Shown here: piece by piece, positions 1 to 64,000 of the stretch
Layout of the letters: each line of letters opens with the position of its first letter
How positions within the stretch are numbered: position 1 is the stretch's first letter
Assembly: GCA_036924285.1 (NCBI GenBank)
Contig: JAYKYS010000015.1
Span: forward strand, 2,542,001-2,606,000
DNA: 64,000 nucleotides
DNA from: Asterella californica
Taxonomy: Eukaryota > Streptophyta > Marchantiopsida > Marchantiales > Aytoniaceae
Direction: 5' to 3'
Notes under the pieces: model-generated
Told to the model about the DNA's origin: nothing
What the model saw: the letters and a program-made list of their open reading frames with translations, nothing else
The model's database searches: none
Program-made: the position numbers and the translations under genes

Positions 1-2078
1 ACATTTCGGACGGAAGTCACTACGTAGTCACCATGTTTTCTCAGCGACTGAGACGGGAGGGAAAGCATGGGACAAGCTACCACACGATGATTAATAATCG
101 TCAGGATGAAACCTGCGAATCGATGGTCGATAACCTCCTCCTCGAATAGTTGCATATCGCAACATGTCTCTATGCTGAGCAATTGCTAGGTTCTCAAAAG
201 CTATAAGCATAACTCTCCAAAATGTCTCTACTCGTTGAGAATATGCTCTCATTCACATATCCGGGTCATCAAGGTTCAGCACCTCAGCAGAATCACAACG
301 AATGACCGAAGGTAGATTTGGATCTCGATCATACAATAGAAAATACGATGAGAAGGAAGCTAAAGATGCTTGTCGACTAAAACGGTAACCCATAGCCAAC
401 CATGATAACTGCACATCCCAATCTCTCAAGTGGTTCTTCTACAAGCCATACTTGCGCAATCCTCTCTTCACCGTTTGAACTATCCTCTTCGCCAAACCAT
501 CCGTCTCAAGATGATCTAGAGATGTAGTCCAATGATCAATCAGCGTCTGATCACACAAGGCTGAAACTCACCAAGGAACTTTGTACCTTGGTCTGTAAGC
601 ACTTCAGCTGGTGCTCCAAAACGACTCAGCACTTGATCTAAGAACGCACACGTCGTCTTTTCACTCGCCTTGTCCAATAATACCACCAACTCAATCCACT
701 TGGAGAAGTGCTCCACCATCACCAACACATACCGATGATGACGTATAATCAACGATAAGGTTCCCGCAAACTCCAACAATAATCCAACCCCGTAATCGAT
801 AAAGGATGTAACTATGGAGTAAGAGTATTAAATGATGCTCGTACTCGATCACAAACCACACATCGTGCGACAAACTGTTGCACATTGATGTGCATACCAC
901 GCCACCAATACTGTCCTTGGAGTAAGCTATGCGTACGCTTCACTCCAAAATGTCCCAACTCCTCATGGGCATGTCGTACTAATTGTGCCCTCTAGGATGA
1001 ATGTGACACTATCTGTACTCTCTCATCACCCCACACTCGAAATACATGTCATCCTTCTCGTCGAAATCTCTTCGCTCGTTGAAGAAAACGATCTCGCTCC
1101 TGGCACTTACTGTGCCTACCACCATGTCAATACATAGACACATCGTCGTGGATATCTCACTAGTCTGGGACACCATCTCCACTCTCAGGATCTGGAGACT
1201 CATTATCTACTATATGACAAGAGAAAGATACGACTTGGCCCTCCATACTAGAGTTCATGGCCAACACACAAAGAAAAGTAGATGCATGCCACCTTGGCAC
1301 TATCTCCTCATCAACCTCGTCATGTCATCGAGACTAGTCTGATCCTGCTGACTCGTGCATGGGTTACGACTCAACCCATCGACATCTAGGTTTGTAACTC
1401 CAGGTCTATGCACTACCTGGAAGTCATACTCCTGTAAGACCAGAGCCTATCGTGCAAGCTTCCATGTAAGCTTGTCGGAGCGGCTGGTGATCAGTGAGTA
1501 AAGATGTTCTCAAACAAATAACGTCGGGAGTGTGCAACAGTCCACACTGCAGCTAAACACTCCCTCTCGTCTCCGCCTAATTGGTTGAGCGACTGACGTA
1601 CGTCATCACAAACTCCTTTTTCTCATCATCATGCTGAGTCAGCACTGCTCCAAGTCCTAACACACTCCAATCAGTGTGCAGTTGGAAAAGACGTCCCTTA
1701 ACGGGTCTCTTCAAGATGGGAGCAGATGTCAACTCTATCCTTGAGCTCTACAAAAGCTCGCTCCTACTCATCTCCCCACTGCCACTCCTGGTCCACCTTC
1801 ATCAGCTTGGTCAATGGCTTCGCAGTTGCACTAAATTCTTTCACGTATCGACGATAGAAGTTCACCAAACCAACAAATGTCTGAACTCGACTCACATTTG
1901 TGGGACGTGAGATACATGCAATAGCCTCAACTTTCGTCTGTTGAACACCCAACCCACCTGGGTAGATGGTGTGGTCCAGATACTCTACCAACTCTTGGAA
2001 GAACTTGCACTTCTCAGGGTGTAACTTCAACCCATGAGCTCTCAACTGCTCGAACACATCCAGTAAGTGTCTCTCTTT
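1..2078 (-). mobile_element. Remnant of DNMT/PHD-type Ty3/gypsy element (copy 1)
   Basis: From about position 101 to 2078 this stretch matches, with many substitutions and indels, the element at 29.27-31.75 kb in the same orientation. It holds the RT C-terminus, RNase H and integrase on the minus strand. The match ends on the right near 2078, where an LTR of another family begins, and on the left near 101, so neither the methyltransferase nor the PHD finger seen in the other copy is present. The first 100 bases match nothing else that I can see in the window. LTRs are not identifiable. It is an old, immobile fragment. Confidence 0.8.
101..2057 (-). pseudogene. Decayed gypsy pol: RT C-terminus, RNase H, integrase
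   Basis: Read on the minus strand, 2057-1764 encodes the end of a reverse transcriptase: the thumb motif LHPEKCKF, then NFYRRYVKEFS and AKPLTKL, as in Ty3/gypsy RTs. RNase H and the zinc-binding part of integrase follow in broken frames (about 1700-860). The integrase core at 779-540 keeps the HFSKWIELV and LTDQGTKF blocks, that is the second catalytic Asp region, but the segment around the first Asp is corrupted. The frame is broken by stops and indels throughout, so it cannot make a working protein. The assignment rests on motif order and on the better-kept copy at 29-32 kb. Confidence 0.8.
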
Positions 2079-2080
2079 CG

Positions 2081-3210
2081 TGCACCTACTGCCTTGTTGC
2101 GCCAGCGGAAGCTCTTGCTCAGTAGGTCACAAAATTCACACTGCTAACCTGCAAATCACAATCACAAGTTAGCGTCCATGCATCATTTACTTTAACTCTG
2201 TTTGATCCGGACCGGAGCCGGACCGTCTTCCTACTCATCAAGCTCAGCATTCTCTAAGTCCCGATCTAGTCCCGCCTAAGTCAGTCCCAAAAAATGAGCA
2301 AGTCACAAGATGACTTGAGGCGGACTTCCCATAAAGTCCAGGGTCCTAAACGGTACCTCCAGCACACCTAGCGGTCCAACCGCCCGTGATGTCTATTTGG
2401 GTCTAGGCTCCCGAACGGTGGTATAATCCACCGACTCTTCCTAGTCTTGCTCTAGCTCTTACATCGTTCCTAAGTCCAGACGTCCAAGTTTGGACCGGAA
2501 CGTGCCTTGGAACCGGCCCAGCCATCACCTCATGTCCTTAGAGTCTGCCCGTCAAACCTTGAGGTCGGGTGACTCGTCTTAGCTCCCCAAGCATCGAGTC
2601 TCTCTCATATATACTTCTGAAGATCCGCGGTCCCTCCCTCCTCTTTGGTCCTTGAAAATTATACCACAATCCGATCACGAGACCAGCCATAATTCTCAGC
2701 TCAGAGGTCGGTTCAAGGAGTTCTACATATCATTGGAAAGCTCTCGTCGAGACCTTTTCAACCATACCTTACTCGTCTCAAGATCTTATGTGGAGCTCCG
2801 TCCACAACTTAAAACGTCGCTGGAGCTCCAACAATTAGCCGTTTTTCAGAAACCTGTGGTCCAGATCCAGACTCGAACCCTGTGGTTCGAACAGTCCGTC
2901 TGCGTCTCGGGCCCACGTCTCGCTCTCGCACCTCGAACCCACGTCTCAGACTTATGTCTCAGACCTATGTTTCAGTCCGTTTCCAGACTTGTCCCTTTTG
3001 ATCAGCGTTCGTTTAGGGTCGTCTTGGGGTAGGCCCCCATGTCCTAACTCAATATTCCAACCTTGGTTCAGAGAACCACTTAGGGTTCATTTGATCCCGA
3101 CTTCCCGGTCAAGCCGTTAAGTCTAATTCGCAGCGTTCACAACCTAGCATAAGTCCACTAGAGTTCTATTGTTCGCGTCTCGCGTGATCTTGAGAATGAG
3201 GATCACGACA
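2081..3210 (-). mobile_element. Probable 3' LTR of a fourth gypsy family
   Basis: On the minus strand a purine-rich tract at 3225-3211 is followed directly by TGTCGTGATCC at 3210, the usual layout of polypurine tract then 3' LTR. The region from there down to about 2081, where the plus strand reads TGCACCTACT, would be the LTR (about 1.13 kb, TG...CA ends). On its left it interrupts the pol remnant at 1-2078. No second LTR lies in the window, so the ends are not proven. The 126-codon plus-strand reading frame at 2652-3032 has no recognisable domain and is probably chance. Confidence 0.45.
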
Positions 3211-3225
3211 TTCACCCCCACTTTG
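3211..3225 (-). other. Candidate polypurine tract
   Basis: The minus strand reads CCAAAGTGGGGGTGAA immediately upstream of the TG start of the putative LTR at 3210. This is the expected position of the plus-strand primer for reverse transcription. No partner LTR is visible to test it. Confidence 0.45.
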
Positions 3226-3576
3226 GAGGTTGATGCTTTCATCAACAATGATCCTTAAGTTAACACCAAGTTCAAATGAAGAGCCAACCCCTTGGCGTTA
3301 GAATCGCGTTCTGGTAGCTAACCCGCAATTCTCTTCTTGGCTTGAGTCTTAAGTTGTCGCCACTTAGAAAATTCTAACTAGTCTCGAGAAAAGCCTTATC
3401 TTTTTGGCCAACCCTAAACATAACTAGTTGCAATTTCTAAATATTCTACTTAAGACTCTAACTTGCTAATTATAAGTATTCACACCTACTTACGCGATCT
3501 CTCGAAACTCATTTTCTGGTCGCAACCTGATTTGACTTAGACGCGCGACTAAGTTTACTTTGCAGTTAGAAAACCG
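3226..3576. other. Flank of the solo giant LTR; no gene seen
   Basis: This stretch and its continuation at 9474-9664 were contiguous before the giant LTR inserted between them. By position it would be internal sequence of the fourth gypsy family (upstream of the polypurine tract on the minus strand), but I found no recognisable domain in it. Confidence 0.4.
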
Positions 3577-4827
3577 CAATGTGTAGTGTCGCAAGATTGC
3601 TCCTTTTGCCCATTTAGTATACAAGATATCGTTCCTACAGAGGATTTGCACAAGTATCGCTGCTCTAAGTTCTAAAATCTGTTCAAACACACAAACACAT
3701 GGGTTTTACCTAGAAATCTCATTGTCTCACAAAACCACACGGCTTCCAGACCCTTCAGGAGGTGCCTTGGACCTAAACAAACAACTACCATCTAAAATAT
3801 CACACAGATATGTACTGAGAAGCTCGAGAAGACGCTTTCTGCTTCCAGATCATGGCTTTCAGTCTTCCCACGACAGTCTTTCCGAAACAATTCTTGAGTT
3901 CTGGGGACTCAACTCGGCTTCTCACACCTCCAGAAGATTGCTCTTGCTTCGTAGCCGTCAAATTACCAATGTCTATCACACATTGCTCTTCCAGTTCCCA
4001 ACGGGGTTAGATCAATCACAGGGTGTAAGCCCTCTGTAGTCTTCCCAGGCTTCTGTCTACGGAAACGGTCTTCCTGCAGCACTACAACGACATTCACCTT
4101 CACGGAACCTCAATAGAAGTCTCGGAAGCTCACTAGAAGAAGATAGGAAGATGAGAAGATGAGAGAAGATGGAGAAGAAGAGAAAATCCAAACAAGAGAA
4201 AACAAGATGAAAATGAGAAATTAAGACTCCGACAGACTTCTAGTCCAGATCTTGACTAACAAGCCATCCTTGCTTGTAGTAATTTGGGGAAGAAGACCAC
4301 AAATTCGCTTACAGTTACACAGTCTTCTACTCGAGGATGTCGTGTTCTGTTGTGAGAAGAAGGCTTCTTTCTTCTTCTGTCGTTGCTTCGACTACTCCGT
4401 CTTCTGGGATCGCTTATCCATAAGACCGTCCGTATGTGGATCTTAAGTGCTCCACTAGATGAGACGAGCTTCGACTCTGCACAGCTTCTAACAATCACCG
4501 CCACTCCAAAAGAAGACTTCTCATGCACAATTGGGTGTGAATTCAAGGAAACCCACTATCCAGATGACACAAACAAAACTTCTGCACTCAAATCCAAAAT
4601 CCATTCTCCGAGAAGAAGGTACATTGGTGTTGGGAAGCTCACTCCTTCTACTTCATACTCCTACTCCTCGACACACCAGCTTAGCAACAAGACTACATGA
4701 TGATGCTGTTCCCTGCTCTAGGCTGTCCATTATCTCTATCTACATCTTCGATCCACTGCTGGAAGCGAGGATGCAGACCCCTTCCGGTGTAATCCAAATC
4801 TATTCGCATGTCTCTAGCATTGGGTGT

Positions 4828-4938
4828 AATGTGTGTACACTGTCTCTCACATGTGTCTCTTCAGTGTGCACGTACAGTAATGTGTGTACAATGTCTCCAC
4901 ATGTGTCTCTCCAGTGTGCACGTACAGTAATGTGTGTG
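4828..4938. repeat. Tandem 50-bp repeat in the solo LTR
   Basis: Two near-identical units of about 50 bp (4828-4877 and 4878-4927), each running from TAATGTGTGTACA to GTGCACGTACAG, followed by the start of a third. It lies in the last quarter of the LTR. The other giant LTRs have only a weak counterpart (around 53.08-53.15 kb), so the duplication is probably specific to this copy. Confidence 0.75.
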
Positions 4939-5223
4939 AAATCTTACTCTGTATCCTAACTTATACTACTACCTTGAGGCGCAGAGGAGATCCCCTCCAA
5001 TCCTCAACTTGCAATCAGGAAGATGAGAGACTGTCATAAGGCCACCACCTCACATGCAGTCGGCTCTCTGCTTTGGTTTAGAAACTTACTTTCTACTCAT
5101 GGGCTGCCTACTCTACCACATGGACAATTAGCTAAATTTACAAGAGAAACTGTCATTTCCCCAGATAGTAAATTCCGACTCCTACCAAAATTAGACAAGT
5201 CAACTGTCTTCTTAACTTGCTGC

Positions 5224-7508
5224 CTACTCTAATTCGATGGGTGTGATCCCCTCCTGATCTACTCCTACCTGAACTCCTAATTCGGCTTCTGATAAGATGG
5301 AAAGTCCTGCTAGTACCTCGGGTGTGACTGAGGTGGCTTCCTCCTCTTTGTTCGTGGCTTGCTCTTCTAGGACGGCTTCGGAAAACGAAAGCGTCTTCTG
5401 AGAAGCTGATTGTGCTTCCTCGCTCTTCTGTGACACCGGTTCGACGCTGGGAGCTGGGGTGACTTCGCAGTGGTCCGAGGAAGTCACCCCTCCACTCGAA
5501 ACACCTGGGAAGACAACTCTACTTCCTGTCTTCCAGAAAACACCTTGTCTTCCGGGGCATCTTCCACGGTCTTCTCCGCTTCCAACGCTATCACTACCAA
5601 GTGGACAGCGAGGTCGAACTCCTCCTTCTCCAAATCTGTCTCAATCGCTGGTCCTGGAGCATGAGAAGACGTAGCTGCCGATCGTGGGATAGAGAGAAGA
5701 CCGTAAAGTGTCTTCAAGTCCTCAATCTGCCGATCCAGGTAGCGGAACATGCTGTTCTTGCACTCCACTAACATCGCTCTGGAATCGTCATCCTACTCCA
5801 TAGCTAGGGTGAGAAGCTTCCTACCCGCGGTGAAGTTGAACTTCTTGCGAAGTGCTTCCACCGACTGCGTCATGAGTCTATTCGCTCGGGCTTCTGCTTC
5901 TTCTCGCTGCGTCTTCTTTGCTGCAGCCTGTGCTTCTACAGCTTCTCGCAGTGCCCTCCATGTCGTCTTCTCTTCTGCGAGAGAGGTGATCTTACCTCTG
6001 ATCCGCAGAACCTCCTGATCACGCTGCTGTAGACGTGCCTGCAACTCTTGGTTGCTCTTCCTCAACTGTGCTAACTCCTTGGCAGAAGCGGCTGCTTTCG
6101 CCTTGTACCTCGCTGCAAGCTTCTCCGTGGTGCAGAGGTTGGCTTCCAGCGCGTCCACCTTCTTCTGGATCTCTTCCTGCTACATCAAGGTGTGCAGATC
6201 GAATCCAGGTTGCAATGGCTTCTCCTGAGCCATCGCGCGTTTCTCCACCAACTCCATGGTTGGCTGGATCTCTGAGTGGAAGAAGACGCTGAATTCCTCC
6301 AATCTTCTTCTCGCGGAAGACAGGTTAATCTCCACAATCTGATCGGAGATGTCTTCCAAAGATAAGGATGTCTCTTCCACCACTGTGGTCTTCTGCTTCT
6401 ACGTACGAGAAGACGCTACTCTTCTCATTTTCCGGGGTGGAAGATCACTTCTCACTGCAGGAGCGGTTCTCTTCGCTGCACTTCCTCGAGTCGTAGTTGA
6501 GATGTCAACCCATACTTCGGCTTTTGGAGTCTTTGGAAGATTCTCTGTAGTTGCAGAAGCTGTCTTCTGCGTAGTTTTGGTGCTCAGCGTCTCCTCCTGT
6601 GAATCCGATTCCGATCCAGGATGAATGATCAGGAAAGATGTGCTCTTCCTAGGCACACTCCTAGTCTTCATCTTCCTCGGTGATGACGCGTCTTCCGTAT
6701 CGCTGGAGTCGTCTTCTCTCATCAGAAGCGTCTTCTGATGAGTGCCCGGTCTCGTCGGAAGCATTAAAGTGGGAGGAGGAGTCGCGGCTGCTACTCGATC
6801 GTCTTCTCCCGAGGTCGCTTCTTTCACCTCGCACTGTCCTGTTGGCCCATACCTTGCCAACAGGTCTTCTGTCAAGTCCTCTTGGACACGTACCGATAAT
6901 AGAAGAACAGGGTGAGGTGTCTCCTGCTGGGGTGCCCAAGTACACCAACTCTACCTGAACGTAAGCGTTGAAGAAGGCGCCCCAATTGATAGGCAGCTTC
7001 TCCCAGATGGTTTCCAAGAATTTCACGTCCTGATCTCCAAGGTATCTCGTCTTTTGTGCTTTCCCCTTGGGTAAGAGGTGAAGAAATAGCTTCGTCAGAA
7101 GATGCTTCCGCGGCTTCCGCGGCTCCCGGTACGCTTCTACCTTCCATCCATTCCTTCCCTGTCTATCTTCCAAGAAGAGGCAAGTCGTGCTTCCAGGCAC
7201 ATGTCATTTTCTCGAGATCATGGGTAAGATTTTCTTCTCGAGCTCATATCCTCGGTTCTCTGATTCTGGTCTATGAAAGACCCTGCGCCACCACTCCGTC
7301 GTCCAAGAAGATGGTCTTCCACGAGCTACTCCTGCCTTCGCAAGTACAAGGTTGCGAGGAGGCAGTGCTGCCCAAACTTCCTCCAGAAGACCCTGGTCCG
7401 CGAGGTTCCAGTCCCACCGGAAGAAGTCGAGACCCAACTCCTTGATGAAGGGTTTGACCTCTGCCAACTCTGCTGCCGGCAACACTAACCTCGAGGATGC
7501 ATCGACAT
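5224..7508 (-). pseudogene. LTR-borne coiled-coil protein ORF, decayed copy A
   Basis: Sense-strand reading frame inside the solo LTR, from an ATG at 7508 (MSMH) to a stop at 5224. A one-base loss in the first codons after MSMHPRG and several later frameshifts and stops split it into at least six pieces. The pieces keep the order of the family protein: an N-terminal domain of about 180 residues (LADQGLLEEVW, CLFLEDRQGRNGW), a Ser/Thr- and acid-rich linker, a basic block (PPRKMRRVASS), a long helical coiled coil (TEKLAARYKAKAAASAKEL), and a C-terminal acidic tail. I do not recognise the N-terminal domain. In layout it resembles plant gypsy accessory ORFs annotated as putative plant transposon proteins, but that is only a resemblance. 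Confidence 0.75.
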
Positions 7509-9239
7509 GCTTCGAGCCTCCGTTACACTAAGTCACACGTACTTGCTATGAGCCGAAGGCTCAGTCCTTCTCAAGTCTTCACAGTCCAGCTTCCACCCTC
7601 TCAGAAGACGGATCTAGTCTTCCAGAAGACAGCTATTCTGTCTTCTGGGATTCTAACAGTGCTTCCTAAGTAGCTCTCGTCTTCCGAGCTATATCTAAAA
7701 AATTCTAACTAAGCAAGGCATCGCATGGATTACCAAGAAGACAACCCACCTTGCATTTCATCCTACTTCATAACAGAAGATACAAGATATGTGAGAAGAA
7801 GAGTATACGAGAAGTTCAGAAGATGGTAGCGGGCTCATGCGGTGACAACGAAGGAAGACCCTTGGGACAGCTTCCGATTAACTGACGTACTCGGAAGACT
7901 TCCCGCAGCCAGGCTTCTCATCACTGATCTCACCTGTCCTCGTCTTCCGACACGCAATCTAACCTCACAACAGACACGAAACATCCATACTCTGTTCTTT
8001 CGACTTCTCACCTCTCATACACACTTAGAAGAAGCTTGCTGTATGACGGGAAGACATGATCATCGACCATTCTCTCCAGATTCTGCCAACAAGACTTCTC
8101 ACAACTCTTTTCTAAGTTCGGGAAGAAGAAGGAATAGGCTGCTATGGGTCGGACAGAAGAGACCCATAAAGGACCCTCACGTCTTCTCGCACATTCTGTC
8201 AGCCTTTCCAACCTTCTAGTCTCTCAAGGAAGATGTGGATTTGAGAATTTCGGAAGATCGAGAGAAACAGGCCGGGTTCCCAACTTCCAGCTTCTCGAAA
8301 CAACAATCAACTCACCAAGTCACTCAAGATTCATACCAAGCCTCTCTCAACACCAAACCAATCCAATCCAATCTCGATACGAATTGAACACAGTCGTCTT
8401 CAGAAGACTTCAGACATTCAGAAGAGTCTTCCGAAGATGTTCAGATTTTCAGAAGCGTCTTCTGTCCATGGCTTCGGGAACAAAGGTGTGGTAGGGTAGG
8501 GAAATTGATAGTCAGGTGATCGAATTTAAGAATGAGAGATGGAGAAGCTCGATTCCTACTTAGGAAGAAGTGGGAAGATGGCTGTCAAAAATTGGACAGC
8601 GCTTCTACGCCCAATTCTCGTAGAGGAAAGTTCAGGGTAGGAAAATCGATCGATGGGCTTCTTGCAAACGAGCGGGAGAAGCGCGAGGAACATCAAATCG
8701 GAGACGGAAAACGGTGAGAAAGGGAAAGAACACGGGAAGAACCCCAGTACAGCTTCTGGCTGCTTCTGATGCACCTTCAGTCTTCTGTGCGCTTCTGGTC
8801 TCAATCCCAGTGTCAATGCGATCTCACGAACCTGCTCCTGTCGTCAATGTTGAGTTGCACCCCTCTGCTGCTGCAATCGATCCTTCTCTTCCTTGGAAAC
8901 TTCTCTAATCGATCCTCAATGTTCGCTTCCTGGAATCCAAAAAGATTCCTTCAGTTCGACTGTGGTTCTAGCTCTCACAGAATCGTCCTCTCTCTCTCTA
9001 GCCTCAATTCGGTTCTCTGAATTCTCAATTACACTGTCCTCGCTTCCAGGTCCAATTCGACACCTCGATGGCAACCGGCTTCTCAAAACGTAGACGTCCT
9101 TCACTATGGGAAGCAGTTGATCGATCTTACGCTTTCTTCCCCGTGTTTTAAGTCTTGGTAACCCCAATTCACCCACTACTAGGTAGTACCTACTCTTCCG
9201 CTGTGATGAGACACGTGGTTGGTATCCCGAAGGTCCAGT

Positions 9240-9345
9240 CACTGTCTTCCGGAAGATGTCCGTCTTCCGTCTTCCGAAGACCTGGTCGGGAAGACGTCTT
9301 CTCGGAGTCTTCGGAAGAAGTAGACTTCTCTTACAAAAAGTTCTT
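9240..9345. promoter_or_regulatory. GAAGAC/GTCTTC palindrome cluster near the LTR 5' end
   Basis: Within roughly 75 bp the hexamer GAAGAC or its complement GTCTTC occurs about seven times, several in back-to-back form such as GTCTTCCGAAGAC. The cluster lies some 130-230 bp inside the 5' (U3) end of the LTR. Equivalent clusters sit at the same place in other copies (about 18.28-18.39, 45.72-45.85, 47.76-47.85 and 56.08-56.16 kb). A promoter or enhancer role is inference from position and conservation. Confidence 0.4.
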
Positions 9346-9473
9346 AAGACCATCTTTCTTCTAAGCAAGATGTAATCTTAAGCAACAAGGTTATTTCAAT
9401 TACACAGACATGTTATTATCTTCAAAAATTTCAAAAATTCATACATCCTGTAAATTGTGGGCATCACACAATG

Positions 9474-9664
9474 CAAGATCACCCCAAGCCCTAAGACAAG
9501 TATAAAAGTTCATACTTGCTTTGCCAACACTACGGCAAACTTAAGTCTTGACATCAAGACTTAGTCTTGATTTAGATGCTTATCCAAACCAGCTCGCTTC
9601 CTTTGAGTGTGCTTCGTTCCTCCTCTTGACAACATCCTAGGCATCTGATCAGAACTACTTCTCT
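9474..9664. other. Flank between solo LTR and next LTR fragment; nothing recognised
   Basis: About 190 bp that continues the sequence ending at 3581 on the other side of the solo LTR. It has no recognisable coding motif or repeat. The right boundary, where homology to the giant LTR resumes, is approximate. Confidence 0.35.
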
Positions 9665-10243
9665 CATTTCTCATCTTCTTATCTTCTTCTAGTGAGCTTC
9701 CGAAACTTCTATTGAGCTTCCGTGAAGGTGAATGTCGTTGTAGTGCTGCAGGAAGATCATTTCCGTAGGCAGAAGCCTGGGAAGGCTACAGGGGGCTTAC
9801 ACCTTGTGATTGATCTAACCCCGTTGGGAATTGGAAGAGCAATGTGTGATAGACATTGATAATTTGACGTCTACGAAGCAGGAGTAGTCTTCTGGAGGTG
9901 TGAGAAGCCGAGTTGAGTCCCTAGAAGCCGAGAATTGCTTCGGGAAGACTATCGTGGGAAGATTGGAAGTCGTGACCTGGAAGCAGAAAGCGTCTTCACG
10001 AGCTTCTCAGTACATATCTGTGTGATATTTTAGGTGGTAGTTATTTGTTTGGGCCCAAGACATCTTTTGAAGGGTCTGGAAGCCGTGTGGTTTTGTGAGA
10101 AGACGGGATTTCTAGATAAAACCAGTGTGTTTGTGTGTTTGAACAGATCTTAGAACTTAGAGCAGCGATACTTGTGCAAATCCTCTGTGGGAACGATATC
10201 TTGTATACTAAATGGGCAAAAGGAGCAATCCTGCGACACTACA
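9665..10243 (+). mobile_element. 3' part of a giant LTR (left LTR of the 9.7-20.2 kb element)
   Basis: From about 9665 the plus strand matches the last 580 bp of the giant LTR (compare 46.5-47.09 and 53.78-54.37 kb), ending CGACACTACA at 10243. The upstream 5.3 kb of the LTR is missing. It is the 5' LTR remnant of a plus-strand element whose integrase and 3' LTR lie beyond the nested insertion (16.7-20.2 kb). A deletion joins it within a few bases to RNase H, so PBS, gag, PR and RT are gone. Confidence 0.8.
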
Positions 10244-10248
10244 CATAG

Positions 10249-10557
10249 AGGTGGTACTGAGCCAAAAGGATGAGAAGAAGAAAGATTATCCCATCTACTA
10301 TGCGAGAAGACAACTCAGCGATGCAGAGTTTTGGCATGATTTACTCCTGTAAGAAGTTTAGGCACTATCTTCTAGCAAATCCATTTGTCTTCTATGTGGA
10401 TCATTTCTCCTTAAAGCATCTAGTGAAGAAAGCAGATTTGTCTGGTAGGATAGCTAGGTGGATTCTTCTACTCCAGGAATTTACATACACAGTGGAGTAC
10501 AGACCTGGAAGACAACATGTTAATGCTGACTACCTATCCAGATTGGAGACAGAACGT
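10249..10557 (+). pseudogene. RNase H fragment of the Athila-like pol, split by nested element
   Basis: Starts abruptly at GVVLSQKDEKKKDYPIYY, a gypsy RNase H segment, then shifts frame near 10350 and continues as FYVDHFSLKHLV, RIARWILLLQEF and VEYRPGRQHVNADYLSR, the conserved end of RNase H. It breaks off at 10557 where the family-2 element inserted. The frame continues at 16703 when the insert and one copy of the ACGT target repeat are removed. The fragment is non-functional because of the frameshift and the missing N-terminus. Confidence 0.85.
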
Positions 10558-12003
10558 TGTCGTAGCGAGAGCCTTTCCTTTGAGCAAGGGCGTACCTTCT
10601 GGCGGTGGTTAACGATCGATGCACAGCAGAGCGACTAGTATCTCGTAGATTTCTCTCTAACTTCCTCGATAACTAAGCACTTTCTTTCTCTCAGTAAAGG
10701 GTCAAGATAACTACACGAAAACGTTGGATGATCATGGGCACGACAAACGGGATATGTGATGACATGATCTCTCGGTAGTATTCCTCTCCGAAGTTTCTCA
10801 CTACTAGGGCTTCGTACATGGCTTTGGGTCGACAGATGTGTCTTATCTCGCACTGGGTGTTAAAGTTTACAGGAGGGAGCTGATTTAGATCCATCCTTCG
10901 TTAGATGAGGATAAAGACGGTGAGATCCCATTCTTGGCCGTAAGTGACAACAGGTAAGATCACAGGGACAGGCGAGAGCATGACTTGCGTGGTAAAGTTA
11001 TGCCCGAAGGATCCTATCAGAAATTGTTGAAAGTGAACTCGTTCCATATACATCAGTTTAATCGAGAAAGGGTTTCGAAAAGGGAATCTGGGCGGTAAGT
11101 AGAGTCCTTCATCCATCTCTCACAACTTGTGCACTCCAACTACAAAGGTATATCGATCCATAAAACTCTGATTCAATCTCATAGGATCACCACGATCTCT
11201 CCACGAACAATCTTTTGGATTTTTCCCCAGGTCCAATGCCCCCACACAGGTCACCCCCCTTTGCTTAAAAGTTTCGAACACAAAACAAGGATAGGTGCAA
11301 GCTCCCTAACCAAGCAACCCAAGCCTCACGGACCGATGAGGTGGCACACATGCACATCGCATGTTTGGTGCCGTCATACTCATCCACGTGTGGGTCTTCT
11401 GGGTGAAAGGTTCTAATGCATGCACCGTAACGTGTCCCAAAAACCGGAGACTAGGCTAGACAGGTAGTCGACTCTACAGATCAAGGATCGCACTTTGCCA
11501 CGTTGAGTGCGAACCTAACAACCACATGACGTGGATACAACGTAGGTCGCTAAAGTCATATCTACGCCTAGAATACTCCCCAAAGCAATACAAATGTCGC
11601 ATTGGATACTTTTCAGCCAGCTGTCGCTAACAACTCGAGACCTAGAGTAGATATCGTTGCCGATACAACTCGGCAGAAAAACCAGCGAACTTTCACACAT
11701 GATAGGTACAGATCTACAGCTCAGTCTCCTCTCAAACTTGCCACGTAGGTAGGATACTAAAATCTCTACTTGCAGGTCAAATTTCAGGAAGATCTGACGG
11801 CTAGATCTCCTCCCACAATTAACACAAATCCACAGAAACTAACACGCACTTCCAATCTCAGATTCAGGACAGAAGCTTCTTCGACTAAATGAACCGTCCA
11901 CTTCCACTCCAACTTCCTGTGCTATCAATTCAGAAGGTAAACTCACTACACAAGAAATTTGAGCCGATTTGACCGTTCTGATCGTCCTCCATAAATCTGC
12001 AAA
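10558..12003 (-). repeat. Truncated 3' LTR of the nested family-2 element
   Basis: Nearly identical to 14665-16111. Homology stops after CATAAATCTGCAAACT near 12003, where pol sequence begins, so about 590 bp of LTR and everything from RT to the polypurine tract were lost in one deletion. It contains the sense-strand frames at 10894-10691 and 11116-10901 that also occur in the other two copies of this LTR. Confidence 0.9.
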
Positions 12004-12219
12004 CTTCTCAAGAGTATCTTCAAAGCCCTCTTCTTCATACACCCCGTTAATGAACTCCTGATCTACCAAAACTCCTTGAGTTTTGAAGAGATCTTCCTGC
12101 TTCTTCACACTTCCTCTTTGTACACTATCCATCTCTTCTACCACTCGAAATCTATTTACACATGTTTCAGAAAACTGAGCAAATCCACATTTAAACATCT
12201 CTTCTTCATCTTCTGGCAT
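12004..12219 (-). pseudogene. Pol spacer fragment fused to the LTR by deletion
   Basis: The minus-strand frame starting at 12219 (MPEDEEEMFKCGF) encodes about 72 acidic residues before the junction with the LTR near 12003, after which it reads LTR sequence to a chance stop. Similar acidic sequence lies between protease and RT in the related element at 61.1-61.8 kb, so this is probably the protease-RT spacer. It has no domain that I can name. Confidence 0.5.
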
Positions 12220-12278
12220 TAGCGGAAGGCTCTTTCTCCTATCAACACTCCCATACTCCCGCTCTACAGGAGTGCTAA

Positions 12279-13190
12279 CTAAAAATCCGAAAACTCTTTG
12301 TCAGTTCTTAAGGGACTGTCTCTCAGCTTCTCTCTGTTCCTTTCATGACCCGTACGTACAGTAAGAAACTGTACCGCCCTCGTACCATCTTGACTTCTGA
12401 TACGAGCATAATGAGACCCATCGTCCATTACTTTCGTCTCCATCCTAGACGCAGTAATGTACGGTTGACCTAGGATCACAGGATACGCAGCTATACTCTG
12501 AACAAAAAAGTTTTGTTCTATCTCTACATCTCCTATCCGAGTCTTGACAGCTGGACAAGCACCAAAAAGTTCACCTCTTTGGTTGTTAGCAGCACGAAGA
12601 ACCCATCCATGTCTTGTGTCGATTGGCCACTTCCCCTTCTCGTAAACATTTTTGGACATGATATTAATCTCCGAACCGTGATCCACCAACGCCACTATAG
12701 CCTCTGACAAGTTACCCAGTCGGACCCTTGTCTCTGTGGTTGCACGAGCCCAATATGCTCGAGAATAGTGACTCTCATGCTGCTTCTCGTCGTCATATTC
12801 TGCAGCACAGTCTGAAACTCTTGCCTCTCTTCCTTTCGACGCTTGTAGTACATGCTTTTGGGCAAATATGCGACCTAACTCTTCATCTTCTTCCCCAGTG
12901 ATGTCAGTATCCAATGCTTTCACCATCACTGTATCTGCAGTCATCTGCCTCTTTCTCTTGATCACATCTATGATCAACTCATGAAAGTCACGTTTGGCTA
13001 TTCCCAAGGCTTCTCGCAAGGAAAATTCTATCTTTGCATCCAAAATTCTCTCTTCAAGAATCTCCTTCAAGTTGGTGGTGGTCTCGATATCTGACTGTAG
13101 TCTGTAGGTCGGTGCTTTACCTTTGCCCTTTGAAGAAGCTCCTTTGCCTTTCTCTCTCATCTCTGTGTCATAAATAGGACCATCAACCAT
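12279..13190 (-). pseudogene. Family-2 aspartic protease region
   Basis: About 303 residues with the retroviral-type protease motif ALVDHGSEINIMSKNVYEK, in which DHG replaces the usual D-T/S-G, followed by ILGQPYITASRMETKVM, the second conserved protease block. The same DHG variant occurs in the diverged copy at 60.7 kb, so it is a family trait and not a recent mutation. It overlaps the upstream gag frame by 34 bases in another phase, so gag and protease are either joined by frameshifting or separated by a decay mutation. The enzyme would process the Gag and Pol polyproteins. With no RT or integrase downstream it has no role in this copy unless it acts for others. Confidence 0.75.
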
Positions 13191-14623
13191 CGGTTCAGAT
13201 GTAGATGCCCCTTTAGACGTCGAAGGGATATCAGAAGGTGATGCCTCTTGTTGCCCTCTCCTCTCGTGGCTCTGGCTCTCCTTGTAGCCTCCTCCGGATC
13301 AGCAACATCATCGTCACGTCTCCTTTTCTCTTCCACAATCGCATCTTGCCAGCTTACATGTTTCTCTTGTACAAAGTAAGCCTTGACACACCCTGCCTCT
13401 ACAGGATCATCCCATCCAGTAATGCGACGAATTGCCTCCGCACCTCGTAACATTACTTCTCGTGGAACTTCAACTACATCGCTCTTAATAGCTGCTACAA
13501 CCGGTACATCTACTTCAATCGCAAATGTTTCTGGCTCTATTGTGCGTATCGCCGTAGCTATACCAACCTGACCTCTCACCAAACTCTTCATTCCTCCCTT
13601 ATCAAAGTTGGTATTCAACGGCGCACCAATTTGGGCGAGATGAATCTTTCCATCTCTAAAATTCACGACTCCGGTTCTGAGAGCTTCGGAAAACTCCTCA
13701 CAATCTCGTCGTTGGTGTTCAGTACTGTCACACCCCATACATCTTCTAACAAAATTTCTGCTAGTTGATGATGCATTGGTATCACCAGGACTCCGACTAT
13801 GCTTTAGCTCTGCCATCTCTATCCTTAACTCTCTCAGACCCTTAACCAGCTCATCGATAGCAGAATCTTCAATCTTGCTATTGGCAGGCTTGGGCAATGG
13901 AGCTAAAGAGACATCAGACCTCAAGGTTGCAGCTCTACCTCTTCCACGTTTCTGCTTCGTGAGAATAGTAACAGCTTCCTCTACCTTTCTCCAGTCCGTG
14001 CTCACTCCTCCTTCTTCTCCCTTGTCTGCTAACATCAAGAAAAGCTTGTCCTCTAGATTTTCATCAGCAGCTTCTAGAAAAAGTTCTGTCTTCCTTAAGT
14101 CAAGCGTTGTCCTCTAAGATGGAGACAATTGACAGAACTGTTTCTCAAACTCACGTAGCAACTCACTTGGTGTCATCTCATTCCCCGGACGCTGCTCTAT
14201 CCACTCCAAGAATGTTCTCTTGGTTACTCTATCCGCATCATCATCAAAAAATTCACTCTTCAACCTCTGCTCATACTCCTCCCAAGAACTCGTACGTGCA
14301 TCCTTCAGCTTTGTCACTTGACTACGGATCTCAGGTATCACAGCCAACTCGAAACTAGAAATCATCTCTGTCTCAGGCACACGATTTACCTCCATCTCAC
14401 AAATATACTCCCGAACATACTTCGTGATGTTCCTTCCATAGAACCTCCCCAACTTCTTCACCACCGCTTGTAGAGCTCTTGTAGACTTCTGCTCCCCAAC
14501 ATCGCCCCCTTGTTGTTGTCTCAACAACATCGTCAATGCTCGAAGCAGATCATCCGCTCCTCCTCCACTCGTCCCCATTGCTTCGGGAAGATTCATACTT
14601 GACGCTCCTCGGCAACAACTCAC
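13157..14623 (-). pseudogene. Family-2 Gag with CCHC zinc knuckle
   Basis: The first ATG after the PBS is at 14623. The frame 14623-14114 encodes a capsid-like domain (RRALQAVVKKLGRFYG-type helices, TKRTFLEWIEQRPGNEMTPS). A frameshift near 14.1 kb leads to 14038-13157, which carries the zinc knuckle CMGCDSTEHQRRDC (C-x2-C-x4-H-x4-C) and a downstream linker. The same knuckle and the segment after it are found in the element at 59.65 kb. One frameshift makes it a pseudogene or needs correction of the read. Gag would form the virus-like particle and bind RNA. Confidence 0.75.
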
Positions 14624-14642
14624 TCAACCACCTCAAAGCGTG

Positions 14643-14660
14643 CTCTCAGTGGAAGCACCA
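14643..14660 (-). other. Primer-binding site, probably tRNA-Thr
   Basis: Four bases inside the 5' LTR end, the minus strand reads TGGTGCTTCCACTGAGAG. Its complement ends GGAAGCACCA, the 3' end expected of a tRNA whose acceptor stem begins GCTTCC, as in plant tRNA-Thr. The tRNA assignment is from memory. The position is right for a PBS. Confidence 0.6.
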
Positions 14661-14664
14661 AATA

Positions 14665-16698
14665 TGTCGTAGCGAGAGCCTTTCCTTTGAGCAATGGCGT
14701 ACCTTCTGGCTGTGGTTAGCGATCGATGCACAGCAGAGCGACTAGTATCTCGTAGATTTCTCTCTAACTTCCTCGATAACTAAGCACTTTCTTTCTCTCA
14801 GTAAAGGGTCAAGATAACTACACGAAAACGTTGGATGATCATGGGCACGACAAACGGGATATGTGATGACATGATCTCTCGGTAGTATTCCTCTCCGAAG
14901 TTTCTCACTACTAGGGCTTCGTACATGACTTTGGGTCGACAGATGTGTCTTATCTCGCACTGGGTGTTAAAGTTTACAGGAGGGAGCTGATTTAGATCCA
15001 TCCTTCGTTAGATGAGGATAAAGACGGTGAGATCCCATTCTTGGCCGTAAGTGACAACAGGTAAGATCACAGGGACAGGCGAGAGCATGACTTGCGTGGT
15101 AAAGTTATGCCCGAAGGATCCTATCAGAAATTGTTGAAAGTGAACTCGTTCCATATACATCAGTTTAATCGAGAAAGGGTTTCGAAAAGGGAATCTGGGC
15201 GGTAAGTAGAGTCCTTCATCCATCTCTCACAACTTGTGCACTCCAACTACAAAGGTATATCGATCCATAAAACTCTGATTCAATCTCATAGGATCACCAC
15301 GATCTCTCCACGAACAATCTTTTGGATTTTTCCCCAGGTTCAATGCCCCCACACAGGTCACCCCCCTTTGCTTAAAAGTTTCGAACACAAAACAAGGATA
15401 GGTGCAAGCTCCCTAACCAAGCAACCCAAGCCTCACGGACCGATGAGGTGGCACACATGCACATCGCATGTTTGGTGCCGTCATACTCATCCACGTGTGG
15501 GTCTTCTGGGTGAAAGGTTCTAATGCATGCACCGTAACGTGTCCCAAAAACCGGAGACTAGGCTAGACAGGTAGTCGACTCTACAGATCAAGGATCGCAC
15601 TTTGCCACGTTGAGTGCGAACTTAACAACCACATGACGTGGATACAACGTAGGTCGCTAAAGTCATATCTACGCCTAGAATACTCCCCAAAGCAATACAA
15701 ATGTCGCACTGGATACTTTTCAGCCAGCTGTCGCTAACAACTCGAGACCTAGAGTAGATATCGTTGCCGATACAACTCGGCAGAAAAACCAGCGAACTTT
15801 CACACATGATAGGTACAGATCTACAGCTCAGTCTCCTCTCAAACTTGCCACGTAGGTAGGATGCTAAAATCTCTACTTGCAGGTCAAATTTCAGGAAGAT
15901 CTGACGGCTAGATCTCCTCCCACAATTAACACAAATCCACAGAAACTAACACGCACTTCCAATCTCAGATTCAGGACAGAAGCTTCTTCGACTAAATGAA
16001 CCGTCCACTTCCACTCCAACTTCCTGTGCTATCAATTCAGAAGGTAAACTCACTACACAAGAAATTTGAGCCGATTTGACCGTTCTGATCGTCCTCCATA
16101 AATCTGCAAACTCGCTGCTTTAGATTGACAACTTTCTGCACCCCGTCGCCTTCAAATCGCCATTGCGCTCAATCCGCAGAACATCCGGTGGTGAAATTTG
16201 TGGTCAGAGCTTCAGCAGCTGACAGACTACAAGCTCATGAAATCTGGTCTCAATCTGACGGTTCAATCACTCAAACCCCTTAATCTTACAATCGGAAGAG
16301 AAACTCTTGTACTCTCATCACTCTATGAACTTCAAATTGCCATAACGGATGCCCTGGACCTCCAAATCGAGTGAAATTTATGGTCAGATTGCTCCTCCCG
16401 TCGAGAGCTCTCCGTCCATGTCCTCTGATCTCCAAAATCCCTCGTCAAAGTGCCCCGAACCTCCCAGAGCGCACACTTAGGTAGATGACAAGTTATCTTC
16501 ACTTTTGGGTGGACCAATGGGAAGTTAAAGGACTCAACCTTGTCCCTTTCTGCCCCATGGAGACCCCCAGCAGATAATAGAGCATTCTAAGCTCATAAGA
16601 GCAATGTTTTAGATCCCATTACACCACAACTTCTACAACTGTGTGCAAAACGTACTTATACGGGTAATTTACATATTAACTGGTCCCACAACAGGACA
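14665..16698 (-). repeat. Complete 5' LTR of the nested family-2 element (2,034 bp)
   Basis: On the minus strand it reads TGTCCTGTTGTGGG at 16698 to CGCTACGACA at 14665, with TG...CA ends. The homologous LTR at 57.6-59.62 kb ends at the same base, which confirms the right boundary. Sense-strand frames at 15223-15008 and 15001-14798 match those of the other copies. Confidence 0.92.
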
Positions 16699-16702
16699 AC
16701 GT

Positions 16703-18098
16703 CGAGAAGACGAAGTGGAAGACGAGTTCCCTGATGAGAAGCTGTTTCGAGTTTCTCTAGAGACACTATCATCTGAGGGGGTCGTACCGCCTGCTTCCCG
16801 GAAGACGAGACTAGGTCTTCTGATCCAGTTTATGCGACTTCCACAGAAGAATCGATCTTCAAGGACTTAAGGAAGTTCTTGGAAGACCAACAGTATCCCG
16901 AGGGATTGGATGCCGAGCAGAAGGTTGTCTTCTTACACAAGGCAGGCCCCTATCCCATCTTCCAGGGTATCTTGTTTAAGAAGGGGCATGATGAGAAGCT
17001 AAGGAGATGCCTTGAGCCTTCAAAGATTAAGCCAGTGATCACGAGTCTTCACTATGAAGATGCTAAGGGTCACTATGGGCTGAAGACAACCGTGAAGAAG
17101 ATGTTGGACGTCAGCTACTGGTGGCCGACCATGTACAGAGACACTTTTCAAGAGATCAGAAAATGTGATGCCAGAGGATGGGAAGACCAACAGCTACTAC
17201 TAGGTGGCCTCTTACTCTCATTCTACCGCTTGCTCCTTTTGAAAAGTGGAGAATCGGCTTTGTTGGACCAATCGCCCCGGTAGCTAGAAGAACAAGAGCA
17301 CGGTACATCTTAATAGCTACAGATTACGCCACGAAGATGGTAGAGGACGAAGCCACAAGGAAGAACGACGCTGCAGTGGTGTCTCTTTGGCACAACATCA
17401 TCACTCGATACGGATGCCCGCTGGAACTAGTGTCAGATAGAGGTACTCATTTGCTAAATGAGACTATTTCTCTCCTGACCCAGTACTTCAGGATCAAGCA
17501 TCGGAAGACGACACCGTACAACTCGAAAGCTAACGGATTGACAGAGAAGTAGAATGGTCTTCTTTGTAATATTCTGAATAAGGTAACTGTTAACCATGCA
17601 TATGATTGGGACACGAAGCTGCCATCTGTGTTGTGAGCTTTTAAGATTTCACCTAAGGTCACCACCCAGAAGACACCCTTCTATGGGATGACACCTGTTG
17701 TTCTCATCGAGTTAGAGGTCTCTACTTAGAGGTTAGCTGTTACCGAACACATGGAAGAAGATGAAAGCCAAGAGTAACGTCTTCTGAACTTTGTGGAGTT
17801 CGAAGAAGACAAGAACGCAGCTTTGGAGAAGACTTACGAGGTACAAGCACAACGCAAGGTTAACTATGATGGCAAGCTGAAGAAGGTGACTGTCGCAGAT
17901 GGAGACTTGGTTCTTCTGTACGACAACAGGCATCTCAAATTCCCTGGGAAGCTTCATTTTTGCTGGATGGGTCCTTACCGAGTCTTGGAGGTCTTCAACA
18001 ATGATTCCTTACAGCAAGAAGAGCTAGATGGTACATTGATTACCACTCGCGTTATGGATGGCGTGTCAAGAAATATTGGGCGTAAACAAAAGCGCTGA
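16703..18098 (+). pseudogene. Integrase of the Athila-like family (broken)
   Basis: Continues the RNase H fragment at 10557. The HHCC zinc domain is seen in HYEDAKGHYGLKTTVKKM and YWWPTMYRD followed by KCDA, with a small deletion after KCDA that shifts the frame. The catalytic core follows in the next frame: RIGFVGPIAP, LIATDYATKMVE, LVSDRGTHLLNE and TPYNSKANGLTEK. Stops then interrupt the core end (about 17550, 17635, 17727 and 17776). The C-terminal domain (LVLLYDNRHLKFPGKLHF, WMGPYRVLEVF) is intact to the stop at 18098. No chromodomain follows, as expected for Athila-like elements. Not functional as it stands. Confidence 0.88.
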
Positions 18099-18118
18099 TG
18101 TTTGCGAGGACGCAAACA

Positions 18119-18134
18119 TGTGAGGGTGGGCGTA
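18119..18134 (+). other. Polypurine tract next to 3' LTR
   Basis: TGTGAGGGTGGGCGTA lies directly before the LTR start TGTGGTACCC at 18135, 20 bases after the integrase stop. This is the site where plus-strand synthesis would be primed. Confidence 0.7.
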
Positions 18135-20155
18135 TGTGGTACCCACAATTTACAAGATTTACGATTTTTTGAAATTTTTGAAGTTAATAACATGTCTGTG
18201 TAATTGAGATAACCTTGTTACTTAAGATTATACCTTGCTTAGAGGAAAGATGATCTTAAGGTCTTTTTGTAAGGAGAAGTCGACTTCTTCGGAAGACGGA
18301 AGACGGACATCTTCCGGAAAGACATCAAGATTCTCGATTGTGTCTTCAAGAAGACGGAAGACGGATGTCTTCCAGAAGACAGCAACCACGACTGCAGGGG
18401 TACCAACCACGCACCACCTAGAAGAGGGATAGGTGTACCTACCAGGTAGGCACCATGGTAATAGGTAGGTCAAGGAAGTCGAACCCCTAATCGCGTAGAG
18501 AAGATACGGGAGAAGGCACATTAGCACGAAATCAGTCGCTTGCTTCTCACAGCAAAGACCCACCGCGCTTTGAAGGTCGATTGCAATCGGGGTATCGAAT
18601 TGAGTGGTGGAAGCAAGGAGAGTGAAATTGTGAACATAAGATCAAATTGAGGCCAGAGAAGGAGCGAGATCGATTCTGTTAAGCTGGAAGTAGAGTCGAG
18701 CTGAGTGAATCCTTGTGGATTTCAAGAAGCAGACATTGAGGATCGATTAGAGAGGTTCGAAGGTGGAGCAAGATCGATTGTAGCAGCCGAGGGACGTAGC
18801 TCAAGATTGACGACAGTAGCAGGATCGTGGGATCACATTGGAGCTAAGATTGACGAGCGGAAGCGCGCAGAAGACTGAAGGCGCACCAGAAGCAGCCAGA
18901 AGCTGTACTGAGGTTCTTCCCATGTTCTTTCTCATTCCCACCGCTTCCCGCCTCTGATTTGATTCCGCACGCTTCCCCGTTCGTTTGCAGGAAGCCCATC
19001 GATCGATTTCCTACCCTGAACTTTCTTCTACGAGAATTGGACGCAGAAACATTGTCCAATTTTTGACAGCCATCTTCTCACTTCTTCCCAAGTTGGAATC
19101 GAGCTTCTCCACCTCTCATTCTTAAATTCGATCACATGACTATCAACTTCTCTACCCTACCACATCTTTGTTCTCGAACCTATGGATAGAAGACGCTTCT
19201 GAAGATCTGAACATCTTCGGAGACGCTTCTGAATGTCTGAACTTATTCGGAAAACAAATGTGTTCAATTCGTATCGAGATTGGATTAGATTGGTTTTGTG
19301 TTGAGAGAGGCTTGGTATGAATCCTGAGTGACTTGGTGAGTTGATTGTTGTTTTCGAGAAGCTGGAAGTTGAGAATCAGACATGTGTCTCCCGATCTTCC
19401 GAGCTTCTCAAATCCACATCTTCCTAGAGAGACTAGAAGATTGGAAAGACTGGCAGAATGCCGAGAAGACGTGAGGATCCTTTACGCGTCTCTTCTATCC
19501 GATCCATAGCAACCGATTCCTTCTTCTTCTTGAACTTAGAAGAGAGTTGTGAGAAGTCTTGCTGCAGAATCTGGAGAGAATGATCGAGGGTCATGTCTTC
19601 CGGTCATGCATCAACTTCTTCTGAGCGTGTATGAGAGATAAGGAGTCGGAAGAACAGAGTATGAATGTTCCGTGTCTGTTGTGAGGCTAGATTGCATGTC
19701 AGAAGACAAAGACAGGTGAGACCAGTGATGAGAAGCTTGGCTGCAGGAAGTCTTCCGAGTACGTCAGTTAATCGGAAGCTGTCCTAGGAGTCTTCTTGGA
19801 GGCCACTGTCACAGCAAGAGCCCGCGACCATCTTCTGAACTTTTCATACACTCTGCTTCTCGCATATCTTGTAGCTTCAGTTAGTTAGGAAGTAGGATGA
19901 AATGCAAGGTGGGTTGTCTTCTTAGGAATCCATGTGATGCCTTGCTTAGTTAGGATTGTTTAGATATAGCTCGGAAGACGAGAGGTACTTAGGAAGCGCT
20001 GTTAGGATCCCAGAAGACGGAATAGCTGTCTTCTGGAAGACTAGATCCGTCTTTTGAGAAAGTGGAAGCTGGACTGTGAAGACTTGAGAAGGATTGAGCT
20101 TTCAACTCACAGCAAGTACGTGTGGCTTAGTGTAACAGAGGCTCGAAGCATGTCG
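18135..20155 (+). mobile_element. 5' third of a giant LTR (3' LTR of the 9.7-20.2 kb element)
   Basis: Begins TGTGGTACCCACAATTT and matches the first 2.0 kb of the giant LTR. Homology ends within a few bases of the ATG of the LTR reading frame (near 20155), where an unrelated gypsy relic starts. It includes both GAAGAC/GTCTTC clusters (about 18.28-18.39 and 19.18-19.26 kb) and the palindrome CCTACCAGGTAGG near 18.44 kb. The remainder of the LTR, including the coding part, is absent. Confidence 0.85.
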
Positions 20156-20812
20156 TGCCATCTCGTCCATACTCGAGTATAACAATAACATGAATTCTAC
20201 TCAGTATCAAGAACCCCTAATGGGATATCTTTCATCTGATAAATGGACTTAGTCTTCTTAGGTATCATAGAATAGATAAATATCTCCGGTATCAAATGTG
20301 AGTGATAAGGTATACATTTGATCTGATTGGTACGAGAACAAAGTAGTTCTCCTTTAAGGATTTTCAGCTGTATTGAACCATTTTGGAATATAATCTCTAC
20401 TATATATTATCTATTGCTTAGATCATAAAAGACGAAATCTACCAGAGAAATGTTCGATCTCATCATTCCACTTTAGTATTACATTCTCCTAGCCTCCTGT
20501 AATAATAACACTGTAGTTTCTTTATCGAAATTCTCCTGGTCTCATTAGTATACGAATTATACAATGCTTGTAACCTCTTCTTTGTTAGAGCATGCAGTGC
20601 ATGTATCGGATCTCTAATCTCCTCCCCTCTTGAAGACAAGAACGTCCTCGTCCTCGTGGAGTTATACCCTGTCAGGACATGTAGAGTAAAGACAAAGAAT
20701 TCAACTGGAAGAATATTCCATACAAAAGTTGAAACGGTTTAAACCCAGTACTTATTTTAAAAGTAGTACGATATGTCCATAACGCACCAACTAGACATTT
20801 ATCCCAATCAGA
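20156..20812 (-). mobile_element. Relic of another gypsy element: integrase end and 3' LTR start
   Basis: On the minus strand 20812-20672 encodes SDWDKCLVGALWTYRTTFK and TGFKPFQLLYGI, the conserved segment after the gypsy integrase core (ALWAYRT-type), ending in a stop. A purine tract AGAGGGGAGGAGATTAGAGA lies at 20630-20611 and could prime plus-strand synthesis. The sequence left of it, to 20156, would then be LTR. No second LTR is present to prove this. It differs in sequence from the other integrases in the window. Confidence 0.55.
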
Positions 20813-21451
20813 GCTCGAATTTCCCCCAAGTGGTAGAGCTTAGCTTAGCATAAGCAGAGTCAACCCGTCGACGTGGGCTCAACTTAGTAGGAGTGATGTA
20901 GAGTAGAGAATCAACTGAAGCTCTCACTTTATGTCTCTTCAATGTTTCAACTCTTCATACTGAACTTAATAATACCAGTGTGGGATGCCTTTTTATCATT
21001 CTTCTCTTGTGCAATGGAGTAGAGTGCTTTAGAGAAAATCTAGTGTGTTGGACTTCGGGGACCACTTGTTTGAGAGAAGAGGCTATGCTCTATGATTCGT
21101 GGGAGAGAGAAGTACGCCTTGGCTAAGCGGAGCTGAAGGTCGAACGAAATCTGAACTTAGACTCCGTTGAACTGAATTTGAACTAAAAGTTTAACTTGAT
21201 TTACGGGCACAGGAGTAGCAGATAGGAGCAATAGGAAATGGCCACTGATTCCAACTTTGGTATGAAATTATGATCTGACGATGTTTATTGGCTCCAAACT
21301 GAAGGCTGTTGGTAATCCTCCTCATGTGACTTCAGGCGGTAGGTCTCAGCTGCAGTAATCGAGTTAGAACGGTCATGGATAGGGAAGTGTCTACACTATA
21401 TACCAGCCGTACATAATTTTTCTTGGATTCACCAAAGCCCAATTGCAAACT
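20813..21451. other. Downstream flank of the hydrolase gene; nothing recognised
   Basis: About 640 bp between the gypsy relic and the stop codon of the hydrolase gene on the minus strand. It should hold that gene's 3' untranslated region. No canonical AATAAA is seen close to the stop on the minus strand; an AAAAATTATG stretch some 30-40 bases downstream is the nearest A-rich run. Confidence 0.4.
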
Positions 21452-24400
21452 CTACTGGGGTGGGGTTGAGTCCTGCTGTAGATGTATTCTAGGTCCACTC
21501 ATCTTGTGTCCAATTGCAATTGCACTCGGCCTATCAAGCCATGCCAAACACATTGCTGCCGTCCACGAAAAGAGCTCACCACCGCAGCTTTGACCGGTTT
21601 TTGGATCGAAGTACTCTCCCAGCCCAGCATTGCTGGTCAAGGCTACGGAATCGTCGTATATCCTCTGCGCGAGGTCGTCATACCTGCAAGGAAACAAGGT
21701 CGAGAAACACCGTTATGCTTAAATTGTAAAAACTCATAACTGTTTAATCAACCATGATCGAGTTTCACTTGCCCGGCTGATTCAGAATTTTGCATTTGCG
21801 CTCCAGATCGAAGTCTTTGTCAAAAGCAATACAAAATGGCGTCAGCATATGTGTCAGTGAAAGAGTACCCGTAATGCAGCAGACCATTGAAAATCATCCA
21901 GTTGATTATAATCCACACAGGTCCTCGCCAGTATCTTAGCGGTTCAAAACGAGGATCTCTTGGGTCTGTACTCGGTACACCAAAAGGTACTTTATCTAAC
22001 CATTGCTTCAGACTTTCAACCAGCTTAGCGGCCTGCTCCGTTGACGCCACACCTGAACGGCCAGTTATTTTGGCAGGAGTTATAGTAAGTGAGTACAAAG
22101 TTACTACAAACTATTACTCCTCGTTCAACCGGCAGACCTACAGAAGTGTAGCAGCAACAACATACTCAACTATTTATATTTAGTTTAGCTTTAAAATTTG
22201 ATACCTGCAAACAACGGGAGAAATGCCGCCGACGTTGGAGCATCTGCAAGCTTTCCAGTAAGCTGATCCTGACATTTGTAGATACCAGCATCCTCATCCC
22301 ACAACTGTTTGAATCCCTCGAAGCCTCTCTCAAGCCACTCGTCTATCTCCTCAACGACGTCATTTCTCCCTAGCTTCATGGCCAGCCATCTCAAATCTCG
22401 ATTCGCGCGGAAGAGAATACTGTTGGTGCAAAGATCTGTCATTCGGAAGGGAGACATCCAATACAGCTTGCTCGAATCATAGAAATTTTCAGCTTTGAAC
22501 CTACCAGCACCGTAACAAGGTTAGGATCATATAGACCAAAGCCGTTTTCCGTTCTACTACGTACAGTATCTTTGAAAGTTCTTGGTGAGCACAAGAAGCA
22601 ATGTTGGATGCCACAGGTAACTGACTTCTGGTGATCTGGATGTCACACCAGATCAACGAATTCTCTACCTTTAATCAGCTGCACAAATCAAATGCAAATT
22701 TGAACACAAGTTGAATCTGACCTGTACAAGAGAGTCAGATAACGGTCGTAAGTCTCTTTCGTCGGTCGCATGCAAGCATTCACATGGTGCAAGTCCTTCC
22801 GTTCATATGGAGGGATGTTGTCAACTGGGAATTGCAAGGCTGCATCCCATGCTGGGCTATTATCCATCCCTGACTCCCATGGATGTAGAATAGCAACAAC
22901 TCCCTTCTTCTCTGGATCTCTAGCCTGTGGATCATACAAATTCTCAAGAGATCCATCAGTCAGTGAGAAGAAGTGGGAGACCACAGTTAGGAGTACTACT
23001 TAAGAGTATACACGTACGTATTGAATGTATTACTTCCATACTAATTCCACTTTAGTTTATTTCTAGTACATATGCAAGGCTAGGGACTAGAATCACATCA
23101 ATTTCTCTCTGTAACACACTACTCTTGTATAAGTACCTTGTACCACCATCGATGTGAAGCGAGTAGCTTAGGGAAAAGTTCGACCATCTTTTGCTTGGCG
23201 AGTTCCCCGTGTTCTGTTTGCTCAAACAAGAAGCGTGCAGATATGGAAGCTACTGGGGGCTGCGTGATACCAGTGCTCCTGCTTGGAGACCCAGGATGGC
23301 CCCAAATTTCTGGACCTGGAAAGTATGTTGCTGATGGTCTATGGAAGATGATCGATGGCACCATTCCATCTTCCCATTGCCCTGAGAAGAGCGACTCAAG
23401 TTCTTGCCACGCTCTCGCTTCATCAAACACGGCCCATCCAGCCGCCACGATCGCAGAATCCCAGTTCCACTATCAGTTCAAGTGAAAACAGTTAGTAGTA
23501 TACTAGATTTACAGCTTCGATAAAACCGAATTCGTAAGCACCACATGGAAGAAATGTTCATAAATATAGATGCAAGTGATCACTACCGATAGTCTCTACC
23601 TGGAATGGATACAGGTTGTGCGCAGGAATCGTATAACCACCATAGTCGTTTCTCCGTAAACATTCGATAGACTCTTCCACGATATGTAGTCTTGCACTGT
23701 CTTCCAGTTTTTCTTCAGGTTTGCTGCAGAATGGCACAGATACCAGTCTTAATAACCTACTTTATGATTATTCTCAGTTGTTTTACAAACACTACTTGCA
23801 AGAATTTTCAGTCTCAGGGCCGGGAGAACCATATGTAGCAAGAAAATGTTGAAAGAAGCCAGATCAAACTGTCATATGATATCTCGAAAGCAGAATATGC
23901 GAAGTTATTACTCCATTCCAGTAGGGTGTCTTTGCTTCAGATTTACTTTTTTACTAATCCGTAAGGTTAGAAGGAACAGAATTCCAAAGGTTTTAAAAAA
24001 CTGTCCATCTGCAACAAATAGGTTGAAAGATACGCTCAGCTACGTAACACTCTATACTTGTTAGACAGTATAAGGGCGATCAAAAGCTCACAAGGCGTTA
24101 ACGAAAGTACAAGTTACCCACCAGATCTAGTAAATTTGTCCAGACTAGACCGGAAACAAACATCAAGTAGGCAAACTCGCAGGCGGCGTGAAAGCAAGTT
24201 ATTCTTGAACATCACAAACATGGGCAGCTTGTCAACTCCACACTTGTATCTTGTACACTAGAAGAATCCCACTGAAAGTACACCACACAAACCAGATGTC
24301 CATACTGTAACATGCGCTTTTTCCCCTTGACGACAAAGACGACGAGGTTCACTAATCGCACTCCGCGAGTATCCAAACTCAGTTACACGACACACTTGCT

Positions 24401-25165
24401 TCTCCCATATCACTCCTGGAAGAAAGACATTTCTCAGATAAACTCTCCCATCATGTGAGGAAGCGGGATACTGGTTGACTCTAAGAAATGAACCTTCTTA
24501 TCTCCCAGACCCCATGAATTTAGCTTCAGAATCGCCTTAGCAAATGTAAATTCAGAATCACGTGAAGAATCCAATTGAGCAAGAAATTACTGGTTTCATG
24601 TCAGTTACAGCTGTGGGACCAGGCTACTAAGAACTGGCAGGAACCAACAACAGACTTATATCATCTGCAAAATTCCTCGAAAATTAATCTCTCAATGCGA
24701 GAACAGTTAATGATATGAGCTGCATTCCAGACAAGACGCCTGCAACTTCTGTAAATGCAGCTGTGCCAACATTTTACACCAAACAGTAGAATCAGCTCTA
24801 ACTGCTCTAAGATGTGATTATGGAATGGAGTGCTTCCTACTGCCCGACTAAGGATCACCAAAACTGCGGTGGTTCACTCACTCAGGAAAGTAAATAACGA
24901 ACCTCATTGAAAACAGCCGGCGCAAACTCATTTCTGTCCAATGTGCGCGGTCCTTAGGCGTAGTGGTCAGATTCTCAAGGGACTGCACTCTAGAGATTTT
25001 AACATTCTGAAGTGTAGGCTTGACATCTAAACCAGAACGGGAAGCAAAAGCAGCGGTGGTTGAAACAGGACCACCTAAACCTCCAGTGGAAGAGTAATCC
25101 TCTCCCGCCATACCAATGTAGCAACCGCCACAAAGGTCCCGCCCAAGATCCGTATCAAATTTCAA
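21452..25165 (-). CDS. MGH: Mannosylglycerate hydrolase (GH63), seven exons
   Basis: Predicted exons on the minus strand: 25165-24903, 23723-23600, 23469-23137, 22924-22722, 22500-22205, 22052-21869, 21683-21452. All introns are GT-AG, phases agree, and the product is 544 residues (526 if the in-frame ATG at 25111 is used). It would hydrolyse the compatible solute 2-alpha-mannosylglycerate, or glucosylglycerate, to sugar and glycerate, in the cytosol by default since no signal peptide is obvious. Motifs in the GH63 (alpha/alpha)6 barrel order: NLYPFQWNWDSA (about 124-135), WEDGMVPSIIFH, HPWESGMDNSPAWD (254-267), MRPTKETYDRYL, DLCTNSILFRANRDL, YWRGPVWIIINWM (447-459), GEYFDPKTGQSCGGELFSW (490-508). 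By family knowledge Asp261 (GMDNSP) is the likely acid and Glu491 (GEYFDP) the base; both are present. Intron 1 is 1,179 bp, the others 130-221 bp. The N-terminal 87 residues before the first intron have no recognised domain and their exon is the least certain. Confidence 0.88.
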
Positions 25166-25744
25166 TCGATCGATGGTGACACTGTATACGGGACACGTAT
25201 TCGTCTAAGTTGTTGAAAGAAAGAACCGCTGAGCGAGGAATTTTGCCTGGATGTTTTCAAGCTTTCAAATTACTTGAGTCTGTGAATCGTTTCACCAGGT
25301 AAACTCTTTCAGAAACTTAGGCACCTCTAATATCTTCTTCACCTGTCTAGTTCTCACTTCTTTATCAACAATTACCCACAGCTAAGTGAGCTCCTCGAGA
25401 AGTTAAAACTATCTCTGCACGACGAAGTTCAGCAATATTTGGATCAGCTGCAGACGACCGACGAGGGCAATGAATGTCAACATAGAACTTAACGCAAAAA
25501 CAATGAACAACTTTGGTTACGGTTCACATCCAATCTTCTATTCTACGTTCTCCGATTTGCCTCCTCTGCCTCGCGAGGATTAATACTATCGTGCGATATA
25601 TGCATCACGATGAAGCAATCAAAACATCCATTCAAACGCTCTATCACTTCCAGACTCAACGAGCAATCCGAAAACATCCTTTCACCCTCCCGTCAAAGTC
25701 TTTAGTAGCAACAGGAAGAAAGATCATACAATATGAGAAAAGAA

Positions 25745-25762
25745 ATGCATATATAACCCATA
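25745..25762 (-). promoter_or_regulatory. Possible TATA box upstream of the hydrolase gene
   Basis: The minus strand reads GTTATATATGCA here, about 580 bp upstream of the first ATG. If used, the 5' untranslated region would be long or contain an intron. No transcript evidence is available, and AT-rich matches occur by chance. Confidence 0.2.
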
Positions 25763-27386
25763 GCAGATCGTGGAGAAATTGCATGAGCGCTGCACTTACT
25801 TTCTGAACACTCTGGTGTCTTCCTCCCTTGCACATCGACATAACTGCCAGCTCAAGTATTTATTTCAATGAGCTGCGTCCAGTCCAGTCTTGTGCCATTC
25901 CTTCTGCGCTGCTACAGTTATAGATTCGCTGACGATCAATCGTTGATCGAACTGAAGACCAATCGTGAAAACATGCAGCAGAATTTTGCGTGCAGGCACA
26001 GTACGAAGCCGAACACGACACACGAGCGCTATAGGTTACTTGGGATAACTGTGACCGTAAGATTTTCAAATCCAGTGGCTAACCAAGGCGAAGTGGTGTC
26101 CATCCTGGCACATGAGTGGCAGCGCTCCTCTACTCAGGCGTCTAAAATGAAACACGCTAACAGCCCTCAGTTAAAGCGCCGGGGAAGGCTCAAGATCAAT
26201 GGTTTACGTCGGTTCGGCTGCTAAACTAGCGGGGTGCAGATGTGGAATGAAGCTAACAAGGAAGTTCTTCCCACGTTCCTTTCCTGATTTCGAACCTGTT
26301 CTAAACAACTCTTTCCTTCATGGAACGATCTCCTTTATCTACGCTCTCGAGTCTTCACGGGAGGCGATGCACTACGATAACCTGTACGATGTATCATCGA
26401 CGACTGTGAACCCCGGAGGATATTCCCCTCGACTGTCATTTCGTATATATGCATCAATTATTGATTTGGTCATTCGCCGGTCCTGTGTTGTACCTTTCCT
26501 GGAATCGTCAAGCGAACACGACAATCAACTCTTTTAATACACGCTTGGAATACTTTTCTAGAACTTGAGTTACTCGATAGGTGTCAAGGCCGTCAAGTTT
26601 GGAAACTTTGGATAAAGAACAAGATCTACGAAATCTTGGGAACATCGAAGCAGAATGAAAGACCATTTTTAAACACATCGGGCACGTTCCCCGGACTGTT
26701 CCATTAGGGAACGGTGTAGGAAAATCTCCATTTACATGTTTTCCTTTGTTTTCTCCTGCGCGTGAGAAAGAACTGATAATATCTCATTTGACCGCAAAGA
26801 GGGAACCAGAAATTTACTTAGACTCCACCCCTAATGCGGTTTTTGGCCTTGACCCACCCTTCTTGACGTTGCGTTACTTGATCGCACTCGTGAAGGAAAG
26901 CAACAAATTTAATAAATTTATCGTTATGTAAATACATCATATCAAATCAAATAAGAGATAATTTGAATCGATAATTTGTTATAAAATTTATTTAAATTTA
27001 AATTTTGAATAAATATATGACTGAAGACTACCATACACTTCTCTTATTCTGATGATGCGATATTTTGACCTACTGTAGCAAGTCAAAGTCAAGTAACATC
27101 AAACCCGTAAAACGTACTAGGATATAATTCAAGAAAATTTCTGAAGAGATAACCAAGGGGTCTCAGCACAACCTGAGTCCCAGACCAGGGTTGCCAGCTC
27201 ACCACTCAAGGAGATGGGCAACCCAAGATACCAGAACGGGGAGCCAAACGACGGAGAGGAAGGGAACTTCTACTACACTATACTTATGCCTAAGTATCGG
27301 AGTGTTAATTAGCTTTTTACGCGCAATAAATATATATTTTTTCGCTGTACGAACCAAAACAAGTTAGTTTTCTGGAATTCGCAAAA

Positions 27387-27495
27387 TCTGTATACTTATC
27401 AGGGTGGTATTGAGCGAATAATACCACAACTCTAACTTTTCTCTGTATATTTATCAGGGTGGTATTGAGCGAATAATACCAGAACTCGAACTTTT
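27387..27495. repeat. Tandem duplication, 55-bp period
   Basis: Two copies (27387-27440 and 27442-27495) share the core ATCAGGGTGGTATTGAGCGA with only a few differences. Read on the minus strand both encode LFAQYHPDKYTE, so the duplication keeps frame roughly, but no gene is recognised around it. Confidence 0.8.
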
Positions 27496-28270
27496 CCCTT
27501 GAGCGATTTGGTGAAAAAAGGAACTTTACGCGAAAATCTGAATTGGATGCTTTTGCGTGAAAACCCATAATGGACTTTGGGAGCTTGCATGAAATATCGT
27601 TTTGGACCCTTTAGACCGTGCGCTATATATTGTTTCATTTACGTGATAATTCATTCTGGTCTCTTTTGAACTTGCACGAAGCTTCAGTTTCAAAAATGAT
27701 CCTTACATGATTTGTCCATGAATTACCTTGCAGTCTAAACTAAAAGATACACAGTTCACAATGGTAATTCGGAATACTAGCTCTGATCAGTTCAGTATTT
27801 CTGAGTTCTGTTTAACAAAACGGGAGATTATCAACCGATTTCAGTATGATAACAGAGGCACAGAAATCTGTTCTGAACTTGTTTACAATGTATTGGAAAG
27901 TTCAAAGTAATCGTGTTGCATTAAACAAGGTATGACTACAGATGAACAGAAAATCAAAAACAGGATCAACTCTACTGCTGAACAGATTTCAGTTACCAAA
28001 AGTCAAGAATAAAAACTCCTTTAGCACACAAGGTACAGTTTTCTTTAACACAAAGATCCCAACGGAACCAGACAGCAAGTTCAAATCGGGAGCGAGTAAG
28101 GTAACAGTAAGACTGATATCACGAAGCTGATATTAGTAAAATGCTAGCCAAAACGCAAGTTCAGTTAGCGGATCCGCTAGCTTCTTTATCTAGGATGTTC
28201 AAGCAGAAGGTATCAGAGCTTTATGTTTAGAATAGATAGTTTTATAAACAGATAAAAAACACTAGGTTGT

Positions 28271-28750
28271 GCTGTCGTGCACATACACATCGTTACACCA
28301 CACATACACCATAACACATGGACGATCTCATACACATACACAAGTGTATCACAATTAGTGATAAACGCTATGTCTCACTCACGGGCACTAAACAATCACT
28401 AAAGTCGAGCCAAATTCACTCTGTGCTCGCAGAGACTCCAGATTGCACTCACAAAAACTATCCACCATAGCTAGGAGCTTGAAGGCTCAACCTGAAGAAC
28501 TAAGGCCTCCAAGCCTTACCTGCGAAGTATACTCCTAGTGGGCTCTCTCACCAACTCGTCCTAACGACACTAACGGTCTTACTAGGATTCGTCACTCCGT
28601 ACTCGACCAACCTAGCCGAGGTGCCTAAACTGACGTGAGAGCTGTCGTGCGCATACACATCGCTACACAACATACACAGCTATCAGAGATACACCACACA
28701 TACACATAACACATGGACGATCTCATACACATACACAAGTGTATCACAAT
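28271..28750. repeat. Direct repeat pair about 370 bp apart
   Basis: 28271-28355 and 28641-28750 both run from GCTGTCGTGC to CACAAGTGTATCACAAT, with an extra ~25 bp in the second. Both share the ACATGGACGATCTCATACAC block. They may be an internal duplication of the LTR of the DNMT/PHD element. Confidence 0.7.
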
Positions 28751-28921
28751 CGTCTCCCTTATTGACAGTTAGGTCCCTCTAACTCCAGATAGCTCCATAT
28801 CTCAACTACGTGATATACACCTTCATGAGTGTAAGGATTAGGAGGCCGAGTGCTACATCATCTCATCGTTAGTCACCTGTCTGCAATCCATATCACGCAA
28901 AGATCTAATCGGCTATCTCTC

Positions 28922-29941
28922 CTATATACATCGAGGACAAACCCACTGTCCAATAAGAACAACACTGAGAGGTGGAGTCAAACATGACATGTGCCAATCT
29001 CTAGAACAATCATCACACACCGACATACAGGCTGCTCCACCAACAGATCCACACAACATACTCCTCAAACCCGCACGTACAACTACTAAGCTTGGGTCAA
29101 CGATATCATCGATGTTGGTCGCGCAATTACGCACATGGTCCTTCCAAACAACACCATCACGGCCCTCTAACATGAGAACTCCAGAAGGTAACATCTCACG
29201 CACTCGTAAAATAGTGCACCATGCGGTCACAACCAACGTCGTTGGTGCAGTCTACTGCAAATAGATATAATCGTCAGGATGAAACCTACGAATCGATGAT
29301 CGATAACCTCCTTCTCGAATAGTCGCATATCGCAACGTGTCTCTATGTTGAGCAATCGTTAGGTTCTCAAAAGCCATAGGCATAACTCTCTGAAATGTCT
29401 GTACTCGTTGAGAACATGCGTTCACTCACATATTCGGGTCATCAAGGTTCAGCACCTCAGCAGAATCAAGACGAATGACGGAAGGTAGATCTGGATCTCG
29501 ATCATACAATAGAAAATATGATGAGAAGGAAGCCAAAGACGCTTGTCGGCTAAAACGATAGCCCATAGCCAACCATGGTAACTGCACATCTCAGTGGCCC
29601 TTCTGCAAGCCATACTTGCGCAATCCTCTCTTCACCGTCTGAACTACCCTCTCCGTCAAACCATCCGTCTCAGGATGATCTCGAGATGTAGTCCGATGAT
29701 CAATCAGCGCCTGATCACACAAGGCTTGAAACTCATCAAGAAATTCTGTATCTTGGTCTGTCAGTACTTCAGCTCGTGCTCCAAAACGACTCAGCACTCG
29801 ATCTAAGAACGCATACGCCGTCCCTTCACTCGCCTTGTCCGGTAATACCACCAACTCAATCCACTTGGAGAAGTGCTCCACCATCACCAACACATACCGA
29901 TGGTGACGTACGATAAGGGTCTCGCAAAATCCAAACTTCAA
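28922..29941 (-). pseudogene. Integrase core, C-terminal domain and PHD finger
   Basis: One frame from 29941 to 28922 with three in-frame stops. Core: VLVMVEHFSKWIELV, EVLTDQDTEFLDEF (second catalytic Asp), TSRDHPETDGLTERVVQ (catalytic Glu). Then YRFSRQASL, FENLTIAQHRDTLRYA and RRFHPDDYIYL, the region after the core, then ILRVREMLPSGVLMLEGRDG, a small beta domain at the usual position of the integrase C-terminal domain. Last comes a PHD finger, CDDCSRDWHMSC and GQWVCPRC, with zinc ligands C-x2-C-x4-H-x2-C and C-x2-C. The first Cys pair is damaged: SMLC stands where C-x2-C is expected. PHD fingers often bind histone H3 tails, so by analogy with chromodomains it could steer integration. That role is inference. 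Confidence 0.8.
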
Positions 29942-30038
29942 CGGTAATCCAATCCCATAATCGGTAAAGGGTGTAACTGTGGAGTAGGAGCATTAACAAT
30001 GCTCGTACTCGATCACAAATCACACATCGTGCGATAAA

Positions 30039-30668
30039 CTACTGCACATCGACATGCATACCACGCCACCAATACTGTCCTTGGAGTAAGCTATGCATAT
30101 GCTTCACTCCAAAATGTCCTAACTCCTCATGAGCATGTCGTACTAATTGTGCCCTCTGAGCTGGATGTGGTACTATCCGTACTCTCTCATCATCCCACAC
30201 TCGAAGTACATGTCGTCCTTCTCGTCGAAATCTCTTCGCTCGTTGAAAGACACGATCTCGCTCCTTGGCACTTACTGTGTCTTCCACCATGCCAGTACGT
30301 AGATACTCCATTATAGTCACATCGTCATGGATATCTCGCTGGTCTGATACACCATCTCCACCCTCAAGATCTGGAGACTCATCATCTACTCTCTGACCAG
30401 AGAAAGATACGACTTGGTCCTCCATACTAGAGTTCATGACCAACACACAAAAAAAGATAGATGCATGCCACCTTGGCACTATCACCTCATCAACCTCGTC
30501 ATGCCATCGAGCCTCAATTTGATCCTGCTGACTCGTGCATGGGTTACGACTCAACCCATCGACATCTAGATTTGCAACTCCAGGTCTATGTACTACCTTG
30601 AAGTCATACTCTTGTAAGATAAGAGCCCATCGTGCAAGCTTCCATGTAAGCTTGTCGGACTCCATCAA
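30039..30668 (-). pseudogene. RNase H end and integrase HHCC zinc domain
   Basis: Starts with LTWKLARWALILQEYDF and VVHRPGVANLDVDGLSRNP, the typical end of gypsy RNase H. An acidic linker of about 90 residues follows, then HAHEELGHFGVKHMHSLL and QYWWRGMHVDVQ, the His-His half of the zinc domain. A stop at 30039 precedes the Cys-Cys half (ARCVICDRV). It belongs to the same polyprotein as the flanking RT and integrase. Confidence 0.82.
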
Positions 30669-30762
30669 CCACTTGAGCGGCTGGTGATCAGTGATGAGAG
30701 TAAAGGGTTCTCAAACAGATAACATCGGAAGTGTGCAACAGCCCACACCCACAGCTAAACAC

Positions 30763-31240
30763 ACAGGTAGTATTATTTGCATATTGAAATTTGCACCGTT
30801 TTGACCTTTTTCACTCATGCTGTTGTTTTCTCTTTGCTCCACGGTTTTGACCAGTTTGCAGTTGATGATGAGTGGATTGTATTGTTCAGCTGGGTAAGGC
30901 AAGTTGGGCACAAGAGTTCGAATTCAAAGCAATGATGTTATAATCATATTCTATCATACCTTCACGGCCGTGAGAAAAGCACAAGCACAGCTCTGGAGTC
31001 TAGATCCCATGGTGAGCTCGAGGTAGTGAGACTCACCGTTTCATACCTCCGATACCCACAGTATGACCTCACGACCTGCTCCCATGCCCAACCCACGTGA
31101 TCGATCAAGTAGTATAACAAGTAGGAAAGCTGTAGAGTGAAGCACACGAAAGCAGCAAATTTCACTGTATTCCAAGGCAAAGAAAATATGATTCAACTTC
31201 TAAAGGAGTTTCCTCACCGTCACGAATATGCATCTCTGTA
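30763..31240. other. 478-bp insert in RNase H, unknown origin
   Basis: Copy 1 of this element is continuous across this point (around 1555-1570), while copy 2 has about 478 bp extra, flanked by element sequence on both sides (ends approximate). It has no LTR features. On the minus strand 31180-30962 reads 72 codons with a hydrophobic stretch (FAAFVCFTLQLSYLLYYL). It could be a captured host fragment or a small unclassified transposon. I do not recognise it. Confidence 0.5.
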
Positions 31241-32446
31241 TCTCGTCTCCGCCAAATTGTTGGAGGGACTGGCATACGTCATTACAAACTCTTTTTTCTC
31301 ATCATCATGCTGAGTCAGCATTGCTCCAAGTCCCAACATACTCCAATCAGTGTGCAGTTGGAAAGGACGCTCCCTAACGGGTCTCCTCAAGATGGGAGCA
31401 GATGTCAACCTATCCTTGAGCTCTACAAAAGCTCGCTCTTGCTCATCTCCCCCACTGCCACTCTTGGTCCACCTTCATCAGCTTGGTCGATGGCTTCGCA
31501 ATGCACTAAACCCTTTCACGTACCGACGATAGAAGTTCACCAAATCAACAAATGCTCAAACTCGACTCACATCTGTGGAGCGTGGGATACGTGCAATAGT
31601 CTCAACCTTCGTCTGTTGAACACCCAACCCACCTGGGTAGATGGTGTGACCTAGATACTCTTCCAACTCCTGGAAGAACTTACACTTCCCAAGGTGTAAC
31701 TTCAACTCATGAGCTCTCAACCGCTCGAACACATCTCATAAGTGTCTCTCGTGCTCCTCCACAGTAGCACTATAGACTAAGATGTCGTCAATATAACATC
31801 TGACAAAATCCAATCCAGCTAGGATCTTGTCCATCACCCTCTGGAACTCAGCAAGGGCGTTCTTCAACCCAAATGATAAGAACTGTCATTGATACAAACA
31901 ATCCTTGCCGTGAGAGTCAATTCCCCAGAATGTTGTCTTTGACTTATCTTCTTCTCTCACTGACAACTGATGATACCCTGCTCGAAGATCCAAAGTACTG
32001 AAGACCTTCACATGCTCCACTGCATCAAAGTTCTCCTCAGGTGTCGGCATGGCATACTTATCAGACTTTGTCTACTGATTGATAGGACGATAATCTCCAC
32101 ACATCTGTCTATTCGTGTAGTTGCCATACATATCCTTCTTGGCTGACATAACTGTGACAGATGCATACTCTCCATGCGACATCTCCACCAACCCAACCTC
32201 CAACAAGTCTTGAGTCCTACTCTGGATCAAGGCTCTCTCCATGTCATTGTACCTGTAAAGACGTCGAAAGATTGACGTGTCATTAGCCAAGTCGATCTGT
32301 ATACCAAGTCCCTTCAAGGTACCCAAATCCTTCATACTGAAGGCAAAACAATTCTTGTAGCTCTTCAGGAATCTCTGAACTCTTCGTCTCTCCTCTCTTA
32401 TAAGCTTGGGTCCAATCTCCGGCTCCCAAGCATCCTCTGTCACCAT
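31220..32446 (-). pseudogene. Reverse transcriptase and start of RNase H (DNMT/PHD family)
   Basis: RT begins after MVTEDAWEPEIG: KNCFAFSMKDLGTLKG, then CGDYRPINQ, a stop, FSTLDLRAGYHQLSVREEDK, SFGLKNALAEFQRVMD, and the active site CYIDDILVYS at about 31.77 kb, followed by LHLGKCKFF and NFYRRYVKGFS. RNase H starts at ERPFQLHTDWSMLGLGAML (31408-31220). Motif order and YxDD are standard Ty3/gypsy. Several in-frame stops and at least one shift make it non-functional. The sequence is colinear with copy 1 at 1-2 kb. Confidence 0.85.
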
Positions 32447-32542
32447 GCTAGAGGTAGAAGATGAAGTCGTTGACTGCTATCTTGCAGCCTCTGGAGCAGT
32501 TTCTTTCTGCTCACCACCAACAACCTCCACCGCTACTGTGCG

Positions 32543-33534
32543 TTAAACTTTTGCAGTTCTAGCTGCAAGCTCCACACTCTCTCTTACGACATCCCATGAT
32601 GTCCAAGGATGACGAACTCCACGCGCCTCACCTCCAGTCTTTGCCTCCACCGATCCGGTAGGCAAAGAGCTTAGGAGTGTCCAAGCAGTAACACCCGTCG
32701 ATCGCATCCGACGCTGCTCAGCCAATCCAAAGCTAACAATCCATGTCAAGCAGTTCAAGTCCATTGCTTGATCCAACACTTGACGTCGTGAAGTCTCTGA
32801 CACCGAAGCTACTGCCGTCGTACCCGTAGGAAACCCCATCGCTCTCTCTCTCTCATCGGTATTGGACTCCACCAACTGCCGTAATTGAGCATCCCACACA
32901 AGCCCAGGTCCTCCATCTCTGTAAGCATGTGACACTGGAAAGCTCACCAAAGTGGGTAATGCTACCATGGCCGTCCCACTAGGTTCATCACTGCCATGGG
33001 TGACTTATCGACGAGTCTCACTACTTGAGATCGTCGTCCTGCATCCAAGATGCTATCAACCGTGAGGTGCGCTGGTCGTCTCACTCCATCGTGTGAGCAC
33101 TTAAGCACCTCTCTCGGTAACAAGTTCGTCCACCACAATCGTGGACGATGTGCACGAGATCCTACTCTCGCTGCATTCAACAACACTGCCGGTCCAACCC
33201 AAGACCGCACTTGGTGCACATTTGTCATCACCTGTGTACGAGCATCACCCAACAAAGGAACGGTCTCCAAGATGTACTCTAGAGAATCCACCTGATGCAT
33301 CTAGAGATGTCGTAAAATCCGTAACATCTCTCAGAACATCCTAGATCGCGGGTCATGTAAACCCTGATCTCTCTCAGCACGCGTGTGACCTTGATATGAC
33401 CACCCGGCTATCACCAAGTGAATGATGTCAACAAATGTGAGATCCTACGCCTCCAGCAGCAAAATATCCGACGGTAATGCTTGCTGATATCCTCTAACGG
33501 CTAATATCGACAACAACTCAAGATATCTTTCACT
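32543..33534 (-). pseudogene. DNMT3-like cytosine-5 methyltransferase domain in gypsy polyprotein
   Basis: On the minus strand the C-terminal two thirds of a C5 methyltransferase can be followed: LVIAGWSYQGHTRAERDQGL where the PC(Q) loop belongs, SLEYILETVPLLGD in the place of the FLENVVAM motif, NAARVGSRAHRPRLWWTNL matching the DNMT3 block that ends in AHRARYFWGNLPG, then ERERAMGFPTGTT and QVLDQAMDLNCLTWIVSF matching the ERVFGFP and LGRSWSVPVIRHL motifs. The catalytic Cys codon is replaced by Tyr (33394-33396), there are stops at 33445, near 33341 and 33301, and a shift near 32965. Motif I is lost at the truncated end. The frame continues into RT through 32543 (stop) and a Ser/Thr linker, so it was a polyprotein domain. 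It would have methylated cytosine in DNA; this copy is dead. Confidence 0.82.
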
Positions 33535-34560
33535 GCGTTTCCTCACGTCGCAGTAGGAATGTCCATCCAACCTTCGTTTTCTGGAGTCTTCAGAAGACTC
33601 CTTGTAGTCACAAAAGCGGTCTTCTGTCTGCAGCTCAGACACTCAGTGGCTCCTCCTGAGAGTCAAACTCCGATCCAGAGTGAATGATCGAGAAGGAGGT
33701 GGTCTTCTTAGGCACGCTCCTAGGTCCCATCTTCCTCGATGATGTCGTGTCTTCCGAACCACTGGAGTCGTCTTCTCTCACCAGAAGCGTCTTTTGATGA
33801 GTGCTTGGTCTCATCTGCGGCACTAGAGTGGGAAGGGGAGTCATGGTCGCGGCTCGGTCGTCTTCTCCCGAGGTCTCCTCCTTTATCCCGTGTTGTCCTG
33901 TTGGTCCATAGCTCGCCAACTGATCTTTTGTCAAGTCCTCATTGGACATGTACATGTAGCCGAGGAACAGAGTAAGATGTCCTCTTGCCGAGGGTGTCCA
34001 AGTACACTAGTTCTGCCTGCACATATGCGTGGAAGAAAGCGCCCCAGTTGATAGGCAGCCCTTCCCAAATGGCTTCTAGGAATTCCACGTCATGGTCTCC
34101 ATGATACCTCGTCTTCTGCTTTCCCCTTGGAAAAGAGATGGAGGAATAGCTTCGTCAGAAGACGCTTTCGCGGCTCCCAGTAAGCTTCGACCTTCCATCC
34201 ATTCCTTCCCTGTCTGTCCTCCAGGAAGAGACAAGTTGTGCTCTCAGGCACGTGCCACTTCCCCGAGATCATGGGTATGATCTTTTTCTCTAACTCATAC
34301 CCTCGGTTCTCTGCTTCTAGTCTGTGGAAGGCCCTACGCCACCATTCCGCTGTCCAAGAAGATGGTCTTCCACGAGCTACTCCTGCCTTCGCAGGTACAA
34401 GGTTGCGAGGAGGCAATGCTGCCCAAACCTCCTCCAGAAGACCTTGGTCTGCGAGATTTCAATCCCACATGAAGAAATCGAGATCCAACTCCTTGATGAA
34501 GGGTTTGGCCTCGGCCAACTCTGCTGCCGGTAACACCAACTCTCGAGGATGCATCGACAT
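33535..34560 (-). pseudogene. LTR-borne coiled-coil ORF, N-terminal half (copy G)
   Basis: Starts at an ATG at 34560 (MSMH) and covers the N-terminal domain (LGLDFFMWDW, CLFLEDRQGRNGWKVEAYWE), the Ser/Thr-acidic linker and the start of the basic block. A frameshift occurs soon after the start (near 34520-34540) and more around 34.0-34.1 kb. It is cut at DGHSYCDVRKRS by the junction with the methyltransferase. Confidence 0.75.
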
Positions 34561-35165
34561 ACTTCAAGCTCTGTTACACTAAGCCACATGTACTTACTGT
34601 GAGCCGAAGGCTCAGTCTTTCCCAAGTCCTCACAGTCTAGCTTCCACTCTCAGAAGACGAATCTAGTCTTCCAGAAGACAGCTATTCCGTCTTCCGGGAT
34701 TCAAATAGTGCTTCCTAAGTACCTCTCGTCTTCCGAGCTATATCTAAACAATCTTAACTAAGCAAGGCATCGCATGGATTCTTAAGAAGACAACCCACCT
34801 TGCATTTCATCCTACTCCCTAACAGAAGATAAAAGATATGCGAGAAGCAGAGTGTATGAAAAGTTCAGAAGATGGTCGGGGACTCCTGCTGTGACAGTGG
34901 CCTCCAGGAAGACTCCCGTGACAACTTCTGATTCAGTGACGTTCTCGGAAGACTTCCCACAACCAGGCTTCCCTTCACTGGTCTCACCTTATCTTCTGCT
35001 TCCAACATACAATCTAACCTCATAATAGACACAAGACATTCATACTCTGTTCTTTCGATTTCTCACCTCTCATACACACTCAGAAGAAGCTTGCTGCATG
35101 ACAGGAAGACATGACCCTCGACCATTCTCTCCAGATTCTGCCAGCAATGCTTCTCACAACTCTCT
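33535..35165 (-). mobile_element. Giant LTR fragment in the 3' LTR position of the 35-46 kb element
   Basis: Matches the middle of the giant LTR. On the right it is fused to RNase H coding sequence at about 35165 (ACTTAGAAGAG-type LTR sequence directly after GATGCAGA of pol), and on the left it ends at about 33534 against the methyltransferase. The deletion removed the rest of RNase H, integrase, the polypurine tract and the first part of the LTR; the last 1.6-2 kb of the LTR is also gone. Confidence 0.8.
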
Positions 35166-36592
35166 TCTAAGTTCTGCATCACTGAGTTGTCTTCCCGCGT
35201 AGTAGATGGGTAATCCTTCTTCTTCTCATCTTTCTGACTCAACACCACCCCGATGGCAAAAGCAGAAACATCCACATAAATGTGGAAGACCCTTTCCCAA
35301 TCAGGCGGCCGTAGGACAGGAGATTCCGACAGAAGCCTCTTCATTTCTTCGAATGCTTCCTGCTGCTCAGAAGACCAAATGTATGGTTCGTCTTTCTTCA
35401 GCAACTTAGTGAGTCTTCTTGCTACCTCTGCGTACCTGTCAATAAACCTCCGGTAGTATCCTACGTTGCCAAGGAAGCTTCTCAACTGTGTCAGGTTAGC
35501 AAGTGGGTGGAGTTTCATGATGACTTCCACCTTAGCACAGTCGACTTCTATACCTCTTCCGGAAATCCTATGTCCTAGCAAGATCCCCTCTGACATACCA
35601 AAGAAGCATTTCTCAGGGTGAAGTGCCAAACGATGTTCTCTACACTTCAGAAAACACTTCCTCAGAAATATCAAGTGGTCTTCTCTCGATCCAAACACAC
35701 AGAAATCATCCAAGAAAATCTCCATAAAGGTGCGAAGATACTCCTTGAAGATTGTAATCATCAACCTCTGGAACGTGGCTGGTGCGTTGCATAAACCAAA
35801 CGGCATTTGATTGTATGCGTACGTGCCCCAATCAGTAGTGAAAGTGGTTTTCGACTTGTCTTCTTCTCTGATTGAAACTTGGTTGTACCCAGAATACCCA
35901 TCTAGGAAGCTGTAGAACTCATGTCCTGCTACCTGGTCTAACACAGAGTCGGTGAATGGTAAAGGGTGATGATCCTTTTTCGTGGCCAAGTTCAGCTTCC
36001 GGAAGTCCTGACACACTCGGATCTTCCCTGTCTGCTTCTTCGGCGCGATGACAATGGGAGCTACCCATTCACTGCTAAGTACTGGGAAGATGACTCCTGC
36101 CTTCAGGTATTGGTCAATCTGGTCCTTCACCAGAAGCGAGTACTTGAGGTTGAGCCGGTACTGCCTCTGCCGTGCAGGAACAACGCCTTCTAGCAAGTCG
36201 ATGCGATGCTCTCCCAATTCTCGAGGTATGCCCTTCATGTCTTCTATGGTCCACGCGAAGACATCCTGGAACTCTGTCAGAAGTTCTCGAAAGTCTTCCA
36301 ACTGCTGGCCCTCGATCACCTTGGAAAGCTTCAGCTTCTTCCCAGGAGCAACCTCCATCTCTTGGAGATCATCCGGGTTCACCATTCCTTCAGTGTGACT
36401 GTACTCACTAGCACCGAAGTATTTCGTTTGGGAGCTTCTTCTAGTTCGGATTCGTCTTCTGGAAGACCAACTGTCGGGTCTTCCGAAGGGAAGACGGTAT
36501 TCTCGTCTTCTGAAAGACCAACTATCGGATCTTCCGAAGGGAAGATGGTATTCTCGTCTTTTGGAAGCTCTTCTTCCGCAATCTCGTAGCAC
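35166..36592 (-). pseudogene. Reverse transcriptase and start of RNase H (Athila-like)
   Basis: Open frame on the minus strand with RT motifs in order: FAWTIEDMKGIPRELGEHRI, YRLNLKYSLLVKDQI, GKIRVCQDFRKLNLATKKDH, FYSFLDGYSGYNQVSI, TDWGTYAYNQMPFGLCNAP, MEIFLDDFCVFG (active site, two Asp), ALHPEKCFF, ILLGHRISGRGIEVD, LRSFLGNVGYYRRFI. RNase H starts at HIYVDVSAFAIGVVLSQKDE and is cut at about residue 45, running on into LTR-derived codons to a stop at 35063. The RT frame differs from the protease frame by one phase and overlaps it by about 210 bp. The RT part itself has no stops, so it is fairly recent. Confidence 0.88.
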
Positions 36593-37476
36593 TCAATGTA
36601 CCCACAGACCACATCGTCCACTTTCTCTGCTACTTCTGTAGCACACACGTTATTCACCAATAACTCATTATACCGTTCATCACTGTCAGAAGACGCAGCC
36701 GAGTCTTCTGAAGTGTCCCCCTCTGTTGTAGACGGAGTTTCACCTTGGTGTCCAATCTTGATCCAAGGAAGCGAGACTTTACTCTTCTCACCAGACTTGG
36801 ATGTAGGATTGGGAAATCTCAAACGATGCCTTCTCCAATCGGTATTCACATTTGCAGCATACAGCCATGGTCTTCCTATCAACACCTGATATCCAACCTT
36901 AGCTACAGGTCGCAAAATGATGTAAGTGAGGTAAAAAGATACTCCACCAATTACCGTCAAGACATCTTTCAGTTGCCCCAAAGGTCGTCTTCTGGTCTGG
37001 TCCGCCATTCTGAGAATTCTCGGAGTAGGCTGGAACTCAGTGAAGCCTAGGGCATGCGCCGTTTCTTCCGTCATGATGTTAACTCCGGAGCCGGAATCAA
37101 TGGGTACCTTCTTCAGAAGACAGCCATGGATCTCCATATCAAGTTCTGGGGCTCCCAAGTCCTCATGCTCTATCCTTAGGATCGGGGTGCTCGTGGGAAG
37201 TTTAGCTGCCCTCCTCTTCCTCGATCCTCGAAGCACAGATTGTAACAACTTCCTGTAACCAGCGTTGTCATCCAACAGCTGTTGGAAGGTCACATCCGCC
37301 TTCTGATTCCACAAGTCTCGCAAGAAGTCGTACGGAGATCTTTTCAGAAGAGTGACCGGTGTTTCCAACAGAGAAGATGTAGTAGCTGCTTCCTTGGATG
37401 GAAGACCAGAAGAGTGTCTTCCCTCGACTGGAGGCTGTTCTCGTGAGACAGGTGTTGCCGTAGTCGGTGTAGGAAG
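36379..37476 (-). CDS. Aspartic protease region of Pol, in frame with gag after one stop
   Basis: The frame is the same as gag and starts directly after the gag stop codon (TAG at 37479-37477), with no ATG of its own near the start, so it would be expressed by stop readthrough or the stop is a mutation. The protease core is KKVPIDSGSGVNIMTEE (catalytic Asp in DSG), followed by VGYQVLIGRPWLYAANVNTD. The C-terminal end is acidic and contains a 17-residue duplication (ENTIFPSEDPIVGLSED and its twin), ending at 36379. It would mature the Gag-Pol polyprotein. Confidence 0.75.
   Translation of the reverse strand, partial: LPTPTTATPVSREQPPVEGRHSSGLPSKEAATTSSLLETPVTLLKRSPYDFLRDLWNQKADVTFQQLLDDNAGYRKLLQSVLRGSRKRRAAKLPTSTPILRIEHEDLGAPELDMEIHGCLLKKVPIDSGSGVNIMTEETAHALGFTEFQPTPRILRMADQTRRRPLGQLKDVLTVIGGVSFYLTYIILRPVAKVGYQVLIGRPWLYAANVNTDWRRHRLRFPNPTSKSGEKSKVSLPWIKIGHQGETPSTTEGDTSEDSAASSDSDERYNELLVNNVCATEVAEKVDDVVCGYIECYEIAEEELPKDENTIFPSEDPIVGLSEDENTVFPSEDPTVGLPEDESELEEAPKRNTSVLVSTVTLKEW
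36452..36553. repeat. 51-bp tandem duplication in the protease-RT overlap
   Basis: Two units (36452-36502 and 36503-36553) with a few differences, followed by about 10 bp of a third. The period is exactly 17 codons, so both the protease and the RT frames stay open through it. The unit contains GAAGAC/GTCTTC motifs. Confidence 0.85.
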
Positions 37477-39777
37477 CTACTGTACTATCTTCCGTCTCTT
37501 CTCCAGCTCTTCTTGCATGATCGCTTCAACCTCTTGTCTTATGTCAGGAGCAAAGTACTTCGGATCTTCTCGGTCGTAAGTAGGAGAAGACGGCCGCTCG
37601 AGAGAAGATGACCTCTCCTTACGCTGCTTCTTCTTCTTGACGTCCTTCTGGCGAGATTCTGACTTCCCTTTGCTTCTGGTACTTACCTTGAACACAGCTT
37701 CATCCAAAACTTCCTCCGGAGGCCAACTATCTGAATTCGGGTCAGGATTCCAAACAGTACCATCCGTCAAAGTGAGAGATGACGCTTCTTCAGGTGTCTT
37801 CATCTTCTGAGCTGCAGTCGTCTTCTGCAACTGAGGTTCCTTTCCTTCGCGCTTCCCGGGGTCTGGTTCGTCTTCCTCGATATGGAGACAATCCGTACAA
37901 TCCCCAAGATCTTCTTCTTCTACCGTGATGTGCTGTACCACTGCTAACTCGAGCTTAGAAGATGATGCAGCTTCTGCAGGAGGTGTGGTATCTGCAAATC
38001 TCACCATTTGTCGTGGTCGTAAGGTCTGAGGACAATTCCCTGTGAAATGATCGGCTTCCTTACAGTTCCCACACAAGGGCACTTGCCCAATCTGTCTTCT
38101 CGGGTGAGGACAGGTGGACCACCAGTGTCCTGTCTCTCCACAATTATTGCACGCTCCAGGAAGAGGGTTGAGAGGTCGTTGTGATGGAGAAGGCTGCCAA
38201 GGCGTCCTGGTCTGTACATTGCTAGCTCTATCCCTCGGTACATAACGATTATATTGGGCGGGAGGCGTAGGAGTGAAGGGTTGGATCGTTTCGATCCTAT
38301 AGCAGGTTTCCCCACTGGGATCGTGCAGATATCCCTCATCATCTTCTTCCCATCCTGCCCAGTTGACAGCTTGGTCCTGCGTACACTGATCTCTAGTGTG
38401 TCCAGAAGAGTTACAGAGGTTGCACCAAAGGTTTGGCCGGGAAGCTGTAGGCTGCTTCCGCTTGTCCTTCTGGTTCAGAAGATGAACTTTCAGGTCGGCA
38501 AACTGCTTCAGAACCTCATCGATGCGGGGATCAGGTGCAGACTGAATGATCTGAGTTTGAGGCATCTTCTGCACAACTTCCTCCCCTGCTCGCGTCTTCT
38601 CCTTCTTCTTCTTCCGCGTCTTCTTCTCTTGTTCAGATTCGGATTCTGAACTTTCGACAGTAGACTCTTCAGAAGTAGAGGCTGCTTCCGAATCACTGTT
38701 ATCAGTTTCAGTGGACCTGGACTTCTTCTTGGACTTCCGGGAAGACTTCTTTGACTTCTTGGACTTCTTCGAGGTCTTCCTTTTATCTTTCGTCATATTC
38801 CGAGTGATGCTCGAGGTTTCATACTGCTCGGCATGCTTCTGTACTTCTGCTAAATCATCACCTCCTCCTCTTCTGCAGTACAATTCCATATCGTGAGACA
38901 ATCCTCCCAAGTACCAGTCCACAGCTTGCTGAGCACAGTAGCCGGGTCTTCCTTGGTTCTGAGGGATGTGATCCAGGAGGTCTTCAAACCTCTCGGTGTA
39001 ATCCCGCAGTGTCTCTTTCTTCTTTCGTTCGAGCCTCTGAAGCTCTATGAGGGTCATACGATCGTAGCCCACTCCTCTGAATCTCTTCAGAAAAGCTGCC
39101 TTCAGAGTAGCCCAAGCGGCCATTACTACAACATCATCCAACGTTTTACTCATCCACTTCCTTCCTTTCCCTTTGATCAAACTGGGAAATACACGGAGTC
39201 TGTCAACATCAGCGTCTTCCTTGTTGGATCTAGAGATGGTCTCTAACATCGTGATGAAGTCATCCGCATCATCATCATCGTCGTACGGATGGTATTTCTG
39301 CCGAGTGTGGGAAGCCATGTTGACTGCCGGCTGGTGCGACTGCCAACTTCTTTCTTCCTCAGGTCCAGGTGATGGAGATGGTCTTCTCGAAGATCCAGGC
39401 CTGTCTGAGTCACGAAGATCGTCTTCTGAGTCAGAGCTACTATCACTGCTACCTTCCGAGACGTCTGGAACAATCCCCTCCAGTCTTCCCTCACCTTGAG
39501 AAGCTTCTCCCGCACTTGGGAAGACGTCTTCCGAGTAACCAGTACCGAAATCTACTTTATACACGTGATCACCCGGTTGGCTTCTGTCTTCGCCAAAGAT
39601 TATGCTCGAGATGGAAGGCTCTTCCAACTCTACCGATCGGATCTTCCTGAGCTCTTCTTCTTTTCTTTGGTGTCTCAGGGATATCCGCTGCTCTCTAGAA
39701 GCGGTTCGTTGGGGTGAGTTTACCCACTCAGGATCTTTACCCGTGCGTCTTCTGCTTCTTCCTCCGGTCGGAGGCAT
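37477..39777 (-). CDS. Gag polyprotein with three CCHC zinc knuckles (766 aa)
   Basis: Uninterrupted frame from ATG 39777 to TAG 37477, the first long frame after the PBS. Residues 1-230 are charged and Ser/Asp-rich. A capsid-type retrotransposon Gag domain follows (LRVFPSLIKGKGRKWM, WATLKAAFLKRFRG, LQRLERKKKETLRDYTERF, YLGGLSHDMELYCRR), then a Lys/Ser/Glu-rich stretch (KKSKKSKKSSRKSKKKSRS) and three knuckles of C-x2-C-x4-H-x4-C: CNLCNSSGHTRDQC, CNNCGETGHWWSTC, CGNCKEADHFTGNC. The C-terminus is basic. It would assemble the particle and bind the genomic RNA. Its full length and lack of stops suggest this insertion is fairly young. Confidence 0.9.
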   Translation of the reverse strand: MPPTGGRSRRRTGKDPEWVNSPQRTASREQRISLRHQRKEEELRKIRSVELEEPSISSIIFGEDRSQPGDHVYKVDFGTGYSEDVFPSAGEASQGEGRLEGIVPDVSEGSSDSSSDSEDDLRDSDRPGSSRRPSPSPGPEEERSWQSHQPAVNMASHTRQKYHPYDDDDDADDFITMLETISRSNKEDADVDRLRVFPSLIKGKGRKWMSKTLDDVVVMAAWATLKAAFLKRFRGVGYDRMTLIELQRLERKKKETLRDYTERFEDLLDHIPQNQGRPGYCAQQAVDWYLGGLSHDMELYCRRGGGDDLAEVQKHAEQYETSSITRNMTKDKRKTSKKSKKSKKSSRKSKKKSRSTETDNSDSEAASTSEESTVESSESESEQEKKTRKKKKEKTRAGEEVVQKMPQTQIIQSAPDPRIDEVLKQFADLKVHLLNQKDKRKQPTASRPNLWCNLCNSSGHTRDQCTQDQAVNWAGWEEDDEGYLHDPSGETCYRIETIQPFTPTPPAQYNRYVPRDRASNVQTRTPWQPSPSQRPLNPLPGACNNCGETGHWWSTCPHPRRQIGQVPLCGNCKEADHFTGNCPQTLRPRQMVRFADTTPPAEAASSSKLELAVVQHITVEEEDLGDCTDCLHIEEDEPDPGKREGKEPQLQKTTAAQKMKTPEEASSLTLTDGTVWNPDPNSDSWPPEEVLDEAVFKVSTRSKGKSESRQKDVKKKKQRKERSSSLERPSSPTYDREDPKYFAPDIRQEVEAIMQEELEKRRKIVQ

Positions 39778-40123
39778 CCACTAGAGTACTGAGAACAGAT
39801 GTCTCTCTTTTCTCTATCACTAGATCCGGAAGACCAAATGACTGAACAACCGATCACAAGTTCATAACGTCTTCTTCTCCTGCTTCTGGTTGCACTCACT
39901 GCAATCTTCCGAGATCGAGTCTTCCAAGGAGTTCTTGGAAGCAGGGAAGCGGCTTCTTCCAACTTCCCTTGGTGTATCTTATCAGCTTCTGGTTGCGGTT
40001 TCCGTCTTCTAGCAAGATAGAGTCCCACAACACATTCAACTACAATCGAAGTTAGTTCGAAACGAACCTAACTAATGGCACACAGATCCAGGAAGCTTAG
40101 AACAGAAGTTACTAAGATGAAAT

Positions 40124-40140
40124 CCCCGGCAGCGGCGCCA
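40124..40140 (-). other. Primer-binding site for tRNA-Asp
   Basis: The minus strand reads TGGCGCCGCTGCCGGGG, complementary to the 3' end of plant tRNA-Asp with one mismatch (from memory of the tRNA). It lies 19 bases from the LTR end at 40160. This PBS is typical of Athila-like gypsy elements. Confidence 0.85.
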
Positions 40141-41665
40141 AAAATGGTTCCTCACTATATGTAGTGACGAAGGATTTCTCCTTTTGCCCATTTAGTATAC
40201 AAGATATCGTTCCCACAGAGGATTTGCACAAGTAACGCTGCTCTAAGTTCTAAGATCTGTTCAAACACACAAACACACGGGTTTTGCCTAGAAATCCCGT
40301 CTTCTCACAAAACCACACAAAACAACACGTCTTCCAGACACGCCAAATGGTGCTCTGGATCCAAACAAACAACTACCAATTACAATATCACACAACTATT
40401 CACAGAGAAGCTCGGGAAGACGATCTTCCTACTTCCAGGTTGCTTCTTCCGGTCTTCTCGATACCGTCTTCCCGAAGCGATTCTCGTCTTCTGGGGGTTT
40501 AGCTCGTCTTCTCACACCTCCAGAAGGCTGTCCGGCTTCGCAGAAGTCGACTAGTAACAGTCGTTACACCTTACTCTCATACTCACATTCCAACGGGTTG
40601 GATAAATCACAGGGTGTATGCCCCCTATAGCCTTCCCAGGCTTCTGCCTACGGAAGTTGTCTTCCTGCAGCACTACAACGACATTCACCTTCACGGAAGC
40701 TCAATACAAGTATCGGAAGCTCACTAGAAGAAGATAAGAAGATGGGGAAGATGAGAGAAGATGGGAAGAAGAAGAAATCCAAACAAGAGAAAACAGGATG
40801 AAAAAGGGCAATTAAGATTCCGACAGGCTTCTAGTCCGGATCCTGACTAACAAGCCATCCCTGCTTGTAATAGTTTGGGGAGGAAGACAACAAACGTGAG
40901 TACTGTAGCACCGTCTTCTACTCGAGGATGTCGTCTTCTGTTGCGAGAAGAAGGCTTCCTTCTTCTTCACTTCGCTGCTCTGACTGCTCTGTCTTCTGGG
41001 ATCCCTTACCCGGAAGACCGTTCGTACGTAGATCCCAAGTGCTCTACTGAACGAGTCAAGCTACACTCCACAACTGTTGACATTCACCGCCACTCAAGAA
41101 AAACACTTCCCATGCACAATTGGGAGCGAATTCAGTGAACCCACCATCCAGAAGACATGGACAAAGCTGCTGCACTCAAATCCACAATCTATTCCCCGAG
41201 AAGAAGTCACAATGGCATTGGGAAGCTCACTCCTTCTACTTCCTGCGCCTACTCCTCGACACACCAGGCTGGCTAACAGGACTGCACGAGGATGCCGTTC
41301 CCTGTTCCTAGACTGTCCCTGCTCTAATGTGTCTCTCCTGCCTGCCTGTAGAATCGGTGTGTATGTTCAGTTACTGCCGAATTCTACAGAACTGGCAGAG
41401 CTCTCAGAGAGCTTTTCTCCTACCTTGCTATCCTACTTAACCATCTGCCTTGGGAGACGACCACCAGGGAGAGAGAGAAACGCTGACAAGAGGTTGTCAC
41501 CTCACATGCATGCGGTCCCTCTTCCCAATTAGCCCTCCACTGTATTACTCCTACGCTACCTATGCTGCCACATGGGGTCCTAACTATTTTTACATGGAAA
41601 ACTGCCACCCTTAAGATAGCATGTCCAATCCTACTAAATCTGGAAGTGTCGATTGAGTTTGCTAA

Positions 41666-43976
41666 CTACTCTGATTGCTCGGTGGCAATCTCTACATGAT
41701 CTGCTCCTACCGGAGCTACTACCTCGACTTCTGATGGGCTGGGAAGCCCTGCACTTACCTCGGGTACCACTGAGGTAGCTTCCCTCTCCTCGCTCTTCGC
41801 TGGCCCTGCTATTTCTGCGGCTGCGTCTTCCTCGGCTTCGACTTCGGAAGATGGAATGGTCTTCTGGGAAGACGAGTCGAATGGTGCGTCTTCCATCTTC
41901 TGAGGCACAGATGCAGTACTAGGGACCATGGCGATATCATAGGGGTCCGGGGAAGTCGCTTCCTCCACGCGGAATACCTGGGAAGATGGCTCGTCTTCCT
42001 GCCTTCCAGAAGACATCATGTCTTCCGGGGCGTCTTCTGGAGTCTTCTCGTCTTCCAACGCTGTCACCACCAAGTGTACAGCGAGATCGAACTCCTCCTT
42101 CTCCATTCCGGATCCTGTCGAGGGTGCTGGGGCTTGGGAAGATGCGGTTGCAGGTGTCGGAAGTGAGGGAAGACCATAAAGTGTCTTCACTCCTTCTATC
42201 TGTCTATCCAGGTACCTGAACATGCTATCTCTGCATTCCACCAACCTCGTCTTGGACTCGCTGTCCCATTCCCTAGCTAAGGTAAGTAACTTCTTACCCG
42301 CGGTGAAGTTGAACTTCTTCCGAAGCGCTTCTACCGATTGAGCTAGCATCTTCTGCGCACGGGCCTCCGCTGCTTCCCTCTGCGTCTTCTCTGTTGCAGC
42401 TCGCGCTTCTGCGGCTTCTCGCTGCATCTTCCAAGTGGTCTGCTCTTCTGCGAGGGTAGTGATCTTCTCCCGTACTCGGAGAACTTCCTGATCACGCTGC
42501 TGTACTCACGTCTGCAACTCCTGGTTGCTCTTCCGAAGTTGTATCGACTCCTTGGCAGAAGCGGCTGCTTCCGCCTTGTACCTGGCTGCAAGCTTCTCCG
42601 TAGTGCGGAGACTAGCTTCCAGAGACTCCGTCTTCTGCTGGCTGTCTTCTTGTCGCAGCAAGGTGCGCAGGCCGAATCCAGGCTGTAAGGGCTTCTCTTG
42701 TGCCCTCGCTCTTCTTTCCAGCAACTCCATAGCGGGCTGGATCTCCTTCTGGAAGTAGGCACTGAACTCCTCCAGTCGTCTTCCTGCAGAAGACAAGTTC
42801 ATCCCCACCACTCGCTCGGGGGTGTCGACTTCGTCTTCCAGAGGCAAGGGAGCCTCTTCCACCACTACGGCCTTCATCTTCTGCGCATGAGAAGAAGCTA
42901 CTCTTCTCATCTTCCGGGGTGGAAGACTCCTCGTGGCAGGAGCGGCTCTCCTCTTTGCGCTTCCTCGCATCGCAGTAGGAGTGCCCATCCATCCTTCGTC
43001 TTCTGGAGTCTTCGGAAGACTCCCAGGTGTTACAGAAGCTGTCTTCTGCTCCGATCGGGTACTCAGCAAGTCTTCCTCCGAGTCCGACTCCGATCCTGAA
43101 TGGATGAGGGAGATGGGTGTCCTCGGTACACTTCTGTGGCTCATCTTCCTCACTGGCGTGGCGTCTTCCGACCCACTAGACTCGTCTTCCCTCACCAGAA
43201 GCGTCTTCTGGTGAGAGCCGGGCCTCAGCTGTGGCATCAGAGTGGGAGGGGGCGTTGCTGCTGCCTCTCGGTCATCGTCTTCCGAGGTTTCCTCCTTCAC
43301 CTCCTGTCGCTCCGTTGGCCCATACACTGCCAGCTGATCTTCCCTAAGATCCTCCATGGCTACATACAAGTAGCAGAAGAAGGGCGTCAGATGTCCTCCC
43401 GCCGGGGTACCCAAGTATGCTAGCTCCGTTTGTACATAGTTGTGGATGTACGCACCCCAGTAGATTGACACTCTGTCATCTCACACTGATTCCAAGAACT
43501 CCACGTCCTGATCTCCTAAGTACCTTGTCTTCTGCGCTTTTCCCTTGGGGAAAAGATGCAGAAACAACTTCGCCAGAAGTCGCTTCTTCGGCCCGGTAAG
43601 ACTCTATCTTCCAACCGTTCCTCCCCTGCCTGTCTTCCACGAAAAGGCAGGTGGTACTCCCAAGTACATGCCATGAACTCACAATCCTAGGCAAGATCTT
43701 CTTCTCGTACCAATATCCTCGGTTCTCGGTCTCAGGCATGTGAAACGCCTTACGCCACCAATCTTCTGTCCAGGAAGATGATCTTCCCCGAGCAACTCCT
43801 GCCTTCTCAGGTACACGGTTACGCGGTGGTAACGCGGCCCATACCTCCTCCAGAAGCCCTTGATCTGCGAGGTTCCAGTTCCACAGGAAGAAGTCGAGAC
43901 CCAACTCCTTGAGGAAAGGAGTGGCCTCGGCCAATTCTGTCGCTGGTAACACCAGGCCTCGCAGATGCATCGACAT
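41666..43976 (-). pseudogene. LTR-borne coiled-coil protein ORF, best copy (B)
   Basis: About 770 codons from ATG 43976 (MSMH; another in-frame ATG at 44006) to the stop at 41666, broken by only a few lesions (frameshifts near 43.59 and 43.47 kb, and near 42.43-42.51 kb). N-terminal helical domain of ~180 residues (LVLPATELAEATPF, LADQGLLEEVWAALPPRN, WWRKAFHMPE, CLFVEDRQGRNGW, TELAYLGTPAGGHL), acidic and Ser-rich linker (SGSESDSEEDL), basic block PPRKMRRVASS that could be a nuclear signal, a coiled coil (LEASLRTTEKLAARYKAEA, QREAAEARAATEKTQREAAE), EALRKKFNFTAGKKLLTLA, and an acidic tail. It lies in sense, about 2.0 kb from the LTR start. I cannot assign a function. Confidence 0.75.
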
Positions 43977-45724
43977 ACCTGGAAGATCTGCTGCACTAAA
44001 CCACAAGCACCTACTATGAGTTGAAGGCTCAGTTCTTCCCGAGTGCCCACAGTCTAGCTTCCACTCTCAGAAGACGAAACTAGTCTTCCAGAAGACAGCT
44101 ACTCCGTCTTCCGGGATTCTAACAGTGCTTCCTAAATAGCTCTCGTCTTCCGAGCTATATCTAAACAATCCTATCTAAGCAAGGCCTCGCATGGATTACC
44201 AAGAAGACAACCCACCTTGCATTACATCCTACTTCCTATCAGAAGATACAAGATATGCGAGAAGTAGAGTATGAGAAAGGTTCAGAAGATGGTTGCGGGC
44301 TCCTGCGGTGACAGTGGCCTCTGGGAAGACACTTGGGACAGCTTCCGATTCAATGTCGTTCTCGGAAGACCTCTCGAAGTCAGACTTCCCTTCACTGGTC
44401 TCACCTGTCTTCTTCTTCCTACGCGCAATCTATCCTCACAACAGACTCAAAACATGTGCACTCTGTTCTTCTGACTTCTCACCTCTCATACGCACTCAGA
44501 AGAAGTTTGCTGCATGATGGGAAGACATGACCCTCGACCATTCTCTCCGGATTCTGCCAGCAATACTTCTCACAACTCTCTTCTAAGTTCGGGAAGAAGA
44601 AGGAACGGCTGCTATGGGTCGGACAGAAGAGATCCGAAATGGACCCTCACGTCTTCTCGCTCATTTTGCCAGCCTTTCAGTCTTCTAGTCTCTCTAGGAA
44701 GATGTGGAGTTGAGAAGCTTGGAAGACCGGGAGGCACAGGCCTAGTTCCCGAGTTCCAACTTCTCGAAATAACACAACAACTCACCACACCACTCAGGCT
44801 TCGTATCAAGTCTCTCTAAACACAAAAGCAAAGCAAATCCACTCTTGATACGAATTGTGTTCAGTCGACTTCCGAAGACAGTCTTCCGAAGATGTCTTCC
44901 GAAGACAGTCAAGTTCAAGAAGCGTCTTCCGAGGATGTTCCCATCTTCCGAATCGTCTTCTATTTCAAGTTTCGGGGGTAGAGAGGTAGTAGGGTAGAGA
45001 AATTGATAGTTGGGTTCGCCAATTTGAAGACTAGGGGTAGGGAAGCTCGAATTGAGCTCGGGAAGAAGCAAAGAGATATCTTGACAGAAATTGGGCAGCG
45101 CTTCCGCGCCCAATGTTTCAATAGGAAAGATGGGGGGTGGGGTAATCGATCAGGCTGCCTGCACACAATCAAGGAAGCGCGGGGAGTACCAGACAATGGC
45201 GAGAAGAAGTGGGAAGGGGAAAGAACCTCTACAGTCTTCTTCGGCTCCCCGAGTTGCCTTCGACCTCCGCGCGCTTCTGGCTCTCGTCTTAGCTTCCAAT
45301 GCGACTCCACACGACTGCGCCTGCTGTCAATTTCGGTCCACACCTCGATTCCACCTCTGCTTCTACTCGCCACTCTTCACTGTCAACTTCTCGGAAGCTC
45401 CACAGAAATGCCTTCGCTCTTTCTGCTGTTTGTGCTCCCGCAATCCGATTTCACCCTTCGTCTAGCTGCCAACGTACTCTCTACTACCTCGATGTCTTAC
45501 TCGATTCCTCTCTCAATGCTAGCTCGAAGTTCACTCTCTCAATCGATCTTCTTCAGGCGCACTGTGCTGCGGGAAGTTGGAAGGTGGCTAATGTGCTTCC
45601 TCACGCATCTTCCCCGCAGATTAGGGGTTCTCGTCCTTGGTGTCTTCCTGACCTACCTACCTATTCGGTGCGCTACAGTAGGTACACCTACTTGTTTACC
45701 CGAAAACTCGTGGTCAGGCCTTCG

Positions 45725-45845
45725 TGATCGGTGTCTTCCGGAAGACAGGTGTCTTCCGCCGTCTTCCCATCTTCCGCCGCCTTCCTATCTTCCGAAGACG
45801 CAACTGAGAAGACAGTCTTCCGAAGACGGTCGTCTTCTGAAGAAG
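45725..45845. promoter_or_regulatory. GAAGAC/GTCTTC palindrome cluster in giant 5' LTR
   Basis: About nine occurrences of GAAGAC or GTCTTC in some 115 bp, including GTCTTCCGGAAGAC and GTCTTCCGAAGAC inverted pairs, at 150-270 bp from the LTR start. Its position matches that in the other copies. The function is unknown; protein binding or hairpin formation are possible. Confidence 0.4.
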
Positions 45846-45994
45846 TCAACTTCTTATTACAAACAGCTCTTAAGATCATCTTCCTGTTAAGGAAGACGTA
45901 ACCTTAAGTAACAACGCTTCTTCAGTTATATAAACAAGTCATTAATCTCAAAAATTTCAAAAATTCGTGAATACTGTAATTTGTGGGCACAACA

Positions 45995-47091
45995 AGTCCT
46001 GTTGACTAGACTGGTGTGTCGAGGAATAGACGCATGAAGTAGAGGGAGTGAGCTTCCCAATGCCATTGTGACTTCTTCTCGAGGAATGGATTGTGGATTT
46101 GAGTGCAGAAGTTTTGTTCATGTCTTCTGGGTGGTGGGTTTCTTTGAATTCGCTCCCAATTGTGCATGGGAAGTGTTCTTCTTGAGTGGCGGTGAATGTC
46201 AACAGTTGTGGAAGTGTAGCTTGACTCATTCAGTAGAGCACTTGGGATCTGCGTACGAACGGTCTTATGGATAAGAGATCTCAGAAGACAGAGTAGTCAG
46301 AGCAGCGAAGTGAAGAAGAAAGAAGCCTTCTTCTCGCAACAGAAGACGACATCCTCGAGTAGAAGACGATGCAACAGTACTCACGTTTGTTGTCTTCCTC
46401 CCCAAACTATTACAAGCAGGGATGGCTTGTTAGTCAGGATCCGGACTAGAAGCCTGTCGGAATCTTAATTTCTTATTTTTATCTTGTTTTCTCTTGTTTG
46501 GATTTTCTCATCTTCCCCATCTTCCTACCTTCTTCTAGTGAGTTTCCGAATCTTCTATTGAGCTTCCGTGAAGGTGAATGTCGTTGTAGTGCTGCAGGAA
46601 GACTATTTCCATAGGCAGAAGCCTGGGAAGGCTACAGGGGGCATACACCCTGTGATTGATCTAACCCGTTGTAATGTGAGTGTGAGAATAAGGTGTAACA
46701 GCCGTGCTGGTCGACTTCTGCGAAGCAGGATAGTCTTCTGGAGGTGTGAGAAGACGAGCTGAACCCCCAGAAGACGAGAATCGCTTCGGGAAGACGGTAT
46801 CGAGAAGATCGGAAGAAGTGACCTGGAAGCAGGAAGATCGTCTTCCTGAGATTCTCTGTGAATAGTTGTGTGATATTTTAGTTAGTAGTTGTTTATTTAG
46901 ATCCAGAGTATATTTTGGCATACCTGGAAGACGTGTGGTTTTGTGAGAAGACGGGATTCCTAGGCAAAACCCGTGTGTTTGTGTGTTTGAACAGATCTTA
47001 GAACTTAGAGCAGCGTTACTTGTGCAAATCCTCTGTGGGAACGATATCTTGTATACTAAATGGACAAAAGGAGTAATCCTACGTCACTACA
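45995..47091 (+). mobile_element. 3' end of a giant LTR, opposite orientation
   Basis: Begins right next to the 5' end of the 40-46 kb LTR and matches the last ~1.1 kb of the giant LTR (compare 53.27-54.37 kb), ending CGTCACTACA at 47091. The adjoining element on the left probably inserted into this LTR. What follows on the right (47092) is LTR interior on the other strand. Confidence 0.8.
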
Positions 47092-47614
47092 GATGGAGGA
47101 ATAGCTTCGCCAGAAGACGCTTCTGCGGCTCCCAATAAGCTTCGACCTTCCATCTGTTTCTTCCCTGCCTGTCCTCCAGGAAGAGACAAGTTGTGCTCCC
47201 ATGCACATGCCACTTCTCTGAGATCATGGGTAGGATCTTCTTCTCTAACTCGTACCTTTTGTTCTCTGCTTCTAGCTTGTGGAAAGCTCTACGTCACCAT
47301 TCTGCTGTCCAGGAAGATGATCTTCCCCGGGCAACTCCTGCCTTGGCAGGTACACGGTTGCGGGGAGGTAATGTTGTCCAAACCTCCTCCAGAAGACCCT
47401 GGTCTGCGAGGTTCCAATCCCACATGAAGAAGTCGAGACCCAACTCCTTGATGAAGAGTTTGACCTCGGCCAACTCTGCTGCCGGTAACACCAACCCTCA
47501 AGGATGCATCGACATACTTGAAGCTCTGTTGCACTAAGCCACACGTGCTTACTGTGAGCTGAAGGCTCAGTCCTTCCCAAGTTCTCACAGTCTAGCTTCC
47601 ACTCTGACATGACG
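47092..47614 (-). mobile_element. Giant LTR interior fragment, left part of a split LTR
   Basis: Minus-strand match to the giant LTR around the start of its ORF (compare 43.57-44.07 kb). It continues at 54368 on the far side of the solo LTR 47615-54367: the host sequence ...CCACTCT(..)AGACGAATCTAGTC is split at AGACG. The left end at 47092 is a truncation. Confidence 0.8.
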
Positions 47615-48687
47615 TGTGGTTCCCACAATTTACAAGAAGTACAAATTTTTGAAATTTTTGAAGTTAATCACATGTCAGTGTAATTGAAATAACCTTGTTG
47701 CTTAAGAATACATCTTGCTTAGAAGGAAGACGGTCTTAAGAACTTTTTTGTAAGAGAAGTCGACTTCTTTCGAAGATGGAAGAAGGACGTCTTCTCGATC
47801 AGGTCTTCGGAAGACGGAAGACGGAAGACGCATGTCTTCCAGAAGACAGTGACAGTAACGACGACTGCGACTGCAGAGACCTAACCGCGTACCACCCAGT
47901 AAAGGAGTAGGTATACCTACCAGGTAGCACCAAGGTAGTAGATAGGTCAAGAGGGTCAAGTAGGTCAAAGAACCCCTAAACTGCACGAGAAGATACGAAG
48001 GAAGCGCATTAGCGCAGAAACACCACCGCTTCTCGCATCGAGGGCATTTTGAATAGAAGATCAAATTAGGAGGTGATTGAACTGAATGAGGAGGGCCAGC
48101 AGAGTGAAATCGAGTAGAGCAAGGATCGATTCGCAGCTAGAGGAAGGTGAGGATGAAATTCTGAGAGTAGGAAGCACCATCCAGCTGAAGGAGTCTTCTG
48201 TAGACTCCCGGAAGCAGACATTGAAGGACGACTGAGAAGAATCAGAGATGAAGTCTTGTTTGATTGAGGAGTAGCAAGACATTGATGGCAGCAGCAGCTC
48301 TGTGGAGTCACATTGGAGCTGGGGTCGGAGCCGGAAGCACGCAGAAGACTGAAGACGCTACGGGAAACAGACAGAAGACTGTTTGAGGTTCTTCTCATGT
48401 TCTCTTCTCTTCCACCCTGCTTCTCATCTCTTGTTTAGTATCCCCCACGCTTCCCCGGTTGTTTGCAGGACACCCATCGATCGCTTTCTCCATCCCGCAT
48501 TTTCCTTTTGTGAAATAGAGCGCGGAAGCGCTGCCCAATTTTTGACAGTCATCTTCTAGCTTCTTCCCCAACTATAATCGAGCTTCCCTGTCCGTCGTTC
48601 TCAAATTCAATCCCACAGCTATCAATTTCTCTACCCTACCGCACCTCTACTCCCGAGTCCTTGAACAGAAGACGCTTTGGAAGACCG

Positions 48688-49589
48688 CGGTCCTATCAAT
48701 CGACTATCCCCTCGATCTCTCAACCTCCACGATCGTCATCGATGAATCTGCAAATGTCGGGTCTGTCTCTCACTCAGGGGTCACCTCTGATGGCTTTGAT
48801 GGAAGCACACCATGAATCTTGAAGAGAAAAATGCTAAGTCCACTCATTCATACACCCACAAACTTATCAACTAAAAATCTCCATAAACTCATCAACTAAT
48901 ATCCTCCATTCTAACGACGTCTCTCAAGTTCTCACATGCTAAAACTATCCTACACTCTCTATATTACTCAAGTTGTCATTACGACGATGTGAAAACAAGG
49001 ATGAGGAGCTCTTCTCTACTCCTCTATTTATACATTCTAGGTTTTTACTTTGGTACCCTCCGGTAACTCAGCCGTAACTACTTTTACCGGGTTTTACTAA
49101 GATATTACTTAAGGTAAAAGCATCAATCACATCGGCTTCTTACCTTTTCACATGGGCTTATTCCTTCAAAGTCAACAACTTCTAGAAGGATTCTGGAATA
49201 TTCTCAAGGAATCTCAAATTTCCACCCCCCTCTACACTAGGACCCACTAAAAAGGAAACATGTGGAATCTCTTCTTGTTTTTAATGCCCACAAAGTCCAC
49301 AACTTTAATCCAACCACTAATATCAAGTCAAAAAGGAGATAAGAGATACTTTCCACCTCCTTTCTACCTTTTAGACAAGATGACAAGATAGTAGTGCTCA
49401 CTCTTTAGCAAATATCTGAATTCTGTCAAAAGTACAGCTAAGTTTAACCATAACTAACTTTTAGCTAGTCATGACTAACTTGATACCTCCTTAAAGTACT
49501 TTGGCAGCAAATAAACATTCTCAACACTTAGTTATAACTAAACATCTTACTAATAGATAAACTTCATATGTGTAACATAGGTCGTTACA
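48688..49589 (-). mobile_element. Foreign insertion in the solo LTR: LTR and short internal piece
   Basis: This block is missing at the matching place of the other giant LTRs and is more A+T-rich. On the minus strand it starts TGTAACGACCTATG at 49589 and a possible LTR end GACCCGACA lies at 48755, giving an LTR of 835 bp, followed by about 67 bp (48754-48688) that could be leader sequence. No coding sequence or second LTR remains. The family is unknown to me. Confidence 0.5.
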
Positions 49590-50525
49590 GAACATCCTCG
49601 GAAGACGCTTCGGAAGATCTGAACATCTTCGGAAGACGCTGTGTGCAATTCGTATCGAGAGTGGATTGGATTTGCTTTTGTGTTAAGAGAGGTTTGGTAG
49701 AATCCTGAGTGACTTAGTGAGTTGTTTGTTGTTTCGAGAAGTTGGAAGTTGGGAACCAGGTCTACGCCTCTCGATCTTTCGAGCTTCTCAAATCCACATC
49801 TTCCTAGAGAGACTAGAAGATTGGAAAGGCTGGCAGAATGCGAGAGAAGACGAGAGGGTCCGTTACGTATCACTTCTGTCCGACCCATAGCAGCCTATTC
49901 CTTCTTCTTCCCGAAGTTAGAAGAGAGTTGTGAGAAGTCTTGCTGGCAGAATCTGGAGAGAATGGTCGAGGGTCATGTCTTCTTGTCATGCAGCAAGCTT
50001 CTTCTGAGTGTGTATGAGAGGTGAGAAGTCGGAAGAGCAAAGTGCGAATGTCTTGTGTCTGTTATGAGGTTAGATTGCGTGTAGGAAGCAGAAGACAAGT
50101 AAGATCAGTGAAAGGAAGCTTGACTTCGGGAAGTCTTCCGAGAACGTTATTGAATCGGAAGCTGCCTCGGGAGTCTTCCCAGAGACCACTGTCACCGCAA
50201 GAGCCCGCGACCATCTTCTGAACTTTTCATACACTCTACTTCTCGCATATCTTGTATCTTATGTTAGGAAGTAGGATGAAATGCAAGGTGAGTTGTCTTC
50301 TTAGGAATCCATGCGAGGCCTTGCTTAGTTAGGATTGTTTAGCTATAGCTTGGAAGACGAGAGGAGCTTAGGAAGCACTGTTAGAATCCCGGAAGATAGA
50401 GTAGTTGTCTTCTGGAAGACTAGATTCGTCTTCTGAGAGTGGAAGCTAGACTGTGAGAACTTGAGAAGGACTGAGCCTTCGGCTCACAGTAAGTGCATGT
50501 GGCTTAGTGCAACAGAGTTTCAAGT

Positions 50526-52781
50526 ATGTCGATGCATCCTCGAGGGTTGGTGTTACCGGCAGCAGAGTTGGCCGAGGTCAAACCTTTCCTCATGGAGTTA
50601 GATCTCGACTTCTTCTTGTGGGATTGGAACCTCGCCGACCAGGGTCTTCTAGAGGAGGTTTGGGCATTACCTCCCCGCAACCGTGTACATGTGAAGGCAT
50701 GAGTAGCTCGGGGAAGACCATCTTCCTGGACAGCAGATTGGTGGCATAGGGCTTTCCACATACCAGAAGCAGAGAACAAGGAGTACGAATTAGAGAAGAA
50801 GATCATATCGATGATCTCGAGAAGTGGCATGTGTCTAGGAGCACATCTTGTCTCTTCCTGGAGGACAGGCAGGGAAGGAACGAGTGGAAGATCGAAGCTT
50901 ACTGGGAGCCACAGAAGCGTCTTCTGGCGAAGCTGTTCCTTCACCTCTTTCCCAAGGGGAAGGTGCAGAAGACGAGGTACCTTGGAGACCATGACGTGGA
51001 ATTCCTAGAAGCCATTTGAGAAGGACTGCCCATCAACTGGGACGCGTTCTTCCACGCATATGTGCAGGAAGAGCTCGTGTACTAAGGCACCCTGACAGGA
51101 GGACATCTTACTCCATTCTTCTGTTATCTGTACGTGGCCAAGGGGGACCTAACGAAAGATCAGTTGGCGAGATATGGACCAACAGGGCAGCACGAGACGA
51201 AGGAGGAGACCTCGGGAGAAGACCACCGAGCAGCAGCAATGACTCCCTCTCCCACTCTGATGCCGCAGATGAGGTCAGGTACTCATCAGAAGACGCTTCT
51301 GATGAGGAAAGACGACTCCAGTGGGTCGGAAGACGCAACACCACCAATGAAGATGGGTCCTAGGAGTGTGCCTAGGAAGACCACCTCCTTCCCGATCATT
51401 CACTCTGGATCGGAGTCTGATTCCCAGAAGGAGCTCTTGAGTACCCGAGCTGCGCAGAAGACCGCTTCTGCAACTCGAGGGAGTCTTCCGAAGACTCCAG
51501 AAGACGAAGGTTGGATGGATACTCCTACTGCGATGCGAGGAAGCGCAGTAAAGAGGACCACTTCTGTCATGGGGAGGGATCTTCCATCCCGGAAGATGAG
51601 AAGAGTAGCTTCTTCCCGTGCGCAGAAGTAGAAGACCATAGTGGTAGAAGAGGCATCCTTGTCTCCGATCGGATTGTGGAGATGAACCTGTCTTCCGCAG
51701 GAAGAAGGTTGGAGGAGTTCAGTGCCTTCTTCCACTCGGAGATCTGACCAGCTATGGAGTTGGTGGAGAAGAGAGCGATGGCTCAAGAGAAGCCACTAAG
51801 CCTGGATTTGATCTATGCGCCCTGATGCGACAAGAAGAAGACCAGAAGAAGGTAGAAGCGCTGGAAGCCAACCTCCGCACCACGGAGAAGCTCGCAGCGA
51901 AGTACAAGGCGGAAGCAGCCGCTTCTGCCAAGGAGTTAGCGCAGCTGAGGAAGAGCAACCAGGAGTTGCATGCGCATTTACAGCTGCGTGACCAGGAGGT
52001 TCTGCGAGTCCGAGATAAGATCACCGCCCTTGCAGAGGAGAAGACGACATGGAAGACACTGCAAGAAGTTGCAGAAGCACAGACTGCAGAGGAGAAGACG
52101 CAGCGGAAGCTCGTACGCAGGGGATGCTAGCTCAGACGGTGGAAGCGCTTCGGAAGAAGTTTTACTTCACCGCGGGTAGGAAACTTCTTACCTTAGCTAG
52201 GGAATGGGACGACGAGTCCAAGGTGATGTTGGTAGAGTGCAAGGAGAGCATGTTCCGGTACTTGGATCGACAGATAGAGAGAGTGAAGACACTCTGTGGT
52301 CTTATCTCGATTCCGCCATCGGCAACTGCATCTTCCCAAGCCTCAGCACCATCGACCGGATCAGACTTGGAGAAGGAGGGTTCGATCTCGCTGTCCACTT
52401 GGTAGTGACATCGTTGGAAGCCGAGAAGACCTTGGAAGAAGCTCCGGAAGACAAGGTGTCTTCTGAAAGACAAGAAGAAGAGCTGTCTTCCCAGGTATTC
52501 CGAGTGGAGGAAGCGACTTCCCCGGACCCTTATGAGATCATCATGGCTCCCAATGTCGAACTAGTGCCCCAAAAGAGCGAGGAAGCACAGGTCGACTCAG
52601 CTTCCCAGAAGACGCTTCCATTTCCGAAGCAGCAGCAGCAGAGCCAGCGACGAATGTTGAGGAGGAGGCCACCTCAGTGACACCCGAGGTATTCGCAGGA
52701 CTTCCCAGCTTATCAGAAGCCGAGTTAGGAGTTCATGTAGGAGCAGATCAAATGGAGATTGCATCCGAGCGATTAGAGTAG
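50526..52781 (+). pseudogene. LTR-borne coiled-coil ORF, copy C
   Basis: From ATG 50526 (MSMHPRGLVLPAAELAE) to TAG 52781, about 750 codons with several stops and frameshifts (for example after VHVKA near 50.70 kb and near 51.02, 51.08, 51.63, 51.75 and 52.11 kb). The same domain order as copy B can be followed: DFFLWDWNLADQGLLEEVW, the linker SGSESDSQKELLST, LEANLRTTEKLAAKYKAEA, EALRKKFYFTAGRKLLTLA, and an acidic tail rich in EAT/SPDP. It agrees with copies A and B along its length, so the ORF is an ancestral part of the LTR. Confidence 0.75.
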
Positions 52782-54367
52782 ACAGCAAAGCGCAGAAGAC
52801 AAGTTGACTTGTCCAAACTTAGTAGGAACCGAACATGCTATCTTAAGAGGTGGCAGTTTTAGTGTAATATTAGATAGGTGACCATGTGACAGAATAGGCA
52901 GCGTAGGAGTAGTAAGATGGATGGCTAAATAGGAAGAGGAACCGCTTGCATGTGGGGTGGTAGCCTTCTGACAGCGCCCATCTCTCCCTGGTTGTAGTTG
53001 AGGATTGGAGGGGATTCCCTCTGCGCCTCAAGACAGATGCTTAAGTAGGATCAAAGAGTAGATCTTCAGGCACACATACGCATCATTGTGAGTAGGAACA
53101 CATTACACATTAGAGACGCATACGCACAGTACACACTACATCCGATGTGAGAGACATACGAATAGATTGAGATTACACCGAAGGGGTCTACATTCTCTCG
53201 TTACCAGCAGTGGTTCGAAGATGTAGATAGAGGCAGTGAGCAGTTTAGGAGCAGGGAACGGCATCCTCGTGTAGTCCTGCTGGCTAAACTAGTGTGTCGA
53301 GGAGTAGGAGCAGAAAGTAGAGGGAGTGAGCTTCCCAATACCAATGTGCCTTCTTCTCGAAGAATGGATTGATGATTTGAGTGCAGAAGCTTTGTCTGTG
53401 TCTTGGAGGTAGTGGGTTTCCTTGAATTCACTCCCGACTGTGCATGGGAAGCATTCTTCTTGAGTGGCGATGACTGTCAGCAGTTGTGCAGATTCACAGC
53501 TTGGCTCATCCAGTGGAGCACTTCGGATCCACGTACGGACGGTCTTATGGGTAAGAGATCTCAAAAGACACAGTAGTCGGAGAAGCGAGAGAAGAAGAAA
53601 GAAGCCTTCTTCCCACAGCAGAAGACGACATCCTCAAGTAGAAGACTGTGTAACTGTATGCATGTTTGTGGTCTTCCTCCCCAAACTATTACAAGCAGGG
53701 ATGGCTTGTTAGTCAGGATCCGGACTAGAAGCCTGTCAGAGTCTTAATTTCTTATTCTTATCTTGTCTTTCTCTCGTTTGGATTTTTCCTTCTTCCCCAT
53801 CTTTTTACCTTCTTCTAGTGAGCTTCCGAGACTTCTATTGAGTTTCCGTGAAGATGAATGTCGTTGTAGTGATGCAGGAAGACCGTTTCCATAGGCAGAA
53901 GCCTGGGAAGACTACAGGGGGCATACACCCTGTGATTAATCTAACCCGTTGGGAATTGGAAGAGCAATGTGCGACAGACGTTGCTAGTCGACTTCTACGA
54001 AGCAGGAGCAGTCTTCTGGAGGTGTGAGAAGTCGAGTTGAACCTCCAGAAGCCGAGAATTGCTTCTGGAAGACGGTACTGAGAGGACTGGAAGAAGTGAC
54101 CTGGAAGCAAGAAGTGTCTTCTCAAGCTTCTCTGTAGATAGTTGTGTGATATTTTAGTTAGTAGTTGTTTGTTTAGGTCCAGAGCACCTTTTGAAGGGTC
54201 TGGAAGCCGTATGGTTTTGTGAGAAGACGGGATTTCTAGACAAAACTCGTGTGTTTGTGTGTTTGAACAGATCTTAGAACTTAGAACAATGTTACTTGTG
54301 CAAATCCTCTGTGAGAACGATATTTTTTACACTAAATGGACAAAAAGAGTAATCCTGCGACACTACA

Positions 54368-56298
54368 AGACGAATCTAGTCTTCTAGAAGATAGCTACTC
54401 CGTCTTCCAGGATTCTAACAGTGCTTCCTAAGCTCCTCTCGTCTTCCAAGCTATATCTAACCAATCCTAACTAAGCAAGGCATCGCATGGATTCCTAAGA
54501 AGACAACCCACCTTGCATTACATCCTACTTCCTAACAGAAGATACAATATGCAAAAAGTAGAGTGTATGAAAAGTTCAGAAGATGGTCGCGGGCTCCTGC
54601 GATGACAGTGGCCTCCAAGAAGACTCCCGAGACAGCTTCCAATTCAATAACGTTCTCGGAAGACTTCTCGAAGCCAGGCTTCCCTTCACTGATCTCACCT
54701 GTCTTCTGCTTCTGACACGCAATCTAACCTCACAATAGACACAAGACATTCATACTTTGTTCTTCCGACTCCTCACCTCTCATACACACTCAGAAGAAGC
54801 TTGCTGCACGATGGGAAGACATGACCCTCGATCATTCTCTCCAGATTCTGCAAGCAAGACTTCTCACAACTCTCTTCTAAGTTCGGGAAGAAGAAGGAAT
54901 AGGCTGCTATGGGTCGGACAGAAGAGATCCGTAACGGACCCTCACATCTTCTCGTGCATTCTGCCAGCCTTTCTAGTATTCTAGTCCCTCTAAGAAGATG
55001 TGGATTTGAGAAGCTCGGAAGATCGGGAGGCACAGGCATGGTTTAGCTTCTCGAAATAACAAACAACTCACCAAGTCACTCAGGATTCGTACCAAGCCTC
55101 TCTTATCACAAAAGCAAATCCAATCCACTCTTGATACGAATTGCACACATTCGTCTTCCGAAGACGTCAGACATCAGAAGTGTCTTCCGAAGATGTTCAG
55201 GTTTCAGAAGCGTCTTCCGAAGATGTTCAGATCTTCCGAAGCGTCTTCTATCTAGGGATTCGAGAGTAGAGGTGCGATAGGGTAGGGAAATTGATAGCTG
55301 CGGGATCGAATTTGAGAACGACGGACAGGGAAGTTCGATTACAGCTAGAGAAGAAGCGAGATGATGTTTGTCAAGAATTGGGCAGCGCTTTCGCGCCCAG
55401 TTTCACAGAAGGAAAATACGGGATGGACAAAACGATCGATGGGTTTTCTGCAAACAACCGAGGAAGCGCGGGGGATACTAAACAAGAGACGAGAAGCGGT
55501 GGGAAGGGAAGAGAACATGAGAAGAACCTCAAACAGTCTTCTACGTGCGTCCCGTAGTGCCTTCAGTCTTCTGCGCACTTCCGGCTCCACCTCAGCTCCA
55601 ATGCGACTCCACATAGCTGCTTCTACCATCAATGTCTTGCTGTTTCTCAATCGATCAGGACTCCACCTCAGATCCTTCTTTAATCGCCCTTCAATGTCTA
55701 CTTCCGAGAATCTACATGAGACTCCTTCAGCTCGATGGTGCTTCCTACTCTCAGAAATTCGTCCTCGTGCTCTCTCTAGCTGCAATTTGATCCTAGCTGA
55801 CCTCGATTTCACTCTGCTGGTCTTTCTCACTCAATTCGGTTCCTCCTAATTCAATTCGGCACCTCCTAACTCACTCTTCTGTGCTAATACCTTCGATGCG
55901 GGAAGTAGGTGATGACTCTGCGCTAATGCGCTTCTCTCGTATCTTCTCGTGCAGTTTAGGGGTTCTTCGACCTACCTGACCTACCTACTATCTTGGACTA
56001 CCTGGTAGGTACACCTATCCTTCTACTGGGTGGTGCGCTGTTAGGCCTATGTAGTCGTTGTCGTTGTCACTGTCACTGTCTTCTGTCTTCCGTCATCCGT
56101 CTTTCAAAGACCTGGTCGGGAAGACGTTCTTCTTCCGTCTTCGGAAGAAGTAGACTTCTCTTACAGAAAGTTCTTAAGACCATCTTCCTTCTAAGCAAGA
56201 TGTATTCTTAAGCAACAAGTTTATTTCAATTATTCGGACATGTGATTAACTTCAAAAATTTCAAAACTTCGTACATCCTGTAAATTGTGGGCATCACA
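54368..56298 (-). mobile_element. Giant LTR 5' part, right half of the split LTR
   Basis: Continues 47092-47614 beyond the solo LTR. On the minus strand the LTR starts TGTGATGCCCACAATTTACAG at 56298, and the rest matches the first 2 kb of the giant LTR, including both GAAGAC clusters. The following base run (TTTGGCAAGC) is flanking DNA of unknown nature. Confidence 0.85.
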
Positions 56299-56677
56299 TT
56301 TGGCAAGCTGCCCCCTAGCTTGGATTGAAATATCACCTTGAACGAGGGCAAAAGTTTCCAGAATGCAGAGCCCGACGAGGAGAGTGACCTCATGCTTCCA
56401 GTTTTGACAGAAAGTGTTTTAAGCAATAGTTAGTACGGGTTTTAGATTGAGAAATATGCGAAAGAGAGAAATCCGTCGATTTTGGCTCGTGACTCGAACT
56501 TAGAATCTGATAGCGTGAGTGTGTAGGTGTTCACAAGTACTATAGTTTTGACTGCTTATTCATTAAAAACAGAGTTGTATAGAGATGTTAGCGTAGAAAA
56601 GGCTAGTAAAGACTTTATAGGAAAATTTCTTCAGGAAAACATATGTACAGAATTTTTAACCTTCTTAAACGGAACCA

Positions 56678-57010
56678 AAGGCCATCCCAGTGATAGGGCG
56701 CCTGCCAAGGAGGGAAGTGGTCTCAGGATCAATTCCCCTTGGCCTCTGGTTTCTATTCCGGCATGTTGACCTCCTGGAAGGGAGTCTATGTTGGATATGC
56801 AGCCACGTCCTGCATATCTAGGAACGGGAGACCGATATCTCTCTTAATCGTGGGCTTCCTGACCGAAGCCTCCGCATGCCATCGTGAATATACCATGGGA
56901 GATACTTGGTGCACATATGGGGGGGCTGTAAGCCCTGTGAGGCAACCCCATAAGTATAGGGGCTTCGGTCTATATTGGATGACTTGTGGTATATTCAGGA
57001 TGGCATCAAG
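56678..57010 (+). mobile_element. Candidate tRNA-derived SINE
   Basis: The first 70 bp resemble a tRNA: a terminal stem GGCCA...TGGCC, a D-arm like CCCAGTGATAGGG that fits RNA polymerase III box A, and GGATCAATTCC that fits box B (GGTTCRANNCC). A non-tRNA body of about 260 bp with a short hairpin (ACCCCATAAGTATAGGGG) follows. No second copy is in the window and the 3' end is a guess, so this rests on the promoter-like boxes only. Confidence 0.4.
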
Positions 57011-57175
57011 ATGACATCAAGAGCACGGGAAACTTTTGTTAATCAGTTAATTAATCATCGAGTCAGCTTAGCAATGACAAAGAAAGCTGTGAGACCTTTA
57101 GTAATGAAGGAGTCGGCTTTGTAAAGACAATTGTGAAGCTTTTATTAAAAAAGGAGCCAGTTTAGTAATTAAGGT

Positions 57176-57269
57176 TCTGTACGTAAGGACAGTAGGGGGT
57201 AGCTTAGCTAAGAGCCTGCTTGTGATAAGTAGTTCTGCTTATAAGGACAGCAGGGGGGCAGCTTAGCTG
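57176..57269. repeat. Imperfect tandem repeat
   Basis: Two blocks sharing TCTG(n)TAAGGACAG(T/C)AGGGGG and CAGCTTAGCT-like sequence, at 57176-57210 and about 57235-57269. No known function. Confidence 0.6.
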
Positions 57270-57611
57270 GGGACTTACCTTTTACGTTAATTAACCTACG
57301 GCTGCGAGAGATAGAGGACTTTTTGCAGAGAGCTGAAGGAGAAGCCATCGAGACGCGCAGGAGAAGCTTGGGAGCAGGGGAGATCAAATTTATGAGAAGA
57401 CTGAATTGGGAGGTCGTCGCAAGGAGGGGGTCAAGCGCTTTAGGGCTTGAACTGTGTCTAACAACCTGTTTTGGAGAAAAGTATCTTCAAGAGGGAGTCT
57501 ATTGAGCGGAGATCAGTTTGATGATCTGTGAGAGGCTTTTGATCGTTGCTGAATCAAATTTCTGAGAGCTTCCAGTTGGGAGGTTGACGCAAGGAGAGGA
57601 ATAAGAGTCAG

Positions 57612-59620
57612 GGCAAGGGCGTACCTTCTGGCTGTGACTAGCGATCAATCCACAGCAGAGCGACAAGTTTCCTGTAGATTTTCTCTCTAACTTCCTCGAT
57701 AACTAAGCACTTTCTTTCTCTCAGTAAAGGGTCAAGATAACTACACGAAAACGTTGGATGATCATGGGCACGACAAACGGGATATGTGATGACATGATCT
57801 CTTGGTAGTATTCCTCTCCGAAGTTTCTCACTACTAGGGCTTCGTACATGACTTTGGGTCGACAGATGTGTCTTATCTCGCACTGGGTGTTAAAGTTTAC
57901 AGGAGGGAGTTGATTTAGATCCATCTTTCGTTAGATGAGGATAAAGACGGTGAGATCCCATTCTTGGCCGTAAGTGACAACAGGTAAGATCACAGGGACA
58001 GGCGAGAGCATGACTTGCGCGGTAAAGGTATGCCCGAAGGATCCTATCAGAAACTGTTGAAAGTGAACTCGTTCCATATACATCAGTTTAATCGAGAAAG
58101 GGTTTCGAAAAGAGAATCTGGGCGGTAAGTAGAGTCCTTCGTCCATCTCTCACAACATGAGCACTCCAACTACAAAGGTATCTCGATCCATAAAACTCTG
58201 ATACAATCTCATAGGATCCCCCCACGATCTCTCCACGAACAATCTTTTGAATTCCTCCAGGTCGAATGCCCCCACACGGGTCACTCTCCTTTGCTTAAAA
58301 GTTTCGAACACAAAAACAAGGACAGGTGCAAGCTCCCTAACCGAGCAACCCAAGCCTCACGGACCGATGAGGTGGCACACATGCACATCGCATGTTTGGT
58401 GCCGTCATACTCATCCACGTGTGGGTCTTCTGGGTGATAGGTTCTAATGCATGCACCGTAACGTGTCCCAAAACAAGAGACTAGGCTAGACAGCTAGTCG
58501 ACTTTACAGGTCAAGGATCGCACTTTGCCACGTTGAGTGCGAACCTGACAACCACATGACGTGGTTACAACGTAAGTCACAAAAGTCTTATCTACGCCTA
58601 GAATACACCCCCAAGCAATACAAACGTCACACTAGATACTTTTCTGCCAGCTGCCGCTAACAAGACTCGGGACCTGGACTAGATACCGTTGTCGATACAA
58701 CTCGACAGAAAACCAGCGAACTTTCACACATCAGAGGTACAGATCTACATCTCAGTCTCCTCTCAAACTTGCCACGTAGGTAGGATACTAGAATCCTTAC
58801 TCACAGGTCAAATTTCAGGAAGATCTGACGGCTAGATCTTCTCCCACAATTAACACAAATCCACAGAAACTAACACGCACTTCCAATCTCAGATTCAGGA
58901 CAGAAGCTTCTTCGCCTAAATGAACCGTCCACTTCCACTCAAACTTCATGTGCTATCAATTCAGAAGGTAAACTCACTACTCAGGAAATTTGAGCCGATT
59001 TGACCGTTCGGATCATCCTCCATAAATCTGCAAAGTTGCTGCTCCAGATTGAGAGCTTTCTGCACCCCGTCGCCTTCAAATCGCCATTGCGCTCAATCTG
59101 CAGTACATCCGGTGGTGAAATTTGTGGTCAGAGCTTCAGCAACTGACAGACTACAAGCTCATGAAATCTGGTCTCAATCTGACGGCTCAATCACTCAAAC
59201 CCTTAATCTTACAATCGGAAGAGAAAGCTATGTACTCCCGTCACTCTATGAACTTCAAAATGCCATAACGTATGCCCTGGAACTCCAAATCGAGTGAAAT
59301 TTGTGGTCAGATTGCTCCTTCCGTCGAGAGCTCTCCGCCCATGCCCTCTGATCTCCAAAGTCCCTCGTCAAAGTGTCCCGATCCTCCCAGAGCGCGCACT
59401 TAGGTAGAGGACAAGTTACCTTCACTTTTTTGAGGACCAATGAGAAGTTAAAGGACCCCACCTTGTCCTTTTGCACCCCATGGAGCCCCTCATCAGATAA
59501 TAGAGCATTCTAAGCTCATAAGAGCAAAGTTTAGATCCCATTACACCACAACTTCTACAATTGTGTGCAAAACACACTTATACGCGTAATTTATATACTA
59601 ACTGGTCCCACAACAGGACA
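57612..59620 (-). repeat. Family-2 LTR, truncated by about 25 bp
   Basis: Close match to the LTR at 14665-16698, ending GGACA at 59620 exactly as there. The other end lacks the first ~25 bases (TGTCGTAGCG... missing). No internal region of matching orientation adjoins it: to its right, coding sequence of a related element runs on the opposite strand from within gag. The LTR therefore probably inserted in that gag and lost its own internal part. Confidence 0.85.
57721..58353 (-). pseudogene. LTR-encoded frame with two conserved in-frame stops (family 2)
   Basis: Three minus-strand frames, 58353-58150 (MGCSVRELAPVLVFVFE), 58146-57931 (MDEGLYLPPRF) and 57924-57721 (MDLNQLPPVNF), lie in the same phase, separated only by TGA plus one codon and TAA plus two codons. 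The second and third are also open at 11116-10691 and 15223-14798 with the same stops. In those two copies the first segment is shifted by a 2-base indel. They are in sense orientation with the element. No domain is recognised. This may be an old broken LTR gene or a chance open frame. Confidence 0.35.
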
Positions 59621-61051
59621 CCGTAGGAGGAACCTTTACCAGAAGATGTATTTGGTGTGACAGTCCAGATCATCTCAGAGGAGACTGTCAAGACTTAGCG
59701 GTTGCCTTGCGAGAGAGCATAGTTAACTATCAGAATAATAGGTTGTATCTAACCGCCACTAGGCAGCCTCTGAACACATATTTTAGAAGAGGAGGAATGA
59801 GGAGTTCTCTTCCAGCACTTACTGGTGCAAACACTACAGCGATGACTGCAGGTTCTACGGAGGCTGATGTATATACTGGGAGAGTTGAGGTGCGCTCTAA
59901 TTCAACTATGGTTGAGCATGCTATTGAAGTTCCGGTTGAAATGATGAAGAGAGGCGCTGAAAGCATTACGAGAGTTACTGGATGGAGAGACCCAGTAGAT
60001 GCAACTTCTATTCGAGTGTTTTTAGAGACGAGTGGTGAACAAGATGCCATGATCGAAGACAAAAGAAGACGAGATGCTTCTGATTTAGATGCAGGAGTAC
60101 CAGAGAACAGTGACTGTTACGAGGAGGAGAGCAGCGGAATCATCACCATCTGTACTAGCTAGTAGATTTCATGCTACAAAGGATATACCTTCTACCTCTA
60201 CAGCTCTACCACCTGCATTAGATCTTATGGAAGGTGTACAGGATTTGCCACAAGAGACTACTGCTACAGATAGAGTACGAGGAAAGAGGTTTACAGCTCA
60301 GGAGAAGGGGAAAGCTCCAGCTTACAAGTTAGCGGCAGATATCAAAATAACAACAGATTTGCTTGTTGTTCTGGAGCAACGCATTTTGGATGCTAGAGTT
60401 GAGTTTACTCTTCGTGAAGTGCTTGGTATCGCAAAGAGAGAGTTTCGTGAGTTGATAATAGACATCATGAAGAGGAAGAGACATGTATTGACTGAACAAG
60501 TAAGTAGTCAGATGGTTAGAGCAGTAGATGCTATTGGTGTTGATCGGTTCAGAGATGATAAGTATGAGGCATGGATTGCTGGTCTGGCTGTTATTGAGAA
60601 TGAAAACGATGAGTTTGAAGAGGATAGGTCAAGCGCAGACAGCGATTTCAAAGAGAAGCATTGGGCAAGAGCGACAACAGAAACGCAGGTTCGGCTTGGA
60701 GGACTTTCTGAACCAATACTTGCACTTGTGGATCACGGGTCGGAGATCAACATCATTTCCAAGGAGGTGTATGAGAAGGGGCAGTGGCCAATCGAAAGGA
60801 ATCATGGTTGGGTACTTCGTGCTACAAATAATCAAAAGGGTGAGTTATACGGAGCTTGTCCCAATATGCGTGTAAGGATTGGAGATGTAGAGGTTGATCA
60901 TCATTTCTTTGTACAGTCGTCTGTCTCCTATCTTGTCATACTGGGCCAACCATACATCACCGCTGTTCGAATGGAGACAAAGATGATGAACGATAGGTCT
61001 CATTATGCTAGAGTTCGGAGTCTTGATGACAAGTACTCAGTACAGTTTTGA
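59621..61051 (+). pseudogene. Gag C-terminus (CCHC) and aspartic protease, diverged family 2
   Basis: The knuckle CIWCDSPDHLRGDC is encoded at 59647, in frame with the run to 60162. The protease frame 60089-61051 overlaps it and carries ILALVDHGSEINIISKEVY (DHG at the catalytic site, as in the other copy) and VILGQPYITAVRMETKMM. Flanking conserved blocks (LEQRILDARVEFTLREVLGIAK) also match the 12.3-13.2 kb copy. Gag upstream of the knuckle is missing. Confidence 0.8.
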
Positions 61052-61121
61052 CGATTCGTTCAAGACATGAGCGGAACCGACAAACCCTTAGAGATTCTCA
61101 GACGAAGAGATGTAAGGGTTT

Positions 61122-62910
61122 TTGCGGTCCACTCCTGTAGAGCGGGAAGACAGGGGTGTAGAACCTACTGTTGAGATCCCGTCAGAGTTGGAAGCGAGTC
61201 ATGTACAAAGGTCTAGAAACATGTGTAGTGTACAGAGTTGGCAGTCTGGATTGCTGATGTTTGAGGTAGATGGGTGGAGTCGATTTACAAGAATTGAAGA
61301 TATGGGAGAAAATACAAAAAGATGGATGGTGAAACAGGTATCAGAGTTGTGGCGTGTAGGGGTTTTGCCTGAAGACGAAGTGGTTTCTGACTTGTTTGAA
61401 GAGTTTATGTCCATACAATCAATTGTTGGTTGGTTAGACAGTGTGAGTAGATTGATGGAAGAGAAAGATAGTATGACGGTGATCCCTATCCACTCTCGAC
61501 GCATATATGAGGATGTTGTTACGTACGTGCAGTTCTTTCCTCATCCGATGCATAATAGTGAAGGAAGAGAAGTCGTTTGTTGGTGTGCACTCCCTCAAGA
61601 AGCAGACGTCCATGCAAAATACAAATCTGTATTGAAAAAGATGAGACCGGTATCAGCTCAACTACCTGCTAACTCCCAGCAGCAAGTACAATTAGTGGGG
61701 ACTGAGCTTATATTACGTGATCATAGACGAATAAGACATCAGTTTACTGAGAAGACGTTGAAAGAGCTCCAGATAGGAGGGGTGATTTCTTTACTGAGGT
61801 TGAGAAGACAGTGTTTGAGCAGATGATAATGGATCATGGTAAAGCATTCTCTTTTTCAGCAGAGGAGATAAGTTGTGTAGATCCAAAGGTTATAGCGCCT
61901 ATGGTTATATTCACAATCCCTCATGTGCCTTGGGACCTGAAACTGATCCCAGTTCCTCGTGCTTGCTGCCTAAACTCATCAAGTTGTTGAAAGAGAAGGT
62001 ACAGATGGGGATACTTGAGCCGTCTATGGGGTCATATTCTAGCAGGTGGTTCAATGTACCCAAGAAGTCAGGAGCTTTGCGTTTTATTCAAGACCTACAG
62101 CCTGCGAATAACGTAACCATTCGTAACGTTGGGACGGGTCCTCTGATTGAAGAAGTAGCGAAGGCATTTGCAGGGAGAGCTATCTATTCGATAAGAGATC
62201 TATATTCTGGTTACGATCAGTTCGAGCTGGCTGTAGAGAGTAGAGATCTAACTATTATACCTACGCCCTTGGGATTGATGCGGATGTAACCTCTTCCACA
62301 AGGAGCGACAAACTCGGTGGCTCATATGCAGAATACGATGCATAAGGTACTAAGGGAATTTGTGCCTGATGTTATCATTCCATTTCTAGATGATATTCCT
62401 ATAAAAGGTTGCGCGGTTGAAGACATGGATGAAGCAGTACTTGCGAATGTATGTAGGAGGTTTGTTGCAGATCATATCAGGAATGTAGAACATATCTTAA
62501 CTCGTTTGGAAAAGGTACATCTCACCATATCAGGAGCTAAGTCCAAGTTTGGTGTGTTTGAGATTTTAGTGGTTGGACATCTGTGTGGTGCTTTTGGAAG
62601 ACGACCAAACTTGGAGAAGGTTGAAGCCATAGCTAGGATGGTAGACTGTAAGAATATCAGGGAGGTTCGACGCTTTCTAAGTGCTTGTGTATTTTATCGT
62701 TTATCCATTCCTCATTATGCTCATGTTGCTGAGCCTTTGTATGCATTATTGAGGAAGAGTAAGAGGTTTGTATGGGCCTTAGTCCATCGAGAAGCTATGA
62801 ATAGGCTGAAGGAGACTCTACAGTCTCCACCTGTTTTGAGAAGAGTAGACTACGGGTGTGAGAGACCTGTCATTGTCACAGTAGATACTAGTCCAAAGGC
62901 GATTGGTTGA
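61122..62910 (+). pseudogene. Spacer and reverse transcriptase, diverged family 2
   Basis: 61122-61826 is an acidic protease-RT spacer that matches no domain I know. RT follows in broken frames: RWFNVPKKSGALRFIQDLQ, IYSIRDLYSGYDQFEL, TPLGLMRM, a stop at 62287, then SVAHMQNTMHKVL, IIPFLDDIPIKG (active site FLDD in place of the usual YxDD), FEILVVGHLCG and FLSACVFYRLSIP. The RT closely recalls gypsy elements of basidiomycete fungi in its IPIKG and QDLQ...VTIR motifs; that comparison is from memory. Confidence 0.8.
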
Positions 62911-64000
62911 ACAATAGATCAAGATGATGCGGATGGTATGCGACTTACCTCTAGGTTTGGAGCTAGGATCCTGACGGACAGGCAATGAGATTATCCTCAG
63001 GTGAAGCGTGAGTTGTGAAGAGCGGTGACAGCAATGAAGACAGACCGTGAGTTTCTGATTGGTACTCATGTAGTCCTAGAAACGGATTGTCTACCTCTAC
63101 TAGGCATGATATCCAACTGTAACACGCCAGATATAGCGATGTTACGTTGGATTGCTTATATTAGAAGCTTGAATCCAGAGCTGAAGCATATAAAAGGAAA
63201 GGAGAATGTGATCGCAGATATGTTGTCAAAGACACGATTTATAGATGAGGATGTCATGTTTTCAGAAGCTGAGGAAGAAAAGAGAAAGGATGCTCTGTGT
63301 CATGTTAATCGGCGGGCTACAAACTTGGAGCCGCTGTCGTTCAGAGAAGAGTTCTACACGAGAAGATTACGTGACATTGAACTCTATCTGAGTTCTTTAA
63401 ACAGACAAGAGGGTTTGAGTAATGTAGAGTTTAGAGAGATAAGGAGGAAGGCATATGATTACTTGTTGCGAGATGGGTATCTTTGGAAAGATAGTCCAAA
63501 GAGAAGAGATGGAGCACTTCTACGAGTTATAGATGATATGCAAACCAAGCAACGGTTGATGAAGGAGTTTCATGACACCTTGTGGGCTGGACATCGAGGA
63601 GCTTGGGCTACCTACACAAAGTTGAATGAGAGATACTAGTGGAGAGGACTTTATCAAGATGTGGTGAACTTTGTGAGTTCATGCTTGCATTGTCAATTTT
63701 ATTCAAAAGTACGTTACAGAGATGACCTCGTACCAACTTATCCACCTAGTATCCATTTTCAATGGGTTCTTGATTTGGTAGCAATGCCTCCTGGGTTATG
63801 GGGTATGAGGTACTTGGTGTTGGCTCGGGAAGACCTCTCTAACTTTGTGGAAGGACGAGCTCTGAGGACGAAGACAACAGAAGGGATATGTAGGTTTGTT
63901 CTTGAAGATATTATCTGTAGGTACGGATCTATAGAGAGATTGCGTGCAGATAAAGGAGAGTTGCGTGGTACAGAAGTGAAAGAGTTCTTCGCCCAACACG
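62911..64000 (+). pseudogene. RNase H and integrase N-terminal half, diverged family 2
   Basis: RNase H: FLIGTHVVLETDCLPLLGMI, DIAMLRWIAYIRSLNPELKH, KGKENVIADMLSKTR. An acidic linker leads to the integrase zinc domain, WAGHRGAWATYTKLNERY, then a stop at 63637-63639 where Trp is expected, and SSCLHCQFYSKV. The core begins FQWVLDLVAMPPG (first catalytic Asp) and LRADKGELRG (second Asp). The Glu lies beyond the window. Confidence 0.8.

What the first reader, a model, noticed from the sequence alone, without database searches (positions are those of the whole stretch)
28922..33534. Gypsy polyprotein combining a DNMT3-like DNA methyltransferase, RT/RH/integrase and a PHD finger
On one strand and in colinear order the element encodes a C5 cytosine methyltransferase, RT, RNase H, integrase and a C-terminal PHD finger. 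Methyltransferase and RT share one frame, and integrase core and PHD finger share one frame, so these are polyprotein domains and not neighbouring genes. A transposon that carries a DNA-methylation writer and a chromatin reader could mark its own DNA or choose its target chromatin. I recall a 2018 report (de Mendoza and colleagues) of methyltransferases inside retrotransposons of dinoflagellates and charophytes; whether that family also has a PHD finger, and whether land plants have it, I cannot say.
Basis: partly seen in the sequence, partly recalled or inferred. Interest (0 to 1): 0.92.

Follow-up and report, generated by a model that had tools for sequence, protein, structure and literature searches.

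The report
Retrotransposon with DNA methylase and PHD
This stretch is the decayed remains of a jumping gene whose relatives, some of them intact, carry both a DNMT3-type enzyme, which would write DNA methylation, and a PHD finger, which would read chromatin, a pairing that likely helps the element mark its own DNA and choose where it lands.

Summary
On the minus strand, 33,534-28,922 is a decayed Ty3/Gypsy relic with methyltransferase (MT), RT, RNase H, integrase and PHD in that order. Pfam misses the MT here; a family profile finds four colinear pieces. Gag, protease, MT motif I, the catalytic Cys and one PHD zinc ligand are lost.

The family is real: three searches gave 201 relatives, named hosts including Marchantia, Riccia, Calypogeia, Sphagnum, Closterium and Haematococcus. 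L017 is intact: gag-PR-MT, UAG, RT-RH-IN-PHD. The MT is DNMT3-type by profile and fold. PHD follows integrase in 8 of 8 MT-found proteins long enough to show it.

Not found in print (ten searches, open-licence library): bryophyte hosts, the PHD, two gene orders that split the MT tree at 100/97 (six long-branch rows left out), and a UAG-CARYYA between MT and RT in both window and L017. The nearest published family, KnitGypsy-Dnmt3, was described as acquired in the Klebsormidium lineage; its main text has no 'PHD'.

Self-methylation and chromatin targeting are inferred; some sublineages lost the MT or its catalytic residues.

The parts
33334..33534 (-). MT pieces 1-2 (profile positions 33-76 and 79-115 of 323; motif IV degraded to AGWSYQGHT); the profile match of piece 1 runs on weakly past 33534 into the neighbouring repeat
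   Evidence: family profile E 0.0011 and 6.4e-12; motif reading; repeat break at 33526-33534
32965..33300 (-). MT piece 3 (profile 128-237; motif VI as ILETV, motif VIII GSRAHRPRLWWTNL), one frame off from piece 4
   Evidence: family profile E 2.8e-40
32543..33004 (-). MT piece 4 (profile 235-323; motifs IX-X, DERERAMGFPTG)
   Evidence: family profile E 1.8e-40; query region
32471..32479 (-). UAG-CARYYA (TAGCAGTCA) between MT and RT parts; predicted read-through stop
   Evidence: same place as TAGCAATCA at L017 3489-3497
31559..32476 (-). reverse transcriptase in four ORF pieces
   Evidence: family profile E 4.1e-23, 7.8e-19, 2.9e-18, 2.5e-7
31220..31474 (-). RNase H, first part
   Evidence: PF17919 E 2.6e-18
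30763..31240 (-). 478-nt insert splitting RNase H, absent from the copy at 94-2075
30039..30710 (-). RNase H end and integrase H2C2 zinc domain
   Evidence: PF17917 E 7.2e-8, PF17921 E 5.7e-10
29429..29992 (-). integrase core
   Evidence: PF00665 E 1.1e-11; family profile E 1.8e-44 and 0.0013
28922..29251 (-). integrase tail and PHD finger (PHD proper about 28928-29065), first zinc Cys lost
   Evidence: PF00628 E 4e-7; family profile E 2.8e-15; ligands SCCCHCCC
28271..28750 (-). 3' end with a repeated block (28641-28750 and 28271-28355) in a B-A-B pattern; possible terminal repeat
   Evidence: 46 nt at 100% and 38 nt at 87%; 28634-28672 resembles L017 7023-7063 only weakly (78%, E 0.013)
94..2075 (-). 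second, truncated copy of the same family (RT end to integrase); no MT in it, PHD would lie off the window
   Evidence: 87% over 1514 nt and 90% over 512 nt to the main copy

Best explanation
The stretch 28,922-33,534 (minus strand) is a decayed, 5'-truncated copy of a Ty3/Gypsy retrotransposon family that carries a DNMT3-type cytosine methyltransferase and, on the tail of its integrase, a PHD finger, and that likely uses the first to methylate its own new DNA copy and the second to steer insertion into chromatin whose histone H3 tail lacks K4 methylation. Shown here: the domains and their order, the family and its spread, conservation of catalytic and zinc residues in most relatives, and a UAG-CARYYA stop between the MT and RT parts in two diverged copies. 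Inferred: leaky reading of that stop would give much Gag-protease-MT and little RT-integrase-PHD, so that the MT rides in the particle with the cDNA; the PHD, at the place where chromoviruses carry a chromodomain (recalled), would tether the integrase to nucleosomes.
For: Order of domains in the window. P0066 holds RT-RH-MT-H2C2-rve-PHD in one ORF. L017 holds gag-PR-MT and RT-RH-H2C2-rve-PHD as two same-frame ORFs split by one UAG. MT nearest solved kin: DNMT3A E 4.7e-24, against 4e-11 for the best DRM-like entry and 1.5e-7 for HhaI; the 50 listed fold matches are all DNMT3 entries. Catalytic Cys in 96 of 98 rows with a letter at that column. PHD after integrase in 8 of 8 proteins found by MT queries with 230 or more residues left, 96 of 96 over all searches; eight zinc ligands in 126 of 126 rows. 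PHD kin include UHRF1, KDM5, PHF21A, CHD4 and AIRE, which I recall as readers of unmodified H3; Gly in 117 of 126 at the column I take, by recall, for the K4me3-cage Trp. MT and pol trees agree on the two gene orders.
Against: No activity, binding or insertion-site data here. The 2018 yeast assay found no methylation by the KnitGypsy-Dnmt3 MT and its authors call that inconclusive (passage). Five proteins in the RH-MT-IN clade lack the MT between RNase H and integrase yet keep the PHD (P0137, P0157, P0162, P0192, P0197). P0105, P0109 and P0124 keep an MT-like domain with broken catalytic motifs. The bryophyte PHDs lack the acidic stretch of the KDM5-like ones (P0020 against P0066). UAG-CARYYA is not enriched in the window as a whole, and L017 has a second match on its other strand. 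The window copy is dead.
Confidence: 0.55

Rival explanations
1. Same element, but the MT serves self-restraint: by methylating its own copies it invites host silencing and so keeps damage low, while the PHD is a general nucleosome anchor without preference for a mark.
For: In the 2018 paper CHH and CHG methylation is found on silent KnitGypsy-Dnmt3 copies. The window copies carry a transition-rich decay (165 to 38) and raised TpG/CpA (1.28 against 1.07 for the window), as methylated DNA would.
Against: CpG in the element is no more depleted than in the window (0.747 against 0.708), and host enzymes methylate plant repeats anyway, so decay does not show who methylated.
Confidence: 0.22
2. The PHD reads H3K4me3 and directs the element to active promoters.
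For: Many PHD fingers do so (recalled); the fold alone does not decide.
Against: Gly, not Trp, stands in 117 of 126 rows at the column I take (recall) for the cage; nearest solved kin are recalled mostly as unmodified-H3 readers.
Confidence: 0.1
3. The MT is now a structural or passenger domain, as in DNMT3L, and only the PHD matters for the element.
For: MT absent in five proteins of one clade that keep the PHD; broken motifs in P0105, P0109, P0124, the last standing for 58 member sequences.
Against: Catalytic Cys in 96 of 98 rows with a letter there; motif VI Glu in 105 of 111 and Asn in 104 of 112.
Confidence: 0.1
4. Separate relics of unrelated genes that lie side by side by nested insertion.
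For: The window is dense with nested repeats.
Against: P0066 in one ORF, the intact L017, and matching splits of the MT and pol trees.
Confidence: 0.01

Closest known systems
KnitGypsy-Dnmt3 of Klebsormidium nitens (de Mendoza et al. 2018, PMC5890265; passages and section 9 seen)
   Same: Gypsy element with a Dnmt3-related MT in its coding region; the legend of Fig. 4 gives it DIRS-like repeats, and the window's 3' end shows a B-A-B repeat pattern.
   Different: Described as an independent acquisition in the K. nitens lineage, with no PHD in the main text. Here: liverworts, Sphagnum, Closterium and chlorophytes, PHD on the integrase, two gene orders, UAG-CARYYA. Its sequence could not be fetched, so it may be the same family.
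SymbioDIRS-Dnmt3 and SymbioLINE-Dnmt of Symbiodinium (same paper)
   Same: Retrotransposons with a C5 methyltransferase; two domain orders were also seen among SymbioDIRS-Dnmt3.
   Different: DIRS and LINE elements, tyrosine recombinase or endonuclease in place of DDE integrase, no PHD mentioned.
Chromoviruses (Gypsy elements with a chromodomain after integrase; recalled)
   Same: A chromatin-reading domain on the integrase tail.
   Different: PHD, not chromodomain, and a DNA methyltransferase.
Ginger1 DNA transposons (PMC2836005, passages)
   Same: Gypsy-like integrase; one listed family (Ginger1-9_HM) has a PHD in the C-terminal part.
   Different: Cut-and-paste DNA transposons of animals, no RT, no MT; the PHD comes with a Ulp1 protease.
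DNMT3 enzymes
   Same: Catalytic domain of the same type by profile and fold; a histone-reading zinc domain paired with it (ADD, recalled).

Membership tests
Ty3/Gypsy LTR retrotransposon | RT-RNase H-H2C2-DDE integrase in this order | tested here: met
   window, L017 ORF2
Ty3/Gypsy LTR retrotransposon | gag and aspartic protease upstream | tested here: inconclusive
   absent from the truncated window copy; L017 ORF1 has them by family profile, with Pfam protease and zinc-knuckle matches below cut-off
Ty3/Gypsy LTR retrotransposon | two LTRs, primer site, target-site duplication | tested here: inconclusive
   5' end lost; 3' B-A-B repeats only; L017 ends overlap by 127 nt, so read as a circle with one repeat unit
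DNMT3-type C5 methyltransferase | motif order I, IV (PCQ), VI (ENV), VIII, IX, X | tested here: met
   met in relatives: 55 of 83 proteins of the first two searches have motifs I, IV, VI and VIII all alignable, 53 of these with Cys and EN; the window copy lacks I and has broken IV and VI
DNMT3-type C5 methyltransferase | closer to DNMT3 than to DRM, DNMT1, DNMT2 or bacterial enzymes | tested here: met
   profile against PDB sequences; fold; no tree with host DNMTs was built
PHD finger | C4HC3 zinc ligands | tested here: met
   126 of 126 relatives with the columns filled; window 7 of 8
KnitGypsy-Dnmt3 | Dnmt3-type MT within a Gypsy element | tested here: met
KnitGypsy-Dnmt3 | DIRS-like repeat structure | tested here: inconclusive
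   3' half only
KnitGypsy-Dnmt3 | MT under purifying selection (Ka/Ks) | not tested
   DNA of intact copies at hand only for L017; protein identities only
KnitGypsy-Dnmt3 | groups with the K. nitens copies in a tree | not testable with these tools
   no K. nitens row was named in the lists (76 of the 196 hits not listed); the window's own genome could not be searched
Chromovirus | chromodomain after integrase | tested here: not met
   no chromodomain in the Pfam scans of L017 ORF2, P0066, P0082 and P0085

The most novel reading that the evidence does not exclude
A clade of Gypsy elements spread over green algae and bryophytes, older than land plants, runs its own reader-writer chromatin system: a particle-borne DNMT3-type enzyme, made in excess ahead of a leaky UAG, writes CG methylation on the new copy, while a PHD on the integrase picks H3K4-unmethylated nucleosomes. 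It is a split counterpart of DNMT3's ADD-methyltransferase pair.
Probability: 0.3. Interest if true: 0.88.

Novelty: new variant of a known kind. Interest (0 to 1): 0.72.

Why it matters
[quoted passage not shown] Here the family reaches liverworts and peat mosses, and its integrase ends in a PHD in each of the 96 proteins long enough to show it. If the two domains work, these elements write an epigenetic mark and read chromatin at once, and could be studied in Marchantia and Volvox, where laboratory genetics exist (recalled). They also bear on how DNMT3-type enzymes spread among genomes.

Tried and rejected
Pfam and NCBIfam on the window MT: no hit, and dcm at E 0.25. PDB search with MT piece 3 alone: no DNMT among 17 weak matches. 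Viral contigs with the MT alignment: 16 loci with weak C5-methyltransferase matches, not followed. Genome contigs: 7 loci, six of them actinobacterial with weak matches, and L017, filed under a cyanobacterial MAG and taken as eukaryote contamination by its content. Viral contigs with the ORF2 alignment: none of 126 candidate stretches confirmed. Codon-position test on the two window copies: differences 68 of 621, 61 of 623 and 64 of 625 at positions 1, 2, 3, so no trace of selection between them. CpG of the element is not more depleted than that of the window, though TpG/CpA is higher. The PHD identities printed pool hits too widely (lengths 376-377) and are not used. Ten literature searches listed no paper that I could see to describe a PHD together with a DNMT in Gypsy elements, or DNMT-Gypsy elements in bryophytes; for most listed papers only title and abstract start were seen, and the library holds open-licence papers only. 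Chromodomain membership: not met. Host of the window: not identified.
Full report
What is there. Minus-strand ORFs in 28.9-33.5 kb give PHD, integrase core, H2C2 and RNase H by Pfam above curated cut-offs. The MT and RT ORFs give none. The plain three-frame reading shows MT motifs in order: IAGWSYQGHT, YILETV, GSRAHRPRLWWTNL, then one frame over DERERAMGFPTG. Profiles made from relatives find four MT pieces (positions 33-76, 79-115, 128-237 and 235-323 of 323), RT in four pieces, RNase H in parts, H2C2, integrase and PHD; no MT, PR or gag match elsewhere in the window.

State of this copy. It is dead: stops and frameshifts (37 stops in the one-frame reading 33004-28922, inserted and out-of-frame parts included), a 478-nt insert in RNase H, no gag, protease or MT motif I. 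It breaks off at 33526-33534, where another repeat family, with copies near 6.5, 43.0 and 51.5 kb, begins. Motif IV has lost its Cys, motif VI its Asn, the PHD its first Cys. A second copy at 94-2075 is 87-90% identical and also truncated. The two differ evenly at the three codon positions and mainly by transitions, 165 to 38: neutral decay.

Relatives. One search (MT C-part of the window, 24 hits), search 2 (intact MT of P0003, 66 hits; only the 7995 candidates sharing most words were scored) and one search (integrase tail and PHD of L017, 196 hits, 120 listed) gave 201 different proteins. Named hosts in the MT searches: Marchantia polymorpha, Riccia sorocarpa, Calypogeia fissa, Sphagnum jensenii, S. 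fallax, S. troendelagicum, Closterium sp. NIES-54, Haematococcus lacustris. The PHD search added Volvox reticuliferus, V. africanus and Tetrabaena socialis. One hit (P0022) is filed under a Spirochaetia MAG, read here as contamination.

Architecture. Local profiles on all 201: 58 proteins hold both RNase H and integrase; MT lies between them in 24, before RT or RNase H in 4 (P0034, P0082, P0148, P0182), and is not seen in 30. Of 23 of those 30 that show RT, most begin within about 190 residues of it, so an MT in an ORF1 upstream would not be seen. Five that fall in the RH-MT-IN clade (P0137, P0157, P0162, P0192, P0197) have only 206-230 residues between RNase H and H2C2 and so lack the MT there; P0192, which runs from the protease on, has none before RT either. 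PHD follows integrase in 96 of 96 proteins with 230 or more residues after it; 88 of these came from the PHD query, but the 8 from MT queries are unbiased, and 8 of 8 have it. P0066 carries RT-RH-MT-H2C2-rve-PHD in one ORF; P0082 begins inside the MT and runs through RT-RH-H2C2-rve-PHD.

An intact element. L017 (9285 nt) has identical 127-nt ends and so reads as a circle. ORF1 (8582 across the join to 3491) is gag-PR-MT, with PF00145 at E 6.8e-12; ORF2 (3492-6635) is RT-RH-H2C2-rve-PHD. They share a frame and are split by one UAG CAAUCA. The window has UAG CAGUCA at the homologous place, 32479. That context follows 2 of the 1715 TAGs on both strands of the window and 1 of 101 TAGs on the plus strand of L017, so the shared place is unlikely to be chance, although the motif is not enriched in the window (2 found, 3.39 expected) and L017 has one more match on its minus strand. 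That CARYYA favours read-through is recalled. 34 ORF1-like proteins with the MT complete on its C side end 6-181 residues after it, in line with a stop there; some are spliced gene models and some may be contig ends. P0060, P0070 and P0082 run from MT into RT without a stop.

What the MT is. Profile against PDB sequences: DNMT3A 4.7e-24, DNMT3C 8.9e-23, DNMT3B 4.9e-22, then 4onj 4.1e-11 (named only DNA methyltransferase; recalled as a plant DRM), HhaI 1.5e-7, DRM2 2.6e-6, DNMT2 0.0039. AlphaFold model of P0005: mean pLDDT 83.2; the 50 listed Foldseek matches, of 192 with E up to 0.001, are all DNMT3 entries, best E 7.8e-18. Catalytic Cys: 49 of 50 rows with the MT before RT, 38 of 39 with it between RH and IN, 9 of 9 unplaced. 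These counts leave out rows with a gap at that column, among them P0105, P0109 and P0124, whose motif IV is broken.

Trees. MT tree of 86 rows (under 90% identical to each other; six long-branch rows left out: P0148, P0188, P0082, P0174, P0182, P0168, three of each order): the two gene orders lie on two sides of one branch, 100/97, in 100% of 200 bootstrap trees; 12 rows had no order assigned; the window lies with Marchantia, Calypogeia, Sphagnum and five unnamed rows (13 rows, 100/100). In the quick tree with the six rows kept the split is less clean: B needs 3 changes and A 10, unassigned rows counted as others. Pol tree of 55 rows: the 22 RH-MT-IN rows and the five without MT form a clade with SH-aLRT 100; the window groups with its second copy, Marchantia P0051, P0087, P0086 and L017. 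So MT and pol have travelled together for long, with one change of place or two captures; these data do not tell which.

PHD. All eight ligands in 126 of 126 rows with the columns filled, of 128. Nearest solved kin by sequence include Cph2, CHD4, PHF12, UHRF1, KMT2D, KDM5, PHF21A, ATXR5 and AIRE. Gly stands in 117 of 126 at the column I take, by recall, for the K4me3-cage Trp. This points to an unmodified-H3 reader but does not show it; the bryophyte row P0020 lacks the acidic stretch seen in P0066.

Against print. De Mendoza 2018 (PMC5890265: passages, the whole of section 9) describes KnitGypsy-Dnmt3 as an independent acquisition in the K. nitens lineage; 'PHD' occurs 0 times in its main text. 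A 2019 review (PMC6338049, passages) reports DAM- and DCM-encoding Ty3/Gypsy and DIRS elements in green algae and charophytes among others and says they are not present in land plants, such as tracheophytes. A 2025 paper (PMC12344493, passages) cites streptophyte and dinoflagellate cases only. So a DCM-bearing Gypsy in green algae is not new as such; bryophyte hosts and the PHD are what I did not find in print, within the ten searches made.

Mechanism. Best reading: ORF1 puts the MT with Gag in the particle; the MT methylates double-stranded cDNA; the PHD on the integrase tethers the complex to H3 tails without K4 methylation. All three steps are inferred. The window copy itself has no function left.

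Noticed in passing
P0078 and P0082, C-terminal to the PHD: A further domain with DPWAGSG- and SPWF-like motifs, perhaps an amino-methyltransferase fold; Pfam gives only N6_N4_Mtase at E 0.27 for the P0082 piece.
   Followed up: partly
P0105 (Volvox reticuliferus), P0109 (Tetrabaena socialis), P0124: MT-like domain kept between RNase H and integrase with broken motifs IV and VI; P0124 stands for 58 member sequences. Possibly a catalytically dead, DNMT3L-like version.
   Followed up: partly
P0137, P0157, P0162, P0192, P0197: Elements of the RH-MT-IN clade that keep the PHD but have no MT between RNase H and integrase.
   Followed up: partly
window 94-2075, minus strand: Second truncated copy of the same family, 87-90% identical.
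   Followed up: yes
window 35063-39780, minus strand: Another Gypsy element with long open gag, protease and RT ORFs; no MT or PHD match.
   Followed up: no
window 21820-23469, minus strand: Exon-like pieces of a mannosylglycerate-hydrolase-like glycosidase (PF22422, E down to 1.1e-29), a likely host gene.
   Followed up: no
window about 3.6-8.4, 33.5-35.2, 40.2-47.6 and 49.6-56.3 kb: Many mutually similar repeats, 75-90% identical over up to 4.9 kb; one of them adjoins the broken 5' end of the relic.
   Followed up: no
window 30763-31240: 478-nt insert in RNase H of the main copy, absent from the copy at 94-2075; origin not worked out.
   Followed up: no
P0022, P0111, P0142: G-patch domain (PF01585) between MT and integrase in P0022; listed as precomputed for the other two.
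   Followed up: no
L017 and P0022: Retrotransposon sequence filed under a cyanobacterial MAG and a Spirochaetia MAG; likely eukaryote contamination of those records.
   Followed up: no
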